DNA of 64,000 nt from Accumulibacter sp. (GTDB lineage Bacteria > Pseudomonadota > Gammaproteobacteria > Burkholderiales > Rhodocyclaceae). The notes beneath the pieces were generated by a model. The model was not told the DNA's origin, did no database searches, and saw nothing but the letters and a program-made list of their open reading frames with translations. Below are positions 1 through 64,000 of the stretch, piece after piece (position 1 is the first letter of the stretch; each line of letters opens with the position of its first letter). The stretch lies in the NCBI RefSeq assembly GCF_023806625.1, contig NZ_JAMTDX010000027.1:95647-159646 (forward strand), given 5' to 3'. The position numbers were made by a program, and so were the translations under genes.

Positions 1-34
1 GACGGCTTCGCCAGCGCGGCAGGAGCGCCCGGGC

Positions 35-496
35 TCAGCCGTGGCCGGTGCTGCCGAAGCCCGAGTCGCCGCGCGAGGTAGCGGCGAATTCCTCGACGAC
101 GTTGAACGAAACCTGGAGGACGGGGACGACGACCAGCTGCGCGAGGCGGTCGAGCGGCTGGAGAACGAACGCTTCGCTGCCGCGGTTCCAGGTCGAGACG
201 ATGATCTCGCCCTGATAGTCCGAGTCGATCAGACCGACGAGGTTGCCGAGGACGATCCCGTGCCGGTGGCCAAGCCCGGAGCGCGGCAGGATCAGCGCGG
301 CTAGTCCGGGGTCGGACAGGTGGATGGCGATGCCGGTCGGGACCAGTCGCGTGTCGCCAGGCTCGAGGCGCAGCGGCCCGTCGATGCACGCGCGCAGGTC
401 GAGGCCCGCCGAGCCCGGCGTGGCGTACTGCGGCGGGTTGTCGCGCAGACGCGGGTCGAGCAGACGGACGTCGATTCGGCGACGCATCGCGTTCAT
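35..496 (-). CDS. dut: dUTP diphosphatase (dUTPase)
   Basis: Hydrolyses dUTP to dUMP and pyrophosphate, keeping uracil out of DNA and feeding dTMP synthesis; soluble homotrimer. The 153-residue protein shows the family motifs in order: GSAGLDLRA near the N-terminus, a LILPRSGLG segment, [11 protein letters not shown], a segment around DRLAQLVV, and the C-terminal glycine-rich arm [12 protein letters not shown]. Length is normal for bacterial Dut. The start at 496 overlaps the coaBC stop as ATGA, suggesting translational coupling; an in-frame ATG at 487 aligns better with the usual MKKIDVK start and is an alternative. It is the downstream partner of coaBC, a common proteobacterial arrangement. 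Confidence 0.95.
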
Positions 497-1689
497 CGGC
501 GCCGCTCGAGCAGCTGGCCGATCCGTTCGACGAGCTGCCGGGCGAGCTGCAGTTTCGATGCGGGTGGCAGCGGATGCTGGCCTTCGTCGTCGAAGAGGAT
601 CAGCCGGTTGCTGTCCCCGGCGAAGCCGTCCTGGATCAGGTTGCCGGCGATCAGCGGGATCTTCTTGCTGCGCCGCTTGCTCTCGGCGTACTCGGCGAGC
701 CGTTCGCTCTCCGCGGCGAAACCGACGCAGAGCGGCGGGTCGGGCAGTGCCGCGACCTCGGCGAGGATGTCCGGATTGAGCACGAGGTCGATCGTCGGCG
801 CCTGCGCTTGCCCACCCTTCTTGATCTTTTCGGTGAGCGGCCGGGCTGGCCGGTAATCGGCGACCGCGGCCACGGCGACGAAGACGTCGGCGTCGCGGAC
901 ATGGCGATGAACCGCTGCGTGCATCTCGAGCGCGCTGGTCACCGGGACACGCGTGACTCCGGGCGGGCAGGCGAGGCTGACCGGTCCGGAGACGAGAGTG
1001 ACCTCGGCGCCGGCTTCGCGCGCCGCGCGGGCGATCGCGTAGCCCATCCTGCCGGACGACAGGTTGGTGATCCCGCGCACCGGGTCGATCGCCTCGAAAG
1101 TCGGCCCCGCGGTGAGCAGCACGCGCCTGCCGGCGAGCCGCTTCGGCTGGAAGTGGGCGACGAGTTCGGCGACGATCTCCGCGGGTTCGAGCATTCGTCC
1201 CGGTCCCGATTCGCCACAGGCCTGGTCGCCCGACGCCGGTCCGAGGATCACGACGCCGTCGCCACGCAGCGTCGCGACGTTGCGGCGGGTCGCCGGGTTT
1301 TCCCACATCTGGCGGTTCATCGCCGGCGCGACGAGCAGCGGACAGTCGCGGGCCAGCGCGAGCGTGCTGAGCAGGTCGTCGGCGAGTCCGTGGGCCAGTT
1401 TGGCGAGGAAGTCCGCCGAGGCGGGGGCGACGAGCAGCGTGTGCGCCTCGCGCGAGAGATCGATGTGGGCCATGTTGCTGGCCACCCGCGGATCCCACTG
1501 ATCGCTGAACACGGGCTTTCCCGAGAGCGCCTGGAAGGTGACCGGGGTCACGAAATGCGTCGCCGCATCGCTCATCACCACCTGCACCGACGCCCCTTCT
1601 GCGCGCAACAGGCGGACGAGCTCGGCAGCCTTGTAGGCGGCGATGCCTCCGGTCACGCCGAGGACGATTCGTTTGCCAGCGAGTTCCAT
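493..1689 (-). CDS. coaBC: Bifunctional phosphopantothenoylcysteine decarboxylase / phosphopantothenate-cysteine ligase
   Basis: Carries out two coenzyme A synthesis steps: ligation of cysteine to 4'-phosphopantothenate (CoaB) and decarboxylation of the product (CoaC). The 398-residue protein begins [20 protein letters not shown], the flavin-binding HFCD start. It contains the [16 protein letters not shown] substrate-clamp segment and then the CoaB half from about residue 185 ([20 protein letters not shown], then [10 protein letters not shown]) with the KIKK segment. A GGAG lies just upstream of the ATG at 1689. The reading frame stays open further upstream, but homology starts here. The stop overlaps the dut start by four bases. 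It is divergent from radC across about 250 bp. Confidence 0.96.
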
Positions 1690-1938
1690 CTTCAGGCTCC
1701 GTGCGCCCGATCCGCGAATGCCAGAGCGCATTCTACCCGACCGCGCACGGGCAGCGGGTGGTGCCCAGTCTCGACGGCGCGCTGCGCAGACCGCCGCTCC
1801 GCGCTGTCGGGGCGGGACGATTTCGGTGGTCATCGGCGACGCGGTGTGGCGGCACACTCTGCCTGTACGGACGCGAGCGTGCAAGTTCGCTAGAATGGCC
1901 GGCCTGGGGTGTGGGGTATCGATCGGGAGGAATTGCCG

Positions 1939-2616
1939 ATGGCGATCAGCGACTGGCCGGAGGACGAGCGACCGCGCGAAAGACTGCTCGCTCACGGGTC
2001 GGCGGCCCTGTCGGACGCCGAGTTGCTGGCCATCTTCCTGCGTGTCGGCAGCAAGGGCAGGACGGCCGTCGACCTGGGCCGCGAGCTCATCACCCGCTTT
2101 GGCGGCGTGAGCCGCCTGCTCTCGGCGAGCGCGAGCGAACTCGCCGCGGTGCACGGAATCGGTCCGGCCAAGTACGCGCAGTTGCAGGCGGTCCTCGAGA
2201 TGGCGCGGCGTGCCCTCGGCGAAGAGATGCGTCGCGGGATCGCCTTCGCCTCGCCGGGGTCGGTGCGCGACTACCTGCGTCTCCACCTCGCGGGGCTGGA
2301 GCACGAAGTGTTCTTCGCGCTCTGGCTCGACGCCCAGAACAGGCTGATCGTCGCCGAGGAACTCTTCCGTGGCAGTCTCACGCAGACCAGCGTCTATCCG
2401 CGCGAGGTGGTCAAGAGGGCGCTGCATCACAACGCCGCGGCGGTCGTCCTCGCGCACAACCATCCCTCGGGGGTCGCCGAACCCTCCCGGGCCGACGAAC
2501 TGCTGACCAGCGAACTCAAGCAGGTGCTCGCGCTCGTCGAAGTCCGCGTACTCGACCACTTCATCGTCGCAGCGCAGTCGCCGCCCCTGTCATTCGCCGA
2601 GCGCGGGCTGCTCTGA
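1939..2616 (+). CDS. radC: RadC family JAB/MPN-domain protein
   Basis: A 225-residue RadC (YicR) protein. An N-terminal helix-hairpin-helix-like half ([19 protein letters not shown], then [12 protein letters not shown]) is followed by the JAB1/MPN metal-binding core with HNHPSG and a downstream acidic residue (SRADELLTS). Despite the name, a role in DNA repair has not held up in Escherichia coli; the catalytic substrate is unknown. The start at 1939 is chosen because GGGAGG precedes it at 1925-1930 and the protein then has normal length; an earlier in-frame ATG at 1909 has no such site. The gene is divergent from coaBC. Confidence 0.94.
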
Positions 2617-2692
2617 CTGGCGAAGGCACCGCACGGCTCGGGTAAAGCGCTGTCGGCAGCCGGTGCGGTAGCGATCGGACGACCGAAAGCGC

Positions 2693-2722
2693 TTGAAACG
2701 ACCCGCTTCGATCGGCTAGAAT
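2693..2722 (+). promoter_or_regulatory. Sigma70-type promoter of rpmB-rpmG
   Basis: TTGAAA at 2693-2698 and TAGAAT at 2717-2722, separated by 18 bp, lie 37 bp upstream of the rpmB ATG. Both hexamers are close to consensus and placed correctly for the ribosomal protein operon. Inference from sequence only. Confidence 0.6.
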
Positions 2723-2758
2723 CGCGCGCTTCACATCGCCGCAACAGGAGTAGCCGTC

Positions 2759-2992
2759 ATGGCGCGTGTTTGTCAGGTCACGGGCAAGGGCCCGATGGTG
2801 GGGAAGAACGTTTCCCACGCCAACAACAGAACGAAGCGCCGCTTCCTTCCGAACCTCCAGTCGCGCCGCTTCTGGGTCGAAAGCGAGAAGCGCTGGGTGC
2901 GGCTGCGCGTTTCCAGCGCTGCGCTGCGCACGATCGACCGCAACGGAATCGATGTGGTGCTCGCCGAACTGCGCGCACGCGGCGAGATCTGA
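2759..2992 (+). CDS. rpmB: 50S ribosomal protein L28
   Basis: A 77-residue basic protein with the L28 hallmark [20 protein letters not shown], followed by [13 protein letters not shown]. It is a structural component of the large ribosomal subunit. An AGGAG about 10 bases upstream supports the ATG at 2759. It is followed 14 bp later by rpmG, the standard L28-L33 pair. No cysteine-type zinc-binding set beyond the single N-terminal Cys is seen, so it is a zinc-independent L28. Confidence 0.98.
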
Positions 2993-3006
2993 GAGGAGGG
3001 TCAGCC

Positions 3007-3162
3007 ATGCGTGACAAGATCAAGCTCGAGTCGACCGCCGGTACCGGCCACTTCTACACGACGACCAAGAACAAGAAGACGATGCCCGGCAAGATGGAGA
3101 TCAAGAAGTACGATCCCAAAGCTCGCAAGCACGTCATCTACAAGGAAATCAAGCTCCGCTGA
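3007..3162 (+). CDS. rpmG: 50S ribosomal protein L33
   Basis: A 51-residue protein beginning [20 protein letters not shown] and ending with the typical [11 protein letters not shown] tail. It is a large-subunit ribosomal protein in the same operon as rpmB. GAGAGGAGGG just upstream is a strong ribosome binding site. No CxxC pairs are present, so this is the zinc-free form of L33. Confidence 0.98.
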
Positions 3163-3177
3163 CGGTCTTCGTCAGCG
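3157..3177 (+). terminator. Hairpin at the end of rpmG, possible terminator
   Basis: An 8-bp perfect stem (CGCTGACG / CGTCAGCG) with a 5-nt loop spans the rpmG stop codon. No T-run follows, so it is not a classical intrinsic terminator. It may be a transcript-end stabilising hairpin. Confidence 0.35.
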
Positions 3178-3261
3178 TCACTCCACGCGGGTCGCCGAGG
3201 CGCAGCTTCCGACGCACGTGCATGCCCTCTGCGTCTTGGCTTCCTCTCCCACGAGGTGAGG

Positions 3262-4341
3262 CTACTGCGCAGCCTCGACCAGACGACGGGCCCTGACGCC
3301 CCTGGCGAGGGTGTCCAGGACAGCCACTGAATCCTCCCAGCCGAGGCAGGCGTCGGTGATGCTCTTGCCGTACTCGAGCGGCTGGCCCGGCACGAGATCC
3401 TGCCGTCCTTCGGCGAGGTGCGACTCGATCATCATCCCGATGACCCGTTTCTCTCCCGCGGCGAGCTGATCCGCCGTGTCCTCGACGACCGCGATCTGTT
3501 GCTTGAAACGCTTGTTGCTGTTGGCGTGCGAGGCATCGATCATCAGGCGGGCGGCCAGACCGGCGCTGGCAATCTCCCGGCATGCCGATTCGACGTGCGC
3601 CGCGTCGAAATTCGGTTCCCGGCCGCCGCGAAGAATCACGTGACAGTCCTCGTTGCCGCCTGTTGACACGATCGCCGAATGTCCGGCCTTGGTCACCGAG
3701 AGGAAGTGGTGCGGCGATTGCGCCGCACGGATCGCGTCGATGGCGATGCGGATGTTGCCGTCAGTCCCGTTCTTGAAGCCGACCGGGCAGGACAGGCCCG
3801 AAGCGAGTTCGCGGTGCACCTGCGATTCGGTCGTCCGGGCGCCGATCGCTCCCCAGGCGATCAGGTCGGCGGTGTACTGGGGCGTGATCGTGTCGAGGAA
3901 TTCGGTCGCGCAGGGCAGGCCCATGTCGTTGATTTCGAGCAGCAGACCCCTGGCGAGGCGCAGACCTTCGTTGATCCGGAAGCTGTTGTCGAGGCGGGGA
4001 TCGTTGATCAGGCCTTTCCAGCCGACTGTCGTGCGGGGTTTTTCGAAATAGACGCGCATCACGACCAGCAGGTCCTGCTCGAGGCGCCGGGCTTCCTTGT
4101 GCAGCCTGGTCGCGTATTCGACGGCCGAATCCACGTCGTGAATCGAACAGGGCCCGATGACCACCAGCAGGCGGTCGTCGGCACCGTGGAGGATTCGGTG
4201 AATGGCTTGCCGCGTGTTGTAGGTCGTCAGTGCCGCACGGACGCCGACCGGGAACTCACGGAACACGTGCGCCGGCGGGACGAGTTCCTTGATCTCCCTG
4301 ATCCGTACGTCGTCGGTGTTCGGTTTGCTCTGCAAGGACAT
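3262..4341 (-). CDS. aroG: 3-deoxy-7-phosphoheptulonate (DAHP) synthase, class I alpha
   Basis: Condenses phosphoenolpyruvate and erythrose 4-phosphate to DAHP, the first step of aromatic amino acid synthesis. The 359-residue length equals the AroF/G/H type. Visible family signatures include VVIGPCSIHD, VVMRVYFEKPRTTVGWKGLI, GARTTESQVHRELASGLSCP and GFKNGTDG, with the metal and substrate residues in the C-terminal DASHANS and MIESHL segments. GGAG lies a few bases upstream of the ATG. Which amino acid inhibits this isozyme cannot be read from the sequence, so the G in the symbol is tentative. Confidence 0.92.
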   Translation of the reverse strand: MSLQSKPNTDDVRIREIKELVPPAHVFREFPVGVRAALTTYNTRQAIHRILHGADDRLLVVIGPCSIHDVDSAVEYATRLHKEARRLEQDLLVVMRVYFEKPRTTVGWKGLINDPRLDNSFRINEGLRLARGLLLEINDMGLPCATEFLDTITPQYTADLIAWGAIGARTTESQVHRELASGLSCPVGFKNGTDGNIRIAIDAIRAAQSPHHFLSVTKAGHSAIVSTGGNEDCHVILRGGREPNFDAAHVESACREIASAGLAARLMIDASHANSNKRFKQQIAVVEDTADQLAAGEKRVIGMMIESHLAEGRQDLVPGQPLEYGKSITDACLGWEDSVAVLDTLARGVRARRLVEAAQ

Positions 4342-4707
4342 GCTCCGCTCTCCGGAGTTGCGGCCCGATTCGGCCAGAGGCGAGATTCTAATGGAAATGC
4401 CGGCCGGCAGCGCGGCGCCGGCAGTGGCCGCAGCCTGCGTGTACCCTTGTCCGACGGTCTTGCTTCAGACGACAGGGAATGCGCTCGAACGATCTCCGTC
4501 ATGCTGGCAGGATGCCCAGCAGATCTCTTGCTGTGAGCGGCGGAAAGTCCGCGACATGAACCTCGTCAGCTGTGCTGACACACCGCTTCGCCTTCTGGCT
4601 GGCTTCCCGCCGTCGTGCCTGCCTGACAAGGCTGCTCTGGAGATCCTCACGCGGCGGAAATCGGGCCGGGCAAAAGTCGATCGCGGAATATGGGCCTTGA
4701 CCGAGTA
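4342..4707. other. Intergenic stretch without a recognisable gene
   Basis: About 370 bp between the DAHP synthase start and the tRNA promoter. The rightward open frame here (4289-4711) has no family motif and runs over the start of aroG, so it is not called. The upstream region of aroG must lie here, but no convincing promoter was found. Confidence 0.5.
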
Positions 4708-4736
4708 TTGACGAAGAGCCGTGGAATTACTAAACT
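4708..4736 (+). promoter_or_regulatory. Promoter of tRNA-Asn
   Basis: TTGACG at 4708-4713 and TAAACT at 4731-4736 with a 17-bp spacer end 14 bp before the tRNA 5' end. The -35 is near consensus and the -10 matches four of six positions. Placement supports a tRNA promoter that stays with the intact left copy of the gene. Confidence 0.5.
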
Positions 4737-4750
4737 GCGCAGCCTCGCGT

Positions 4751-4826
4751 TCCTCGATAGCTCAGTCGGTAGAGCGACGGACTGTTAATCCGCAGGTCCC
4801 TGGTTCGAGCCCAGGTCGGGGAGCCA
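4751..4826 (+). tRNA. tRNA-Asn (anticodon GTT)
   Basis: A 76-nt cloverleaf: acceptor stem TCCTCGA pairs with TCGGGGA (one T-G pair), D-loop AGCTCAGTCGGTAGAGC, anticodon loop CTGTTAA with GTT, T-loop GGTTCGAGCC, and encoded CCA. The 3' half is the integration target of the island; the gene remains intact at this left end because the element carries the identical 3' part. Confidence 0.97.
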
Positions 4827-4834
4827 AAGAATCA
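4777..4834. repeat. attL: 58-bp direct repeat, left copy
   Basis: From the anticodon stem of tRNA-Asn to eight bases past the CCA. Identical over 58 bp to 46237-46294; the sequences diverge immediately outside (GCG versus CAC on the left, GAT versus AGC on the right). This defines the crossover segment of the integrase. Confidence 0.95.
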
Positions 4835-4842
4835 GATACTTA

Positions 4843-4869
4843 GCCTCCGTCACAGGCCGGGCTTTTTTT
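4843..4869 (+). terminator. Weak terminator after tRNA-Asn
   Basis: A short GCCT/AGGC stem and a GC-rich stretch followed by seven T residues, just downstream of the tRNA. The better terminator at 46302-46328 is probably the original chromosomal one, displaced to the far side by integration. Confidence 0.4.
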
Positions 4870-4871
4870 CT

Positions 4872-4892
4872 GGGCTAGCACCGGGCTAGCAC
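4872..4892. repeat. Left arm-type repeat of the integrase
   Basis: Two tandem copies of GGGCTAGCAC separated by one C, 38 bp inside attL. The same 21-bp block occurs at 46102-46122 beside the integrase gene. Shared repeats near both ends of an integrated element are typical integrase arm-binding sites; the assignment is inference. Confidence 0.65.
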
Positions 4893-5108
4893 GCCGAGGA
4901 AAAAACAGCCCTCGTGGTCTGGCAGAACGCCCGCCAGGTAGGAGCGCTGACGCCATCCTTTCGGCCATCGGAATCATCAGGACGAGCACGGCCTTTCCAT
5001 CCTGAGCGCTGGCCACAATCGCCGCCGGTCACCATCACCGTGTTGGCGTAGGTCTCGCCGCCGTTGGCCGCGAGCGCCACTGCGGTCCGGTCGCTGTCAG
5101 ACTCAGGC
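4893..5108. other. Unassigned remnant between attL and IS fragment
   Basis: An open frame exists leftward here and looks coding-like in part (ALAANGGETYANTVMVTGGD), but it runs into the IS fragment at its 5' side and ends in low-quality sequence. It may be the residue of a gene cut by the insertion. No family could be assigned. Confidence 0.3.
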
Positions 5109-5585
5109 GCCAAGGCCCGGCAGTACCACGCGGTCAAGGAGGCGCACTTGGCGCACCTCATCAAGATCGACCTCGAGAGCGAGCTTTTCAGCTTCAGCAT
5201 CGACGAGCAGCGCCAACGTCACCTGGAGCGGCTGGACGGCAAGCTGCTGCTGGTAACCAACACCGACGCGCCGGCTGCCGAGGTGATCAGCCGCTACAAG
5301 AGCCTGGCTGACATCGAGCGCGGGTTCAGGACGCTCAACAGCGATATCGAGATCGGGCCGATGTACCACCGGCTGCCGCGGCGCATCCGAGCGCACGCGC
5401 TGATCAGCTTCATGGCGCTGATCCTGCACCGGGTGCTGCGCATGCGGCTGAAGAACCCCCAACCGCGAGGAGTCCCCCGCACGGCTGCTGGAAGCCCTCA
5501 AGCGCGTCCAGCAGCAGGCCGCCACCACCGCCGACGGCCAAGTGGTGCGCGGTGTGACCAAACTCGCCCAGCAGCAAAAGGGACT
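5109..5585 (+). pseudogene. IS1634-type transposase, C-terminal fragment with frameshift
   Basis: The reading frame contains LVTNTDAPAAEVISRYKSL, then DIERGFRTLNSDIEIGP and YHRLPRRIRAHALISFMAL, characteristic of the C-terminal DDE domain of IS1634-family transposases including the catalytic Glu region. The N-terminal half is missing. Near 5455-5462 a C-rich run causes a frameshift: the continuation (REESPARLLEALKRVQQQAA, then VVRGVTKLAQQQKGL) lies in another frame. The 3' end is fused to the end of the next leftward gene. Clearly decayed and not expected to be active. Confidence 0.8.
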
Positions 5586-5587
5586 GC

Positions 5588-5953
5588 CTATCCCTCGTTG
5601 CGCGCCACCGGCCGGAACACGTTGCCAGGCAAGCTCTTCATCACGTCGTCCAACGCGCTCTTGTTGCCGAGTTTGGAAGGCAGCATCGACGCCTTCAGCG
5701 CCAGCGCGTCCAGTTCCGTGCCGCAGTAGGTCACACCGTTCTCGGTTCGCGGCCTCTCGGTCGGCTTCATCGGCACCAGCAGGATGAGGAAGTCACCGCG
5801 CGCTTTCGCTTCGTCAACCTGCCGCCGGTATTCCGCCCATTCCTCTGCCGGGGCAGCGCTCGCCGGCTCACGTAGCATGCAGATGGGTTGCCGTGACTTG
5901 GGCAGCAGCACGTCTTCCAGTCGTGCCAGGCGACGTTGGAGGGCGGCACTCAC
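5588..5953 (-). CDS. Hypothetical protein, third gene of small island operon
   Basis: 121 residues if the GTG at 5953 is used; this GTG overlaps the TGA of the upstream DUF5681 gene (GTGA), which fits tight coupling. The protein starts with a helical segment (ALQRRLARLEDVLLPK) and has a mixed central part (DFLILLVPMKPTERPRTENG). No catalytic motif is visible. Genes of this size follow DUF5681 proteins in phage and plasmid regions, but no function is proposed. The 3' end abuts the transposase remnant, so the natural C-terminus may have been altered. Confidence 0.55.
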   Translation of the reverse strand: MSAALQRRLARLEDVLLPKSRQPICMLREPASAAPAEEWAEYRRQVDEAKARGDFLILLVPMKPTERPRTENGVTYCGTELDALALKASMLPSKLGNKSALDDVMKSLPGNVFRPVARNEG

Positions 5954-6384
5954 TTGCTGGCCTCCAGGGCAGAGATGCGTTGCTCCAGTTCCTGCGTCTC
6001 CAGCGCCTTGCGCCGCGCCTCGACGATCCCCGACAGCGTCGCCGCCTCTCCGGGCAGAAGGTCGCCGGCAGCAACGGCCTGCAGGATGGCAGCCTGAGCC
6101 TGAGCGACGCCTTCCGCAGACCCCGTGTCGGGCAGACACAGGAAGATCGGGCGCTCCTTCGCCACCGGAACCAGACGCTCGATGACCAGCCGTGCGGCGC
6201 TGATGTCACCTTCTTTCGCGAGATCCACCACCTTTCTGGCGATCGCATCGGCGCCTTCCTCCATCGCCGCCAGAGCGACCAGTGTCACCCGATTCCGGCT
6301 TCCTCTGGGTCGGCCCTTGGGATTACCGGACTGGCCCGGCTTCCAGCCGGGACGCAGGTTTGCAGTTGGCGTCGTCTCGCTCAT
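5950..6384 (-). CDS. DUF5681 domain protein
   Basis: 144 residues. The N-terminus has the DUF5681 signature RPGWKPGQSGNPKGRPRGSR, a basic glycine/proline-rich segment common in phage-derived proteins beside terminase genes. This is followed by helices (VTLVALAAMEEGADAIARKV) and a C-terminal coiled-coil-like region (ETQELEQRISALEASK). It overlaps its neighbours on both sides by ATGA/GTGA junctions, forming one operon. Function is unknown; nucleic-acid binding by the basic N-terminus is plausible. Confidence 0.7.
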   Translation of the reverse strand: MSETTPTANLRPGWKPGQSGNPKGRPRGSRNRVTLVALAAMEEGADAIARKVVDLAKEGDISAARLVIERLVPVAKERPIFLCLPDTGSAEGVAQAQAAILQAVAAGDLLPGEAATLSGIVEARRKALETQELEQRISALEASK

Positions 6385-6677
6385 TCCTTGTACCTCGACG
6401 GTGTTTCTTCAATGCTCGGTTCTTCCGTGACGCTCACGAAACCGTACCTCCGTCCAATCTCAGACCAGGCACGTTGCGCCGCATGCCGGGCGGGCTCGGA
6501 CGCTTCGACGCGCCCCAGTATCGTCAGCAGTGCCCGCAGCGGCGCGTTCTCCTCATCGCCGATGGCGTCGATCGCGGCGCAGCTGTCCCGTTGGCGCTGC
6601 GCGCGCTTACGCTCGGCGGCGGTCATCGGATGGTCACCTTTGAGCGGTCGGCCTCTCTGCTTCGTGATAGTCACCAT
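6381..6677 (-). CDS. Small basic hypothetical protein, first gene of operon
   Basis: 98 residues beginning MVTITKQRGRPLKGDHPMTA, then AERKRAQRQRDSC. The RGRP AT-hook-like start and the TAAERKRAQRQR segment occur in small phage- and plasmid-borne proteins that may bind DNA. It is the promoter-proximal gene of the 6677-5588 operon. GTGA-N3-TCAC palindromes overlap codons 2-5 and sit 24 bp upstream of the start, suggesting the operon is repressed by a dimeric DNA-binding protein, possibly itself. Function not known. Confidence 0.55.
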   Translation of the reverse strand: MVTITKQRGRPLKGDHPMTAAERKRAQRQRDSCAAIDAIGDEENAPLRALLTILGRVEASEPARHAAQRAWSEIGRRYGFVSVTEEPSIEETPSRYKE

Positions 6678-6711
6678 TTGCTCCGATTTTACTCTTTTTC
6701 GTGACCATCAC
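6664..6711. promoter_or_regulatory. Paired GTGA-N3-TCAC palindromes at the operon start
   Basis: GTGATAGTCAC at 6664-6674 overlaps the start of the 98-residue gene and GTGACCATCAC at 6701-6711 lies just upstream. Two 11-bp dyads, centred 37 bp apart and flanking an AT-rich stretch, look like an operator pair. The regulator is not identified. Confidence 0.4.
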
Positions 6712-6786
6712 TTTATAGTCAAGTGAAGCCCCATCCAGAACGTGTGTCCTCGCTCGGCAGTCCTTACACCAAGGGCGATCCTCGCC

Positions 6787-7512
6787 TCAAAATCGAGCCC
6801 GCAGGGCAACGAACTGGTCGCCCGAACCTTCCGCTCGAACCTCCAGTGTCGGGCTGATGGACATCAGATAGGCGAGCGGCTGACCGAGCAGAAACGGATA
6901 GAGCACGGCCGTCGATTGCAGCGTGGCAAGCGCCATGGCCTTGCCCTGGTAACGCAACGCCGCCTCGATGAGCCACGCGACGCTCCGCTGATCAGTCAGC
7001 TCCCTGGCCGCCAATCGCACCAGCCGCTTGCCCTTCTCGACGCGCGCAACGGCGCCCCAGTTCGCCTGAGTCTGGAGCACAGCCTGCGTGGCTCGCTTCG
7101 TGACTTCACGGTCGCCATAGACCTCACTCATGCGGCGGTGAACTTCGGCAACCGAGCAATCGCCCTGGATCGATGTGAGTCGGCCGGTGAACTCGGCGAC
7201 CCTACCGAAGTAGGGATAGGCGGCAAGCGCCGCGCCCCAAGCAAATGGGGCGACGTCGGCGGGGGCTTTGGCGCCGGCGAAAAGCCTCACGCCGCGGCCG
7301 ATGAAGTCAACGAGGTCAGCCCTGGGTTCCAGCACGAGCGCATTCAGCTTCGTTTGGGTCTTGGCCAGCGCTTCCTTGCCCAGACCTGCGGCCTTCAGCT
7401 GCGCACTGAGCTCTTCCAGGCTGCCCTTCTCCGCGCGCACCCCGACTGCGGCCGCCACCCAGTCGATCCGGATGAACCGGTCGAAGCCAATCTGAGGGGC
7501 TTTCGCGATCAT
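6787..7512 (-). CDS. brxA: BREX protein BrxA (DUF1819 family)
   Basis: 241 residues and last gene of the BREX operon, 5 bp after pglZ. The all-helical protein (e.g. VEKGKRLVRLAARELTDQRS, LIEAALRYQGKAMALATLQS) matches in size and position the BrxA-like DUF1819 protein that closes type 3 BREX operons. BrxA family members are small helical DNA-binding proteins; their role in exclusion is not settled. Assignment rests on position and overall character rather than on a diagnostic motif. Confidence 0.75.
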   Translation of the reverse strand: MIAKAPQIGFDRFIRIDWVAAAVGVRAEKGSLEELSAQLKAAGLGKEALAKTQTKLNALVLEPRADLVDFIGRGVRLFAGAKAPADVAPFAWGAALAAYPYFGRVAEFTGRLTSIQGDCSVAEVHRRMSEVYGDREVTKRATQAVLQTQANWGAVARVEKGKRLVRLAARELTDQRSVAWLIEAALRYQGKAMALATLQSTAVLYPFLLGQPLAYLMSISPTLEVRAEGSGDQFVALRARF

Positions 7513-7517
7513 GCGAT

Positions 7518-9512
7518 TCAGCTCACATTGCTCACTTTGACGAACGGCACCATCAGCTCTTCGATCGAGATGCCGCCATGCACGACCGCCTGCTCGCCAT
7601 GCGGCATGAAGGCAGTTCGTTGGCCGGCGAACAGGGTCAAGAAGTTCGCGGGCAGCCCAGCGATTTCCAGGCGGTAGCTATTGGGGTTCGACGCGGCCGA
7701 CTCCGCCGCCAGCGCTTCGCTGCGGTACGTCCGCACGCGCTCGCCACGCATCTCTGCAGCCACGCCCTGCTTGGGGCGCCCCTGTCCTACTGCCTCGACG
7801 TTGCCGTGGTCGGCAGTCAGGTAGACGTGAAAGCCTTTGCTGGTTAGCCGGTCAAGCAGGCGCTCGACGAAGCCCGTCTCACACCAGCTCTCGATCTGAG
7901 CAGCGATTCCGCGCTTCCCAAGCGCCGCGCCGTGCACGATCTCGTCGACCGTATCGACCACGATCCCCGCCACCTTCAGCACGGAGTTGCTCAACGCAGC
8001 GTCCAGATCATCCAACTGGTCATTGCGCTTGATGCCCTTGCGGTACAGGACCTCGTTCGCCCGCAGCCCCTGGTCTTGCCAGAACCGCGCCCACTGATTC
8101 GGCTCGGGTGCGGTCGACTCGATCGTGTCCGCAAATTCCCGCGGCTTGAGCCCCGAGAAAATCGCTTGTCGAGAAACCGATGTCAGCGTCGGCAACCAGG
8201 CAAAGCACGCCGCTTCATCGAAAGCGATCTTCGGCGCACGCTTGGCCAGGGCCTCTCGAATCTGCACCCACTGATCGATCGCCAACCCATCGAACACGAG
8301 CAATGCGATCTTGTCTTCACCGGCGCCGCGCCGCATGGAGAGGAAGCGCGGGATGTGGTGGACCATGATCGGTCCTTTCGCCACGGGCAGCGACGGCAGA
8401 TCGGCGTAGTGCTTGCCAGTCCACTGCCGTAGGCTTTCATCGGCCGAGGTCTGCAGGTCGACGATGGCGGCCCGCAGGCCCTCGGCACGGACCGAATCCA
8501 GCGCATGGAAGCGGGCCAGCACCTCGCCAAATTTCCGCGCCGTGCTGGTCCAGTCGCGGAACGACGACGTGACGGTGGGCAGCGTCTGATGGAGACTCTT
8601 GATGCCATCCTCCACCAAGTTCCGCAGTGCCAGCGGATCTTGAATGATGCCGACTTTGGCCCATTCCGGAATCGTCGGCAGCGCGCCCCGGACGGCCAAC
8701 GGATGCAGCAGACCATCCAGGAACATGGAATCGACGATCACACGCACGTCCGGGTGCTCGAAGGGCAGCTCCACCTTCCCGGCAAACTCAGGAGCCGGCG
8801 GTTCCCCGGCGCGCGTGCCATCAACGCCCCGATCCGACAGATACCGGTACCAGGCATCCTGAACTACCCGCAACAGCGTCGCCTTTGAGCAGAACAGCTC
8901 GCTCAGGGGCAAGGCTTTGAATGCCGGGATGTCGCCAAGCACCTGTGCAACGTGATCGCCCAGCATTGACGGGAGCGCCTCCTCCCGGTAATGCAAACGC
9001 AGCAGCTCTCGCCAGAGATCCTCGGGGCGCGAGATCAGGTGGGGACTGATCCTGAAGATGTGGGTCAGGATGAACTCTTTGGTCGCCGACTCCCCAAGGG
9101 ACTGCGCTGCGTGCCGAGCCTGCGCGGCATAGAGCGCCTCGTGATGCTCCGGCCCGATCTGCCGAACGACCGTGTAGCTGAGCTTCGGAAACAGATTGGC
9201 CAGACTCACGCTGACCCGCCGCGCCCGACTCAGGTAGTCCCACGGCAGATCGCTGACGCTGGTGCCGCGCAGATGCAGGATCAGCGCCTTTGACGGTCCG
9301 TCTTGACCGAGATCCCACGCGGCTCTGTAACGCTCCTCGTACTCAGCGCGGAACACGACCGAGTCTTCGAAGGGCAGCAGTTCAAAGCCGCGCTCGCGCA
9401 GCCCCGACAGGACGCGCTCGTCCAGCAGCACGTTGTCCGGGTCAGCGGCGATCCACAGTCGGGCGAGGTCCGCCGTGAACTCCTTCAGGATGCGGTCGAT
9501 CCACGCACTCAT
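7518..9512 (-). CDS. pglZ: BREX alkaline-phosphatase-superfamily protein PglZ
   Basis: 664 residues. The PglZ domain is in the second half: IALLVFDGLAIDQW (about 402-415) supplies a metal-binding Asp, PTLTSVSR (441-448) is the usual nucleophile region, and VYLTADHGNVEA (563-574) supplies the second metal Asp/His. The N-terminal half is helical and matches the PglZ N-terminal region. PglZ is the hallmark of all BREX types; its biochemical target is still debated. The start at 9512 overlaps the brxHII stop (ATGA); the open frame continues upstream only as overlap with brxHII. Confidence 0.93.
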   Translation of the reverse strand: MSAWIDRILKEFTADLARLWIAADPDNVLLDERVLSGLRERGFELLPFEDSVVFRAEYEERYRAAWDLGQDGPSKALILHLRGTSVSDLPWDYLSRARRVSVSLANLFPKLSYTVVRQIGPEHHEALYAAQARHAAQSLGESATKEFILTHIFRISPHLISRPEDLWRELLRLHYREEALPSMLGDHVAQVLGDIPAFKALPLSELFCSKATLLRVVQDAWYRYLSDRGVDGTRAGEPPAPEFAGKVELPFEHPDVRVIVDSMFLDGLLHPLAVRGALPTIPEWAKVGIIQDPLALRNLVEDGIKSLHQTLPTVTSSFRDWTSTARKFGEVLARFHALDSVRAEGLRAAIVDLQTSADESLRQWTGKHYADLPSLPVAKGPIMVHHIPRFLSMRRGAGEDKIALLVFDGLAIDQWVQIREALAKRAPKIAFDEAACFAWLPTLTSVSRQAIFSGLKPREFADTIESTAPEPNQWARFWQDQGLRANEVLYRKGIKRNDQLDDLDAALSNSVLKVAGIVVDTVDEIVHGAALGKRGIAAQIESWCETGFVERLLDRLTSKGFHVYLTADHGNVEAVGQGRPKQGVAAEMRGERVRTYRSEALAAESAASNPNSYRLEIAGLPANFLTLFAGQRTAFMPHGEQAVVHGGISIEELMVPFVKVSNVS

Positions 9513-12346
9513 GCGCGATGGCCCTCGGCTGCGAAGCCATTGGCCAGCCCCGCCTTGCCCGCCTCCGGCCCGATCCTGAGCATCAGCACCGCGTTGAGGT
9601 CCGGCACGCTGGCCTCGGCATCGTCCAACGCGGCCATTCGCGCCTGATGTTCGGCATCCAGGCGCTTGCGCCGATGCTCGCGCACCTGCGGCAACCCGAT
9701 CCGGCCGATCGCCTGGTATCGCGCGTCGTACGCGTAGCGGGCACGCTCGCGCTCGTCCTTCAGCCGAGCACGATGTTCCTCCAGCAGACTGGAGAACAGG
9801 CGCTCTCCCTGGGCCCTGGCCGCCGTTGTCGAGGTGTCGAACCACGCGGCCGATTCCGTGGTGGTGCTCTTGCCGTGGATGTCGATGGCCTCGGTGAGCA
9901 GCAGATCCCAGATGCGCTTGGCGGTCGGCACAAAGGTGCGCCCGTCGTCCGTGGCGAACACCGGCAGAAAGCGCTTGCGGCTGAACCCCGGCGCCGACAG
10001 GCTGATCTCCCACAAGGACCACACGCCCGCAATTCCGTCCGGTAGCCCACTCACCTTGACGCACGGCAGCGGTTGCCCGGCCACCCATCGGGGCAGTTCA
10101 CTGATGACAGCCCGCGCGCGGGGATCTTCCAGCGTCACCCATTCCAACTCCGGGTTCTGCTCGGCCGTGCGCGCGTCGAAGCACACCCTGGGCGACTCGC
10201 TGCCATCCGCCCACCGCACGCGCCAAGCCTCACCGCTCTTGACTGCCGCGCCACCCCGGGCCGGCAAACCGGTCGTGATCGCGCGCTCCAGCCAGAACTG
10301 CGCCGGGTGGTCGCGCCACTTGCGGGCGTCGTCCGGCTCCAGGGCGTGAGTGTCGGCGAGCAAGCCGCTGTTCTTGCGCGCTTCCGCTAGCTTGTCGCGC
10401 ACCTGGTTGATCGCCGCGTCGCACTCCTTCTCGATGGATGCCGGGTCCTGAAGTCCGTGCACGAACAGCTCGTCGAAGATCGGCTCCGCTTCCACCGAGT
10501 CCATCACGTCGGAGGCCTTGTCGACCCCGAACTCCTCGGCGATGACCGCGAGCTTCTCTTCGAGCACCTGGCGGACGCGGTGCTCGACGGTGTCTTCGAG
10601 CACGAAGTTGATGGCCCGGACCACGTGCTGCTGGCCGATCCGGTCCACGCGCCCGATGCGCTGCTCCAGCCGCATCGGGTTCCACGGCATGTCGAAGTTG
10701 ACGATGACGTGACAGAACTGCAGGTTCAGGCCCTCGCCCCCGGCGTCGGTGGAGATCAGTACCCGCTTGTCGCCAGCGAACGCCTGCTGCGCCTTGGCGC
10801 GGGCATCGAGATCCATGCCGCCATTGAGCAGCGCAATCGAGAAACCCCGGCTTTCGAGGAAGCCCGCCAGCATCGCCTGTGTCGGCACGAACTCGGTGAA
10901 GACCAGCACCTTGAGCGCCGGGTCGTTCTCCTCCTGCTGCAGCTTGTAGATCAGCTCCAGCAGGGCCTCGGCCTTGGCATCGGTGCCTTGTGCTTCGGTT
11001 TCGCGCGCCAGGTTCAGCAGCAGGTCGACTTCCGCCTTCTCCTGTGCCCACCCGGCTGCCTGAACAGCGATGTCCACCTGACTCTGCCCATCCAACTCGG
11101 CCCATTCGTCTATCTCCGCGGCATCAAAAAGGTTGGCCTGCGGCTGCGGGGAGTCGAGCAGTGCCTGCCGCTTCTCCAGCGTCGTGCGGATCGCCGCCGT
11201 GCTCGAGGTCACCAGTCGCTGCATCAGGATCATCAAGAACCCGATGTGGCGCTGCTTGGCCGCGAGCGCCTGGTTGTACCCGTGGCGCACGTAGTCGGTG
11301 ACGGCCTCGTACAGGCGCTGTTGCGCTCCATGGCGGTCCTGCCAGGCGACCGCGTGCAGCCGTGTCACACGAGGCTTGAAGAGCGGCCGGCCCTCCGCGT
11401 CAATCGCGACGCGCTTCTCGGTGCGGATGACAAAGGGCCGCACCCGGTCCTGCGTGACGCTGCCTTCGTCGGGGAACGAGTCCCGGTCGACCAGCTGCAT
11501 CAGACGCAGGAACTGGTCCGTTTTCCCCTGGTGCGGCGTCGCAGACAGCAGCAACAGGTACGGTGCCGCTTCTGCCAGTGCAGCCCCCAGCTTGTACCGG
11601 GCCACCTGATCGGTGCTGCCGCCCATGCGGTGAGACTCGTCAATGATGACCAGGTCCCACGACGCCGAGACCAGGTCTTCGAAGCGCTCGCGGTTGTAGT
11701 TGTTGAGTTGCTCCAGGCTCCATCCCCGCCGCCCCTCGATCGGCTTGACCGAGTCCAGCGAGCAAATCACCTGATCGTGCAGCCGCCAGAGGTTTTCCTC
11801 GTCATTGCGCCACTGCCGGAAGGCGGCCAACTCGGCCGGGTCGATGTGCTGCAGCTTCTCGCCGAAGTGCAAGCGCATCTCGGCCTGCCACTGACGTACC
11901 AGGCCCTTAGGCGCCACCACCAGGATGCGACGTGCCATTCCGCGCAGCTTCAGTTCGCGCAGGATCAGCCCGGCCTCGATCGTCTTGCCCAGACCCACTT
12001 CGTCGGCCAGCAGGTAGCGGATCCGGTGCTGGCTCATCGCGCGGTTGAGCGCGTAGAGCTGGTGCGGCAGGGGAACGACCGAAGACTGAATCGGCGCGAG
12101 GAGCAGGTTGTCCTCCAGCGCGTCGAGCAGCTTGGCCGCGGCCGCGGTATGAAGGATGTGATTGACCGATGGCTGGACGCTCTCCAGCGCGCTCAGTTCG
12201 TTCGAGCGGGCTCGCACGACCGCATCCTTGGCCGGCAGCCAGACGCGGTAGATCTCCTCGCCCCATACGTCCTGACGATCGACTATCCGGCAGGGTGATG
12301 CCAGTCGTGTGTGCCAGCACCACGCACCAATGACCAAATAACTCAT
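9509..12346 (-). CDS. brxHII: BREX SNF2-family helicase BrxHII
   Basis: 945 residues. Helicase motifs in order: Q-like LPHQLYAL, Walker A DEVGLGKT (115-122), VVAPKGLVRQW, DESH (236-239), LLLSATPHQGK, then a C-terminal helicase half with VFTEF, ISTDAGGEGLNLQ and RIGRVDRIGQ. This HepA/RapA-like SNF2 type is the helicase of type 3 and type 5 BREX and is thought to act on DNA with PglZ and PglX. The start at 12346 overlaps the upstream stop (ATGA). The C-terminal third is helical and charged, presumably a protein-interaction part. Confidence 0.93.
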   Translation of the reverse strand: MSYLVIGAWCWHTRLASPCRIVDRQDVWGEEIYRVWLPAKDAVVRARSNELSALESVQPSVNHILHTAAAAKLLDALEDNLLLAPIQSSVVPLPHQLYALNRAMSQHRIRYLLADEVGLGKTIEAGLILRELKLRGMARRILVVAPKGLVRQWQAEMRLHFGEKLQHIDPAELAAFRQWRNDEENLWRLHDQVICSLDSVKPIEGRRGWSLEQLNNYNRERFEDLVSASWDLVIIDESHRMGGSTDQVARYKLGAALAEAAPYLLLLSATPHQGKTDQFLRLMQLVDRDSFPDEGSVTQDRVRPFVIRTEKRVAIDAEGRPLFKPRVTRLHAVAWQDRHGAQQRLYEAVTDYVRHGYNQALAAKQRHIGFLMILMQRLVTSSTAAIRTTLEKRQALLDSPQPQANLFDAAEIDEWAELDGQSQVDIAVQAAGWAQEKAEVDLLLNLARETEAQGTDAKAEALLELIYKLQQEENDPALKVLVFTEFVPTQAMLAGFLESRGFSIALLNGGMDLDARAKAQQAFAGDKRVLISTDAGGEGLNLQFCHVIVNFDMPWNPMRLEQRIGRVDRIGQQHVVRAINFVLEDTVEHRVRQVLEEKLAVIAEEFGVDKASDVMDSVEAEPIFDELFVHGLQDPASIEKECDAAINQVRDKLAEARKNSGLLADTHALEPDDARKWRDHPAQFWLERAITTGLPARGGAAVKSGEAWRVRWADGSESPRVCFDARTAEQNPELEWVTLEDPRARAVISELPRWVAGQPLPCVKVSGLPDGIAGVWSLWEISLSAPGFSRKRFLPVFATDDGRTFVPTAKRIWDLLLTEAIDIHGKSTTTESAAWFDTSTTAARAQGERLFSSLLEEHRARLKDERERARYAYDARYQAIGRIGLPQVREHRRKRLDAEHQARMAALDDAEASVPDLNAVLMLRIGPEAGKAGLANGFAAEGHRA

Positions 12347-12852
12347 GCGCTGAGTCGGTTGACGGGATACTGGGGCAACGCCTTGTTCCACGCCTCGATA
12401 TTCATGACTGCACAGCCCGCTACAAACGGCCTTTTCCATGGTTTGTCACCAGGACCCAGAACAGGGATTTGCCGCCTTAGTGCGTCCGTCCTGGCCAATA
12501 ACTCCGCTTCCGTCAAAACACCCGCACCAATCAGTACGAGGTAGTAGATCGGCTTGGAAACACGACCGGATCCAAACTCATAGAGAAACGAGTCGCGATA
12601 CTTTGCTTTGAGCTTGTTATCCAAGACGCCACTGCGATATTCCTCCATGAAGAGCTGCTGTCTCTCAGGTGCGGCAGCCGGATCATCGGGATCTTTGAAT
12701 TCGATGAACAGAATCCGGTCATCCAATTCAACAATGAAATCCACAGCCTTCATGCAATGGCTCAGGCCGTGGGTCGATCCGTCATCGAACTTGCGGCCTG
12801 TTACGCCTGCGGGCAGCGTAATCTGCAAATCTCTCTCAGAGAGCACATTCAT
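12343..12852 (-). CDS. Putative PD-(D/E)XK-like nuclease inserted in the BREX operon
   Basis: 169 residues. The segment KAVDFIVELDDRILFIEFKD fits the core of a PD-(D/E)XK nuclease: an Asp at the start of one strand and E-x-K on the next. A small fold of this size with a single such core is typical of partner nucleases or effectors. It overlaps both neighbours by ATGA junctions, follows the ATPase gene, and shares that gene's lower GC. It is not a standard BREX component. Function is inference: a nuclease effector controlled by the ATPase, or an inactive fold. Confidence 0.6.
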   Translation of the reverse strand: MNVLSERDLQITLPAGVTGRKFDDGSTHGLSHCMKAVDFIVELDDRILFIEFKDPDDPAAAPERQQLFMEEYRSGVLDNKLKAKYRDSFLYEFGSGRVSKPIYYLVLIGAGVLTEAELLARTDALRRQIPVLGPGDKPWKRPFVAGCAVMNIEAWNKALPQYPVNRLSA

Positions 12853-13883
12853 TCGACCAACCCTCCGAGGCTACGCTTCAGTTCACGGTCGTACAGATCA
12901 CTGAATGTCCCGGCGATTGCATTGGGATCAATGCCGGTGTAGCTGTCGCTGGCGTTGGCCACGACCGCCTTCTGTTCATCCCGATAGAGCGAGATGTAGC
13001 GGATGGCGTCGCCCTTTCTCTGGCGCAGATCGAACTCCTTGAGCAGCACGTAATTGTGGGTGGTCAGGAAAACCTGCACCCCAAGCCGATGCAGGGCCAG
13101 AATGATTTCGACTACCTCGCCCATGAGCGAAGGGTTCAGGTTGGCCTCCGGCTCGTCCCAAAAGAGGACTGAGCCAGACAGCAGCGTTCCGTTCTGGATC
13201 AGCAACCAGACCAGGGCCAGCTTGCGCATCCCCTCGGCGAGCAGGGTGAACTCCAATTCGCCCTGGCTGTTTCGCAGAAAGAAGTACTCGCCTTTGGCCA
13301 CCACCTTGCCCTCTATGGCCTTTTGAATGGTCGTCAGCAGCTGTTGACGGTTTGCTGCGATTGGGCCTTTTAGAGTAGGAAGGAATGCCTTCTTGATGAT
13401 GTCGACATAGACATCTTCGAAAGCAATCTCCCGTTTCGATGCCGTAGCCAGAAAACCGGGAGCGTGGGCAAGCATCTCCTTGACCGGAATGTAGGCGGAT
13501 TCAAGCCCGGCTCCCTGCCATTTCGTTTCTCCCGTGACGCGCACATCCTTGACGTCTGCTTTCTGGTTATCAATGACCGCCTTGAGCTTGGCGCCATCAT
13601 CTCGCGTGACCGTAATCTCGGCAGCGGGCAAACCCTGTTGACGGCGTATCAAACGCGTCATACGTGCCTGATAGGGGTTAAAGACGCCTAGCAACTTGCG
13701 GGCAAAACCCTTTTCTTGATCCTCGCCGGTGGTTATCGCCGTTGCAGCATAGAGGACCTTGAGCAGATGGGTCTTGCCCGTACCGTTGGCACCAATGACG
13801 ACATTGACGCCTGGCGATAGCGCCTGGTCCAGCTTGGCGAATGCCGTGAAGTTCTCCAGCTTGATATGATTGATTTTGCTCAT
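12849..13883 (-). CDS. ABC/OLD-like AAA ATPase inserted in the BREX operon
   Basis: 344 residues. Starts MSKINHIKLENFTAFAKLDQ and has Walker A VIGANGTGKTHLLKVLY, an ABC-type signature region (LLAEGMRKLALVWLL) and Walker B VLFWDEPEANLNPSL, then an H-loop-like FLTTHNYVLL. This is the RecF/SMC/OLD-related AAA_15/AAA_21 type seen in many defence pairs (PARIS AriA, OLD, retron and Gabija-like ATPases). It overlaps pglXI upstream and the nuclease-like gene downstream by ATGA. The DNA is visibly less GC-rich than the flanking BREX genes, so the pair looks like a later insertion. Confidence 0.85.
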   Translation of the reverse strand: MSKINHIKLENFTAFAKLDQALSPGVNVVIGANGTGKTHLLKVLYAATAITTGEDQEKGFARKLLGVFNPYQARMTRLIRRQQGLPAAEITVTRDDGAKLKAVIDNQKADVKDVRVTGETKWQGAGLESAYIPVKEMLAHAPGFLATASKREIAFEDVYVDIIKKAFLPTLKGPIAANRQQLLTTIQKAIEGKVVAKGEYFFLRNSQGELEFTLLAEGMRKLALVWLLIQNGTLLSGSVLFWDEPEANLNPSLMGEVVEIILALHRLGVQVFLTTHNYVLLKEFDLRQRKGDAIRYISLYRDEQKAVVANASDSYTGIDPNAIAGTFSDLYDRELKRSLGGLVE

Positions 13884-16666
13884 GTTCCGCTCTCCGCTCT
13901 TGTCAGCGCCTGGTCGTACCACAGAAGCAGTTTCTCGTCTTCCTGCAACGCGTCTTCGGGAATCTTCTGGGCTACCTTGATGATGGTCGTGTAGTCCTTG
14001 CGGCCCCACGCGACCTTGAACCCCGCACGCAGCACCTCCAGCCGGAACTCCTTGAGCTTGCGACCTGTCGCACCGACGTAGACATCGAACTCCTTCAGCA
14101 GCGCCTTCTCGCGCTTCTTCTCCAAGTCCTGCGCCTTGTTCGGGTCGGGCACATACCAGCGGTCTTGCGCTTTGGCGACGAGGCGCGGGTCGTTTTTCTC
14201 CAGCCCGCGCAGGTCGTGGTAGTTGGTGGAGAGGTAGCGGTGAATCTGGCTGGGCACTTCCCCGGCGCCCTCGAAGCGCAGGAAGTTGGCTTCCAGCAGC
14301 GCCGAGAGTTCCGGGCGGGTTTCGTGCTTCTTCCAGCCCGCGCCCAGTTGCTTGATGAACTCCGGGTGGATGTCCTGATAGGTGGAAGGCCGCGCCTTCA
14401 GGTAGTCCGCCGCCCAGTCGATGGCGCTGCGCTCGTCGGAGACGAACAATTCCATCTGCGGCGCTTGCGCGGTCTGCGCGCGCTTCTTGTCGTATTCGGT
14501 GACTTGCTCCGGAAGGAAGACCATGCCGTCGCGGTCGGGGAAGCGGCTGCGGATGCTGATCTGGAACTCGTCGTTCGAGAGCGGCACGGGCGAATCATGA
14601 CGCACGAACCACGCGACCATGCGGTCATAGATGCGGCGCGGGTCGCGCTCGATGATGAACTCCAGTTCGCCGTTCTTGACCTTGGTGACGGACAGTTGCC
14701 GCAAGTGCGTCTGCACGAAGTCCCACGCCGATTCGACCGTCGCACCACTCTTTGTAAAACGTTCTTCCAGCCCGCCGTTGGGCTTGTAAACGGAGATGAC
14801 CAAATCCTGCTTGACGGTGTTGGGCGACATCACCTGCTGGAAGCTGCCTTGCACCTTGTCCAGCGCCGTGACTTCGGCAACCACGAAGCCGGTCTGCTGC
14901 AAGGCCACTTGAATGGCGTTCCACACCGCCGCCTTGCTGTTGGAGAACACCACCGTCATCCAACGACCCGGCTTGAGCACGCGGAAATACTCCGCGAAGC
15001 AGCTATACATCAGGTGCTGATACTCAGGGACTCCCTTTTGTCGAACACGATCAATGATTGCTTCAGGTTTTGGATCGGTCTTGACGCCATGCCACGACTC
15101 AACCAAGAAGTTCAGGTCTGCGTAATAGATATTTTCACCGAATGGCGGATCGGTGAAGATGTAATCAACCGACTCATCTGGTGACGGGAGTCGCGCTGCC
15201 GTTCCGCAAGTAATGACGCTGAAGTTATTGGTTGTTTTGTATGTCGCGAAGACTTTAGCCAAGCGTCCAAGTCTGTTTGAAAGGTTGTACCAAGGAGAAA
15301 CCTCAGACGTATGCGACGGAACATAGTAAACGCCGGACAGATACTGGTTCACATTGGAACTCTCAGTTCGCCCGTGCATTAGGGTCTTATACCGATTTAG
15401 GACAGACATCCCCCATATCGCCTGCTCTACGAGAAATAAGAGCATGTTCCTTGTCCGAGGCTCTGGGTGGGACTTTGCCTTTCTCCAAAGCAACGCCATC
15501 GCCTGCGCCGCGCGCGGGAGAAATAGATAATGGATGGCCGCGGTATTGGTCGTTTTCATGCGACCAACCCTAGACATCTGGCTGTCTGGAAAGCGATCCG
15601 TGGGCACGTCTGGCGGCAGTGGTAGTGCTGCGATCTTAGCCACTCTATCCAGATCAGCCTTATCCGGCTTTTTGGTATATGCCGTCTTGCCAACCTTGTA
15701 AGAAATCAAAGCAGGCACGCGCTTCGGACGCTTATCGGGCTGCCCGGTCGCCGGATCAATGAACGTCTCGAATTGCAGATCCATCTGCTCTTTCTTGGCC
15801 TGCGCACCGCAATGGGGGCACGTCAGCACATCTGCGATTTCCTTCGTTTCCTCATCCAGCGCCGCATCGGTGAACACGATTTCGCCCGCACACGACGGGC
15901 ACGCCAGAACTTCGCTCCATACCGTGTAGTCAATTCGAGCAATCGTCTTGCCATCGCTGTGCAGCGTTTCGTACATCCAGCCGATGTCCTGCTCCACGGC
16001 CTTGAGCAGTTGTTTGCCCGCCTGGGCGAAGGCATCCACATCGAAGGGAATGTTGTAGTTCGCGCCGATGAAGGTGGCGGCGGGCGACAGGTCGTTCAGC
16101 ACCGCGCGGCGTGCGCCCCACTGGGGCGCGGCGCGGCCTTCTTTCTTCCACGCCTGTTCCAGCTCGAACCGGTAGCTGTTTGGTGCCGTGCCGCACCACT
16201 GCGCCGCCACGCCGGTCATGCCCGAACCGGCAAAGCCGTCCAGCACCACGTCGCCCGGCTGGGTGTAGTGCAGGATGGACGGCACGATGGCCAGGTGCGG
16301 CACCTTGGTGTGGTAGCTGTGCGCCTTGTAGATGGCATCGGTCTTGCCCACGCTGACATCAATCGCCAGCGGCTCGCGGCTGTATTTCACCGCCGGGTCG
16401 TAGGGCTTGCCGTAGTGCGCCACAAACTCCGCCAGCCACGGGTTCGGGCAGGCGGTGTAGTACGGTGGATCGGACATGGCGAGGATGGCCTCAATCGTGC
16501 CTTGCGGAAAACCTTCCTGCTGGCGGAAGGCCGGGTCTTGTAGCTTCTCGGCCAGCAGCGCGAGGAAATGCGCACGCCGTGCGTCGTCGCTGGCGAAGGT
16601 CTGGCCGAGGCATTCGACGGGGCCGGTGGTGGACGAGGCTGCGCTCGCGGAAAACATGTCAGACAT
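13880..16666 (-). CDS. pglXI: BREX adenine-specific DNA methyltransferase PglXI
   Basis: 928 residues. Contains SAM-binding motif I VVLDGFAGSGMTG (140-152) and catalytic motif IV TDPPFGENIYYADLN (505-519), plus an N-terminal SDPPYYTACPNPW (65-77). A zinc-binding pair CPSC (256-259) and CPHC (283-286) sits between them. This DUF1156-type large methylase is the modification enzyme of type 3 BREX; it probably marks host DNA at N6-adenine. The ATG at 16666 is chosen because GAGGAAG lies just upstream and the gene then overlaps the preceding stop by 8 nt. The middle of the gene (about 15000-15700) is clearly more AT-rich than both ends. Confidence 0.9.
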   Translation of the reverse strand: MSDMFSASAASSTTGPVECLGQTFASDDARRAHFLALLAEKLQDPAFRQQEGFPQGTIEAILAMSDPPYYTACPNPWLAEFVAHYGKPYDPAVKYSREPLAIDVSVGKTDAIYKAHSYHTKVPHLAIVPSILHYTQPGDVVLDGFAGSGMTGVAAQWCGTAPNSYRFELEQAWKKEGRAAPQWGARRAVLNDLSPAATFIGANYNIPFDVDAFAQAGKQLLKAVEQDIGWMYETLHSDGKTIARIDYTVWSEVLACPSCAGEIVFTDAALDEETKEIADVLTCPHCGAQAKKEQMDLQFETFIDPATGQPDKRPKRVPALISYKVGKTAYTKKPDKADLDRVAKIAALPLPPDVPTDRFPDSQMSRVGRMKTTNTAAIHYLFLPRAAQAMALLWRKAKSHPEPRTRNMLLFLVEQAIWGMSVLNRYKTLMHGRTESSNVNQYLSGVYYVPSHTSEVSPWYNLSNRLGRLAKVFATYKTTNNFSVITCGTAARLPSPDESVDYIFTDPPFGENIYYADLNFLVESWHGVKTDPKPEAIIDRVRQKGVPEYQHLMYSCFAEYFRVLKPGRWMTVVFSNSKAAVWNAIQVALQQTGFVVAEVTALDKVQGSFQQVMSPNTVKQDLVISVYKPNGGLEERFTKSGATVESAWDFVQTHLRQLSVTKVKNGELEFIIERDPRRIYDRMVAWFVRHDSPVPLSNDEFQISIRSRFPDRDGMVFLPEQVTEYDKKRAQTAQAPQMELFVSDERSAIDWAADYLKARPSTYQDIHPEFIKQLGAGWKKHETRPELSALLEANFLRFEGAGEVPSQIHRYLSTNYHDLRGLEKNDPRLVAKAQDRWYVPDPNKAQDLEKKREKALLKEFDVYVGATGRKLKEFRLEVLRAGFKVAWGRKDYTTIIKVAQKIPEDALQEDEKLLLWYDQALTRAESGT

Positions 16667-18002
16667 CGAGAGCTTCCTCTTCTGTTTCTTCATCATCCGC
16701 TCGGGGTTCGGCGGGCTTCTTCGGTTTGATGGCAATGGCGACTGCCTTGCCCGTTTCCAAGGTTGCCCGGATGACATCCTGAAGCACCTGCGACTGGTTG
16801 GGCGTCGTACCAACCCAAGCCTTGGACACCACGGTGGTAAATGAGGTGTTGTCGAAATGACGCTTTGCGTTTTCGTAGGTGATCCGCAGGCCACCTCTCG
16901 GCCCTTTGATGCCGGGGTCGTTCTCCAGCAACTTCCAGTAATCCAGCGGCAGGTACATACCGGGCACCAGACTCACGTCGTCCGGGTTGAACACGAGCCG
17001 GGGGCAGAGCTTGAGGAAGAACGGGTTTTCAGTCAGCCGGTAGCCACCAATGTCGGTGTTGGGCGCGCATGCCTTCAACACGCCAAGCACGGCATCCATG
17101 CGGTCGATTTCTTTCTTCAACTGCGCATCGGGCAACCGATAGACGGCTTCGGCTGGCTCATCACGTCTGTCTTCACGCTCCATTGCCTTGTACTGAACCA
17201 TGACAAAGCTCTGGTAGGTTTCGTTGAAGTAGATGAGATCGGTGCCGGTTTGCTCTTCGAGCGGAAGGCGGTTGGCAAGGATGACGGTGAGGCGTTCCGA
17301 CGTTTCCTCGGACTCGAATACCGCCGCGCCATAGGGGTAGGTCTTGATGACATCAAAGCCCGGCAGGTTTTGCAGGTCGTTGACCACCATCGGGTCTTCA
17401 CGCAGACGAACGCTGGGCAAGCCATCCAGAAAGGACACCGGCGTTTCGTTCGATGGTGCCCATTGCTGAACAGGGTCGCGACTGAGTCCGGCAATCGACA
17501 GTGCTGTCAGCACCGCTTCTTTCTGCTGTGCCAGGTTCTCCCTTGCCTTGTCGGGCCATCGCCGGATGCGGTCGGTTCTGGTTTCACTGAACCGATCCAG
17601 CAGGGAGCTGGCTTGGGGCGCAAGCTGGCGGATGGTTTCGACGACGGCGAAAAAACCTTTCTCGGTCAACAAACCGCCCGACCGGAACCGCTTGCGGATG
17701 GATGCTGCGCTACGCTTCGGCAAGCGGTTGAGCAGCTTCCTCACTGATATTGGCTCCGACAGTTCTTCCGCTTTGTCGATGTTCAGCCGGCTCAGGCCCG
17801 TGCCAGCACGCACGCCGCGACGCCCCAGCCCAATGTGCGTCAACTTTCCCGCGCCGATGACAAAACAGACCAAAGGTGCTGTTCGGCTGTGTTGAAAGTC
17901 GGCGACAGGTTCGGCAAATGCACGCTCCTCAGCGACACACCCCAGGAATGCGTCCATCCGATCTTTCGTGAGGAGTACGACGAAGCCGCTTGCTCTTGCC
18001 AT
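16659..18002 (-). CDS. BREX-embedded protein of unknown function
   Basis: 447 residues between brxC and pglXI, 9 bp after the brxC stop and overlapping the pglXI start. No standard type 3 BREX gene sits here. A segment at about residues 240-262 (TDLIYFNETYQSFVMVQYK) resembles the core of Mrr-type PD-(D/E)XK nucleases in which the last motif is QxK, preceded by acidic residues. The rest shows N-terminal strands (GFVVLLTKDRMDAF) and a highly charged C-terminal tail. The nuclease reading is weak; a BREX accessory or specificity factor is equally possible. Confidence 0.6.
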   Translation of the reverse strand: MARASGFVVLLTKDRMDAFLGCVAEERAFAEPVADFQHSRTAPLVCFVIGAGKLTHIGLGRRGVRAGTGLSRLNIDKAEELSEPISVRKLLNRLPKRSAASIRKRFRSGGLLTEKGFFAVVETIRQLAPQASSLLDRFSETRTDRIRRWPDKARENLAQQKEAVLTALSIAGLSRDPVQQWAPSNETPVSFLDGLPSVRLREDPMVVNDLQNLPGFDVIKTYPYGAAVFESEETSERLTVILANRLPLEEQTGTDLIYFNETYQSFVMVQYKAMEREDRRDEPAEAVYRLPDAQLKKEIDRMDAVLGVLKACAPNTDIGGYRLTENPFFLKLCPRLVFNPDDVSLVPGMYLPLDYWKLLENDPGIKGPRGGLRITYENAKRHFDNTSFTTVVSKAWVGTTPNQSQVLQDVIRATLETGKAVAIAIKPKKPAEPRADDEETEEEALDV

Positions 18003-18011
18003 CGAATCAGC

Positions 18012-21000
18012 TCACTCCACCACGAACCGCAGCTTGCTGGCGTCCTTGCCCTTGCAGCGCTCGTTCAAGAAGGCTTCGAAGCGCTTGCGGATGTCATCCG
18101 GCGTCGCGGGTGAGCCGCCTTGCAGCAGCGCCTTCTTGATGTCTTCGCTCGTGACGCCGATCTTCTCCAGGCCAGAGAGTGCTTCCTGCACGGCGCTGAC
18201 GAAGTCGGGCGGCACGGGGTCCGGCAGCTTCTTCGACGCGACGAACTTCTTGATCAGTTCGTGCGCCGAGGCTTTGAGCAGGTCGAAGTTGGCCTGGATG
18301 ATCGGGTCGTCCAGGTTGTCCAGCAGCGTCTGCTGCCATCCTTCGAGAAGACGATCCAGCTCATCATCGAGCTGCTTGAGCACGTTCGCCGCCGGCAGGA
18401 AGTCGCCCTGTTCGTTGGCCGGACGGAAGTTGCAGTGCGGGCAGTACGGGCTGGCGGCCAGCTCGGACTCCACCAGCGACGCGCAGCTCTTGAGCTTGTC
18501 GAGCTTGTCGTCGAAGGCGGTGAGCTGGCTGGTGGGCATCAGTGAGATGCCCGCGAGCGCTCGCATCGCGACCAACCTGGGGTCCTTGCGCAGTGCCGAC
18601 TTGGTCTTGTCTTCGGCAACGCCCAGGCGCGCTTTGCTGTGCTGGGCGATGTAGGCCGTCAGGTAATCCCTCTTCAACTTCGCCAAAGTCTGCCGGTAGT
18701 CGGCGGCATGCTTCGCGCTGCGGTCTGTCGCCAGCTTGTCGAGAATGTCCTTCCGCGCCGCCTGCGCTTGCTTGACCCACGGGTGGTCGCTGGCCAGCAC
18801 CAGCTCGGCCTGCGACAGGTAGCCCGCCGTGGCCCCGAGCTCACCGACGAGTTCCAGCAGCTTCTCGACCGATGCCAGGACTTCGAGGTTCTTCTTCTGC
18901 GCATCGATGTCGTCCGAGCCGACGCGCAGATTCTTCAGCTTGCCGACCGTGTTGTACGGCGTCAGGCCTTCCGTGAAGGTCTTCAGCGCTTCCAGCCGAA
19001 GCCGCCAGTCACGAATCTCGTCGTCGGTCAGCAGCGGCTTGCCCCAGAAGCTGAGCTTGCCGTGAAGATCCGTACCAGCGATGAGCACACGGCCGACGAG
19101 TTTGGAGACGGCTTCGAGCAGTTGCTTGACCGGTTCTTCCGACCCCTGCGTGGCGAGCTGGGCCAGCCCGGGTGACAGGCCCAGCAGCTCGAACAGGGAG
19201 CGCAGCACCGCGACGTTGATCTCCTTCGGGGCTTCGACGTGCTTGAACTGCTTGAGCTCGTCGAGACTGCGCTCGGCCAGCTGGGTGATCTTCCCGGAGT
19301 CGATCTTGTCGCCCGTGATGGCCAGGACGATGTCGCCGGCGTAGACGAGCCCGCCCAGTACCGTCACCAGCAGATCGGGTTCCAACCGGAACTTCACCGG
19401 GTGGAAGTACTCGACGTCGCTCGGCCCACTTAGCAGCTCGCCACGGTTCAGCACCTGGCCATGGCCCTTGGCCTTGAGACGGCTCAGGACCTCCTGCGCG
19501 TAGCGCGAGCGGCCTGGGTCGATGCGGTCGCCGTCGAGCATCTCCAGCGCATCCAGGATGGCATTGGCGTCCTTGGTACGCGTGCCACCCGCCAGCGCCT
19601 TGAGCGCGCTGCCGACCAGCTGCTTGCGGTTGGTCTCAGTGACCAGCATCGAGAAGACTGGGTAATCGGGCGCGATGTCGGCGAAGTGCTGCTTGAGTGC
19701 CAGCCCGGAGATCACGTTGACAATGTCGCGGAAGTTGGCGCGCTCATCGGCGCCCAGGCGCAGCTTGTCGCGGATCGAGACGCCCTTGGTCCACTCCTGC
19801 AGGGTCTTGGTCTTGCCCTGGTAGGTGACCTCGTAGGCGGTCATCTGCTTCTCCTGCAGCCACTTGCTCATGTCGCGCAGGGCGTCCTTCGCCTTGTCCA
19901 GGTAGATGGCCTTGGCGCCGCCGCTGGCAGTGGACGCGAGGTCGTGCGCCGCGGCGTAGAAGGACAGGTGCCGCTTGATGGCGTCGTCCAGACCCTTCAG
20001 GCGGAAGAACACTTCGTCGGCCTTGCTCTCGTCGCGGAACCGGGGTGGCTCGAAGGGCTGGATGAAGTAAACGTAGAAATCGCGCTCGGGTTGCGCGGTG
20101 GGGCGGTCGTTCGGGGCGCCGAAGAACAGGTAGCCATTGCGGTCGACGCGGTGCTCCTGCCACTCGATCTGGTATTGCCAGATCTGGTGGCCCGTGACGT
20201 AGGTGCTCTCGTCGGTCCGCTCCATTAATTGCTTGATGGCGCCGTAGTAGGCACGGTCCAGCGCGTCGTCCGACAACGCTTCGGCGCGCTTTTCGATCTG
20301 CGCGTCGTAGTCGACGTCCTTCTTCAGGTCGAGGTAGTACTGCTCGGTGTCGGCCGCCTTGGAAATGAACTGTCCGTTGACCGTCTTGACGATCTCGCGC
20401 AGCGTGGTCTGCACGGCGGTAAGCAGGTCGTCGGCGGGATCGCCGCCCATGTCCTCGATGCCTGGCTGGTACAGGCACAGGGTGTCGCGCAATTCCGCCG
20501 CCGTGGGCCCGACCGGCACGTAGATGTCGCCCCCCGTCGTGAGTCGGTGCACCGAGAGCCCGCTGATGACACGCAGCGCCATCGCCTTGTAGGTCGGCCG
20601 GGAGAAGGCCTTCTGCACTCGCTCGGTCAGCACCTCGGACACCTTCAGCACAGGCCCGATGCTCGGGTCGGACCGCAACACCGAGTTGGAGGTCACCGTC
20701 TCCCAGAACTTGTCGTAGCCGATCAACCCCGGGCGATCGTCCGGTACGTCGTTGTTGAGGATGGCCTGGATCTGGTCGCGCAACGTGACCAGCGCGCCGC
20801 GCTTCTCGGTGAACACCAGACGCTCGAAGGTGCCGATGTACTCCGGATGAACGGGGAACAGGCGCACGTACTCGTCCATGCGCTCGTTCATGGTGCTGTA
20901 GAACTTGGCGAACTTGGTCAGGTAGGTGCGAATCCTGTTCTGCTGGTCTGCGGTCTTCTTCAGCAGACGTTCGGCCACGACGAAGCTGACGTCCTGGCGG

Positions 21001-21737
21001 GCGAGCAGCACCTGCGTGAAGCGGTCCTTCACGCGGCGCAGGCTGTCCGCCACGTGCTGGAACCGGGTGCTGTCGAAGATGGCTTCCTGCACGCCGGCTA
21101 CGAAGCGGAACCGCAGGTGCTTGGTGACCTCGCCGATCTCCCGCAGGAACGACAAGTCCAGCACCAGGTCGTGGTCCTTGCGGGAGCGCAGGAACTCCAG
21201 GAACTCATCGACGACCAGCAGCACGCCGTGGTTGGGGTGAACCTCGGCGAAGGCGGCCATCATTTCCTCGAAGGCTGCCTTGTTGTTGACCACCTTGTCG
21301 GCGGGTGGGAACGAGTAGCTGACGCCGTTCTTCTCCAGGAACAACTCGAGCTGCTGCGTGACGATGTCCCGCAGCGACATCTGGCTGGAGATCTCGATGC
21401 GGTGCACCTTGAACTTGCCCGCGATGGCCGCCGCTGCCTCCGCGACTCTGGGGTGGCGGATCATCGACTGGTAAGCCGCGTCCTCCGCCACGAGCGAGAT
21501 GACCGACATCAGGTGCGACTTGCCCGTGCCGTAGTTGCCAACGACCAGCACACCCTTGTGGTCGACCGATTCGTCGAACGAGAGCTGCGGGATCATGTGC
21601 TTGGCGATCCGCTCCGCCATGTCGTCCGAGATGACGTAGGTCGCGACGAGTTTCTTCGCCTCGTTCGGACGATTGGCATCGAGCAGCTGGATGACCGATT
21701 CGATCGGTTCGAACTGGATGAGATCGCTGTAGCGCAT
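18012..21737 (-). CDS. brxC: BREX P-loop protein BrxC (DUF6079 family)
   Basis: 1241 residues. Opens MRYSDLIQFEPIESVIQLLD, with Walker A VVGNYGTGKSHLMSVIS (about 65-81) and Walker B GVLLVVDEFLEFL (171-183), as in BrxC/PglY. It is a large AAA-like ATPase conserved in BREX; the C-terminal part is helical and charged and includes a CPHC pair (SPYCPHCNFRPANEQ). Follows brxF by 17 bp. BrxC is thought to form an ATP-dependent complex with the methylase and PglZ. Length is typical. A normal start with GGGGGAATAGGGGAA-like purine-rich sequence upstream supports the ATG at 21737. Confidence 0.92.
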   Translation of the reverse strand: MRYSDLIQFEPIESVIQLLDANRPNEAKKLVATYVISDDMAERIAKHMIPQLSFDESVDHKGVLVVGNYGTGKSHLMSVISLVAEDAAYQSMIRHPRVAEAAAAIAGKFKVHRIEISSQMSLRDIVTQQLELFLEKNGVSYSFPPADKVVNNKAAFEEMMAAFAEVHPNHGVLLVVDEFLEFLRSRKDHDLVLDLSFLREIGEVTKHLRFRFVAGVQEAIFDSTRFQHVADSLRRVKDRFTQVLLARQDVSFVVAERLLKKTADQQNRIRTYLTKFAKFYSTMNERMDEYVRLFPVHPEYIGTFERLVFTEKRGALVTLRDQIQAILNNDVPDDRPGLIGYDKFWETVTSNSVLRSDPSIGPVLKVSEVLTERVQKAFSRPTYKAMALRVISGLSVHRLTTGGDIYVPVGPTAAELRDTLCLYQPGIEDMGGDPADDLLTAVQTTLREIVKTVNGQFISKAADTEQYYLDLKKDVDYDAQIEKRAEALSDDALDRAYYGAIKQLMERTDESTYVTGHQIWQYQIEWQEHRVDRNGYLFFGAPNDRPTAQPERDFYVYFIQPFEPPRFRDESKADEVFFRLKGLDDAIKRHLSFYAAAHDLASTASGGAKAIYLDKAKDALRDMSKWLQEKQMTAYEVTYQGKTKTLQEWTKGVSIRDKLRLGADERANFRDIVNVISGLALKQHFADIAPDYPVFSMLVTETNRKQLVGSALKALAGGTRTKDANAILDALEMLDGDRIDPGRSRYAQEVLSRLKAKGHGQVLNRGELLSGPSDVEYFHPVKFRLEPDLLVTVLGGLVYAGDIVLAITGDKIDSGKITQLAERSLDELKQFKHVEAPKEINVAVLRSLFELLGLSPGLAQLATQGSEEPVKQLLEAVSKLVGRVLIAGTDLHGKLSFWGKPLLTDDEIRDWRLRLEALKTFTEGLTPYNTVGKLKNLRVGSDDIDAQKKNLEVLASVEKLLELVGELGATAGYLSQAELVLASDHPWVKQAQAARKDILDKLATDRSAKHAADYRQTLAKLKRDYLTAYIAQHSKARLGVAEDKTKSALRKDPRLVAMRALAGISLMPTSQLTAFDDKLDKLKSCASLVESELAASPYCPHCNFRPANEQGDFLPAANVLKQLDDELDRLLEGWQQTLLDNLDDPIIQANFDLLKASAHELIKKFVASKKLPDPVPPDFVSAVQEALSGLEKIGVTSEDIKKALLQGGSPATPDDIRKRFEAFLNERCKGKDASKLRFVVE

Positions 21738-21754
21738 GTGTTCCCCTATTCCCC

Positions 21755-22213
21755 CTACTGAATCGCGAACGGGACCAGAGCTTCAATGCCATAGTCCTGG
21801 TGTTCCGGATGACCCATCTCGGTGTAGATCAGCCGCCCATCCCGCAACTCGCCCGGCCAGACAGCGACAACCCGTCGTGCATGAGCGTGCCGCTTCAGCA
21901 AGTCGAGCGGATCAAGCTGGAGCGTGCGGTCGAACAGAAGCTCGATGTTGTCGAGCAGCAGCAAGTCACCCACGGCGTGCTGATCGGCCAATTCACGCAG
22001 GATGGTGTTGGTCTGCAGGTGACGCTGCCGCTGGGGGATCGCCGCCAGCCGGCGACCCAGCTCCGCGCCGACGTTGATCGGTTCCGCCGCGACACGCTTG
22101 CCAAACGCGATCAGAAGCGCGGTCTTGCCAGCACCCGGAGCGCCCACCAGAAGGATCAGCTTGCAGTGGAGGGCCCCGACGTCGGTGGCCAACCGGTCAA
22201 GTTGCTCGAGCAC
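21755..22213 (-). CDS. brxF: BREX small ATPase BrxF
   Basis: 152 residues with Walker A LLVGAPGAGKTALL (21-34) and a Walker B-like DLLLLDNIELLF. A small P-loop protein immediately upstream of brxC is the defining first gene of type 3 BREX. The start is a GTG at 22213 with AAGG about ten bases upstream; the frame is open somewhat further upstream, so a few extra residues are possible. It is the first gene of the leftward BREX operon; its promoter should lie in 22214-22400 but no clear hexamers were found. Confidence 0.85.
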   Translation of the reverse strand: MLEQLDRLATDVGALHCKLILLVGAPGAGKTALLIAFGKRVAAEPINVGAELGRRLAAIPQRQRHLQTNTILRELADQHAVGDLLLLDNIELLFDRTLQLDPLDLLKRHAHARRVVAVWPGELRDGRLIYTEMGHPEHQDYGIEALVPFAIQ

Positions 22214-22861
22214 TGCTGGCCTTTTTCTCCGGCCGCGCCGGTGGATTGCGTATCGTTATTCGGCTGCCGTGTCGCCATCAGGACCTCGATGGGACGGCGG
22301 TCGAATCTTATGCTTCCAAGGCTCCCTCGACAAGCGAGGCGAAACTCTCGTACCAACTCGCCGCGACTGGTTCGGCGGCCAGCGCCAGCGGCCACCCAGC
22401 CAGTACTCCGGCATGGCCAACGAATGGAGCTTTCGGGTGTGCCGAGAAGCGCAGCGCTTTGGCTGAAGCCCTGGGCAAACTGGCAGCTGTGCGGAAGAAC
22501 GGATTCTTTGCGTCGCGGCCGTCGAACCCTGCCGACGAGACATTCCTGCGGCGTGCGACGCACGGCGATACGGACGACCTCGTCTCGGAGGCTTCCCTGC
22601 TGGCAACCGCTCCAGCTGCGCCAAGACGGTCATCGGCAACAGCAAGCGGTTGTGCAGGCAATTGGTGGCGTTGAGCGGGAGCGCAAGACCCCGCTATGGG
22701 CTGCGATCGGTTGCGATCGGCACGGGCATTGCGAGAAGCCCCCCGACGACTGGCGTCGGGGTACGGCATGAGCAGGGAACGGATGGTTTCGAGGTCGTCG
22801 GACGCGACCCTGCGAACGGCTTTTCTGACACGGCCAGAAGCCCTGACTGACGGTCATAGGC
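22214..22861. other. Non-coding stretch upstream of brxF
   Basis: About 650 bp with overlapping open frames on both strands, none with family motifs, consistent with GC-rich non-coding or decayed DNA. It must contain the BREX promoter. The right part grades into IS66 remnants. Confidence 0.4.
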
Positions 22862-23438
22862 CAGGAGTTTGACGCGACCGTGCGCTGGCGGTCGCGAAAG
22901 ACGAACAGGGCGCCGTCGAACGGATCCTTGGCCAGTTTCTGAAGCGCTCTCCCCGGCGAGACCGTCAATGCCGCAGCGAAAGTCTCCCGGTTCGGCAGCA
23001 ACGCAGACTCGTGATCAACACGATTACGCCTGCATCTGCCAGAGGCTGCGGGCAATCCCGGCGATGTTGCTGCTGGCCGCTTGCGGAAGTTCGATCCGCA
23101 GCGCGTGCCCGTGTCGGTCAGAAAAGGATGGAGACGCAAGCCGGTGGGGCGAGCGGCAGACCGAAGTCTAGTTCGACGAAATCCGCTGGCTGGGAAGTGC
23201 TCCACGCGCTCTCGGCCGGACTGCTGGTCGTGGCGTTCAGCCGGCGCATCAGGCGGGTGTAGTCGAGCTTCAACGCGACCGCCACCCTGCCGATTCCGTA
23301 TCGCCCGGCGAGGACGCTTGCTTGCACCCACGGGTCGTCCGGAATGCGGACGCTGCTCGGGCGCTTGCTCCGCCACGCGGGAAGAGCGGCGGCCGTTTTG
23401 GCCAGCTGCCGGTCGACAAGGGGAAGGGATGAGGGCAT
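22862..23438 (-). pseudogene. IS66-family remnants (TnpA- and TnpB-like fragments)
   Basis: Leftward, 23438-23118 encodes a 106-residue fragment with IGRVAVALKLDYTRLMRRL and FVEL, the hallmark of IS66 accessory TnpA proteins. Further on, around 23000-22862, ALQKLAKDPFDGALFVFRDR followed in another frame by VKLLAYDRQSG matches the TnpB core. Both pieces are truncated or frameshifted and no TnpC transposase is present, so the element is dead. Confidence 0.65.
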
Positions 23439-23851
23439 CGACGGGGATCCGGACCACGATGACCGAGCCCGACAATCTACCAGACGCCACCTGGAATTCC
23501 ACGCAGGGTTGCCGAAAGCATACCAGTGGGCGAATCAACGGGACTCGACCGAGCATGATGAACGAGGGGTTGGCGTAAAATGGACGTCGTCCGGCTTGAA
23601 GTCTGGCGGCACACCGGTTGACGAGCGAGCTGGCAACGCTCTCGCCCCAGCTGCCTGCTACGCTCGCACGAATCGTGTGAAAGTCGGACCTGAATTGCTT
23701 CGGCGAACTTGGGAGCGTGCCTGGTTGAGCATTGGTGCGCCCGGCAGTTTCCCTGAGGACAGCGGGTCAGCAAACCGCGGGAGGATCCTATTTCATGCAT
23801 CTGGAAGGTGATGCAAGGGCCATGCATTCACCGGTGGACTAGCCGCACAAC
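23439..23851. other. Upstream region of the CARF-sigma54 regulator
   Basis: About 410 bp with no convincing gene. It should contain the promoter for the regulator at 23852. Short repeats around ATGCA are present at 23793-23827, but no clear promoter or operator could be assigned. Confidence 0.35.
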
Positions 23852-25501
23852 ATGCGTCGTCGAGTTCTGATCTCCTGGATAGCCGTAAACAACGATCCCT
23901 ACGAGCGTGATCGGGCAGGTGGCGACTTTCGCCTGGTTGATGGTTGCCGGGTTCCTGGTCCATCTCTGACCCTGTTGTTCGACCCTGAGTCCGTTTATGC
24001 GGGCAGCATTTCTGACTTCGTTCTGTTTCATGGACGAGCGCGAGACGGGAAGGAAACACGCGAATCTCGATCGGTCAGCCAGACATTGGAGGAACTGAGA
24101 GCCAGGGATCCGGATCTGCGCATTCATCAGGAGCCCTGGGACGGCGACGATCCAACGGATCACGGGCAGATATACGAGTTCCTCAGGGAGAGGCTCCCGG
24201 CAGTACGGAAGAGGTTTGCCGACCGAGAACTGGTGATCCACGTCAGTCCGGGCACGCCTTCCATGCAAACGGTCCTGATACTGATGGGCGAAACAGGGTT
24301 CATCGACTCGCCATTCTCCCTCGTCAAGTCCTATCGCAAGGAGGAGCGGAACGGCCGCCCTGCCGTGGTGCCCGTTCGGCTCGGCATCGACAGCTACTAC
24401 AAGGCATACCGTGCGGCGCGGCCTACGGAAATTTCCTCGGAAGATGCGGCGATCGTCTGGGATCCTGCGCGGTTTCAGTCGGAGCGCATGCGGCAGATTT
24501 TCGACGAGGCCCGCAGATTTGCGCAGTTGAATGTACCCGTTCTCTTGCTCGGTGAGCGAGGCACGGGCAAGACAACTCTGGCTGGCTGGATTCGATCCCA
24601 CAGTCCGTACCGTGTAGAGGCACGGGATGCTCATTGGCCGGCGGTCGCCTGCGGCCAGTACAACCCCGAAACGATGCGTGCTGAGTTGTTCGGCTATAAG
24701 CGCGGTTCCTTCACCGGCGCTCTCAGGGATCATGAGGGCCTGCTCGCAGTGGCCCATAAGGACACGTTGTTTCTCGACGAAGTGGGGGATGTAGGCCGAG
24801 ACCTCCAGCGCCTCCTGATCAAGGCCGTCGAGGAGAAGAGCTACATGCGCTTGGGGGACGATCGACAACTGACGAGCGACTTCAGACTGATATCGGCGAC
24901 AAATCTTTCGGACGAAGAGCTGCGCGAGCGACTGGACCCGGACTTTTTCGATCGCATCAGCATGCTCACTCTGCGCCTGCCGCCGTTGCGCGAGGTTCCA
25001 GAAGAGATTCCCTGGCTCTGGGAAATGGTCTTCGCTCAGGCCTCGCGTCGAGCCGGCACTGCTCGGATACGGCTCCCGGACAGCGCCCACCGGGCCATCG
25101 TGAACGAGCTGTCGCGTCATCCACTTCCCGGGAATCTGAGGGACTTGTTTCGGGTGGCGTACCGCACGATCGCTGCCCGGGCGGATCGGCACTCGCCCCT
25201 GTCGGCCGCCGAGGCGTCCCAGTACGGTCTGGCGGGCGTGGACGGATCCCGGACTGACGCCGGAGCGGACTCGCTACCGCAGTCCGTGGCGCGGGCGTTT
25301 GCCGAGTCATCGAGCCTGGATGCCCTGATCCCACCCGGCAAGACCATCGAAACGAAAGTCGTCGAGCGAGCGCTCAAGGGGTACCTGGCGGCTGAACTTC
25401 GCAGGGTCGCGAAGAAGCGGGGCGTTTCGCCTGACACCCTCTGCGATGTGACGGACCGCGCCTTGAGAGAATGGTCGGCAGCCAGGGAGCGGAAATATTG
25501 A
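23852..25501 (+). CDS. CARF-domain sigma54 activator (RtcR-like)
   Basis: 549 residues. The N-terminal part (1-190) is a Rossmann-like domain with the CARF-type motif VIHVSPGTPSMQT (128-140). The central AAA+ sigma54-interaction domain has Walker A LLGERGTGKTTL (233-243), the sigma54-contact loop as GSFTGA (285-290) and Walker B FLDEVGD (307-313), then the usual sensor segments (LISATNLSDEELRE). The C-terminus is helical and may hold a DNA-binding helix-turn-helix. RtcR has the same CARF-AAA+ plan and is activated by RNA ends or nucleotides. No rtcA or rtcB is nearby; instead a -24/-12 promoter follows the gene, so its target is probably the downstream operon. Confidence 0.88.
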   Translation: MRRRVLISWIAVNNDPYERDRAGGDFRLVDGCRVPGPSLTLLFDPESVYAGSISDFVLFHGRARDGKETRESRSVSQTLEELRARDPDLRIHQEPWDGDDPTDHGQIYEFLRERLPAVRKRFADRELVIHVSPGTPSMQTVLILMGETGFIDSPFSLVKSYRKEERNGRPAVVPVRLGIDSYYKAYRAARPTEISSEDAAIVWDPARFQSERMRQIFDEARRFAQLNVPVLLLGERGTGKTTLAGWIRSHSPYRVEARDAHWPAVACGQYNPETMRAELFGYKRGSFTGALRDHEGLLAVAHKDTLFLDEVGDVGRDLQRLLIKAVEEKSYMRLGDDRQLTSDFRLISATNLSDEELRERLDPDFFDRISMLTLRLPPLREVPEEIPWLWEMVFAQASRRAGTARIRLPDSAHRAIVNELSRHPLPGNLRDLFRVAYRTIAARADRHSPLSAAEASQYGLAGVDGSRTDAGADSLPQSVARAFAESSSLDALIPPGKTIETKVVERALKGYLAAELRRVAKKRGVSPDTLCDVTDRALREWSAARERKY

Positions 25502-25639
25502 TCCGGTCTCTGGAAAGTTGCTTCCGAATAGCCACGATTTCCGGTCTCCGCGCGAGTCTGGCGATAACCGCTCAAATGCTATGCAACAGGTTGATATATA
25601 GGACGTTGCGTTCCTCTTGGCGCGTCGCTTTGGAGCCGT

Positions 25640-25655
25640 TGGCACGCTTTTCGCT
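25640..25655 (+). promoter_or_regulatory. Sigma54 -24/-12 promoter of the TerY-P/McrBC-like operon
   Basis: TGGCACGCTTTTCGCT matches the consensus TGGCACG-N4-TTGCW at every position of the -24 element and at all but one of the -12 element, with the invariant GG and GC in exact register. It lies 139 bp after the activator stop and 62 bp before the first downstream ATG. Possible upstream activator sites: CCGGTCTC direct repeats at 25503-25510 and 25541-25548, and a GCAAC/GTTGC dyad at 25583-25609. Binding is inferred, not shown. Confidence 0.75.
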
Positions 25656-25670
25656 GGTATGTCTGGTGTG

Positions 25671-25693
25671 GGGCCCGGGATCGGTCCGGGCCC
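25671..25693 (+). other. GC-rich hairpin in the 5' leader
   Basis: GGGCCCGG and CCGGGCCC form a perfect 8-bp stem with a 7-nt loop, a few bases downstream of the expected sigma54 transcription start. No T-run follows. It could protect the transcript 5' end or modulate expression. Confidence 0.45.
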
Positions 25694-25717
25694 GTCCAAC
25701 CCGGGAGAGCCAGCCAG

Positions 25718-26035
25718 ATGAACAAGCAGAGCATCGCACCCAGCAACGCTCCGGCCATCACTCAACACGCGTGGACTCGCATGAGCGGCCGTGGATTGAA
25801 CTGCCAGACCATCGATACCGTGCTGAGCTTCGGGCGTGTGATTCACGTGCGCGGGGCGGCGATTCACGTCATCGGCCGGAAGGAAGTAGAGAAGCTGGCT
25901 CGTTTCGGCGTGGATGTGGGCCACTGCGAAGGGGTCCAGGTCGTCTGCACCCCCGACGGATCCGCAATCCTGACGGTGTACAGGAACAGCGACTTCCGAG
26001 GACTGAAGACGGGTGGCGGACGGCGTTGGCACTGA
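25718..26035 (+). CDS. DUF4258 domain protein
   Basis: 105 residues. The core ITQHAWTRMSGRGLNCQTID, followed by VIHVRG and later VQVVCTPDGSAILTVYRN, follows the DUF4258 pattern (His near the start, R-x-x-x-R-G, and a C-terminal strand pair). DUF4258 proteins are often toxin-like or partner with YgiT-type antitoxins; the fold is related to RelE-like and BrnT-like proteins. It is the first gene after the sigma54 promoter, with GGGAG upstream of ATG 25718. No partner antitoxin is adjacent, so it may be an effector or adaptor of the operon. A second, distinct DUF4258 gene lies at 44588-44866. Confidence 0.75.
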   Translation: MNKQSIAPSNAPAITQHAWTRMSGRGLNCQTIDTVLSFGRVIHVRGAAIHVIGRKEVEKLARFGVDVGHCEGVQVVCTPDGSAILTVYRNSDFRGLKTGGGRRWH

Positions 26036-26076
26036 TGGCTTGCAGCTCGCTCGGCCAGAACTAAACGGGGCAGACC

Positions 26077-27162
26077 ATGGGATGGGGCAAGTACCACGAA
26101 GATAACGTCAGCCGTTATTGGCGGGACGCCAATACAAAGGTGAGGATGGGACACGAACCTCAGGATTGTCCGCCAGGCAAGGCCGGCGGCGGCGATGAAC
26201 TCGGAGAGCTCAGGCTGCTTCGGCGCCGACTGGCGGAGAACCCGGGCGACCGGCACGCGCAGCTGGCGTTTCACGCGGAGAAGGCGCGTCTCGAAAAGCT
26301 TGGTGTTGGCGCTCGCGAAATCTTGGACGTCATTCACGGTAGCGACGAGCGCAAACATGGACCACTGGACATCGCTGATCGTAGTGACGGAACGTCGGCC
26401 GTTTACAGGCGACTGCCGAACGAAGTCGAGAGTAGAGCTCGATCGAACGGCAGCAAGGCGCCAGCGGAGGTCCCGTCGAATATGAGAGGAGAAAAACGCA
26501 TGTCCAAGCTCAAAGATTTCACCGTCTCTACGGCGCGCCCCCTGCCCGTCATCGTCCTCGCCGACGTCAGCGGCAGCATGAGCGCGAACGGCAAGATCGA
26601 TGCGCTCAACGATGCGGTTCAGTCGATGATCGAGAGCTTCGCGGCCGAGGACCACAGCCGAGCCGAGATCCACGTCGCTGTCGTCGCCTTTGGCAAGGGC
26701 GGCGCCAGGCTCCACCAGCCTCTGTTGCCAGCGACGCAAATCAAGTGGGAGCGAGTCGGCGCAGCGGGGAATACGCCCATGGGCGCGGCGTTCGATCTGG
26801 TCGTGAAGATGGTCGAGGACCACGCACAGATCCCGAGCCGGGCATACAGACCGACCGTTGTGCTCGTCTCCGACGGCCAGCCCACCGACGAGTGGCGCGA
26901 ACCCCTGCAGCGCATGCTCGCTTCGGACCGCGCGTCGAAGGCATCACGGTTCGTGCTCGGGATCGGTGATGACGCAGATCCCGCAATGCTGGCCGAGTTC
27001 CTGGCCGATCCGGCCGCACGAGTGTACTCGGCGCACGAAGCCCGACAGATCAAGAATTTCTTTCGGTGGGTGACGATGAGTGTGACGCAGCGCACACGCA
27101 GCCTGAACCCCAACAGCGTCGTCGTGGTCGACCCGATGGCTTTGGACGACTATGACTTCTAA
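26077..27162 (+). CDS. TerY-like vWA-domain protein with N-terminal extension
   Basis: The vWA domain is complete: MIDAS motif LADVSGSMS (residues 161-169), GNTPMGAAFDLV threonine site and VLVSDGQPTDEW. Such TerY-like proteins form the triad with a PP2C phosphatase and a kinase. The full frame from ATG 26077 gives 361 residues, including an extra N-terminal region (MGWGKYHEDNVSRYWRDAN and a Gly/Lys-rich linker). An internal ATG at 26500 with AGGAG at 26487-26491 would give the usual 220-residue TerY form. Both starts may be used. The stop overlaps the next start by 11 bp. Confidence 0.85.
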   Translation: MGWGKYHEDNVSRYWRDANTKVRMGHEPQDCPPGKAGGGDELGELRLLRRRLAENPGDRHAQLAFHAEKARLEKLGVGAREILDVIHGSDERKHGPLDIADRSDGTSAVYRRLPNEVESRARSNGSKAPAEVPSNMRGEKRMSKLKDFTVSTARPLPVIVLADVSGSMSANGKIDALNDAVQSMIESFAAEDHSRAEIHVAVVAFGKGGARLHQPLLPATQIKWERVGAAGNTPMGAAFDLVVKMVEDHAQIPSRAYRPTVVLVSDGQPTDEWREPLQRMLASDRASKASRFVLGIGDDADPAMLAEFLADPAARVYSAHEARQIKNFFRWVTMSVTQRTRSLNPNSVVVVDPMALDDYDF

Positions 27163-27892
27163 GGGTTACATGGTACGCAGGAGCCGTGTGGATTGCTTCG
27201 GTGCGAGTGTTGCCGGCCCTGCTCACCGGGCGCTACGAAGGCCCAACGAGGACCAATGGCTCGGTGCCTCTGGCGCCTTCGGCAGCCTGGTCGTGGTGAG
27301 CGACGGTTTGGGTTCGAAGGACCGTGCCAGGCATGGCGCAACGAAGGCCTGCATCGCAACCTTGCGTGCGGCCAGGGGGTGGCACAAGGACGGGACGGGA
27401 TCTCTCGACGATCTCGTCGGCCGAATCGAGCCGCTCTGGCTCGAGGAAATCGCCCCGTTCGACCGCTCGGATTGCGCCGCCACGTGCCTGCTGGCGCTCG
27501 CGTACCAAGATGGTCGAACCTACGTGGCTGCGCTGGGCGACGGGATGGCAGCCGTGCGCAGGCGCGGTGCCGTCGAGCGGGTCGAGCATCCGCGGGCATC
27601 GGACTTTTCTAACGAGACCCAGTCGCTCGGGAGCGGTGGTGTCTGGGCGAAGCGTTGCTTCGACTGCGCGGAGATCGACATCGCCGTGCTGGCATCGGAT
27701 GGCGTTTCGGACGACCTTCGTCCCGATCGCCTCGCCGACTTCGTCACTTGGCTGAAGGACGAAATCGGGACGTTGCAGCCGGTGCCTCGGTGGCGTTCGC
27801 TGCGGCGTGAGCTGAACGAATGGCCCACTCCAAGGCATATCGACGACAAGACCATTGCAGTTCTGGCGTGGCCGAACAGGGGGACGGAATGA
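27152..27892 (+). CDS. PP2C-family protein phosphatase of the TerY-P triad
   Basis: 246 residues. PP2C metal-binding motifs are visible in order: RPNEDQW, VVSDGLGS, the GST-like CAATCLLAL, ALGDG, LASDGVSD and a C-terminal DDKT. It should dephosphorylate Ser/Thr (or similar) residues set by the neighbouring kinase, possibly on the vWA protein or the helicase complex. It overlaps the vWA gene upstream and the kinase downstream (ATGA), so the three proteins are made in a coupled way. Confidence 0.9.
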   Translation: MTSKGYMVRRSRVDCFGASVAGPAHRALRRPNEDQWLGASGAFGSLVVVSDGLGSKDRARHGATKACIATLRAARGWHKDGTGSLDDLVGRIEPLWLEEIAPFDRSDCAATCLLALAYQDGRTYVAALGDGMAAVRRRGAVERVEHPRASDFSNETQSLGSGGVWAKRCFDCAEIDIAVLASDGVSDDLRPDRLADFVTWLKDEIGTLQPVPRWRSLRRELNEWPTPRHIDDKTIAVLAWPNRGTE

Positions 27893-29289
27893 CATCCGTT
27901 ATCCGGCAAGTCACCGACCTCAACGGGGCTCGTCATGTGCTGACGCGTCAACTCGGCCGAGGGGGCCAGGGGGCCGTCTTCGAAGTCAAGGGTGGGCGAC
28001 TGGCCGCGAAGATCATCTTCGACTCATCGCCGTCCCGACGTGAGCAACTCCGGAACCAGCTGACGGCGGTCAAGCGACTGCCGCTGGCGGACCTCGAGAT
28101 CGCTCGCCCATTGGAAATGCTGCGCGAGCCCGTGCTGGGTTACCTGATGGAACTGCTGACCGGGATGCAGCCGCTGAGTGCGCTCTGCAAGCCGCCGAAG
28201 GCGACGACCTCGGTTGCGTCCTGGTACTTTCAGACGGGTGGTCTTCGGAGACGCCTGGCACTGCTGGCACGCACGGCCGATGTCCTGTCCGCTCTTCACG
28301 GCAAAGGGCTCGTGTACTCCGATCCATCTCCGCACAACATCTTTGTCTCCGAAGCCAGCGATGCCACAGAAGTCCGCTTCATCGACAGCGACAACATCCG
28401 CTACGTGTCCAGCGCGGGGCTGCCCACGGTGTTCACTCCTGGCTATGGTGCACCTGAACTCATCCGCGGCGCTTCCGGAGTGAACTCGCTCACCGATGCG
28501 CATGCATTTGCAGTCCTCTGCTTCCAGACCCTATCCCTTGTCCATCCGCTCATCGGAGATGCCGTCTCGAGCGGACCGCCGGAGCGCGAAGAAGAGGCCT
28601 TTGGGGGATCGATGCCCTGGGTCGATGATCCGGGCGACAGTTCGAACCGTTGCTCGATCGGGATACCACGGAGCGTCACGCTCTCCGCGAGATTGGCTGA
28701 GATCTCGCAACGAGCTTTCCGCGCAGGTCTCAAGCACCCACTTCAGCGGCCCGGCGTCTCGGAGTGGGCGGAGAGACTGCACGCCGCTGCCGACGCGACA
28801 GTCCTGTGCCAGGAGTGCCACGGAACGTACTACATGAACGCCGAGCAATGCCCTTGGTGTGACGCGCCGCGCTTGGGTTTCGTCGTCGCGGAATTCCAGC
28901 TCTGGGACCCCGCGCTGGGTGAGGGCTCGGAGCTCGTGTCGCGACCCTCCGGCGATCGTCGAAGGCCTGTCATCGTCGCCGCCTTGGCACTGACCGATGG
29001 AGAGTCGAGAGTCATCACGCGTCGTCTTGCCACCGGGCAGGCTGGTCGGGACGGGCAGCGTCCGGTGATCGACCTGAAGTTCGAGGGCACGCGCGTCACG
29101 CTCCAGTCACTCGACGGGGCAAGCTACCGGCTCACATCGCCCACCGGAGCCAGATCTGCCTCGGTCGGACCGAAACCCTCGTCGATCCTACTGAAGCACG
29201 ACGAGGCCTCGTGGCGCTTACACCTCGGATCTCCCGACGCACTCCATAGGGTCGTGTCCTTCACCGCGCGTAAGGGGGGCACGAAATGA
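27889..29289 (+). CDS. TerY-P-type protein kinase with C-terminal zinc ribbon
   Basis: 466 residues. Glycine loop LGRGGQGAVF (22-31), Lys41 in LAAKII, catalytic loop GLVYSDPSPHN (140-150, with Asp145 and Asn150) and a metal-binding loop reading FIDSDN (164-169) in place of DFG. After the kinase there is a zinc ribbon CQEC at about 307-310 and CPWC at 321-324, then a C-terminal beta-rich tail. This architecture is the kinase-ZnR member of the TerY-P triad. The ATG at 27889 overlaps the PP2C stop; a longer open frame from 27820 is only overlap. Confidence 0.88.
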   Translation: MTSVIRQVTDLNGARHVLTRQLGRGGQGAVFEVKGGRLAAKIIFDSSPSRREQLRNQLTAVKRLPLADLEIARPLEMLREPVLGYLMELLTGMQPLSALCKPPKATTSVASWYFQTGGLRRRLALLARTADVLSALHGKGLVYSDPSPHNIFVSEASDATEVRFIDSDNIRYVSSAGLPTVFTPGYGAPELIRGASGVNSLTDAHAFAVLCFQTLSLVHPLIGDAVSSGPPEREEEAFGGSMPWVDDPGDSSNRCSIGIPRSVTLSARLAEISQRAFRAGLKHPLQRPGVSEWAERLHAAADATVLCQECHGTYYMNAEQCPWCDAPRLGFVVAEFQLWDPALGEGSELVSRPSGDRRRPVIVAALALTDGESRVITRRLATGQAGRDGQRPVIDLKFEGTRVTLQSLDGASYRLTSPTGARSASVGPKPSSILLKHDEASWRLHLGSPDALHRVVSFTARKGGTK

Positions 29290-32200
29290 AGGCGCACGAA
29301 GCTGCATTCGGAACGTGCTCGCTGATTGAGCTCGTGCCTGCCGATGCCACGACGTTCGACATGACGGTGGTCGTGAGAAGCGAAGCCGCCCTGCTGTTCT
29401 CGGAAGCCACCGGCCAATCGCTGCTTCGTGTCGGCACCGTGGCGGTTAGCGTGCGCGGGCGCGACAAGCAGGGGGAAACCGTTCTCGCGCGATTGCGCGA
29501 CCGCAATCTGCCTCGACTGGGATGGGTCGTTGCGGTGACGCCAAAGAGCGGCGCCACGGAATGGCTACAGGTCCAGATGCACGAGTTTCCAGTGCAGTAC
29601 TCCTGGCCGGGCAACATCGACATCGGGGTCGACGAGAAGATCGTCGACGTCATCCGTCAGAAGCTCGGGAAGAGCATCTCTGCAACGGAAGTCATTCAGT
29701 GGCTCACGGAGCGCTTCGTCCTGGTCGACCAGGAGTCGGGTTCCAAGGTCTTCATCTCTGGCAGCCCCGCGCCGGAGAGCGATCACCGTCGTCCGTTTCG
29801 CATGCACGGCAAGGGGTATGCAATCGATGTCCAGAAGACGCCCGACGACCGGCTTCTCGTGACGCGCCTCGTCGAAGCGCGTCGTGGATCGTCTGCGGAA
29901 GAGAGGCGCCCGATCGTTCCTGTTCAAGGCACCGTGCGCTTCTGCGATTCGACCATTGCAGGCGCATTTCGAGGTACGGCCCGCTCCCAGTTGGATCAGC
30001 TGGTGGAACAGGCCGGGAGCTACCTGAACGTCTGGCGCGAGTACAACAAGCTGGAGCGGGACAGTGTCTTTCGCCGAGCGCGGACGCTGGGGTGGCTGAG
30101 CTACTCGGACGCGAAACGGCAGGCAGACGGACGATGGCGCTTTCGGATCCAGGATGCGAAGCAGATCGACACAGCCCTGAATCTGCTTCGAGGTGCGGAG
30201 GATGTCGAACTGGAGGCCGCGTCGCACCCTCCACGCGAATTGCAGGAGTCCTCGGATACTTCGGCAAACGGCTCGTCGACCGAAGGGGACCTCGCCAGGA
30301 GTCCGAAGGCATTCGTCGGGTCGTTCGTTGGCGGTACGGCTGCCGGGCGGTACCTGGATGTCCTGCCGACAGGCGATCTGGACGACCGCGAGCCTCCTGT
30401 TCCCGGCGTCCTCTTCATGAGCATGAGCGGCGACAGAAAGCGGCTCGAGCGCAGGGAGCGGGCGCAAGCCAGCATCGCTCTGGCCGAATGTCCCATGCCT
30501 CAACTGGGGCTGCTGCTCGAAGGAAGCGTGGTACCGGAGAGAAGGCGGAAGGCGGAGGCGCCGCTTTCGGCGGCCGTGAAGGAGATCTTCGGCGACGATC
30601 CCACGCCCAGACAGATCGAAGCCATTCGAGTCGCCTTGAACACGCCGGACATCGCCCTGATTCAAGGGCCGCCCGGCACCGGCAAGACAAAGACGATCGC
30701 GGCCCTTCAGGCGCGATTGGCCGAGCTGGGCGAAGACGGCGACCTCGCCGGTCAGACGCTGCTCACGAGCTACCAGCACGATGCCGTGGAGAACGCGGCG
30801 GCCAAGACGCTGGTCTTCGGTCTGCCGGCCATCAAGGTCGGCAGGAAACACGGACGAAGCGATGACGGGGACGGATTCGACCGATGGCGGCGCGAGCGTG
30901 TCGACGCCATCCGAGCCGACCTCGCGAGCTTGCCGGAGAGGGCGGTTAGCGAAGTCCTGAGGAAAGTGCGGGCCATGTCTGCGGCCTACCAAGCTTCGCG
31001 GCTCGGCCCCGCGGAGTCCGCGAAGATGGTCCGCGAGATCGAAGACATCGCGCGACCGTATCTGTCGCCGTCGGTACTGGACCGCCTCCTTGCGATTCGA
31101 CAGGAGCTGTCGGCGCAACACGGATTCATGCCGGACTTCGAGTCAGACGATCGGGAGTTGTTGCTAAAGGCCGTCCGGGCGCTCCGCATCGATCCGGTCA
31201 GCTTTGGCGACGACGGTGCTCGAAATGCCGCGCGGGTCATGCAGCGGCTCGAACGTCTCGGGTCCCTGGACGACAACAGTCGGCGGCTGCTCTCCGCTGC
31301 GGCCGACTGGGATGCGGATGAGCCCCCCGGATTCCTGGGCGAACTCAAGGCGCTTCAGGAAGTCCTCATCGACCGCTTTGCGGAGCCCGCTGCGGTCGGC
31401 GGACCGCGCGGACATGCCGACCTGGAGGAACTGCTCCCTGAGATCGTCAACGAGCTTTTTTCGCGGGCGAGGGAGTCGTCCGGCGGCGAGGACGCGGTCC
31501 TGTACGAATACCTGTTCGACCTCGAGAACGACCTCGATGGCGTGAGGTCTGCCGTGCGCGACTACACCGTCGTGCTGGCAGCCACTTGTCAGCAGGCGGT
31601 CGGCTTTCAGATGAGCCTCCAGAAGGGGGAGCAGAGCGTCTTCGCGAACGTCATCGTCGACGAGGCGGCGCGGGCCAATCCCCTCGATCTGTTCATTCCG
31701 ATGGCACTGGCGGAGCGCCGGATCATTCTCGTCGGGGATCACCGCCAGCTCCCACACATCCTGGAGCCGAACGTCGAGGGGCAACTGGAACTCTCGGTCT
31801 CCGACGAGACGCGAAAGGCGCTGCGGCGGAGTCTTTTTCAACGCCTCTTCGAATCGATGCGTGAGCGCGAGGCTGCCGACGGCATCAAGAGAACCGTCAC
31901 GCTCGACGTGCAGTACCGAATGCATCCCGTTCTGGGTACCTTCGTCAGCGATACGTTCTATGCGCCCTACGGGGAAGCCTTTCGATCCGAGAAGCCTGCC
32001 GAACAGTTCGAGCATGGCCTGCCTGGCTACCAACCTCACGTCGCCGCTTGGGTCGACGTTCCGCTATCGGCCGGAAAGGAGCAGGGCGGACAGAGCAAGC
32101 GCAGACCCGCCGAGGCACGCTGGATCGCGAAGGAGCTCAAGAATCTGGCCACGGCCCGGCCGGATCTGAGCTTCGGGGTGATTTCGTTCTACGCGGGCCA

Positions 32201-32618
32201 GGTCGACGGAATCCTCGCCGAGTTGGAGGCGCTCGGCATTGCGGAACAACTCCAGGACGGGTCGTTCCGCGTCGCCGACGCATGGCGAGAGACGCGGGGG
32301 CTGGACGGACACCTCAAGGAGCGGATCCGGGTCGGCACGGTCGACGCCTTCCAGGGCAAGGAGTTCGATGTCGTCTTCCTGTCGATGACTCGATCGAACG
32401 ATCTTCCGATTTCCGACGAGCGCTCCCTGAGACGGAAGTTCGGGCACCTGATGCTCGAGAACCGGTTGTGCGTCGCGATGAGCCGCCAGCAGAGGCTACT
32501 GATCGTCGTTGGCGATTCGGGAATGCTTCGCGGCGAAGTCGCCGAACGAAGCCTTGCCGGCCTGGTGGCATTCCGAAAACTGTGCGAGGGGCGGCATGGC
32601 TGTGTTATTTCAGCTTGA
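29286..32618 (+). CDS. UPF1/DNA2-like superfamily 1 helicase
   Basis: 1110 residues. After about 450 residues of N-terminal accessory domain come the SF1 motifs: Walker A ALIQGPPGTGKTKTI (around 458-470), Walker B VDEAARANP (around 790) with GDHRQLPHIL, LDVQYRMHP (around 875), GTVDAFQGKEFDVVFLSMTR (around 1017) and RLCVAMSRQQ (around 1060). A helical insertion lies between motifs Ia and II, as in UPF1/DNA2 types. Similar helicases are part of TerY-P-linked CoCoNuT systems and are predicted to act on RNA. Overlaps the kinase gene by ATGA. Confidence 0.9.
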   Translation: MKAHEAAFGTCSLIELVPADATTFDMTVVVRSEAALLFSEATGQSLLRVGTVAVSVRGRDKQGETVLARLRDRNLPRLGWVVAVTPKSGATEWLQVQMHEFPVQYSWPGNIDIGVDEKIVDVIRQKLGKSISATEVIQWLTERFVLVDQESGSKVFISGSPAPESDHRRPFRMHGKGYAIDVQKTPDDRLLVTRLVEARRGSSAEERRPIVPVQGTVRFCDSTIAGAFRGTARSQLDQLVEQAGSYLNVWREYNKLERDSVFRRARTLGWLSYSDAKRQADGRWRFRIQDAKQIDTALNLLRGAEDVELEAASHPPRELQESSDTSANGSSTEGDLARSPKAFVGSFVGGTAAGRYLDVLPTGDLDDREPPVPGVLFMSMSGDRKRLERRERAQASIALAECPMPQLGLLLEGSVVPERRRKAEAPLSAAVKEIFGDDPTPRQIEAIRVALNTPDIALIQGPPGTGKTKTIAALQARLAELGEDGDLAGQTLLTSYQHDAVENAAAKTLVFGLPAIKVGRKHGRSDDGDGFDRWRRERVDAIRADLASLPERAVSEVLRKVRAMSAAYQASRLGPAESAKMVREIEDIARPYLSPSVLDRLLAIRQELSAQHGFMPDFESDDRELLLKAVRALRIDPVSFGDDGARNAARVMQRLERLGSLDDNSRRLLSAAADWDADEPPGFLGELKALQEVLIDRFAEPAAVGGPRGHADLEELLPEIVNELFSRARESSGGEDAVLYEYLFDLENDLDGVRSAVRDYTVVLAATCQQAVGFQMSLQKGEQSVFANVIVDEAARANPLDLFIPMALAERRIILVGDHRQLPHILEPNVEGQLELSVSDETRKALRRSLFQRLFESMREREAADGIKRTVTLDVQYRMHPVLGTFVSDTFYAPYGEAFRSEKPAEQFEHGLPGYQPHVAAWVDVPLSAGKEQGGQSKRRPAEARWIAKELKNLATARPDLSFGVISFYAGQVDGILAELEALGIAEQLQDGSFRVADAWRETRGLDGHLKERIRVGTVDAFQGKEFDVVFLSMTRSNDLPISDERSLRRKFGHLMLENRLCVAMSRQQRLLIVVGDSGMLRGEVAERSLAGLVAFRKLCEGRHGCVISA

Positions 32619-34170
32619 TTCGCCTGTTCTGCACTTCGGTCCCCGCCTTCCTGCGGGAGTCCGGTACAGCCAGCGCAAGTTCCTGTTGTGGCCGGCGCTG
32701 ATGTATCGGGTCGTCGCACCGGAAGTGCGGCCTCGACAGGTCAACATACTGCAGAAGGCAGTGCTCGGAATGTGTCGCGCGGGCATCACGTTCCCCCCGC
32801 GAATCGGCGAGAAGCTGAGAATCCATGCGGACCTGGCCACGCTCATCCTGTCCGAGCTTCTGCAGAGGGGGCTCATCAAGCAGGACGGACTGCCAACGCC
32901 TGCAGGCAACGAGGTGTTCGAGGCCGAAGCGCTCGACATGAGACCTGCGGTAACCGGGCACGTGTTCCAGGACCCGTGGTCCGGCGATCTCTGGCCACGC
33001 TTCGTCCAGCGCCTCGACTACGCGGAACTGGACCGTCGCGAGAACGGCTTTCCGGATCTGATTCTGGGCACCAAAGGTAAGCCGCGACGAGAGCGGGCCT
33101 TCATGTGCCGACCGCTCGACCCCTCGGTTCCGCCGGCGCCAGATGTGCGGCAAATACTGCGGGCGACCCGGCGGCACAAGTCGGCCCTGCGCAATTCCGA
33201 GTCCTTCGAGTCGGCCGATGAGGACGAGCATCTCGACCTGGACGCAGGTCCGGTGCTCGAGCGAATCTCGCTGGTAGACGACTCACCGACTCCGGTCTTC
33301 CTGTCCACCTTCATCTATCTGGTCGAGAACGATCACACCGGAGACTGGCACGCGTGCGATCCCTTCGGGCTGGGCGAGAGCCCGGCCCTCAGACGCGCCG
33401 TCGAGCGCGAACTCGCTCACTTTCCAAGGCTTCGCGAAACGGTCGAGGCCCTCTTTGGTTCGTCGTTGAACGAGCAGGCGGAAAAGCAGCGAGGCTGGAT
33501 TGCCGAAGTGAGGGCGCTGGCCACTTCGAACCTTGAGGGAACGCTCACGGTCGACGTGCGCGACCTGCCAGAGTTCGAACAGCTCGTTGAACTCGAAATG
33601 GCGCACGTCGAGGCGGGGCTGCTCGGCGATGCTTGTCCTGAGCAACGTCTGAGGGATCTCCTGGGTGCAGCGAGACGAGTACTCGAATCGTCATTCCGTT
33701 CGATAGGCGCGCGCTTTCCGCCGGGCGACGTGTGGCGCAAGGTCTACTTCAAGGACAAGAACGGCATGGATCGCCCGGTCCAGGACCAGGTCTACGTCTC
33801 GGCCGTCTATCGGGCACACGCCGCCGAGCTTGGCTTCAAGACTCCGTTGCCTGACGCTATGGCCGGAACTAGGCCAAACCACTTGAAAGCAGCATGCTTT
33901 GAATCCGGTTGGCGGCTTCGCGGTGCAATCGTCGCCGCGATGATGACGGCAACCAATCAGCCCCGTCACCCGCTTGTGCGCGCAGCGGAGCGTCGGCCAG
34001 AACTCATCGAGGATCTGGACCGGGTCGCAACGATGGCGGGTGATGCCATACACGCTGGTGACAGCATTCTGGAGCTTGCAGCGATGTCTCCAATCATTGA
34101 ATCGGTGTACAGATCCGTGGCGATCCTCGGCGGAATCGACGTTGGCGCGACACAACTGGTAGGGGGCTAA
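32596..34170 (+). CDS. Winged-helix / helical protein of the TerY-P-McrBC-like operon
   Basis: 524 residues, overlapping the helicase stop by 23 bp. Residues about 35-95 look like a winged helix (VNILQKAVLGMCRAG, then LATLILSELLQRGLIKQDGL). The middle is mixed with an acidic segment. The C-terminal 110 residues are helical (HPLVRAAERRPELIEDLDRV, ATMAGDAIHAG) and resemble the end of a HEPN domain, but the catalytic R-N of an RNxxxH motif is absent and only the His-like position remains. A role as recognition or scaffold subunit is a guess; the family was not recognised with certainty. Confidence 0.65.
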   Translation: MAVLFQLDSPVLHFGPRLPAGVRYSQRKFLLWPALMYRVVAPEVRPRQVNILQKAVLGMCRAGITFPPRIGEKLRIHADLATLILSELLQRGLIKQDGLPTPAGNEVFEAEALDMRPAVTGHVFQDPWSGDLWPRFVQRLDYAELDRRENGFPDLILGTKGKPRRERAFMCRPLDPSVPPAPDVRQILRATRRHKSALRNSESFESADEDEHLDLDAGPVLERISLVDDSPTPVFLSTFIYLVENDHTGDWHACDPFGLGESPALRRAVERELAHFPRLRETVEALFGSSLNEQAEKQRGWIAEVRALATSNLEGTLTVDVRDLPEFEQLVELEMAHVEAGLLGDACPEQRLRDLLGAARRVLESSFRSIGARFPPGDVWRKVYFKDKNGMDRPVQDQVYVSAVYRAHAAELGFKTPLPDAMAGTRPNHLKAACFESGWRLRGAIVAAMMTATNQPRHPLVRAAERRPELIEDLDRVATMAGDAIHAGDSILELAAMSPIIESVYRSVAILGGIDVGATQLVGG

Positions 34171-34173
34171 ACG

Positions 34174-36624
34174 ATGTCGAGGAACAGGAACAAGCCTAGG
34201 TCATTTCCACAGCAGAACCCGAAGCTGGTGCCGTCAACCGAAGGCGCCGCCGGTAAGTCACCCACCAGCAGGCCGGTGAGCGCTGCGGATATCACGACCC
34301 CGGGAACGGCGATCGAGGCGATCAGCAAGGTTCATTCGCAAGCGCTGGAGACGGCCACAGAAGGAGACATCGAGGCCGCGACGAAGACTGCTCCGCCTGG
34401 CACCGACGACCTGGATATCGTGAAGGCCGCGCGCGAGCTCTGGGAAGCAAATGAACTCTGCGGGGCGCGATCGGCGCGGATGTTGCGTCTCGAAGAAGGC
34501 GAACGGGCTCTCGAGGAAACGCAAGACCTGTTGGCCCAGGAGCAGGCGCAGCTTGCCGCTGACCGGAAAGCGCTCGAAGAGAGGGAATCGTCGCTCAAGA
34601 TCAACGAGGAGGAGGTTCGGGATAGGGAGGACAAGCTTCGGGTCCGCGAGCTGAACGCTGAGGCCGGGTTTGCAGCGGAGCGCCGCGTCTCCCTTCAACT
34701 CCTCGATCAGGAAGCGGCCGTCGTCCGGGAAGAACTGTCTCGGGCGCGCGGTTTGATCTCGGCGGAGCGTGCTGATTGGGACTCGCGCTGGCGGCAGGAC
34801 GACCAGAGGGTCCGGACGGAACTTGAGCAACTGAGGCGCGAGCAGGCTGAGCAACATGCGGCGTCGGTACGTGGATTGGATGAGCAGAGGCGGCAGTTCG
34901 AAACTGAAGCCTCGCAGGCGCGTGCAACCCTGAAGAAGCAACAGGCTCAGCTCGATGTTCGCGAAGACGTGCTGCGGGAGGATCGTGAGGCATTCGATCT
35001 TCGAGTAAAGCAGCGTGCAGGTGCCGCGCTCGAAGAGGCCGAGGCGAAGTACCGGGACTTGGAAGCTCGTCTCGCGGCAGCGCGAAAGGAGCGCGACGGT
35101 TTGTACGAGAGGTTGCGAGAGCGCGAAGAGGCGGAACGCGCCCTTGGCAACCGACCGCTCGACCAGGTCAAACGGGAGCTCGACGCCCTGATCAAGGAGA
35201 ACAAGTCCCTGTCCGATCGTCTCGCCAAGCGCCCAAGCGAGGACATGGTGGCAAACCACGAAAAGCTGGAGCGCGAGAAGGAAGAGTGGGAAGCGGACCG
35301 TGCGCGACTCTCCCAGGAACTGATGGCCAGCCGCGCCTCGGTCGCCCGATCGGCGATTGCCGTCACCGAGATCGAGTCGCTCAGGGATCAAAAGGCTGCA
35401 CTGGAGACCGGGAGGGACTTGCTGCAGGCCGCCCTGGAGGAACTCCGGAAGGACGTCGACGAACGCATTCGGCGGTCTGACGGGGTCAGCCCGTTCCCGT
35501 CTTGCAGTCAGATGGATGGCGACGACGTCCTTCAGGGCCGCGTGCCGATGTTCGACGAGATTCCGGATCTGGCTGCGTTCTGCAGCGACCTGCAGAACCG
35601 AGTCGCCTTCGATCCGACGTCGGGTAAGGAGCTGTACTACTCCCTGTCCGACATTCGCTGCTTTCTCGCCGGCATGGCGATGAGCAGGCTCCATCTGCTT
35701 CAGGGCATCAGCGGGACCGGGAAGACGAGCCTGCCTCTGGCCTTTGCTCGCGCACTGGGTGCCGGAGCCGCCCTCATCGAGGTGCAGGCCGGGTGGAGGG
35801 ATCGCCAGGATCTCATTGGTCACTTCAACGCGTTCGAGCGGCGTTTCTACGAGTCCGAGTTTCTGCAGGCGCTCTACAAAGCGCAGTGCCCGCGCTACGC
35901 GGATGGAGTGTTCATCGTCGTTCTGGACGAGATGAATCTCTCGCACCCGGAGCAGTACTTCGCCGACTTGCTGTCCGCGCTGGAGCAAGACCCGCAGTAT
36001 CAGAAGCTGGATCTCATGACTGCCGCTGTGGAGCCGGCACCAGCCCTGCTTCAGAACGGTCGGACCCTTCCGCTGCCGCAAAACGTCTGGTTCGTTGGCA
36101 CGGCGAACCACGACGAGACGACCAAAGACTTCGCGGACAAGACCTACGATCGCGCTCACGTGATGGAGCTGCCGCGCCATCGGGAATCCTTCAAGCCCAA
36201 GCGAACGAGGGCGCGTGCTCCGGTATCGCTCACGACTTTGCAGGGTGCGTTCGCAGCAGTGCAGGCCACACACCAGAAGCAAGCGGCGGATGCGTATCGA
36301 TTCGTGGACGCCCAGTTCGCCGAGATCTTGGGGCGCCGATTCCGGGTTGGCTGGGGCAATCGCCTGGAACGACAGATGCTCAACTTCGTTCCCGTCGTGT
36401 TGGCCGCTGGCGGCACCATGACCGAGGCCGTTGACCACATCCTGGCCACGAAACTCCTACGCAAGATTCGCGATCGGCACGATACGCGACCGGACGACCT
36501 CGAGGCTCTGCGCCTGGCGGTCGAAGAGGCATGGCCCCGTCTCGGCTCGCAGGGCGAGCCGGTGAAGTCGACCAGCATCGTTCGGGCGGAGCTGCGGCGT
36601 TTGGGCGCCGATGAAGCTGAATGA
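34174..36624 (+). CDS. Coiled-coil McrB-like AAA+ NTPase (CoCoNuT CnuB-type)
   Basis: 816 residues. Residues about 90-430 are almost uninterrupted coiled coil, rich in Glu, Arg, Leu and Gln (LEETQDLLAQEQAQLAADRK is an example). The C-terminal AAA+ module has Walker A LLQGISGTGKTSLPLAFARA (around 508-527), Walker B VVLDEMNLSHPEQYFADLL (around 584-602) and the McrB-style sensor WFVGTANHDETTKDFADKTY (around 637-656) with the N-x-D consensus element. McrB relatives use GTP. Extensive coiled coils before an McrB GTPase are the defining feature of CoCoNuT systems. It overlaps the DUF2357 gene by ATGA. Confidence 0.88.
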   Translation: MSRNRNKPRSFPQQNPKLVPSTEGAAGKSPTSRPVSAADITTPGTAIEAISKVHSQALETATEGDIEAATKTAPPGTDDLDIVKAARELWEANELCGARSARMLRLEEGERALEETQDLLAQEQAQLAADRKALEERESSLKINEEEVRDREDKLRVRELNAEAGFAAERRVSLQLLDQEAAVVREELSRARGLISAERADWDSRWRQDDQRVRTELEQLRREQAEQHAASVRGLDEQRRQFETEASQARATLKKQQAQLDVREDVLREDREAFDLRVKQRAGAALEEAEAKYRDLEARLAAARKERDGLYERLREREEAERALGNRPLDQVKRELDALIKENKSLSDRLAKRPSEDMVANHEKLEREKEEWEADRARLSQELMASRASVARSAIAVTEIESLRDQKAALETGRDLLQAALEELRKDVDERIRRSDGVSPFPSCSQMDGDDVLQGRVPMFDEIPDLAAFCSDLQNRVAFDPTSGKELYYSLSDIRCFLAGMAMSRLHLLQGISGTGKTSLPLAFARALGAGAALIEVQAGWRDRQDLIGHFNAFERRFYESEFLQALYKAQCPRYADGVFIVVLDEMNLSHPEQYFADLLSALEQDPQYQKLDLMTAAVEPAPALLQNGRTLPLPQNVWFVGTANHDETTKDFADKTYDRAHVMELPRHRESFKPKRTRARAPVSLTTLQGAFAAVQATHQKQAADAYRFVDAQFAEILGRRFRVGWGNRLERQMLNFVPVVLAAGGTMTEAVDHILATKLLRKIRDRHDTRPDDLEALRLAVEEAWPRLGSQGEPVKSTSIVRAELRRLGADEAE

Positions 36625-38873
36625 CGTATAGGTTCATCGACAGGTTGCTCGGACATGCCAGTGATGTCCATGCGGGGGATCTCGTCCTCGGCAGATTTAT
36701 GGTCGAGCCGCTGGGCGATGACTCCACCTTCTTGAACTCCGTTGCCATAGCCGAGCCCAGCTTCTGCGTCCCCGATCTCCGAGGGCACTGGCAGTTGATG
36801 GAACCGGGTCGCGAGCGAGTCGAAGGAGCGATGTCGCGAGCGCAGGTTCTGGACCGGCTGGATGTAACGAGCATTCTGGATGTCGGAAGCAGCGTCAGAG
36901 AGGTTCTCTCGTCGGGCGGAACTTGGCTGGATGCGCTCGACGTGTCTCCCCTGGTTCCGGGAATGTCTGAGCGAGCGGAGCTGCAGGAGTTCGAGAAGTT
37001 GCTCGCGGACCGTCTCGGCCATCTCGTCGAAGTCTGTCAGCGACCCCGGACCCACCTCAGGGTGGAGGTCGAGAGAACAGCGGTGGCTTGGGCCCGGCGG
37101 CTTGCAACGCAGGCCCCCAGCTATCTCGCAGCGCATACCGAGGATTGGGACCGCCCGACTTTGCGTGCCGTCATACCCAAGCGCATCCTCTCGTTGGTCC
37201 GCGAGGACCAGTTCGATATCTATGAGAACAGGGTCGCTGTTCGTCTCGTCGATCATCTGGACGCGTACCTGTCGCGCCGCGTGACCGAGGTCTCCAGGCT
37301 GCTGCGCCTGTTCAACGAGGTCGGGGACCACAGCTCTACGGCAGGACAGGGGTCCCACTGGCGGCAGAAGCGGGTCTACCAACTCTGGGGCGACTCGCTC
37401 GATGCCGGAGAGGCGCGCCGCAAGGCCGAGCGCACTCTCGAGCAACTGAAGTTTCTGAAGTACTCGGTTTCCGGCCTGATGGACTCAGTGCTGTATCGCG
37501 AGGTGCCGCGGCGGGCATTAGTGAGCACGACGCTCACGATGACGAACATTCTCGCGAACGACGTCCATTACCGCAGGGTGGCGGAAGTCTGGTTGGCTTG
37601 GGCACGCCTTGGGCTCGAGCAATCGCCTAGACCGGATAAGCACTTCGAAGAGATGCAGGAGCTGTGCCGCTGCTTCGGGTCGTTTGCGCTCCTGCTCGTC
37701 ATCAGAGGGCTGGACCAGCTTGGCATCGAACCCGTGGACCTGTCGCGGGCTCTCGATGGTGACGCGATCGACCTTGAAGGGCGGGGCACACGAGGTCGAC
37801 TCTCCTGGTCATTGATCGACGGCACATTGCGCCTATCGATCGATGGCGCGAGGCCCTTGCGAATCGTTCCGATCCCCGGGTCGCTCGCGATGTTCGGAGA
37901 CGAAGACCTGGCCAGATTGATTCGCGATGCCGATGATGCCGCGACCCAAGAGGAGATCACGCTGGTGCTCTATCCGAGCCCTCCGTCTGAAGCGGCTCTT
38001 CGACGCTTAGCCCCGGTCTACGCACATCGGTTGAATGCTCTTTCGCACGAGGTCGCTGAGCGGGGGCGAGGACGTGCGGGATTCCTGCCCGTCTCTCCAT
38101 GGGACTTGTCCAGCGTCGAGCGCGTCGCCCGCGAGCTTCGATGGGTCATCACAGCGCCGCGGTTCCTTGCTTATCCGCCGTTTATAGCCAATCGCCCGAT
38201 ACCCAACATCGCGGACAGCGCAGCATGGCTCGAGGCTACTGGCACCGGCGTGTTCGTCACCCGAGCGCCTGAAGTGCATGAGGATCTCCGGCTTGCAGAG
38301 CGGCTTGCCACTCAGCGGAAGAGACTCGAGGCTCTGGAGGACGAGCACGAGGGCGTATCCCAGCAGCTACGACTGGCGGTGCGAGATGGCGGTGCGAGCG
38401 GGCCGCTGAACGCTCGCAAGAAGGCGTTGAACGCCTCGATCACCGACCTTCGATCGCAGATCGATTCCCTGGCCGACTTCTCGAAAGCGCTGGAAGCCGC
38501 CATCGGGCTCGTGAAATCGCTGCTATCCTGCCCAACGTGCCCGACCATCGCTGACCCGAGGCAGCACTTCACCGGCGGCCGTGGGCACCGGTTTTCCTGC
38601 GTGTGCCCCAGTTGCTTCACCAAGTGGGGGACGGAGGCGTGCCCAACCTGCAAGGCATGGATTCCGACCTTGATGCCTAAAGTGGATTCTTGGGCGGCGA
38701 ACGACTCGGAAGTGGGGTGGCTGGATCGTTTCCTTGGAGCCGATGTCCTCGCAGTGCCTTACCAGATGGAAGACGGCTCGGTTGGCTTCGTGTGCCCATC
38801 ATGCGGGCGTCGACGCGAGACAGCCATCGTCTTCCCGGAGACTGAGTACCCAGGATGGAATCGCAAGCGATAG
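36621..38873 (+). CDS. DUF2357/McrC-like protein with C-terminal zinc ribbons
   Basis: 750 residues. DUF2357 signature EDQFDIYENRVAVRLVDHLD (about 196-215), then VLYREVPRRALVSTTLTMTN with a helical region. The part where the McrC-type PD-(D/E)XK core should lie (about 395-470, around LSWSLIDGTLRLSIDGARPL) has no clear D...(D/E)-x-K set, so nuclease activity is doubtful. A short coiled coil (about 560-625) is followed by Cys clusters CPTC, CPSC, CPTC and CPSC (about 636-730), i.e. two zinc ribbons. Partner of the McrB-like motor; last gene of the operon. Confidence 0.82.
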   Translation: MTYRFIDRLLGHASDVHAGDLVLGRFMVEPLGDDSTFLNSVAIAEPSFCVPDLRGHWQLMEPGRERVEGAMSRAQVLDRLDVTSILDVGSSVREVLSSGGTWLDALDVSPLVPGMSERAELQEFEKLLADRLGHLVEVCQRPRTHLRVEVERTAVAWARRLATQAPSYLAAHTEDWDRPTLRAVIPKRILSLVREDQFDIYENRVAVRLVDHLDAYLSRRVTEVSRLLRLFNEVGDHSSTAGQGSHWRQKRVYQLWGDSLDAGEARRKAERTLEQLKFLKYSVSGLMDSVLYREVPRRALVSTTLTMTNILANDVHYRRVAEVWLAWARLGLEQSPRPDKHFEEMQELCRCFGSFALLLVIRGLDQLGIEPVDLSRALDGDAIDLEGRGTRGRLSWSLIDGTLRLSIDGARPLRIVPIPGSLAMFGDEDLARLIRDADDAATQEEITLVLYPSPPSEAALRRLAPVYAHRLNALSHEVAERGRGRAGFLPVSPWDLSSVERVARELRWVITAPRFLAYPPFIANRPIPNIADSAAWLEATGTGVFVTRAPEVHEDLRLAERLATQRKRLEALEDEHEGVSQQLRLAVRDGGASGPLNARKKALNASITDLRSQIDSLADFSKALEAAIGLVKSLLSCPTCPTIADPRQHFTGGRGHRFSCVCPSCFTKWGTEACPTCKAWIPTLMPKVDSWAANDSEVGWLDRFLGADVLAVPYQMEDGSVGFVCPSCGRRRETAIVFPETEYPGWNRKR

Positions 38874-39158
38874 AAATTTACAGAAAGCGGACCGCAGAAA
38901 TCGCGATCAAGTTCGCAAACTGCTCTAAGTCGCGTGGCTGGGCAGTTACCGGTTCGCTTCGGCAAAGCGTTGATCGGCCAAAGGAGGGAGACGCAGGCTT
39001 GGTATGAGCTTGGCGTAAGCAAGAATCTGTGGCTTGGGCTGTTGGGTGCCCAGCGCGGACGCCTCGGGGGGAGTCTGGAGGAGATCAAGGCCGGCGTGCG
39101 CTCTGCCACGCTCACAACCCAGCTCTTATAGCCGTGGCGTGCAACATCTTGCCGTCGG
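38874..39158. other. Intergenic region after the operon
   Basis: Convergent junction between the rightward defence operon and the leftward replication module. A short GTG-started frame at 38934-39131 ends SLEEIKAGVRSATLTTQLL and may be a gene scrap, but no family is recognised. No clear intrinsic terminator was found for either direction. Confidence 0.4.
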
Positions 39159-39788
39159 CTACCGGGGGTTGAAAAGGGAGCAGCTATGCCCTTGGTCATC
39201 TGGCAAGCGCCGCAGCGGATGCCCTTCCGTGTACGCCGGCAGTAGATCGCTTCGCCTGCTGGCGCAGTAGCGGACCACATTGCCAGGTCGGCGCATGTAC
39301 TGGCAGTCGGCGCAGGTCGTCGTTCCGCCCCCCGGACTGTACCCTGAGCGCTGTAAAAAGTAGTCCCGCGCCTTCTCGGCTCGCCGGCAAGCGGTCAGCA
39401 CTTCGGCAATCGTCGCCGGGTCCGTCTCGCCGATCTGCGCCAGCCAGGCCGAGACAGCCGCTTCCTGATTCCCGGCCAACAGTGTGTCGGGTTGCCGCCG
39501 GCCCGCCTCGATCGGTTCCGCCGCTGCCGCGTCCGGGTACGCGTCGAGCACCTCGGCATGGGTCGCCGCTGGCGAGAAGGCCACTTCCAGCGGATCGCGG
39601 TCGGAGAAGTGCAGCAGCCACCATCCCGCGTAGAACGGTTGGCCATCCTTATCTTCCGGGGGTACAGGGGATACAGGGGGCACACCCAGCAATGGCAAGG
39701 CTTCCGCTGTAACCCCTAGCGCAATCGAAGGGGTTACAGGGGTTACAGCTTCTCGTTGCAGCTTGGCCAGCAGAGCATCAAGCCCCAT
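39159..39788 (-). CDS. Hypothetical protein of the replication module
   Basis: 209 residues, starting inside the end of the DUF927 helicase gene (11-bp overlap). The N-terminal 60 residues are Pro/Val/Thr-rich because the DNA there consists of 9-mer repeats; the C-terminus has a cysteine cluster (CADCQYMRRPGNVVRYCASR and a later Cys) that could bind zinc. Proteins of this type follow the primase/helicase in P4-like islands of proteobacteria. No function can be given. Confidence 0.65.
   Translation of the reverse strand: MGLDALLAKLQREAVTPVTPSIALGVTAEALPLLGVPPVSPVPPEDKDGQPFYAGWWLLHFSDRDPLEVAFSPAATHAEVLDAYPDAAAAEPIEAGRRQPDTLLAGNQEAAVSAWLAQIGETDPATIAEVLTACRRAEKARDYFLQRSGYSPGGGTTTCADCQYMRRPGNVVRYCASRRSDLLPAYTEGHPLRRLPDDQGHSCSLFNPR
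39658..39747. repeat. Iteron-like GGGGNTACA cluster 1
   Basis: Six 9-mers of the type GGGG-N-(T/A/C)ACA: three in perfect tandem at 39658-39684 (after one extra G), one inverted at 39708-39716, and two in tandem at 39730-39747. Segment 39663-39696 is perfectly repeated in inverted orientation at 41635-41668. The cluster lies inside the 5' part of the 209-residue gene. Candidate replication iterons. Confidence 0.5.
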
Positions 39789-41706
39789 TCTCGCCCCCCG
39801 TCAGCTTGTGGGGGTTGATCGGGTACAGCTTCATGGGCGCGCGCCCTCCAATGCGCATTGACTTCGCGTGCTTACCGCCCGCGCCCGGTTTGGGAAGCGC
39901 CCCGCAACTTTCCAATTCGGCAAGCGCCCGGTTGAAGTCGAAGCCCTTCAGGGCGTCGCGCATGCCTTCCGACGTGAAGAGATACAGCCGCCCGTCTTGG
40001 CCATCGCGCCACCAGCCCGCCCGGTCGCGCACTTGGCTTTCCCCGGCAGCGTCCGCGCCGGAGAACCGTCCGTCACCGTGCCGTTCAATGAAGCCGGAAA
40101 CCCGCTCCAGGATTTGCCGCCGCTCGTCGTTGCCGCGCCCGCGCAGGGATCGCCAGGCGTTGAACCCGATCACCGCCGCCTTGACCGCTTCGCCTTCCGG
40201 CCAGCCTGTCAGCCCGTACTCGGTCGCCAGCTCGCCGGCCAGCGCGAGCAGCGCAAATCGCCCCGCCGCACGCTTGTCCTGCCCTTCAAAGTCTTGGCGG
40301 TTGAAGTCTGGCAGGCCCTTCAGACGTTCGAGCCGTTCCGCGAAATCTCGGTGATCGTGCGTCAGCCGTTCCAGGAATGCCCGGCCTGGTCGCCCGTAGT
40401 GTGTAACCGCCGCGCGCTTGATGGCATCCGACAGCGCCGCCCCGCTCGCATGATCGTGCAGCACATCGAAACAACCGTGCAGGCGATCCGTCGGAATGTC
40501 GAGTAGGCGAACCGATTGCCCGGCCTTCGATCGGTGCCCGCCTTCGGCCATCGTCGTGGCAATGGTGCGCTCGCCGGTCGAAATGATGAAAGCCTGCCAG
40601 CGTGTGACCACCCGCGCCGCGCCGGTTCGCCCCGCCCGTTGCTTGCCGCGCCCGTTGCCCAGCGAATAGACGATGTTGCCGACTTCGTGCGGATCGCACT
40701 CGCTAATTTCATCCAGCGCCAGCAGACAATCGTTGAACATGACCGCCGCGCCCTCCATCCCGTTGGCGGTCGCTCGCCAGCTTCGCCGATAGTTCGCTCC
40801 ACCCCAAACGGATGCAGCCGCTTCAAGAATGGTCGTCTTGCCGGTGCTGGAATCGCCCACGAAGTGCAGCCCGCCGCCCTCGGCGTTGCAGCGCGCGAGC
40901 ATCGGCCCAGCGAATGCTGCCGACAAGCCCAGGACGAACAGCGGATTGCCGACCGCACGCGCCGCGATTTCGCTACGCCAGCCGTCGAGTGTTCCGCCTT
41001 GCCCGTGTTCCTCGTGCCCGCGCTCGCCACTCTGGAATATCACGCCCGCCGCATCTGGCCCGATCACAGCATCCGGCAGGACGAACACCCGGCCGCACCA
41101 GCCAACTTGCAGCGCACAACGAACCTTCTTCTTTGGCGGTCGCTCCTGAAGGTAAAGCCCCAGGGTCGCGCGCTCCCTGACGCTGATCTCCAGCCCCATG
41201 GCGAGCAGCTCGCCACGCAGTTCCTCGCCCGATCCGCGCAGCAACTCCATGGGCATCGCCCAGGTTCGCCAGCGTCCGGCCGTGTTCTTGAAGCGCAGCA
41301 GCCGCCCAAAGTTGTTTGCTGCATCGTCGATAGTCTGCGCCTCGATGTGCAGCGGCCCGCAGATCCAGGTATCCACCGGCACCGGGTCGCGGTCGCCTTT
41401 CGGTGCGCTCATGGTGTGATACCACACGCCAGGCCGCAAGCTGCGCCCGGTATCGGTTCCGGTCCAGCCGTCATAGACGCGAAAGCAGGGGCGTTCCTCG
41501 ACTTCTGGAAGGGAGACAACCTGGCCTTGCTGCGCCTCAACTTCCTCCGGTTCCATCGCTCTCGCGAGCAGATCGGCCACCGTTGTAACCCCTGTATCCC
41601 CAGGTTCTACGGTCGGGGTTACGCCAGAACCCCCGCCATTGCTGGGTGTGCCCCCTGTATCCCCTGTATCCTCGGAAATTGGCAAAACGCAAAGTTCATC
41701 GCTCAT
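39778..41706 (-). CDS. DUF927 primase-helicase-type replication protein
   Basis: 642 residues. The DUF927 core contains Walker A HFVGDSSTGKTTILEAAASV and an arginine/Walker B-like stretch CLLALDEISECDPHEVGNIV, followed by a sensor region (TRWQAFIISTGERT). DUF927 proteins are helicases of the P4 alpha type, working with a Toprim primase. The N-terminus (residues 8-45) is Thr/Gly/Asp-rich because of the iteron-like DNA. Downstream of the Toprim gene with a 4-bp overlap, so helicase and primase are made together. It likely drives autonomous replication of the excised island. Confidence 0.85.
   Translation of the reverse strand: MSDELCVLPISEDTGDTGGTPSNGGGSGVTPTVEPGDTGVTTVADLLARAMEPEEVEAQQGQVVSLPEVEERPCFRVYDGWTGTDTGRSLRPGVWYHTMSAPKGDRDPVPVDTWICGPLHIEAQTIDDAANNFGRLLRFKNTAGRWRTWAMPMELLRGSGEELRGELLAMGLEISVRERATLGLYLQERPPKKKVRCALQVGWCGRVFVLPDAVIGPDAAGVIFQSGERGHEEHGQGGTLDGWRSEIAARAVGNPLFVLGLSAAFAGPMLARCNAEGGGLHFVGDSSTGKTTILEAAASVWGGANYRRSWRATANGMEGAAVMFNDCLLALDEISECDPHEVGNIVYSLGNGRGKQRAGRTGAARVVTRWQAFIISTGERTIATTMAEGGHRSKAGQSVRLLDIPTDRLHGCFDVLHDHASGAALSDAIKRAAVTHYGRPGRAFLERLTHDHRDFAERLERLKGLPDFNRQDFEGQDKRAAGRFALLALAGELATEYGLTGWPEGEAVKAAVIGFNAWRSLRGRGNDERRQILERVSGFIERHGDGRFSGADAAGESQVRDRAGWWRDGQDGRLYLFTSEGMRDALKGFDFNRALAELESCGALPKPGAGGKHAKSMRIGGRAPMKLYPINPHKLTGGENGA
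41584..41671. repeat. Iteron-like GGGGNTACA cluster 2
   Basis: Tandem TGTAACCCC and TGTATCCCC at 41584-41601, a GGGGTTACG at 41615-41623, then TGTGCCCCC, TGTATCCCC and a truncated TGTATCC at 41647-41671. These are mainly the reverse orientation of cluster 1. Within the 5' part of the DUF927 gene. The two clusters encode different peptides because orientation and frame differ, which argues for a DNA-level role. Confidence 0.5.
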
Positions 41707-42650
41707 CGCGCCATCCTCTGTAGGTTCGCCAGGTCGTTGAAGTCGGTGCCGCTCACGCCTTCAGGAAACTGCGGTACCGCCAGCCGAGCTCCTACCGCCT
41801 TCGCCGCAACGGTCGCCGCCGTCAAACCAGGGTTACCGGGGGTCTTGCGGTCATTGTCCGCGCAGATCATCAGATCAGCCGCAGGCCAGGCCGCGCGCGC
41901 CGCCTTCGCTACCGGCAGCAAGTTGCCGGCGTTCATGGCGCACAGGACCGGGTGCCGAAATTCTTCGTACAGCGTCGCGCCGGTTGCCCAGCCTTCGCAG
42001 ATCAGCAACAGTGTCGGGTTTGTCAGGTCGCCGATTGGCGAATACAGCTCGCGAGCGCGGCCAGGCTCGAACCGCTTGCCGCCATCGGGCATGATCTTCT
42101 GGAAGTTCCACAATTGCCCGTGAATGTCGAACAAGGGAACCATCAACCGGTCACCCGATTGGCGCAGACCATGCGCGTGCACGCCCTTGGCACGCAAGTA
42201 GGGGTGCTCGGGGTTTGCCGCGCCGGCCCACTCCCAAAGAATGGCGGCCGTGCGTGCATTGCTCTCGTGTTTGGCCCGCTGCTCAGCTTGCGCCTTGATC
42301 CGCCCGGCCTGTATCAGGTTGGCGAAGGCTTCGCGTTCAGCATCGTTCAGGCGCTTGCCGTTCGCCACCCAGGTGGAACGAAGTCCAGTTTTCCAGCTTC
42401 CGAAGACGCCCGCCGGGCGGCCGTCGGTGTGCAGTACATACCAACCGTTGAGAGTCCCGCTCCGGTCGCCTTCGACGTGGAAACGGTGCAGCAGCCCGTC
42501 TGCCTCGATGCGCTCGGGTGCCGGGAGCCCGGCCGAGGTCATTGCCTCGCGGAAGGCTTCGACGGGGTAAAATGGCGGCTCTTGAAGGCCTTCAGTGCCG
42601 CGCCCGGCACGCCAGCCCGGTGCGGCTTTCTTTCCTTGCGCGGGCGTCAT
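41703..42650 (-). CDS. P4-type Toprim-domain DNA primase
   Basis: 315 residues. The Toprim signature is visible as LLICEGWATGATLYEE with the second acidic motif MICADNDRKTPGNPG. Upstream are a helical region (ANLIQAGRIKAQAEQRAKHE) and PYLRAKGVHAHGLRQSGDRL, typical of phage and island primases. It lacks the N-terminal CHC2 zinc finger, as many such island proteins do. Probably makes primers for the DUF927 helicase to initiate island replication. Starts 3 bp after the AlpA/Xis-like gene. Confidence 0.85.
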   Translation of the reverse strand: MTPAQGKKAAPGWRAGRGTEGLQEPPFYPVEAFREAMTSAGLPAPERIEADGLLHRFHVEGDRSGTLNGWYVLHTDGRPAGVFGSWKTGLRSTWVANGKRLNDAEREAFANLIQAGRIKAQAEQRAKHESNARTAAILWEWAGAANPEHPYLRAKGVHAHGLRQSGDRLMVPLFDIHGQLWNFQKIMPDGGKRFEPGRARELYSPIGDLTNPTLLLICEGWATGATLYEEFRHPVLCAMNAGNLLPVAKAARAAWPAADLMICADNDRKTPGNPGLTAATVAAKAVGARLAVPQFPEGVSGTDFNDLANLQRMAR

Positions 42651-42653
42651 GGC

Positions 42654-42881
42654 TCAGGCCGTCGCGCCGGTTTCGCGGGTGCGCTTTTCCAGCCAGGCTT
42701 CAAGGTCCGCGCGGCGGTAGCGCACGTTGCGCCCGACCTTGATAAATGGCAGGTTATAACGCCCGGTTGAACGCCAGACTCCAAGCGTTCCCGGGGCAAC
42801 GGTCAAGAATTTTGCCGCGGTTTGCTCGTCCAGCAGGTCAGCGCCTGCGGCAATCAGCTTACAGAGGGCTTTAGTCGTCAT
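42654..42881 (-). CDS. AlpA/excisionase-like helix-turn-helix protein
   Basis: 75 residues. Contains LLDEQTAAKFLTVAPGTLGV, the HTH_17/MerR-type recognition helix, followed by the wing-like KVGRNVRYRRADLEAWLEKR. Small proteins of this kind act as excisionases or as activators of the integrase gene in P4-like elements. It heads the leftward replication operon. A 10-bp inverted repeat begins 3 bp upstream of its start codon, suggesting autoregulation. Confidence 0.85.
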   Translation of the reverse strand: MTTKALCKLIAAGADLLDEQTAAKFLTVAPGTLGVWRSTGRYNLPFIKVGRNVRYRRADLEAWLEKRTRETGATA

Positions 42882-42883
42882 GA

Positions 42884-42936
42884 GTTCGTTTCCTAAATCC
42901 CGGCTCGCCTCAGTGGCTTGCCGTAGGGAAACGAAC
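42884..42936. promoter_or_regulatory. Inverted repeat upstream of the AlpA/Xis-like gene
   Basis: GTTCGTTTCC at 42884-42893 and its exact complement GGAAACGAAC at 42927-42936, with a 33-bp spacer. The placement right upstream of the start codon of 42654-42881 suggests an operator bound by that protein at two half-sites. Confidence 0.5.
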
Positions 42937-43003
42937 GGTAGAGAAATTCAAGACAGGCTTGTCCGCGTGCGGATTCGGGAAAACCGCATGCGGTTTTGCT
43001 GCG

Positions 43004-43516
43004 TTATTTCATGCGGGATTCCAGCGCATCGGGAATCTGCGCCAACACGCGCCGCAAGGTGTCCTCTGAAACAGGTGCGCCAAGTTCGTCAGTCAACGCT
43101 GCGATCCGACCCGCAGCCCCTCGGTCTCTAGTGTTGATTGAAGCACTGCGACAAAGCGCCGCTATGATGACTAACAAGGTGGTCCTTTCTGTCCCCCCTA
43201 TCGGCGCTCCTACCTTGTCACGCTTTTTTGTGTGATCCTGAACCCACTTGGCCATCACAAAGGCGTCAATGCAATCGAAATCTGCGCTTTCCTCAAGGAA
43301 CACTTGCAACTCCGACAGGGTGCATGGGAAGCGCAAAGCAGGCTCCGACAGGTTGCCAGTGGGATGCGCCGACAATGCCGCGGCCTCTGATGCTAACAAG
43401 CCCGCAGGCGGTACTTTGACATATACCCCGTCGCCACGCACGGACATCCACGGAACCCATTCCTCTGCGTCATCAACCCCGCACAGAAGCCGAAAATCCG
43501 CATACCCAATATTCAT
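43004..43516 (-). CDS. Hypothetical protein
   Basis: 170 residues from ATG 43516, which has AAGGGG upstream; a longer frame from 43603 lacks support. The protein shows MNIGYADFRLLCGVDDAEEW, an N-terminal regulator-like segment, and helical C-terminal TDELGAPVSEDTLRRVLAQI. No conserved domain was recognised. Position between the AlpA/Xis-like gene and a DUF29 gene indicates a small accessory gene of the island. Confidence 0.6.
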   Translation of the reverse strand: MNIGYADFRLLCGVDDAEEWVPWMSVRGDGVYVKVPPAGLLASEAAALSAHPTGNLSEPALRFPCTLSELQVFLEESADFDCIDAFVMAKWVQDHTKKRDKVGAPIGGTERTTLLVIIAALCRSASINTRDRGAAGRIAALTDELGAPVSEDTLRRVLAQIPDALESRMK

Positions 43517-43616
43517 GGCGCCCCTTTCACGTCCCCTTGAATGGGTGCCGCGCCAGCCGGGCAAGGGAACCCGCTTTTCTCTCCGTCGAGATAGGCGCGG
43601 CAAAACTCAGACTTGC

Positions 43617-44057
43617 TCAGTTGCCTTCAGGCAGGTAGTCATTCGCCATCGTCTGTTCGACGGTGTACGGCGATTGCTCGGGAAAGGTCGCTTCTTCCAT
43701 GCCGCTTTCTCTTGCCGCCAGCAGTCGTGCCTTGCGATATGCCTTCTCGAACGCTTGGGGAATCTCCCGAGTCAAGCCCGGCTCGTCGTTGAGCAAGTCG
43801 GCAATGTCCATGCGTTGCACGCGGATGGTCAGCGCCCAAGACGCGCCTTGCCCCGATGGTTGAAACTGCCACTTGAGCAGGTGCGTCAGAAGAACCGTCA
43901 ACCTGTTCGCCAGTTCCCGCCGTTCGCGCGCCCCCATCGCCTCTAATTCCTCGATCAAGTGTTCCGGGTCAAGGGCATCAAAGCGGCGTTCGCGCAGCGC
44001 GTCGGCTTGCTCGCGCGCCCAGGTGTAGTAATCAGACTGGTATAGCGTCGGTTGCAT
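43617..44057 (-). CDS. DUF29 domain protein
   Basis: 146 residues with the DUF29 pattern: YQSDYYTWAREQADALRERR, then LIEELEAMGARERRELANRL, LLKWQFQP and LTIRVQRMDIADLL. DUF29 proteins are frequent in cyanobacteria and mobile elements; molecular function is unknown and they are all-helical. Independent gene with its own start; 47 bp separate it from the next small gene upstream. Confidence 0.85.
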   Translation of the reverse strand: MQPTLYQSDYYTWAREQADALRERRFDALDPEHLIEELEAMGARERRELANRLTVLLTHLLKWQFQPSGQGASWALTIRVQRMDIADLLNDEPGLTREIPQAFEKAYRKARLLAARESGMEEATFPEQSPYTVEQTMANDYLPEGN

Positions 44058-44103
44058 CGTTCGCTCCTCATGTCAGATCGCTGTTTTCTTGATTCTCACG
44101 TTC

Positions 44104-44364
44104 TCATGCAGCCCGGTCGCCTTGCTGCGCGCGCATCAGGTCCAGGAGGAAATCGGGCGCGAGGTCCGCGCCGTTTGCCCATGCCGCCGTGTGCATGACC
44201 GGATGCTGTCTGGCCGTAGCGAACAGCGCAGGGTCGCGCAGCGGCTCGAACACTTCGCCATCAAGCTCGTTCGCCAGATTCACCTCTCCCGCCGCGCCGG
44301 TGTTGAAGCGCAGCAGCAGCCGATAGCCGGCCAAGGGAGAAACTTGTGTGGTGTGCAGGATCAC
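44104..44364 (-). CDS. DUF2442 domain protein
   Basis: 86 residues. LAGYRLLLRFNTGAAGEVNL, then EVFEPLRDPALFATA and WANGADLAPDFLLDLM, is the DUF2442 fold (NE0471 N-terminal-like). Such proteins are often adjacent to DUF4160 or toxin-like genes and are thought to be antitoxin-like. Here it overlaps the YgiT-type zinc finger gene by 4 bp. Confidence 0.85.
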   Translation of the reverse strand: MILHTTQVSPLAGYRLLLRFNTGAAGEVNLANELDGEVFEPLRDPALFATARQHPVMHTAAWANGADLAPDFLLDLMRAQQGDRAA

Positions 44365-44591
44365 GCCGCCACCGCAAAGCGCCGCACGTCGATTTCCACG
44401 CCCGCCGCCGCCGCCTGTTCAGCTTGCTTGAGCAAGGCCGCGGTCACGGTTTCTTCATGGAAGGCTTCGCCGCAGTTCTCGCAGACCAGCGCCGGAACTT
44501 CCCGGAAAACAATCGTCATGCCGTCGCGTTCAAGAGGAACGGTCACTGCTCCGGGGCGCGTTTCGCCGTGTCGGCAAATAGGGCATTTCAT
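44361..44591 (-). CDS. YgiT-type zinc finger protein (MqsA-like antitoxin N-terminal domain)
   Basis: 76 residues. Two Cys pairs, CPICRHG and VCENCGEAFHEE, form the YgiT/MqsA zinc-binding module. It lacks the long C-terminal HTH of full MqsA. It sits directly after a DUF4258 gene with an ATGA overlap, the usual arrangement of this toxin-antitoxin-like pair. It likely neutralises the DUF4258 protein. Start at 44591 preceded by GAGGAG. Confidence 0.85.
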   Translation of the reverse strand: MKCPICRHGETRPGAVTVPLERDGMTIVFREVPALVCENCGEAFHEETVTAALLKQAEQAAAAGVEIDVRRFAVAA

Positions 44592-44866
44592 GGGTTTCTC
44601 CTCGTTGCCAAGTCCGCCAGCCACAGGGCGGGATCGGGTTCGTAGACAGTTATGATGATGCGTTCGCCGTCGCTGTGGTTGTCGGCGAAGACCAGATGCA
44701 GTGGGCGGTTGCCAGCAAAGCCCAGCCATAGACAGCTTGGGTAAGGCGTATCGGCCGGGTATTCCTCGATCACGCGTCCCGACGCCATCGCCGCATCAAT
44801 GTCGGCGATGGATATGCTCCGCTCGAACATCCGTCGCACCGCGTGCTGCCGATAGATGAGCTTCAC
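44588..44866 (-). CDS. DUF4258 toxin-like protein paired with YgiT-type protein
   Basis: 92 residues. YRQHAVRRMFERSISIADID, then VIEEYPADTPYPS and HLVFADNHSDGERIIITVYE, is a standard DUF4258 sequence, including the conserved His near the start, R-x-x-x-R, and the C-terminal strands. Its start overlaps the integrase stop by 4 bp and its stop overlaps the YgiT gene, so int, toxin and antitoxin form one transcript. It could stabilise the island by an addiction mechanism. Confidence 0.85.
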   Translation of the reverse strand: MKLIYRQHAVRRMFERSISIADIDAAMASGRVIEEYPADTPYPSCLWLGFAGNRPLHLVFADNHSDGERIIITVYEPDPALWLADLATRRNP

Positions 44867-46083
44867 GCCTTACCCTGCTTGGGTAACTGCACCACGTCAG
44901 CGCCGGACTTCAGTCCGCCAGCCTCCAGCATGGCAGCCGTCGCGGTATTCACTGCGGCCCGCACCGGGTCAAGGTCCAGCCGGGCATAGATCGCCGTCGC
45001 CTGCTGGCTCTTGTGGTTCAGGCTCTTGCCAATGATCGCCAACGATGCGCCGGTCCTTGCCTGCCAGCTTCCCAGGGTACGCCGCAGGTCGTGCAGGGTC
45101 ACGCCGTCCGCCTCGTTGCGTCCGTAGGGAATGCCGGCCCGCTCCATGATCCGGACAACGCCCTTCTTCGGTTCCACCATGTGCCCCGTTGCGCCGATTC
45201 CGGGGAATACGAAGCCGCCAGCAGTCGCTTCTTGGCGCGCCTTCAGGATCTCCATCGCTTCCGGGCTGAGGGTCACTGTCTGCGGGGTGCCGTTCTTCGT
45301 CACCGGCAACCGCCAGTTGCCCGCCGCGAGGTCGATTTCCCGCCAGTGCATGGCACAGACGTTCGCGCGCCGCGCACCGGTCAGCAACGCCAGCAGGATG
45401 AAGTCGCGCATGGTGTCGTTCGGTTCTTCGGCCAGCGCCGCAAAAAATCGGGGCAGTTCGTCGGGTTGCAGGAATCGGTCACGAGTCACGACTCGCCCGG
45501 TCACCTTGACGCCGTGCGCCGGGTTGCTGTCCAGATAACCCCACTCGATCGCCTTGGCGAACAGGCCCGATGCCAGCGCCCGGATCTGCCGCACCGTCGC
45601 CGCCGCCTTGCCTGCCTTCTCGGCGTCAGAAACGACTCTGGCAACATCGGCCCGCGTGATCGTCGTCAGTTTCTTGTCGCCCAGTGACTTCTGGAGGTAG
45701 TCCCGGAAGCGTTGCTGATCGTCACGCCATGACAGCTTCTTCGCGCCGTGCCGGGTGCCGTACTCGGCGAAGAATTCGGTCAACGTCGGCTCCGCCTTGA
45801 AGGCCCGCCGCGCTTCGGCAGGGTTCGCGCCGCTGGCAAACTCGCCCAGGATTCGCTCCGCTTCGGCTTGCGCCTTCTCCACCGTCATTTCAGGGAAGGT
45901 GCCCAGTTTCACCCAGGCCATTTCAGTCCCAGCCCGCTTCACGACATAGAAGGTTTTCGATCCCGTCGAAGTCACGCGCAGCGCCAGCTTTGAAACCTTG
46001 GTGTCGTAGATCGTCAGCCGCTTGCCGGCAGGGGGGAGCGCAAGCCCTTGAAGGGCGACCTTTCCGAATCTGATAGCCGTCAT
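44863..46083 (-). CDS. Tyrosine-type site-specific integrase of the island
   Basis: 406 residues, P4-integrase family. An N-terminal arm-binding domain (YDTKVSKLALRVTSTGSKTF) is followed by a core-binding helix region and the catalytic domain with Arg in LLTGARRANV, HDLRR, His in LNHKS and the nucleophile Tyr in AIYARL. The ATG at 46083 has GAGGGAAG upstream; an in-frame ATG 15 bp earlier is less well supported. Transcribed away from attR into the island; the arm-type repeats are just upstream of its start, so integrase binding there may also repress its own promoter. Confidence 0.95.
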   Translation of the reverse strand: MTAIRFGKVALQGLALPPAGKRLTIYDTKVSKLALRVTSTGSKTFYVVKRAGTEMAWVKLGTFPEMTVEKAQAEAERILGEFASGANPAEARRAFKAEPTLTEFFAEYGTRHGAKKLSWRDDQQRFRDYLQKSLGDKKLTTITRADVARVVSDAEKAGKAAATVRQIRALASGLFAKAIEWGYLDSNPAHGVKVTGRVVTRDRFLQPDELPRFFAALAEEPNDTMRDFILLALLTGARRANVCAMHWREIDLAAGNWRLPVTKNGTPQTVTLSPEAMEILKARQEATAGGFVFPGIGATGHMVEPKKGVVRIMERAGIPYGRNEADGVTLHDLRRTLGSWQARTGASLAIIGKSLNHKSQQATAIYARLDLDPVRAAVNTATAAMLEAGGLKSGADVVQLPKQGKA

Positions 46084-46101
46084 ACTTCCCTCGCACAAAT
46101 C

Positions 46102-46157
46102 GGGCTAGCACCGGGCTAGCACGGGCTAGCAAACAACGTCATATTTGGTGCTAGCCC
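46102..46157. repeat. Right arm-type repeats of the integrase
   Basis: A 21-bp block identical to 4872-4892 (two GGGCTAGCAC units), followed by a third GGGCTAGC at 46123-46130 and an inverted GTGCTAGCCC at 46148-46157. In addition GTTAAGGTC repeats occur at 46158-46166 and 46201-46209. In the circular form these would lie on one arm of attP, with 4872-4892 on the other. Confidence 0.65.
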
Positions 46158-46236
46158 GTTAAGGTCAGTATAGCACTAACAGATTGCTTCGTATGCCTTT
46201 GTTAAGGTCGGTAAATCCGTATGTCTCATGGGAAAC

Positions 46237-46294
46237 ACGGACTGTTAATCCGCAGGTCCCTGGTTCGAGCCCAGGTCGGGGAGCCAAAGAATCA
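46237..46294. repeat. attR: 58-bp direct repeat, right copy (tRNA-Asn 3' part)
   Basis: Identical to 4777-4834. It starts inside the anticodon stem, so it is not a functional tRNA gene. It is followed by the probable original tRNA terminator, confirming that the chromosome resumes here. Confidence 0.95.
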
Positions 46295-46301
46295 AGCCCT
46301 T

Positions 46302-46328
46302 AGCCCAGCTCAAAAGGTTGGGCTTTTT
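46302..46328 (+). terminator. Intrinsic terminator, probably the original tRNA-Asn terminator
   Basis: AGCCCA pairs with TGGGCT across an 11-nt loop and is followed by TTTTT. It stands just outside attR at the distance expected from the tRNA 3' end before island insertion. Confidence 0.7.
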
Positions 46329-46459
46329 GCTTTCCGGGCTTCATGTAGCGACCATGTAGCCAGATCCCGCCAGTCTCGATCAACGCCGCCGAGCCACAAC
46401 CCATCGCGGTGCCCAACGCCCGACGACTCGTCATCGGCGAATGCTGGGTCCTCGCGTAG

Positions 46460-46507
46460 TGTAAATTGGCGCGCTATTTGGCACAATTTTGTGCGTTATT
46501 TGGCACA
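46460..46507. repeat. Probable Mu-like prophage terminus with transposase-site repeats
   Basis: Starting 5'-TGTAAATTGG at 46460, the 15-mer GCGYTATTTGGCACA occurs at 46471-46485 and 46493-46507, 22 bp apart (two helical turns). GCACAATTTTGTGC at 46481-46494 is a perfect palindrome between them. Repeated sites close to a 5'-TG terminus are typical of MuA-type transposase ends. Inference; the other end is outside the window. Confidence 0.5.
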
Positions 46508-46537
46508 CCCCATTTACATAAATACGCGCTGGGCATA

Positions 46538-46563
46538 GCGTGCCGGGCGGTTTAGCGGCACGC
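46538..46563 (-). terminator. Hairpin downstream of the last tail gene
   Basis: GCGTGCCG and CGGCACGC form a perfect 8-bp stem with a 10-nt loop, 17 bp past the stop of the tail fibre assembly gene in the leftward direction. No T-run, so possibly a Rho-assisted or weak terminator of the late operon. Confidence 0.4.
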
Positions 46564-46580
46564 GGCCTTGCCCGTTACAG

Positions 46581-47114
46581 CTACCACGTTACGGAGAGAA
46601 CGGCGGCCACGGTCGACGCCGCCAGGACGGCCGCCTTCTGCGTCTGCAGGTGCTGAAAGGCGCTCCATCCTTGCGCGCCAAGCGCGGCAGCCAGACCGAG
46701 CAGATCGGCGAACGAGAACGGGACTTGCGAGTTGTCCGCCGCTACCCAGTAGAACCCGGTCGGGGTGGCTTTGGCGGAGGTAAACGCGGCAATCATGGCC
46801 TGCAGATTGGCGACAGTCTGCGGATCGGACTGGTAGCTCTTGGCCACGCCAGCCTGACTCGTGAAGGTCACCGGTTGCAGGATCGCCGACTGATAGCTGG
46901 CAGCCAGCACGCCGATCTGTTGCGCTTTCGCTTCCGCCAGCGTGAGCAGGTCCTGCGGGGAGCAGGCGACCAGCTGCCCGCTCTGCATCCGTAACGCGAA
47001 CCGGTTTTCCCACTGCGAGTCACTCAGCGCAACGGCGCCAGCAGGGAGCTCGCCGATGGTGTCATCATCGTGGGCGGAGTCGATCCGTCCGCCAGAAAAA
47101 AAAGCATATCTCAT
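46581..47114 (-). CDS. Phage tail fibre assembly protein (DUF4376-type C-terminus)
   Basis: 177 residues. N-terminus MRYAFFSGGRIDSAHDDDTI and a short conserved W region (SDSQWENRFALR) are typical of tail fibre assembly chaperones; the C-terminal 110 residues are the alanine-rich helical DUF4376 domain. Start codon overlaps the fibre gene stop by one base. It helps fold or attach the fibre protein and is the last gene of the late operon, as gpU in Mu. Confidence 0.75.
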   Translation of the reverse strand: MRYAFFSGGRIDSAHDDDTIGELPAGAVALSDSQWENRFALRMQSGQLVACSPQDLLTLAEAKAQQIGVLAASYQSAILQPVTFTSQAGVAKSYQSDPQTVANLQAMIAAFTSAKATPTGFYWVAADNSQVPFSFADLLGLAAALGAQGWSAFQHLQTQKAAVLAASTVAAVLSVTW

Positions 47115-48109
47115 CAGGCCTCCTTGAAGATCTCGACCACCGAATAAACCTCCGTGCCCTGCGATACGCACGCGCCGAGTCCGGTGTTGCTGTAAACGGA
47201 GTCCGTATACATGCGCAGCTCGAAAACCTTGGTCGCGGATAGGGTGAACCTCCCCTCGACCCACGACCTTACCGAGCACGGATCACTACCGCCGCCCTGG
47301 CTGCCGTTTTCCGAAGTCCCGCGCACCGTAGCGGTGGAGTCGGTGACGTTCCAGAGCCAGGCTTGCACGAGATTGCAGCCGGACGACGGAGAGTGAGCAC
47401 GCACCCGGTACGTGCCGGCCGGGAGGGTGATCTGGTTGGAGGACAGCGAGGCGCCGGAAATCGTGTTCGCCGAGACGGTATTCAGGGTACGCGTCTGCAC
47501 GCCCGCTACCGACGAGCCGCCGTTGGTTCCCGACGACTTCTCGTCGCGGGCCAGGAAGTACGCAGCGGCGATGCCCGTCGCCGGGTTGGCCAGCACCCAC
47601 TTGTCGAGCGTCTGGTCGTATTGCAGGACGAGCCAGTGACCCGCTCCGGAGACGTCGCCGGCGGTGAGCACGGCGCCCGCGCCTTTGACGATCGCCTTGG
47701 CGGCGACCGTGCCGCTGTTCGGGGTGAAGGTCGGCGCGGTGGTGGTGTTGGCCGAGCCCGCCCGGACGTACAGAATCATCCCGTTGGTCAGGGCGGTGAT
47801 CGCCGGCGTGAACGTCGCGGTGATCGCATCGGCCGTTCCACCGGCGGTGGCGCGGTTGAAATACGCGCCCTGCAGACCGGCCTTGATCAGCGCCTGGACG
47901 AGCTGCGTCGGGTCGTTGTCGGCGAGCGTGAGGCCGGCGGCCAGGACCAGGCCGACGAGCTCTTCCTGGACGTTGTTGAACCACTCGTAACCCGGCACCG
48001 TGGCCGGGATTCCGCCGCCGGGGTTGGGTTGGGCGAAGTAGCCGGCCGTACCGCCGACCGGCGGACTGGGCAGGACGGCGACGGCGGTGCTGCGTTTGAC
48101 TCGTTGCAT
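47114..48109 (-). CDS. Phage tail fibre protein
   Basis: 331 residues. N-terminal QPNPGGGIPATVPGYEWFNN followed by VQEELVGLVLAAGLTLADND is the common base-plate-attachment start of Mu/P2-like tail fibres; the rest is Ser/Thr/Gly-rich beta structure ending in a variable tip (MYTDSVYSNTGLGACVSQGT). The tip probably binds the host receptor. Adjacent to its assembly chaperone. Confidence 0.8.
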   Translation of the reverse strand: MQRVKRSTAVAVLPSPPVGGTAGYFAQPNPGGGIPATVPGYEWFNNVQEELVGLVLAAGLTLADNDPTQLVQALIKAGLQGAYFNRATAGGTADAITATFTPAITALTNGMILYVRAGSANTTTAPTFTPNSGTVAAKAIVKGAGAVLTAGDVSGAGHWLVLQYDQTLDKWVLANPATGIAAAYFLARDEKSSGTNGGSSVAGVQTRTLNTVSANTISGASLSSNQITLPAGTYRVRAHSPSSGCNLVQAWLWNVTDSTATVRGTSENGSQGGGSDPCSVRSWVEGRFTLSATKVFELRMYTDSVYSNTGLGACVSQGTEVYSVVEIFKEA

Positions 48110-48118
48110 CGGGCCTCC

Positions 48119-48688
48119 TTACGTATACGCGAACAGGACGAGGGTGTGGGCGGGCTTGTAGCGGGTCAGGAAGGATTCGAGCAGGGCGTTACCCCAGACC
48201 GCGGTGGCCATCTCGGTGTCGTCCTCGGTGACCAGGTCGCGCACCGTGTACAGGGCCGCATTGACGATCCAGACGAAGCGGTATTGCTCGTCGCGAACGG
48301 GGTATTCGGTGTCGTCCTCGGTGGTCTCCGGGTGACACTCGGTGATGGTGATCGTGTAGCCGAGCGTCGCGGCGAGCGCGAGGTAGAAGGCCACCGACTG
48401 ACCGCCCTGGAACGTCACTTTGGCGACCAGCGCCGATCGCCGTTCCTGGAAGCTCTGGGAGATTCCCGCGGCGACGAGGACCGGATCGGGCAGGCCGTAG
48501 ACCCGTTCCCAGTCCGCCAGCAACGCGGCGGTCGTGCGCGGGTCGGATTCCTCGAGCGCCTGCTCGGCGTAGCCCAGCGCGCGGTCGAGGGCGGCGCCGT
48601 CGGCGACCAGTTCGGCGCCGATCGACGGGCCGTTCGGATCGACGCTGGCCGGCGGCAGCAGCAGCTTCAGCAGATCGGCGTGGATCAT
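48119..48688 (-). CDS. Mu gp48-like tail protein (YmfQ/DUF2313 family)
   Basis: 189 residues. LLKLLLPPASVD, then DRALGYAEQALEESDPRTTA and LLADWERVYGLPDP, is the YmfQ/DUF2313 signature. It is a baseplate wedge-associated protein. Overlaps the gp47-like gene start region by 4 bp. Length normal. Confidence 0.88.
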   Translation of the reverse strand: MIHADLLKLLLPPASVDPNGPSIGAELVADGAALDRALGYAEQALEESDPRTTAALLADWERVYGLPDPVLVAAGISQSFQERRSALVAKVTFQGGQSVAFYLALAATLGYTITITECHPETTEDDTEYPVRDEQYRFVWIVNAALYTVRDLVTEDDTEMATAVWGNALLESFLTRYKPAHTLVLFAYT

Positions 48689-49743
48689 GACCAGGTCGTC
48701 GTCCCCAGGGTGGCCAGCTGGGTATGCGTCGAATCGACCAGGGCAGCGGTGTTGCCGGTCGGCGCGGTCATGGTGAAGTCCACCACCCCGGAAGTGTCCG
48801 AGACGATCGCCCGAATCCTGCTCAGGTAGGCCGTGTCGCCCGGGCTCAGAGACGCGAAGTAGGCGGTCAGGGCGGCGTCGATCGAAGCCCGGACGGTCGC
48901 CGTGACGGCGCCCGCGGCGAGCGTCAGCGACGCGGCGACAGCCACCGGTACGGCCGTCGGAGCGAGCACCAGGAAATCCGCCTGCACCGGGCGCACGAGG
49001 TCGATCGCCGCCTGCACCGTGGCGATCAGGCCGGCGCCGGGGATTCCCCCGGAGGTCATGATGACGACGTCGGTGGTTCCCAGGCCGCGCCGGTTGGGGT
49101 AGACGTACGCCGCGGTGACCCCGTCACAGGCCATCGCCCAGGTGTAATAATCGTGCGCGGCGCCGCCGCAGGGCGGGTTGCGCAGGACGAACAGCAGGCG
49201 GGCGAGCAGCTCGGCATCCGTCTCCAGGTCGGTGCCCCCGCTCATCGTCGCGATCGACGCCGAAGACAGCACGCCTGGTGGCGCGGAGGTCAGCGTCAGG
49301 GCGGTGGCCGCCGTCTGGTTGCCGGCGGTTCCGGTCTGCTCGGCCTGGGCGGCGACGGTCACCGTGCCGCCGCCGCCGATCACGTCGGCGGCGGTGGTCA
49401 CGTAGGCGACCAGCCCCGCCGTCTTCGCCTCGGTGCCGATCGGCACCGCGCTGCCGGCCACGCCGCTGAAGGTGATCGTTCCGCTCGCCGCCGTCGCCGC
49501 CTTGCGGGACAGCCCGCGCAGACTCGCGTGACGCTCGAGAAAGTCGGTATCCGCGGTGTCCGGTAGAATTTGCCGGACGATCCATTGCTGGTGCTGGTAG
49601 AGGCCCTCGACGGCCGACGCATGCGCGGATGCACGCAGTGCATAATCCGAATCGACGCCGATCGCCGCGGAGGGCAGCTGATTGGCGATGTCGCGCAGGA
49701 TCGCGTCGCGGATCGCCGGGTAATCTGGCGTTAAAAAGCTCAT
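48685..49743 (-). CDS. Baseplate J-like protein (Mu gp47)
   Basis: 352 residues. MSFLTPDYPAIRDAILRDIA, DTDFLERHASLRGL, GVAGSAVPIGTEA and RNPPCGGAAHDYYTWA are typical of the Baseplate_J family. A wedge protein of the contractile tail baseplate. The central GTAGNQTAATALTL region forms the conserved beta core. Confidence 0.92.
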   Translation of the reverse strand: MSFLTPDYPAIRDAILRDIANQLPSAAIGVDSDYALRASAHASAVEGLYQHQQWIVRQILPDTADTDFLERHASLRGLSRKAATAASGTITFSGVAGSAVPIGTEAKTAGLVAYVTTAADVIGGGGTVTVAAQAEQTGTAGNQTAATALTLTSAPPGVLSSASIATMSGGTDLETDAELLARLLFVLRNPPCGGAAHDYYTWAMACDGVTAAYVYPNRRGLGTTDVVIMTSGGIPGAGLIATVQAAIDLVRPVQADFLVLAPTAVPVAVAASLTLAAGAVTATVRASIDAALTAYFASLSPGDTAYLSRIRAIVSDTSGVVDFTMTAPTGNTAALVDSTHTQLATLGTTTWS

Positions 49744-49756
49744 CGATTGACGGCCC

Positions 49757-50131
49757 TCAAAGGACTTTGACAGGGTGCCGGAAGGTCAGCCGCTCGCCAC
49801 TCGCGGCGGTCGCCTCGATCAGCAGATGCATGCGCCCGGTGCCCGGTTGCTCGGTCGTGATCACGATCGACGTCGCCCGGCCGTCCTCGACGATCGGCGC
49901 CAGCGCCTGCTCGGCGTACTGACGGGCGAGCTTCGCCACGCGGGACACGTCCTTTTGCCGCTGCAGCAGGTGCAGCTTGCTGCCCAGTGTCGGGTCCGCC
50001 CAGTAGCCGCCGAGCGGGGTCATCAGGCGCAGATAGACGGAGTTCGCCAGGCCGCCGGCCGGATCGCGCAGCGCGCCTCCCGATTCGCTCCGGTAGTCGC
50101 CGGTCGCCGGATCGATCCATGCCGCGCTCAC
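49757..50131 (-). CDS. Mu gp46-like baseplate protein
   Basis: 124 residues with the GP46 pattern: LANSVYLRLMTPLGGYWADP, LGSKLHLL, ARQYAEQALAPIVEDGRA. It resembles the T4 gp25 lysozyme-like baseplate protein and joins wedge to sheath. Overlaps the gp45-like gene by 4 bp. Confidence 0.9.
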   Translation of the reverse strand: MSAAWIDPATGDYRSESGGALRDPAGGLANSVYLRLMTPLGGYWADPTLGSKLHLLQRQKDVSRVAKLARQYAEQALAPIVEDGRATSIVITTEQPGTGRMHLLIEATAASGERLTFRHPVKVL

Positions 50132-50676
50132 GGCCCCTCCGGCGGATGGATCGGCAGCGTCACCGAAGACACGCTCGCCCCGGTCTGCCAGGTCTTGTGC
50201 TCCCAGGAGCTGCCGCCGTTCGCTGTCCAGCGCTCGCCGAAGCCGGCGACGTCCCAGGACCAGCTATGCGTCGCGTGCATCTCGATGTCCTGCGCCTCCA
50301 GCCGCAGCTTCTTGGCCGTCTTCACCGTGACCCCGTTGCGATGGAGGAGCACCTGCTGCCCCTGATCGTCGTAGAGCGCCACCTCGCCGCCGGCCAGCGC
50401 GCGCAGCCGGTAGCTCGCGTGCTCGGTGGCGACGATGATGCCGTGCGATGTCCTGCCGCCGATCGGCAGAACGACCGCCATCGTTCCCGCCGGCGGACGG
50501 CTGGTGAAGCCGTAGTGCTGGAAGAGCTCGGCGTCTTGGAGCGCTTCGCCAGCCAAACCCTCCGCCTGCGCCAGCTGCACGCCGCCGGCCGGATTCACCG
50601 TCGACAGCACCGAGCGGAACGCCTGCCGGATCCCGCCGAGCGCGCGCCGGATCCGCCGGTCGACCAGATCGATCAC
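50128..50676 (-). CDS. Mu gp45-like baseplate spike protein
   Basis: 182 residues from GTG 50676, which overlaps the gp44-like stop (GTGA). AEGLAGEALQDAELFQHYGF, then GTMAVVLPIGGRTSHGIIVA with an OB-fold character, and the C-terminal repeat-like strands (GVTVKTAKKLRLEAQDIEMH) fit the gpV/gp45 spike family that pierces the outer membrane. A typical HxH iron site is not clearly visible. Confidence 0.87.
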   Translation of the reverse strand: MIDLVDRRIRRALGGIRQAFRSVLSTVNPAGGVQLAQAEGLAGEALQDAELFQHYGFTSRPPAGTMAVVLPIGGRTSHGIIVATEHASYRLRALAGGEVALYDDQGQQVLLHRNGVTVKTAKKLRLEAQDIEMHATHSWSWDVAGFGERWTANGGSSWEHKTWQTGASVSSVTLPIHPPEGP

Positions 50677-51797
50677 GGCGCCTGCTCCTTGAAATCGTCC
50701 GGCAGCCCGTTCTTGCCCAGGCGATGGCGGCGTTTCGACGGATGCGCGTCGAGCACCCAGGCCCCGTCTTCCTTCAACGTCAGCTCGGTCACCCCGCCGT
50801 AGTGCATGCCCAGCGAGAAGCGCCGGCCGATCAGGAAGAAGGTCGCGTCGATCCCGTGCGGCTCGGAAAGCAGCGTCAGCCGCTGGCCGGGCGTCCACAG
50901 CAGCCCATCGCCGGGCTTCCCAGGCGCGACGATGCGATGCCCGAGCACCCGCGCGCGGATCGTCCGGCCCTTCAGCCGGCTGTCCGACAAGAGCTTGCGC
51001 GCCCGGTCGCGGGCCAGCGCCTGCGTCTCGCACTCGTGGTCGGTGACGATCTTCGGACGGTACTGGATCGCCGCCATCTCCTCGTCGGTCCATGACGCCT
51101 TCTCGGCGTTCTTGCCGCTTTCGGTGATCGTCCCGTGCGCCTGGCCGAGCACCGTGACCACCGAATAGCGCTCGGCGATCGAGCGCGTCTCCTCGACGCT
51201 GAGCACGTTGTTCTCGGCCCCGTCGAAGCGCAGGATCAGCTCCGCCACCGGCGGCTTCGAGTAGTCCGGTCCGCCGATCACCAGCGTCCCGTCGGGCTCG
51301 AACCACGGCCACAGCCCGTTGGCCTCGGACACCCGCGCGAGCACGTCCCAGGCCGAATCGCCGGGCTCCACATTCACCTTCTCGCGTGTGCGCGTCGCGT
51401 CCGCGTCGATGCGGATCTTCGTCAGTCCCAGCGGGCGAACCACCTTCGCGACGATCTGTTCGAGCGTCGCCAGCTTGGCCACGAACACCGGCGCCGAACA
51501 ATCGACCAGCACCGCCGCTCCGTCGCGCCCCGAGAGGGTGAGCGCGTGCTCGCCGCGCGCCACGCGCAGCGACACTTCGTCAATCCGCCCCGAGAGCACC
51601 GTATCGTCGCCGATGGCGAGCTCGATCGTCGCCCCGGCGGAGAGCTCCGCAGGAACCGGTCCGCCGAGCGGCAAGCCGACCGACAGCTGCCAGCCGTCGG
51701 CCGGGACCAGCAAATCCGAATCGAGTTCGTACGATTCCCAGTCCTCGTGGACCTGGCCGCCGATCAGCAGCCGCACCCGCTCAGCGGGCGAAAGCAT
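50673..51797 (-). CDS. Mu gp44-like baseplate hub protein
   Basis: 374 residues. ERVRLLIGGQVHEDWESYEL, LSGRDGAAVLVDCSAPVF, PGDSAWDVLARVSEANGLWP and WTPGQRLTLL match the Mu P / gp44 hub family (late control D-like). Start at ATG 51797 within the gp43-like gene end (17-bp overlap). Forms the central hub carrying the spike. Confidence 0.9.
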   Translation of the reverse strand: MLSPAERVRLLIGGQVHEDWESYELDSDLLVPADGWQLSVGLPLGGPVPAELSAGATIELAIGDDTVLSGRIDEVSLRVARGEHALTLSGRDGAAVLVDCSAPVFVAKLATLEQIVAKVVRPLGLTKIRIDADATRTREKVNVEPGDSAWDVLARVSEANGLWPWFEPDGTLVIGGPDYSKPPVAELILRFDGAENNVLSVEETRSIAERYSVVTVLGQAHGTITESGKNAEKASWTDEEMAAIQYRPKIVTDHECETQALARDRARKLLSDSRLKGRTIRARVLGHRIVAPGKPGDGLLWTPGQRLTLLSEPHGIDATFFLIGRRFSLGMHYGGVTELTLKEDGAWVLDAHPSKRRHRLGKNGLPDDFKEQAP

Positions 51798-53022
51798 GGA
51801 TCGCCTCCCCGGCCTGCAGCGCATTGGGCAGACGCAGGGTGGGATTCAGCCGCGCCAGCTCGGGCGCGCGCGCGTGGTCCGCGTACCAGTGGTGCGCCTG
51901 CAGCCGCAAATTGCCGGTCACCTCCACCGTGCGCAGCAGCAGCGGCGGGCGCGCCTCGATGATCGCCTGCGCCGCCGACTGAACCGCCAGGGCCTGAGTC
52001 CGCAACGGCTCGGCGATCGCCCGCGCCGTTTCCAGCGCGAACGTCCGCCGGCAGTCCTCGATGGCCACGTCGAGTGCCGTGCGCGCCGCGTTGGCCACTT
52101 CCTCGATCTCCGGCGGCGAGAGCGTCGGCGTTACCGCCTCGGCCTGCAGCAGATCGGATGCGGCCAGCGCCACATGCGTCGCCCCGGTCACCGACCCCGT
52201 CGCCGCCACCGCGGCGATTGCCTGCGGCTCGCTCGGCGCAGACCCCGGTAGCCACGTCGTCACCCCCGTCGCCACCTCGGCGGACTCCGCAAATGCATCC
52301 CGGAACGTCGTCCACTGACTCTCGATCGACCGCCATCCGGTCATCAGGCTCGAACCGCTCGCCGACAGATCGAAGAAGGCATCGGCGATCGTCGACAGAT
52401 CCGCCGCCCAGGCGCGCGGCACCGCCAGCACGTCGAGGCCCGAGGTCACCACCCCGCTCACCTGCGAGGCCAGCGAGACCAGGGGCCCGAGCATCGCCTG
52501 GCGCAAATCGTCGAGCGGTTTCAACGGATTGAGCGAGCGCAGCGTGTCGACCACCTTGCCCAGCGCCTCGCTCACCGCCGATCGTCCGAGCTCGCCCGGT
52601 GCGCCGATCGCTTGCGCCTGCAGGCTCGCCAGCCCGCGCGAGAAGAATGGCTGTCCGGGGATCGCCTCGACGAACTCCACGCGCACCCGCGCCGCGTCGA
52701 CGTCGTCGGCGTGGTGCTCGATGCTATAGCGCTTGAGTTGCGCGCGCTCGATCGACCCGAAGACCGGGTGGATCAGTTCCCCGGCGCCGGCCTCGTCGAG
52801 CACCGCGAGAAAGCCCTGCAGCTGCTCCTCGTAGTCGTCGCCGAAGAAGATCGCCTCGAGCGAGACCGTCCGCGCCCCGGCGCCCAGGTCCTCGACATCC
52901 GCCCCGTCGAGGTACGGGTACGCGTGCTCCACCGTCGAGCGCTCGCGCGCGTCGGTCGTCGCCAGCACGTCGAAAACGACGCCCCGGAAGGACGCCTCGA
53001 GCAGAGATTGTTCCCAGGCCAT
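51781..53022 (-). CDS. Mu gp43-like DNA circularisation N-terminal domain protein
   Basis: 413 residues. MAWEQSLLEASFRGVVFDVL, EHAYPYLDGADVEDLGAGAR and FFGDDYEEQL are the DNA_circ_N signature; the C-terminal half is Ala-rich and helical. Despite the family name it is a tail baseplate component (gpN). Located between tape measure and hub as in Mu. Confidence 0.9.
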   Translation of the reverse strand: MAWEQSLLEASFRGVVFDVLATTDARERSTVEHAYPYLDGADVEDLGAGARTVSLEAIFFGDDYEEQLQGFLAVLDEAGAGELIHPVFGSIERAQLKRYSIEHHADDVDAARVRVEFVEAIPGQPFFSRGLASLQAQAIGAPGELGRSAVSEALGKVVDTLRSLNPLKPLDDLRQAMLGPLVSLASQVSGVVTSGLDVLAVPRAWAADLSTIADAFFDLSASGSSLMTGWRSIESQWTTFRDAFAESAEVATGVTTWLPGSAPSEPQAIAAVAATGSVTGATHVALAASDLLQAEAVTPTLSPPEIEEVANAARTALDVAIEDCRRTFALETARAIAEPLRTQALAVQSAAQAIIEARPPLLLRTVEVTGNLRLQAHHWYADHARAPELARLNPTLRLPNALQAGEAIHAFAR

Positions 53023-53086
53023 GGGAGCATCTTACGCGCGCGCGAAGCCGGCCGGCGAGGCGAAGCCCTTCAGCGCGCGCACCGTA

Positions 53087-54811
53087 TCAATTGCGTTGCG
53101 CATCGCGCGCATTCACCCGGTTGACCGAAGCCGCAACGACCGCACCGTCGAGCACCAGCTTGTTCTCGACGACGATCGGCTTGTTCAGCTCGGCCTGCTC
53201 CTTGCGGTGCAAGGCGTCGTAGATCCACTCGCCCAGGGTCTGATCCTTGCGGGTGAGCGCCGCGGTCAACGCGTTGATCGCCGAGTTGACCGCCGGCCCC
53301 ACCATCTCGTAGCCGATCTGCCAACCCGAAGCGGCCGCCCCGATCGCGCCGAGTCCCGTACCGACCGCGCCCGCCGCCCTGGCGAGCTTGCCCTGCGGTC
53401 GTTGCGGGCCGTCGTTCGGCCCCATCCCGCCCGGGGGCCCCGGCATCCCTGCCGTCCCCGCCTGGCCACCCATCGCCACCGGCCAGTTGGTGACGAAGAC
53501 CTGCTGCACCCCGCCGAGGCCTCCCGCTCCGGGCAATCCGCCGGCCGTTCCCTGCTGGGCTATCCGCGCCTGGCGGTTCCTGGCGTAGCGTCCGGCCAGC
53601 CACAGCCCGGCCACGCCGGCGCCGGCGGCCATCACCTGGCCGGGATGGTCGGCGAAGGTTTCGGCCATCCGGCCGGCAAAGTCCGCCCCCTGCGTCACCC
53701 CCTCGCCGAGCGCGCCCTTCTCGACCTGAATCCGGCCCTTCAGGACGCGCCCGAAATTGCTGCGCCGGATCTCCTCCACGTCCCTGTTCAGCGTCTGGCT
53801 CCCTGCCGCTCCGCGAGCCGCGCGCATCTGCTCCTCGATCTCGTCGATCGAGCGCATCATCTGCAGCCAGAAATCCCGCGTGTATTGGTCGCGAAAGCCC
53901 GCCTGAGACATCTTGAACGGGTTGTCCAGGCCCTTCGCCTTGAGCGCCTTGGCCAGGTCGAGCATGCCCTGCACGCCGCCTTCGCCGTAGAACCGCCCTT
54001 CGGGCATGAACTGCTCGACATCGATGCCGGTCGCCGCCTTGATGTGCTGGACGTACATCTTGTCGGTGATGTGCCCGAGGCCGTGCTTGATCAGCGTCGA
54101 CACCTCGCCCGGCTGGGTCGCCGGCTTGATCTTCTGCATCACCTGGGTCAGCGCGCCGGCGAAGTTCAGCGCGGTCTCGCCGCCCATGCCGACCCGGGCC
54201 ATCTCGTTGAGGTACTCCGGGGCGTAGGTCGACAGGCTCTTGGCCTCGAAGCGGCCCTGCTTCGAGTGGTAGTAGAGCATGTCGTGCATCGCCGCCATGC
54301 GCGACGGATCGACCTGGAACTTCTGTTGAATGTCGAAGTCCATGTTGGCGATGTCGGAAATCGTCGAGCGGAAGGCCAGCGCCGCGCGCGCCGCCTCCTC
54401 GATCGTCCCGGCGATCGCCTCGTACTTCATGCCCGCGTTGGCCAGCGTGCGCATGCCCTCGGCGATATCCGACGGCGTCGCCAGCAGGTCCGTGGCCCGC
54501 TCGACCGCCGCCTTGCGCATGGCCATCGCCTGATCCTGCGTCATCTCGGCGAGCTGCTTCATCTCGAGGAGCTTCTTCTCGAATTCCAGATTCGCCTCGA
54601 TCGCCCGCTTGACCAGCCCGAGCCCGCCGGCCATGGCGAGCAGCCGCGTCGCGGTGGAGAAGCCGTTGAGGTCGCGCCACGCCTGCTTCACGCTGTCGGA
54701 GACCTGGCCGAAGCCCTTGCGCGCGCTGTCGGTGAAACGGCGCAGACCGGCGGCCGCCGCGTCGTTGCCGTGCAGCCTCAGCCAGAGCGCGACTTGCAGA
54801 CTGGCATTCAT
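53087..54811 (-). CDS. Phage tail tape measure protein
   Basis: 574 residues; short for a tape measure protein but in the right place between gp41 and gp43. Helical N-terminus (KGFGQVSDSVKQAWRDLNGF), repeated MAMRKAAVERATDLLATPSD-type segments, a hydrophobic stretch VMAAGAGVAGLWLAGRYA (about 415-432), and a Gly/Pro-rich segment (GGQAGTAGMPGPPGGMGPND). Fixes tail length and may help DNA cross the membrane. Confidence 0.85.
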   Translation of the reverse strand: MNASLQVALWLRLHGNDAAAAGLRRFTDSARKGFGQVSDSVKQAWRDLNGFSTATRLLAMAGGLGLVKRAIEANLEFEKKLLEMKQLAEMTQDQAMAMRKAAVERATDLLATPSDIAEGMRTLANAGMKYEAIAGTIEEAARAALAFRSTISDIANMDFDIQQKFQVDPSRMAAMHDMLYYHSKQGRFEAKSLSTYAPEYLNEMARVGMGGETALNFAGALTQVMQKIKPATQPGEVSTLIKHGLGHITDKMYVQHIKAATGIDVEQFMPEGRFYGEGGVQGMLDLAKALKAKGLDNPFKMSQAGFRDQYTRDFWLQMMRSIDEIEEQMRAARGAAGSQTLNRDVEEIRRSNFGRVLKGRIQVEKGALGEGVTQGADFAGRMAETFADHPGQVMAAGAGVAGLWLAGRYARNRQARIAQQGTAGGLPGAGGLGGVQQVFVTNWPVAMGGQAGTAGMPGPPGGMGPNDGPQRPQGKLARAAGAVGTGLGAIGAAASGWQIGYEMVGPAVNSAINALTAALTRKDQTLGEWIYDALHRKEQAELNKPIVVENKLVLDGAVVAASVNRVNARDAQRN

Positions 54812-54827
54812 CGGCTACACTGGAACC

Positions 54828-55046
54828 ATGGAGAGACACTGCGAAACGCTGGCGGAGCTCATTGGCGATCTCTTTTTCGTCTGGCTGCTGTACTGGGTGC
54901 TGGCCGGCGTCGGGGTGGTTCTTTGGGCCGTCGCCTCGGCGCTCATCTGGCTGGCCATCTTCGGCGCCCACCTCGCCGCAGCCGTGGCAGTCGGCCTGTG
55001 GCGTCTCGGCCGGCGTTACTTCTGCGGCCGGCGCGCCGAAACATAA
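54828..55046 (+). CDS. Possible small membrane protein on the opposite strand
   Basis: 72 residues with a charged start (MERHCETLAELIGD) and two hydrophobic segments (LFFVWLLYWVLAGVGVVLWA and SALIWLAIFGAHLAAAVAVG), ending with basic residues. It fills the only gap of the late operon (between tape measure and gp41') and overlaps the frameshifted end of gp41. No strong ribosome binding site. It could be a real moron-like gene or a shadow. Confidence 0.35.
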   Translation: MERHCETLAELIGDLFFVWLLYWVLAGVGVVLWAVASALIWLAIFGAHLAAAVAVGLWRLGRRYFCGRRAET

Positions 55047-55638
55047 CGCCGCGTCTGGCCGCCGTCAGGTTCCTGCTGCTCGGCCTCGGCGGCGGCCATG
55101 CCGAGCATCCACAGCCATTGCCCGTCGGTCAGCTGGCAGGCGGGGAGGCCAAAGCAGTGATGAGCCTTTTCAGCGTATCGGTACTTGAAACGCTCGAAAG
55201 CGTCGTCCCGGGACTTTTTTTTACCTCCTCGAGCAGCGCGAGAAACGCCGCTTCGTCGAGCGTGCGCGGCGAGGGCGAATACTGCTGCTCGTGCTCGACG
55301 TACGCCTCGATCAGGAAGGTCTGCTCGGCGCGCGTCAGAGCCGCACGCAGCTTGGCCGCCGAGGTAGCCACCGGGTTGCCGGTGTCCGGATCGACCAGCG
55401 CGCGGGTCAGCAGCTGGCTGGCCTTTTCCGCTTCGTAAGCCTCCGACGACCCGACCGACAGGTCCAGCCCGATCGCCTGCATCGTCTGCAGCGTGGCGAT
55501 CTGGGCTTCCAGATAATCCTGCTCGGTGAGAATGCGCAGGCCCAGGTCGACCTCGCCGAGGCGTACCCGGGCAATCGCCTCGCGCCCCGCCTTGAGCCTG
55601 GCCAGCAAGTTGCCGCCGGCCAACGGCGCGCCCATCAC
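55016..55638 (-). CDS. Tail assembly chaperone, -1 frameshift product (gp41')
   Basis: Same start as the zero-frame protein. After slippage at 55212-55219 the product continues KKKSRDDAFERFKYRYAEKA, then HHCFGLPACQLTDGQWLWML, giving about 207 residues. Two overlapping chaperone products made by frameshift are a conserved feature of long-tailed phages (G/GT in lambda). The 65-codon extension is open without stops, which supports the reading. Confidence 0.75.
55129..55638 (-). CDS. Tail assembly chaperone, zero-frame product (Mu gp41-like)
   Basis: 169 residues. GNLLARLKAGREAIARVRLG and a helical core (LDEAAFLALLEEVKKSPGTT) fit the small tail assembly chaperone encoded between tube and tape measure genes. 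A slippery A8 run near the 3' end allows a -1 shift into a longer form ending at 55016. The zero-frame product ends SSVSSTDTLKRLITALASPPAS. The start overlaps the tube gene stop (ATGA). Confidence 0.8.
   Translation of the reverse strand: MMGAPLAGGNLLARLKAGREAIARVRLGEVDLGLRILTEQDYLEAQIATLQTMQAIGLDLSVGSSEAYEAEKASQLLTRALVDPDTGNPVATSAAKLRAALTRAEQTFLIEAYVEHEQQYSPSPRTLDEAAFLALLEEVKKSPGTTLSSVSSTDTLKRLITALASPPAS
55212..55219 (-). promoter_or_regulatory. Programmed -1 frameshift site (A8)
   Basis: Eight consecutive A residues on the coding strand read GTA AAA AAA AGT in the zero frame; slippage by -1 gives AAG as the next codon. A GC-rich segment (GTCCCGGGAC, itself a perfect palindrome) follows directly and could serve as the stimulatory hairpin. 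Confidence 0.75.
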
Positions 55639-56009
55639 TCGACCACCTCGCGCAGCGCGACCATCGACAGATCCTGCTTCGCCTCGTTATCGACCGAGTA
55701 TTTCTTGCCCACATCGACGGTGAAGCAGTCCAGGTACGAGGTGCGCTTGCCCCCCGACTGCATGGGGTAGATGGTGATCTTCGCCCCCTGGATGTCCGAC
55801 CACTTGACGTCGCCGGTCACCGGGATGACCGCCGTGACCTTGAGGTCGTACTCGCCGACGCCTTTTGCGAAGCCCTTCGCGCGGCCCGTCCGGTTCATCG
55901 TCTTGACCAGCTTGCGCCCGGTCTTGAAGGTCACGTCGAGGCTCTCGATTTCCACCTCCTGGCCGTCGATCTCCATCACGATCGCGCCCAGGTATTCAGT
56001 CAGTGCCAT
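55635..56009 (-). CDS. Phage tail tube protein (Mu gpM-like)
   Basis: 124 residues. MALTEYLGAIVMEIDGQEVE and VTFKTGRKLVKTMNRTGRAK, then GVGEYDLKVTAVIPVTGDVK, match the tail tube family of Mu-like phages. Forms the inner tube inside the sheath. Located between sheath and chaperone. Confidence 0.9.
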   Translation of the reverse strand: MALTEYLGAIVMEIDGQEVEIESLDVTFKTGRKLVKTMNRTGRAKGFAKGVGEYDLKVTAVIPVTGDVKWSDIQGAKITIYPMQSGGKRTSYLDCFTVDVGKKYSVDNEAKQDLSMVALREVVE

Positions 56010-56028
56010 GATGTTCTCCGGTCAGGGT

Positions 56029-57447
56029 TCAGAGGAGCAGATCGATCCGCCCGGCGAACACGTGCAGCCCGTTCACCACGTCGCAGGGGATTTTCGCGTC
56101 GAGCCGGTTCGGATCCTGCAAATCGCGTTCGACGAGCACCCCGGCCGCGTTGTCGGCCACCGCCTCGACGATCTCCAGTTCCTCGAGCTTGTAAAGCACG
56201 TCGAGGATCTCCGAGCGCACCTTGTCGGCCGTCCGGCTGGAGAGCTTCTCGCGCGGGAAGCGCAGGGTGATCCGCTCGCGCACCGCCTTGCGCACGTAGT
56301 CGAGCGTGCGGATGGTCGTCAGATCGAGCAGCGAGATGTCCGGCACGCTGTTCGCGTCGAGCGTGTAGGTGGTCACCGCGCGGACGATCTGCACCTTGTC
56401 TCCGGGACCGATCTCGCTCGGCGTCACCCCGTTGTACAGCGCGCTCTCCTGCTCCGTCCGGGAAAGCCGGTTGGCCAGCGGGTTGGCCAGGATCCCGGTC
56501 AGCGCCAGCGTGTTCAGCGGCCGCGCCGGGTCTTCCTCGCTGGCGATCACCGCGCCGTACGCGGCGGCCACCTCGTAGACCGATTCGTAGGCCGTGGGCA
56601 GCAGGATGCCGGTGATCCGCCCACTATTGACGCCAGACGCCACCGTCGTCGCATTGGCCAGCGTGCCGACGTGCGCATAGACGCCGATCGCGCCGCGCTG
56701 TTCGAGCGGCCCGCTGACGGCGTCCAGATGGGTGCGCAGCGCGGTGAGGTTCGTGGTGTCGTTCCACGGCACGATCACGATGTGATGCCCGGAGGCGAAG
56801 ACGACGGCCAGCGCCGTGGCCAGCGTCGGATCGGTCGCCCCGGAAGCCGGGTTGGTGTTGGCCACCGTCACCCCGGCCGCGGTCGTGCTGCTCGAGACGC
56901 GCAGCCCGTTGCCCAGCGTGCCCTTGTTCTTGGCGGTCATGGTCACCACGTTGGTCGCCACCGACGCGGTCACCGGCAGGTCCGGCTGCTTGTCGAACTG
57001 CGCCTTGAGTGCGGTGGCGATGGCGTTCTGCGCGTCGGTGGCGGCGATCGCGATGGTCACCGTCTGGTCGCCGACGTTGACCGTCAGCACGCCGGAGGCG
57101 GTCGCCGTACCGGTCACCGTCACCGTGTTCGTCGCCGCGACGCCGGCGGCGTCGTCCATCGCGATCACCGAGAGCGTCAGGTAGGGATTCGCCTGCAGCG
57201 CCGCGCGGACCATCAGATGGGCGATCGAACCGCGCCCGAAGTAGGTCGCCGCGTCGGCATCCGAGAAGACGTCGACGACGGTATTGGCAGCGACCGTGCC
57301 GGTCGACAGGCGCTGCCCGACGATCAGCGTCTTCTGCAGATTGTTGGGCAGCGTGCGCACCGCCAAGGCGGTGTTGAACTCGAAGTAACGCCCCGGCTTG
57401 CGGATGCTCGCCGGGATGTTCGAGAAAGAGATGTTCGGCGAGGCCAT
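56029..57447 (-). CDS. Phage tail sheath protein (Mu gpL-like)
   Basis: 472 residues. NISFSNIPASIRKPGRYFEF, LPNNLQKTLIVGQRL, DAATYFGRGSIAHLMVRAAL and C-terminal RFPREKLSSRTADKVRSEIL are the sheath family signatures. Contractile sheath shows this is a myovirus tail. Start overlaps the gp38-like stop by one base. Confidence 0.93.
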   Translation of the reverse strand: MASPNISFSNIPASIRKPGRYFEFNTALAVRTLPNNLQKTLIVGQRLSTGTVAANTVVDVFSDADAATYFGRGSIAHLMVRAALQANPYLTLSVIAMDDAAGVAATNTVTVTGTATASGVLTVNVGDQTVTIAIAATDAQNAIATALKAQFDKQPDLPVTASVATNVVTMTAKNKGTLGNGLRVSSSTTAAGVTVANTNPASGATDPTLATALAVVFASGHHIVIVPWNDTTNLTALRTHLDAVSGPLEQRGAIGVYAHVGTLANATTVASGVNSGRITGILLPTAYESVYEVAAAYGAVIASEEDPARPLNTLALTGILANPLANRLSRTEQESALYNGVTPSEIGPGDKVQIVRAVTTYTLDANSVPDISLLDLTTIRTLDYVRKAVRERITLRFPREKLSSRTADKVRSEILDVLYKLEELEIVEAVADNAAGVLVERDLQDPNRLDAKIPCDVVNGLHVFAGRIDLLL

Positions 57448-57701
57448 CAGCGACTCCTACGCGGCTTGTGGTCGGGCGACTGCCCGGTTTGCAGGGACCC
57501 TTCGCCAGGGTCCTTGCCTTCTTCCGGCGACGGCTCGGCAGCGGCGACCTCGAACAGATCGCCGTCGCTGATCCGCCGACGGGTGTACGCCGTATCCGGG
57601 ACCTCGAAACCGAGGGATCCCGCGGGCGGCGTGTCGAGAACGTAGTCCCGCGGGCTGTTCTCGCGGGGGACCTTGAGTCCCGGTGCGGCAAGGACGAGCA
57701 T
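57447..57701 (-). CDS. Mu gp38-like DUF2635 protein
   Basis: 84 residues. MLVLAAPGLKVPRENSPRDY, then VPDTAYTRRRISDGDLFEV, matches DUF2635, a small protein always before the sheath gene in Mu-like phages. The C-terminal 30 residues are Ser/Gly/Pro-rich. Function unknown. Confidence 0.85.
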   Translation of the reverse strand: MLVLAAPGLKVPRENSPRDYVLDTPPAGSLGFEVPDTAYTRRRISDGDLFEVAAAEPSPEEGKDPGEGSLQTGQSPDHKPRRSR

Positions 57702-57763
57702 CTTCACCCCTTCGACGGCGGTGGCCGGACTCCCCCGGCCAGGGTTTTCGTGATCGGCACGGG

Positions 57764-57973
57764 TCACTGGACGGCGCGCCTGGCCGGCAGCCATTGCGTT
57801 CCGTCCCACTGGCGCAGCAGCTTCCCGTCGGCCGTGCTGATGCCCTGGCCGACCAGCGCCTTGACGATTGCGCGCAGTTCCCGGTTGCGCTCGGCGAGCT
57901 TGAAGGCCGAGTCCAGCGCCAGCTGACTGCGCGGCTGCCTCGCCCACCCGAGAGGGTCAGACGGCCCGGCCAT
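57764..57973 (-). CDS. Small phage protein between gp37 and gp38
   Basis: 69 residues: a helical start (QLALDSAFKLAERNRELRAI) and a short ADGKLLRQWDGTQWLPARR end. Its start overlaps the gp37-like stop by one base, so it belongs to the late operon. No family recognised. Confidence 0.6.
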   Translation of the reverse strand: MAGPSDPLGWARQPRSQLALDSAFKLAERNRELRAIVKALVGQGISTADGKLLRQWDGTQWLPARRAVQ

Positions 57974-58548
57974 CAGCTCAGGGTCACCAGGTCGGATGCA
58001 TCGGCGAGCGCATCGCCCGGCAGCAGGTAGTAGTTCAGGCCGACGCGCAGCCAGTCCACCTCGCTCGCCTCGTCCGGCAGCGTGAATACGTACTCGGTCA
58101 GGAACTCGATCGAGAAGACGCTCAGCGCCTCGGCCCCGATCCGCGTGTTGTAGAGCGTCTTCACCGGGCCCGGCGACAGCGGCTTGATCGGCAGATCGAA
58201 ATCCATCCCTGAGAGCAGCAGGCGCACGTCGTCGAGGATCTGATAGCTGCCCGGGCTGCTCACCGTGCCGTGCCGCGTTTGCCGCTCGCTGCGCACATTG
58301 CGCGTGCCGACGAGCACCATCAGCGTCGGCGAGCACAGATACTTTCGCTCGGTCAGCCGTTTCACCTTCTCGCCGGCCACCGTCACCCACGCCGCCGGAA
58401 AGCGGCGCACCTGCGTCCAGAACGTCTCGTCGTCGAATTCGCCGCCGTAGCTGGCCACCTCGGCCAGCGCGTAGCCCAGCGCGCCACTCGTCGCCGACGC
58501 GGTCAGGCGGTCGATCACCGCATCTTCGAGCTGGGCGTAGATGAGCAT
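57973..58548 (-). CDS. Mu gp37-like DUF1834 protein
   Basis: 191 residues. AQLEDAVIDRLTASA, EFDDETFWTQVRRFPAAWVT, CSPTLMVLVGTRNVRSERQT and LDDVRLLLSGMDFDLPIKPL follow the DUF1834/gp37 pattern; likely a tail terminator protein. ATG 58548; longer upstream frame is overlap with gp36. Confidence 0.87.
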   Translation of the reverse strand: MLIYAQLEDAVIDRLTASATSGALGYALAEVASYGGEFDDETFWTQVRRFPAAWVTVAGEKVKRLTERKYLCSPTLMVLVGTRNVRSERQTRHGTVSSPGSYQILDDVRLLLSGMDFDLPIKPLSPGPVKTLYNTRIGAEALSVFSIEFLTEYVFTLPDEASEVDWLRVGLNYYLLPGDALADASDLVTLS

Positions 58549-58552
58549 CGGC

Positions 58553-58987
58553 TCAGCCGATGAAATCGGCCAGCGTGTCGGCGGTGAACACCCGATCGGA
58601 GCCGGTGGCCACGATGCGCGCGCCCTCGCCGGCCGCCGTGTGCGCCGTCGCCTCGGCGCCGAGTACCGTCTTGCCGTCGCGCACCGATTCGAGGTAGCGG
58701 ATGGCGTCCTTGTAACGCGCACGCACGACTTCGACTTCCGCGACGCCGGCTCCGGAGAGCAGGTAGCGGGCCAGGTCGCCGGCGATCATCCGCAGCACGG
58801 GATAGACTCCGCTGAGCGGCAGGCTGTAGCGGGCGACGAGGTAGGAATCGATCAGCGCGTCGGCGTCGGCGAGCGCCCGGGCGAGCACCGCCGGATCGAT
58901 CACCCCGACCGAGTCGCGATCGGTGAGCGCGATCAGCTCGCGTTCGCCGAACTGATCGACCAGATTCTGCTGCGTCGCGTAGGGCAT
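58553..58987 (-). CDS. Mu gp36-like DUF1320 protein (head-tail connector)
   Basis: 144 residues. MPYATQQNLVDQFGERELIA and ALADADALIDSYLVARYSLP, then MIAGDLARYLLSG, are the DUF1320 signature, a head-completion connector at the portal. Normal length. Confidence 0.92.
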   Translation of the reverse strand: MPYATQQNLVDQFGERELIALTDRDSVGVIDPAVLARALADADALIDSYLVARYSLPLSGVYPVLRMIAGDLARYLLSGAGVAEVEVVRARYKDAIRYLESVRDGKTVLGAEATAHTAAGEGARIVATGSDRVFTADTLADFIG

Positions 58988-58990
58988 TGC

Positions 58991-59185
58991 CTATCGAGTC
59001 TTCCGCTTGCCGGCGGATATCGGCACCACCGCCGCGCCGTCCGGATCGAGACCGTCGACCGGGCCTTCGACGGCGCCGGCGACGAGCAGCACCGCGCCGA
59101 CCTCCGCATCGACGGCGATTTCGCTGCCGACCGCGTGAGGCACCCCGTCGTGCTCGACGGGGCTGAGCGCCCGATACGTCGGCAT
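58991..59185 (-). CDS. Mu gp35-like small protein
   Basis: 64 residues: MPTYRALSPVEHDGVPHAVG, then a hydrophobic strand region (AEVGAVLLVAGAVEG). Matches in size and position the short gp35/HI1506-type protein after the capsid gene. Its start overlaps the capsid stop by one base. Confidence 0.75.
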   Translation of the reverse strand: MPTYRALSPVEHDGVPHAVGSEIAVDAEVGAVLLVAGAVEGPVDGLDPDGAAVVPISAGKRKTR

Positions 59186-60135
59186 CAGGCTACCGCGTTC
59201 TGGTAGAAGTACGCCGCGTCGTTGGCCGAGATCACCTCGAGCACCGACTCGCCGACGCGCACCACTTGCCCGCCGCGCAGCCCCTTGTTGGGCATCGGGA
59301 TCGATCCGGCGATCCGCTGCCCGAACTGGGCGGTGAAGCCGAAGGTCGGCTGATCGGCGTTGGCCATGTCTTCCGACACGTAGAGCAGCGCGCAGTGCTT
59401 GCCCCAGACGCGCGAGAAGGTCGGCGTCTGGCCGCGCGTCGCGGTGTTCACGAACCCGGCGCCGATCAGCACGTTCGGCACCTCGAGGAGGTCGGCGAGC
59501 TGCTGCCGGGTGATCGCGCCGCCCGTCTGGGCGCTGGCGTTCGCCGCCTGGATCATCCGCGGATGCTGGCGGAGCTGCGTCCACACCGCCTGCCCCATGA
59601 CGATCGTGTTGGGCCGGAAGATCGGCACGTCGAGAGCGGTGAGCAGCGCATTGAGCGGGTTGGAGTTGGTGAAGTCGCTCCACTGCGAGGTGCCGGAGAG
59701 CGTCGCGCGGTTCGCCGACGGGTAGGTGCCGAGCGTGGTCACCAGGTTGGCGACGCGAATCTCGCGGTCGAGCAGCACCAGGCCGGTGAGCACGGAGACC
59801 GATTTGGCCAGCGGGTTCGGCAGGGATGCCGGTTTGGGCATCGCGTCGAACGCTTCGACCTCGTCGTTCGGCACCAGGTCGTCGAGACCCCAGTCGACGC
59901 ATTCGGCGTTGATCAGCGTGCCGCCGAAATCAACCATCGTCGGGTCGCTCTTGCGGCCGACGCGCGTCGGCGGGACGGTGTAGGCGTCACCCTGCGTGTA
60001 CTTGGTGTACGCGAACTTCTTGGCCGTCTGCACCCTCGGCAGGACCTGATCGGCGATCAGGTCGATGTCGCGGTTCTTGTAGCCGATGGCGATCGCCGAC
60101 AGTTCGGGATTGACCGGGAAGGAAGTGGTGGACAT
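59185..60135 (-). CDS. Major capsid protein (Mu gpT position)
   Basis: 316 residues. MSTTSFPVNPELSAIAIGYK, VPNDEVEAFDAMPKPASLPN, PIFRPNTIVMGQAVWTQLRQ and the C-terminal VVRVGESVLEVISANDAAYF are typical of HK97-fold capsid proteins of Mu-like and related phages. It forms the icosahedral head; one to several hundred copies per particle. Confidence 0.88.
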   Translation of the reverse strand: MSTTSFPVNPELSAIAIGYKNRDIDLIADQVLPRVQTAKKFAYTKYTQGDAYTVPPTRVGRKSDPTMVDFGGTLINAECVDWGLDDLVPNDEVEAFDAMPKPASLPNPLAKSVSVLTGLVLLDREIRVANLVTTLGTYPSANRATLSGTSQWSDFTNSNPLNALLTALDVPIFRPNTIVMGQAVWTQLRQHPRMIQAANASAQTGGAITRQQLADLLEVPNVLIGAGFVNTATRGQTPTFSRVWGKHCALLYVSEDMANADQPTFGFTAQFGQRIAGSIPMPNKGLRGGQVVRVGESVLEVISANDAAYFYQNAVA

Positions 60136-60163
60136 GCAGTGCTCCTGAAAAGGTTACCGGGAA

Positions 60164-60535
60164 TCAGCCCTGGTACGAACCGACGTCAACCAGCACGCGG
60201 ATCTGGTCTCCGGAAGCGCCCGCGGCATCGAGGGCCACGCCGAGGATCCGGTTGTTGGTGCCCGCCGACGGCGCCGAAGCCACGCCGCGGCCGTTGGCGT
60301 CGGCAGTGACGAACGCGCCCAGGCTGATCGCCGCGCCGGCTTCGACCCAGGCGATGCCCTGCATCACCACGTCCTGGCGCTCGCCCGAGGCCGCGCCCAC
60401 GTCGTTGGCCACGCCGATGATCGAATCGGTGGCCGCAGTCGCCTGGATCACCGTCTCGGCCGCGGAAAACTTGACCAGGCGATACGCGCTGATCGCCGCG
60501 CCGGCCGAGAAACTCTTGAGGAGGGTATGACTCAT
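60164..60535 (-). CDS. DUF2190 capsid-associated protein
   Basis: 123 residues. HTLLKSFSAGAAISAYRLVK, then SIIGVANDVGAASGERQDVV and GVALDAAGASGDQIRVLV, is the DUF2190 beta-rich fold found as a head decoration or stabilisation protein next to protease and capsid genes. Confidence 0.85.
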   Translation of the reverse strand: MSHTLLKSFSAGAAISAYRLVKFSAAETVIQATAATDSIIGVANDVGAASGERQDVVMQGIAWVEAGAAISLGAFVTADANGRGVASAPSAGTNNRILGVALDAAGASGDQIRVLVDVGSYQG

Positions 60536-60544
60536 CGCGCTTCC

Positions 60545-61696
60545 TTACTGGTGGAGAACATGGGCCACCGCTTGCGCGATGGAGACGTTGCGGCCGCTGG
60601 CTCTTTCCGACTCCTGGAAGTCCTGCGCCGCGCGGGCGATCGCTTGCGGATCGTCGAGCTCCGGGGAAGCGCGCCGCCCGGCCACCCGGCCGAACTCGAC
60701 TTGCTTCGGCAGGCTCGACAGGAGGGTGCGGACCGCGGTCGCCAGCGGCTGCTTCTCGTCGCCCTCGCCGAACTCGACCGGCGAATCCTGCAGCGCCAGG
60801 TGATCGAGCGCCGCGACGACCACGGCGGATTGCGCCGGCAACAGCTTGCCGGAACCGATCAGCGTCTCGGCGAATGCCGCGTTCGCTTCATGGACGCGCT
60901 GCGTGCGCAGTTCGCGGAGCGCCTGGTCGGCTTGCTCCAGGCGGGTTTTCAGCTGGGCGTTCTCGGCCTCCAGTGCGGCCTTCTCTGCTTCGGTCACCTT
61001 CGATTCGTCCTCTTCGGGTGGGTCGGAAATGGGGAGAGCCTGCGGGTCTGCCGCGGCGCCCGTCTCGGCGAACGACGGCAAAGGGCTCGCCGCCTCGTCG
61101 GCGGCTTCCTGCCGGGCTTCGTCGTCGAGGGTGGTCAGGACCTGTTCGGGGATCGTCTGCTCGGCTTCGTCGATTCCGAAGCGGGCGATGATCCATTCGC
61201 GCAGGCGGCGCCACAATCCGGCGCTGGCCAGGTCGGACCAGTCGGCGAATTCGACGACAAGCCCCGGCTCGGAATCGGCGAACGCGGCCGGGCGCAGGCC
61301 CTTGATGGCCGGCGGCTGCGCGCCGAGAAAGCCGACGTGGCGCAGGTAGAACACCCCGGGCACCGGGTTGCCGGGCGCCTCGGGCAGGTAGAACGACGCG
61401 GAGATTTTCTTGAAGCGGCCGGCCTCGACGAGTTCGGCGAACGCCGGGTCGATCTGGCGGGGCAGCGCTTCGAGACTGCCGCCGGCGAAGTCCAGCCGTT
61501 CGATCCAGCCGAAAGCCGGGTCGTCGGTCTGCGGATGGCCAACGACGATCGGCGCTTCGTGCTTCGCCGGGTCGTAGGCCGCGGCGCAGGCGCGCAGGTC
61601 GGCATCGGAAAACGACAGCACGGCGCCGCTCATCGCGGTATGCCGGCCGGCCTTGAAGATCTGCAAGGATGGCTTCTGGGAAGGGGAGGTCGTCAT
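60545..61696 (-). CDS. Mu gpI-like prohead protease/scaffold
   Basis: 383 residues from ATG 61696. The N-terminal protease half has FKAGRHTAMSGAVLSFSDAD, PIVVGHPQTDDPAFGWIERL and FKKISASFYLPEAPGNPVPG, then YLRHVGFLGAQPPAIKGL, matching Mu I. The C-terminal third has a coiled coil (EAENAQLKTRLEQADQALRE), the scaffold part. The protein matures the capsid. Longer upstream frame crosses repeat DNA and is not used. Confidence 0.9.
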   Translation of the reverse strand: MTTSPSQKPSLQIFKAGRHTAMSGAVLSFSDADLRACAAAYDPAKHEAPIVVGHPQTDDPAFGWIERLDFAGGSLEALPRQIDPAFAELVEAGRFKKISASFYLPEAPGNPVPGVFYLRHVGFLGAQPPAIKGLRPAAFADSEPGLVVEFADWSDLASAGLWRRLREWIIARFGIDEAEQTIPEQVLTTLDDEARQEAADEAASPLPSFAETGAAADPQALPISDPPEEDESKVTEAEKAALEAENAQLKTRLEQADQALRELRTQRVHEANAAFAETLIGSGKLLPAQSAVVVAALDHLALQDSPVEFGEGDEKQPLATAVRTLLSSLPKQVEFGRVAGRRASPELDDPQAIARAAQDFQESERASGRNVSIAQAVAHVLHQ

Positions 61697-61762
61697 TTCG
61701 GCGAGGATACGGAGAGCGGGCCGGCCGACGATCAGGAAGCGCTTCAGCAATGGGGGAACGGG

Positions 61763-61906
61763 GGCCGACTCGCGCGCGCGGGGACAGTGGGGTATGCCGC
61801 CGAGTCTCGAACGCCGCAACCACGGCCGACTCGCGCGCGCGGGGACAGTGGTCAACTCCGGGTTGATGACTGCCGCTCGGGGGTCCGTTTCGCGCGCGGG
61901 GACAGC
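61763..61906. repeat. Short GGGGACAGT-type repeats upstream of the protease gene
   Basis: Two exact 28-bp copies at 61763-61790 and 61824-61851 containing CGCGCGCGGGGACAGTGG, plus a diverged third copy (CGCGCGCGGGGACAG) at 61891-61905. They lie in the gap between the protease gene and the reverse-oriented cargo. They resemble dispersed REP-like elements seen in Betaproteobacteria. Confidence 0.6.
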
Positions 61907-62198
61907 AGCTATTTCCATTTTGGAAACAGGTGCCTCCCGACGGCCCGAGTGGCGCTCGATGACTGCGGCGAACCGTTAAGCAATCCTTATCAGTTGCCCG
62001 GATGTTCTGTGCGCTGGGCCGATCAGAGCAGCTTCAGCTGCTTCGCTGCCGATCGGTGATCGAGGTCGCCGACTCTCGCTGCTCTCTCCTCTTCCCTATC
62101 TCCCAGATTTCCGCCCGTCATGGCGAGGCTGATCTATGATCGAAGGGCCGGCACGCGGGAATGATCGAGATCCCGGCGACGAGCCACAGGAGGACCGC
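61907..62198. other. Region between repeats and cargo genes
   Basis: About 290 bp without a convincing gene on either strand. It should carry the promoter of the rightward cargo genes; an AGGAGG at 62189-62194 serves the first of them. Confidence 0.35.
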
Positions 62199-62393
62199 GT
62201 GGAACATTTGAAAAATCTGTTGGCGGGGGCGCGTCAGGTACTGGTCCTCAACCCGGCGGACGCCTACATCCGGCCGCGCGGCGGGTTTGCGCAGGACGCA
62301 GAGGCGCTTCGCGGCGACTCGCGGCGTGTCGCCGCGGATTTGAACCGGGCGACGAAGACGCATGGCCAGCCGGTCGACCACCGCAAGGCTTAG
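62199..62393 (+). CDS. Small hypothetical cargo protein
   Basis: 64 residues from a GTG at 62199 preceded by AGGAGG. The sequence VEHLKNLLAGARQVLVLNPA, then DAYIRPRGGFAQDAEALRGD, is not a recognised family. It is reverse-oriented to the phage late genes and overlaps the next gene by 32 bp. Probably one transcription unit with the DUF2335 gene. Confidence 0.5.
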   Translation: MEHLKNLLAGARQVLVLNPADAYIRPRGGFAQDAEALRGDSRRVAADLNRATKTHGQPVDHRKA

Positions 62394-62760
62394 CCGCCGC
62401 GATGGCGGCGAGGTGACGGTTGCGCAGCACGATACCGACAGCCCGATCATCCCTGTCGCGCAGCTCGAGCGGCTGCACCGGTTCAAGCCCGAGGCGGTGG
62501 ATTGGGTCATCCAGCAGACACAGATCGAAGCCGAGCATCGGCGCCGTGAGGATCGGCGAATCAACTCGTTCATTTTTGTCGAGCGCTTCGTCGGACAGTT
62601 CTTTGCCTTTGTGATTGGCATCGGGGGCGTCGGAGCCGGCTCGTGGGTGGCGCTCCACGAGCAGCCCTGGGCTGGGGCGAGCATCGCGAGCGTGGCGCTG
62701 ACGGGCCTGGCCGTCGTCTTCTTGACTGGTCGATCCAGAAGGCCGCCGCCGGCGCCTTAG
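62362..62760 (+). CDS. DUF2335 membrane protein (prophage cargo)
   Basis: 132 residues. WVIQQTQIEAEHRRREDRRI, then FIFVERFVGQFFAFVIGIGG and GAGSWVALHEQPWAGASIAS, is the DUF2335 pattern: a helical cytosolic N-terminus and two transmembrane segments separated by a short loop, with a basic C-terminus (TGRSRRPPPAP). Found in many prophages and islands. As an inverted gene in a late operon it is a moron candidate, possibly acting at the host membrane. Confidence 0.8.
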   Translation: MASRSTTARLSRRDGGEVTVAQHDTDSPIIPVAQLERLHRFKPEAVDWVIQQTQIEAEHRRREDRRINSFIFVERFVGQFFAFVIGIGGVGAGSWVALHEQPWAGASIASVALTGLAVVFLTGRSRRPPPAP

Positions 62761-63092
62761 CGGCGCCGCCACGCGGTCGGCGCACGTTCCTGCAGCCCCC
62801 GCCGTGCGCATCGCCGCTCAACGGGATCCACGGCACACCCGCCAATGCCTCCAGGACGAAATTTAACGCCGGTCTAACGCGGGTGTTTTTCGCGCCGAAT
62901 ACCTTGACCTACCCGGAAGAGTTCAACGCCTTGTAGCGCGATTCTGGGGCTCGTCCATTCGGGCAGGAGAGAGGAAAGAGAAAAGAGAAAAGAGGAAGGC
63001 TGCCGAAGCGGAGGCGGTGCTCTCATTTCTCACTTCTCGTTTCTCACTTCTCATTTCTCACTTCTCGTTTCTCTTTTCTCCCCCTCGGTCCG
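62761..63092. other. Non-coding gap with low-complexity purine/pyrimidine DNA
   Basis: No gene. Holds the purine tract and pyrimidine repeats listed separately; the first 180 bp are ordinary non-coding sequence. Confidence 0.5.
62965..63085. repeat. Purine tract and TTCTC-type pyrimidine tandem repeat
   Basis: Position 62965-62999 is a 35-nt all-purine run made of GGAAAGAGAAAAG-like units; 63020-63085 is almost all pyrimidine and contains a 24-nt exact repeat (63021-63044 and 63049-63072, period 28). The two tracts are partly complementary (CTCTTTTCTC against GAGAAAAGAG) and could form a hairpin. Confidence 0.7.
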
Positions 63093-63629
63093 TCATGCCT
63101 GGCTCCCGCCCACCGCCCGGGCGAGGTAGTCGGAGATCTTGCTGACGATCTTCTGCTCGTCGGCGTCGGTGAGGCTCAGGAAGGGGCGGGCCGGGATCAG
63201 CGATCCCGGGTGATTGACCGAGCGCACCGGATGGCGGATGCCCGGCCAGGCCAGCGCCTTCTTGTTCCGCGGCTTGATGACGTGGGGCGCGGTCCGGCCG
63301 CCGAACTGGTGGATCGCCGCATAGACGACGTCCGTCCCGACCACCGCCGAGTTCTGATCGGATCGGGAAGTGATCGACGAATAGAGGCTCTGCCCGCCGC
63401 CACGCCGGATCAGCGGCTTGTCGCCGTAGCCGAGCTTCCTCTTCTGGGCCAGGGTGGCGGGCTTCAGGGGAACCCAGGCCGGGCGCCCGCCCTGGTCGAA
63501 GTTCTCCATCACCGCATCGTGCATCACGCCGGCGATGGCGCGCATGACCGGCGAGGTGTCGGCTGCGGACCTGGCCAGGCGCTCGAGCGCCTGCGTCACC
63601 GCGGTAGTGTCTGCCTTGATTTCGATCAT
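63093..63629 (-). CDS. Phage virion morphogenesis protein (Mu gpG-like)
   Basis: 178 residues from ATG 63629. MIEIKADTTAVTQALERLAR, NFDQGGRPAWVPLKPATLAQ, RRGGGQSLYSSITSRSDQNS and GTDVVYAAIHQFGG, then IPARPFLSLTDAD, match the gpG/tail completion family (Phage_tail_S). Joins head and tail. The upstream frame from 63740 is not supported. Confidence 0.92.
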   Translation of the reverse strand: MIEIKADTTAVTQALERLARSAADTSPVMRAIAGVMHDAVMENFDQGGRPAWVPLKPATLAQKRKLGYGDKPLIRRGGGQSLYSSITSRSDQNSAVVGTDVVYAAIHQFGGRTAPHVIKPRNKKALAWPGIRHPVRSVNHPGSLIPARPFLSLTDADEQKIVSKISDYLARAVGGSQA

Positions 63630-63736
63630 CGCTCGTCTATACTGGACAGAGATGGGGAACGAACGGAAATTCGGCGTCCGTTCAACCGTATGGCTTAGGC
63701 CACACGGGGATGGCGGGACTGCCGGCCGCCTCCCCA

Positions 63737-63991
63737 TCATTCCTCGATGGGTTCATAGCGCGTCCTGTCCTCGAGTGCCTGTACGTTGATCTTGTAGCCG
63801 GCGCGCGCGACGTTCAGCGCCCTCTTCGGGTGACCAGTCAAGAAATCTACCTGCACCGCGATCTTGACCGAGCGGTCGGCATCCAGCGATGGCAGCACAT
63901 AGATCATCTTCTTTTCCAGCTTGTCGAAATAGCTCCGGCGTTCATTGATGAAGTCCGTAAACTGCTGTAAATCGGGTGGCTTGGCAGCCAC
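63737..63991 (-). CDS. Hypothetical phage protein, possibly partial at the window edge
   Basis: 84 residues from a GTG at 63991, but the frame is open to the window end so the true start may lie beyond. DLQQFTDFINERRSYFDKLE is helical, followed by a strand segment VKIAVQVDFLTG. Located upstream of the gpG-like gene in the late operon. Family not recognised. Confidence 0.5.
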   Translation of the reverse strand: MAAKPPDLQQFTDFINERRSYFDKLEKKMIYVLPSLDADRSVKIAVQVDFLTGHPKRALNVARAGYKINVQALEDRTRYEPIEE

Positions 63992-64000
63992 CGCTTCGGT

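Follow-up and report, generated by a model that had tools for sequence, protein, structure and literature searches.

In the canonical RtcR-rtcBA systems, the activator RtcR binds 5′ tRNA halves that end in a 2′,3′-cyclic phosphate (PMC7790460), and activation of E. coli RtcR requires RtcA and RtcB, both of which also bind its CARF domain (PMC9650030). RtcR without its CARF domain is reported to be constitutively active in vitro (PMC9650030). The rtcBA UAS and the rtc IHF site were both part of a hybrid promoter used with E. coli RtcR (PMC9650030). Restriction-linked CARF-NtrC-like regulators have been predicted to activate downstream genes through sigma54 (Makarova et al. 2014, PMC4012209), and RtcR control of Type II CoCoNuT operons has already been predicted as well (Bell et al. 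2024, PMC11090510). Judging from the accessible parts of these two papers, RtcR-like control of CoCoNuT and restriction operons previously rested on gene order and protein family. The accessible text of PMC11090510 showed no sequence for a -24/-12, an enhancer, or an IHF site, and its main text uses the word "promoter" once. Likewise, none of the titles among the matches listed for the literature within licence limits concerned sigma54 promoters of CoCoNuT or Type I restriction operons, and a term search of the available text of the sigma54-regulon survey PMC12316311 gave no occurrence of RtcR, CARF, McrB, or restriction.

Here, we describe a CARF-type regulator and the operon behind it in a 64-kb stretch of DNA (the window). 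Exact candidate sites for a promoter, two enhancer dyads, and an IHF site lie within 165 bp. What is new is the cis-regulatory sequence evidence, which gives the published CoCoNuT-RtcR prediction named candidate sites.

RESULTS

A CARF-type activator precedes a Type II CoCoNuT operon

The regulator is a full-length match to the PADLOC CARF_AAA_HTH model RtcR_PspF1 (PDLC01994; residues 3 to 542, E = 1.3e-151). An earlier, sequence-only reading had described an activator here with an SPGTP motif, an intact AAA+ domain, and a GSFTGA loop, and its coordinates and motifs were all confirmed (Table 1), including the Walker A (GERGTGKT) and Walker B (LFLDE) motifs. The Pfam matches to RtcR and Csm6-CARF were under the Pfam cut-offs, yet they recurred in 4 out of 4 sequences (the window and three orthologues). 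A profile search of the CARF alignment against PDB returned no significant match. The regulator is the sole match to the RtcR Pfam model in the whole genome, again below the cut-off. The absence of rtc genes was also borne out: a Pfam scan of 18 window proteins gave no match to rtcA or rtcB, the activator's own sub-cut-off RtcR match apart, and the single rtcB match of the genome is on another contig. A canonical RtcR regulator of rtcBA was rejected, as no adjacent rtcB/rtcA target was found among these proteins.

The downstream operon had been called TerY-P/McrBC-like. The TerY-P triad and the McrB-like gene were indeed found, but the name Type II CoCoNuT suits the operon better, given its gene order, its NxD(E) GTPase motif, and its TerY-P triad. 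CnuH lies beside CnuB, as in Type II CoCoNuT; CnuB contains TANHDE, with NxxD nowhere in the protein, which agrees with the NxD motif of this type; and the triad, frequent rather than core in Type II CoCoNuT, includes a zinc-ribbon kinase. In the presumed HEPN Rx4H motif of CnuE, the His is kept and the Arg is replaced in the window and in two close orthologues (L039 and L040). This is no strict bar to the assignment, since the accessible text of PMC11090510 gives CnuE one HEPN with Rx4H conserved "in most cases." The TerY-like VWA protein has a DxSGS motif and is conserved from about residue 98; its true start may lie further inside the open reading frame. The place of the DUF4258 gene is occupied in related loci by BrnT-like RelE-family genes (Bell et al. 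2024, PMC11090510). A search of viral contigs with CnuH gave one distant relative, and phage records gave four matches, none spanning 80% of the query. A BREX-like operon adjoins the CoCoNuT operon on the opposite strand. The suggestion that the regulator turns on a "second defence layer" fits this neighbor, although a link between the two is speculation.

Table 1 Features of the regulator, the regulatory region, and the downstream operon (window coordinates)
Feature	Position	Strand	Basis
Left cassette edge, ≤12 bp before regulator ATG	23840..23851	+	Similarity start
CARF-AAA+-HTH sigma54 activator, RtcR_PspF1 type, 549 aa	23852..25501	+	PADLOC, Pfam, ORF
SPGTP motif, CARF domain, residues 132-136	24245..24259	+	
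Sigma54-activator AAA+ domain, residues 209-374	24476..24973	+	Pfam Sigma54_activat, 8.6e-39
GSFTGA sigma54-contact loop, residues 285-290	24704..24721	+	
Candidate enhancer dyad 1, GGAAATATTGATCC, spans regulator stop codon	25491..25504	+	Arms 8/8 invariant in window, L039, L040
Candidate enhancer dyad 2, GGAAAGTTGCTTCC	25512..25525	+	Arms 8/8 invariant, spacer 1/6 (window, L039, L040)
Candidate IHF site, CAACAGGTTGATA	25584..25596	+	Match to consensus YAANNNNTTGATW
Putative -24/-12 sigma54 promoter, TGGCACGCTTTTCGCT	25640..25655	+	Consensus, weight matrix, position, footprint
Predicted leader, well conserved	25666..25717	+	Start inferred from -12 position
DUF4258 protein	25718..26035	+	Pfam match below cut-off
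TerY-like VWA protein	26077..27162	+	Pfam
PP2C phosphatase, TerY-P triad	27152..27892	+	Pfam
Ser/Thr kinase with C-terminal CxxC...CxxC, TerY-P triad	27820..29289	+	Pfam, motif
CnuH, UPF1-like SF1 helicase	29286..32618	+	Pfam AAA_11/AAA_12
CnuE	32596..34170	+	Gene order and alignment, without Pfam match
CnuB, McrB-like GTPase, NxD(E) motif NHDE	34174..36624	+	Pfam, motif
CnuC position, McrC-like by gene order	36621..38873	+	Inferred; without Pfam or PADLOC match

The -24/-12 motif is significant by position and conservation

The sequence-only reading had placed a promoter with one mismatch to consensus 62 bp before the first gene of the operon. This proved correct: TGGCACGCTTTTCGCT departs once from the -24/-12 consensus TGGCACGNNNNTTGCW, has GG and GC in register, and lies 62 bp from the ATG at 25718. 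Under a weight matrix that follows the published consensus and was not fitted, it scored 16.0 bits, the top of all window sites (runner-up, 15.4 bits), and the E. coli rtcB promoter, used as a control, scored 19.4 bits. The motif alone is not significant, because the 64-kb window contains 14 sites with at most two mismatches compared to 10.7 expected, two of the 14 having one mismatch. Such counts, which do not go beyond chance, would suit an operon that relies on an ordinary sigma70 or read-through promoter, with the -24/-12 motif being chance or minor. So would the CoCoNuT loci that have no regulator in the fetched stretch (by tblastn), which probably use other promoters; the upstream scores of five such loci were 13.2, 2.8, 6.8, 2.6, and 5.5 bits, the 13.2-bit site (in L103) lying 392 bp upstream.

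The significance of the motif comes instead from its position and its conservation footprint. First, 30 of 37 loci had a site scoring 12.5 bits or more between -40 and +200 relative to the regulator stop codon, compared to 2 of 484 control genes (other genes of the same loci) and 133 of 7,400 shuffles. The 37 loci were the window, L039 to L041, 31 loci found with PDLC01994 at a strict score, and two plasmid CoCoNuT loci; two fragments at contig ends (L042 and L044) and L111, which is the same place as L096, were left out. PDLC01994 was searched in overlapping sets of 61, 369, 399, and 398 genomes; one set matched in full at a loose cut-off, and its best 6 (at least 230 bits) were taken. After clustering at 60% identity, 11 of 15 clusters contained a member with a site. 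Plain consensus counts were 18/37 versus 0/484 with at most one mismatch and 30/37 versus 12/484 with at most two. None of 24 other bEBP genes (L010 to L033, from tblastn, read on the right strand) reached 12.5 bits, the maximum being 10.9; 18 of these lacked a CARF motif by search expression, six had the canonical RtcR motif TTGTH, and a narrower motif-filtered subset gave 0/16. When orientation was disregarded, 3 of 17 plus-strand ORFs at other bEBP loci reached 12.5 bits (L012, L021, and L027).

Second, 11 of 12 specified promoter positions and 16 of 16 dyad arm positions were invariant among the window and two metagenome-assembled contigs, L039 and L040 (regulators 82% and 93% identical, respectively), compared to a background of 27 of 112 positions (24%) between dyad 2 and the promoter. 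The -24/-12 motif, whose absence from orthologous loci would have counted against the earlier reading, was present in both close orthologues and also in L041, from Corallococcus, and in L098; in L099 the best site is sub-threshold (10.3 bits).

Tandem dyads and an IHF consensus lie upstream of the promoter

The two candidate enhancer dyads follow the pattern GGAAN6WTCC. In the window, L039, and L040, they form a tandem pair 21 bp apart, located at -149 and -128 relative to the T of the -24 element. Their spacers are variable (1/6 and 2/6 positions invariant). In L041, both dyads are perfect and lie at -121 and -99, a distance of 22 bp, and the promoter scores 16.0 bits. L098 and L099, both of which are CoCoNuT loci, lack the tandem pair. 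The tandem pattern occurs once in the 4.09-Mb genome, at the window locus, and its reversed-pattern control does not occur. In shuffled sequences, two GGAAN6WTCC dyads arose at a rate of 0 to 0.001 per locus (2,000 shuffles each); with the arm letters left free, pairs arose in 26 of 600 shuffles at one mismatch or fewer and in 0 of 600 when no mismatch was allowed. Of the 37 loci, 6 carried tandem dyads upstream of the promoter (the window, L039 to L041, L067, and L068); L069 and all 30 others, including L098 and L099, did not. Patterns with at most one mismatch also lie upstream of the regulator in L040, L071, L072, L094, and L099; these are taken as chance or unexplained. A perfect IHF consensus was found in the window and L039 (at -56 in both) and in L099 (at -41), and no perfect match was found in L040, L041, or L098.

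Taken with the positional enrichment and the footprint, the unique dyads led us to reject a chance motif, and they make a sigma70 or read-through promoter for the operon very improbable. The dyads also bear on where the regulator acts. bEBPs can act at distant sites, so the regulator could work in trans on another promoter, its position here being incidental. But the tandem dyad lies nowhere else in the genome, on which ground a target elsewhere was rejected, and in L039 and L040 the similarity starts shortly ahead of the regulator and extends across the operon, the left flank giving no match. A trans role is thus extremely improbable.

A GC-rich hairpin in the leader, at about 25671 to 25695, was rejected, as it was not clearly more stable than shuffles (four sequences folded; z = 0.17, -1.15, 0.21, and 1.98).

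The regulator and operon appear to form one cassette

The regulator-operon unit also occurs in L039, L040, and L041 (regulator 51% identical in the last). Similarity to the window begins at 23840 for L040, L042, and L044 and at 23848 for L039; no match was found further left than 23840 in the flanks of the orthologues, and the left-flank gene layouts of L039 and L040 differ. Because similarity starts at 23840 to 23848 and the flanks are unlike, the regulator, promoter, and operon seem to travel together as a unit. This edge also means that the regulator's own promoter either comes from outside or lies very close.

The conserved -24/-12 motif, the genome-unique dyads, the IHF consensus, a single-copy rpoN gene in the genome, and the similar layout in relatives strongly support, at the sequence level, a dedicated sigma54 switch for the downstream operon, which is probably functional, as the sequence-only reading had proposed. 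In the predicted mechanism, the CARF domain would keep the AAA+ domain off when no signal is present. Once released by a ligand, the regulator would bind the two 14-bp dyads (25491 to 25525), IHF would bend the DNA at its candidate site, and the AAA+ ring would open the sigma54 polymerase held at the -24/-12 promoter. Transcription from about 25666 would then express the DUF4258-TerY-P-CnuHEBC operon, with a presumed antiphage effect. We give this whole account, a CARF-gated sigma54 switch with a CoCoNuT payload as a self-contained unit, a probability of about 0.8.

The signal may or may not be an RNA end

By analogy with canonical RtcR, the ligand is predicted to be RNA ends or cyclic nucleotides. 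The same switch might instead be released by a signal other than an RNA end, such as a cyclic oligonucleotide, a partner protein, or a phage product, a possibility that we hold tentatively, at somewhat under even odds. The regulator has SPGTP, compared to TTGTH in E. coli RtcR and in six RtcR-like genes of relatives; E. coli RtcR needs RtcA and RtcB (PMC9650030), and the one rtcB here is elsewhere in the genome; and the presumed HEPN Arg of CnuE is absent from the window clade. This missing Arg also makes self-feedback through RNA ends produced by the HEPN less likely in this clade. The cyclic-oligonucleotide form of the idea is countered by SPGTPS, which as read has no basic residue after strand 4 and so speaks against a standard cyclic-oligonucleotide pocket. 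RtcR-type CARFs mostly have no basic residue at this place (Makarova et al. 2014, PMC4012209).

Related regulators precede diverse operons

Among 28 loci in which the downstream gene was scanned (the first gene on the same strand with 300 aa or more; six CoCoNuT loci and three loci without such a gene were excluded), 21 encoded HsdR, 4 encoded OLD-type ATPases, 1 encoded MoxR, and 2 were unrelated (L067 and L068). In most restriction-type relatives, the promoter lies at the stop codon or near it. None of these relatives has tandem dyads, and no common enhancer was found in them.

Some exceptions were apparent. Seven of the 37 loci fell below 12.5 bits (L067, L068, L069, L085, L091, L094, and L099), with weaker sites in L085 (10.7 bits), L094 (10.7 bits), and L099. 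In L067 and L068, the regulator is last in a helicase-unknown-PLD-regulator operon, and sites of 14.0 and 13.5 bits, respectively, lie at the operon head with tandem CGGG...CCCG dyads 20 bp apart. L069, which lacks both promoter and dyads, has a degenerate loop (GSHSTA) and is the only such relative; mild loop variants retained the promoter (GAFTGS in L074 and GAFSGA in L089). A second regulator in L091, outside the 37, likewise had no site (4.9 bits). With the criterion set beforehand, 3 of 10 plasmid loci passed (H1, H14, and H25). Of the six with a CARF motif, two passed, both followed by an HsdR-like gene. The other four, in which the regulator comes after a PLD gene, failed; for three of them the operon head was read, with scores of 12.1, 10.1, and 7.9 bits. 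H14 passed without a CARF motif, so the promoter layout is not exclusive to CARF regulators. The promoter rule works well where the regulator comes first in the locus and is unproven for loci of the helicase-PLD type.

DISCUSSION

These findings raise a broader idea, that a CARF sigma54 activator with an attached promoter may serve as a portable, signal-gated ignition module for varied defence operons (Type I restriction, Type II CoCoNuT, OLD-ATPase/helicase-nuclease, MoxR-VWA, and perhaps helicase-PLD). A broad class of restriction systems would then be switched on via sigma54 by an RNA damage or infection signal rather than being constitutive. We consider the case for this wider pattern evenly balanced. 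If it is true, many Type I restriction operons would be inducible, and their cost and self-damage would have to be understood differently. At the window locus, the idea that RNA ends made during infection ignite a second defence can now be tested with one reporter and a few mutations.

Compared with Type II CoCoNuT as presented in the accessible text of PMC11090510, the locus is alike in its RtcR homologue, BrnT-like gene, TerY-P triad, CnuH-CnuE-CnuB-CnuC order, and NxD motif, and it differs in a CnuE without the presumed HEPN Arg. The CARF-NtrC-like regulators outlined in the available part of PMC4012209 share the protein architecture of the window regulator, whereas the restriction-type relatives depart from the window in promoter placement and in having no tandem dyads. 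Finally, the canonical RtcR-rtcBA systems of E. coli and Salmonella, as far as described in the accessible parts of PMC9650030 and PMC7790460, likewise combine a CARF-AAA+-HTH activator with a UAS, an IHF site, and a sigma54 promoter. However, the target in E. coli is the divergent rtcBA, whereas in the window it would be a same-strand downstream defence operon, and the window regulator carries SPGTP instead of TTGTH and is followed by tandem GGAA dyads.

Promoter, leader, and CnuE variation

The leader between the sigma54 promoter and the ATG of the CoCoNuT operon includes a GC-rich predicted hairpin and is conserved among the window and its close orthologous loci L039 and L040, with 43 of 62 positions invariant compared to 27 of 112 upstream. 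CnuE of these three loci retains the presumed HEPN His and lacks the Arg of the Rx4H motif. This Arg is likewise absent from CnuE of L103, a CoCoNuT locus without the regulator, and is present in L041 (Corallococcus), L099, and L104, and CnuE of L098 has Rx5H in place of Rx4H. The CnuE RNase of the window clade may be inactive or altered. L099 also carries a 34-bp inverted repeat (TTACCAAGCATGTAACTGGTTACATGCTTGGTAA; complementary arms of 16 bases each) about 50 bp 5′ of its regulator gene.

In nine restriction-type loci (L075, L082, L083, L084, L086, L087, L089, L092, and L093), the −24 T lies directly 3′ of the regulator stop codon (for example, TGATGGCA). This arrangement leaves no space for an enhancer in an intergenic region, and a search of these loci revealed none.

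Other settings of the regulator

An operon of a helicase, an unknown protein, a PLD protein, and a CARF-bEBP recurs in L067 and L068 (genes named by Pfam) and in L123, L126, and L129 (genes named by annotation), which are loci on Pontibrevibacter and two Vibrio plasmids. A partial version on a Klebsiella plasmid (L127) has only the PLD and regulator genes annotated within the stretch; upstream lies an IS21 transposase.

The regulator relative in L069 has a degenerate sigma54 loop (GSHSTA), and neither a −24/−12 element nor dyads were found at that locus. TerY-P genes adjoin it on the opposite strand. It has perhaps become a nontranscriptional factor.

In the window, the BREX-like genes and the accompanying HEC-02A/AriA-like ATPase gene lie on the strand opposite to the regulator/CoCoNuT unit.

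Coordinates of the features discussed
Feature	Location	Strand	Content
Regulator relative	L069, 6764-8488		CARF motif and Walker A present
BREX-like genes with HEC-02A/AriA-like ATPase gene	window, 7518-21737	−	PglZ, BrxHI, PglXI, BrxC
Leader	window, 25656-25717		
CnuE	window, 32596-34170
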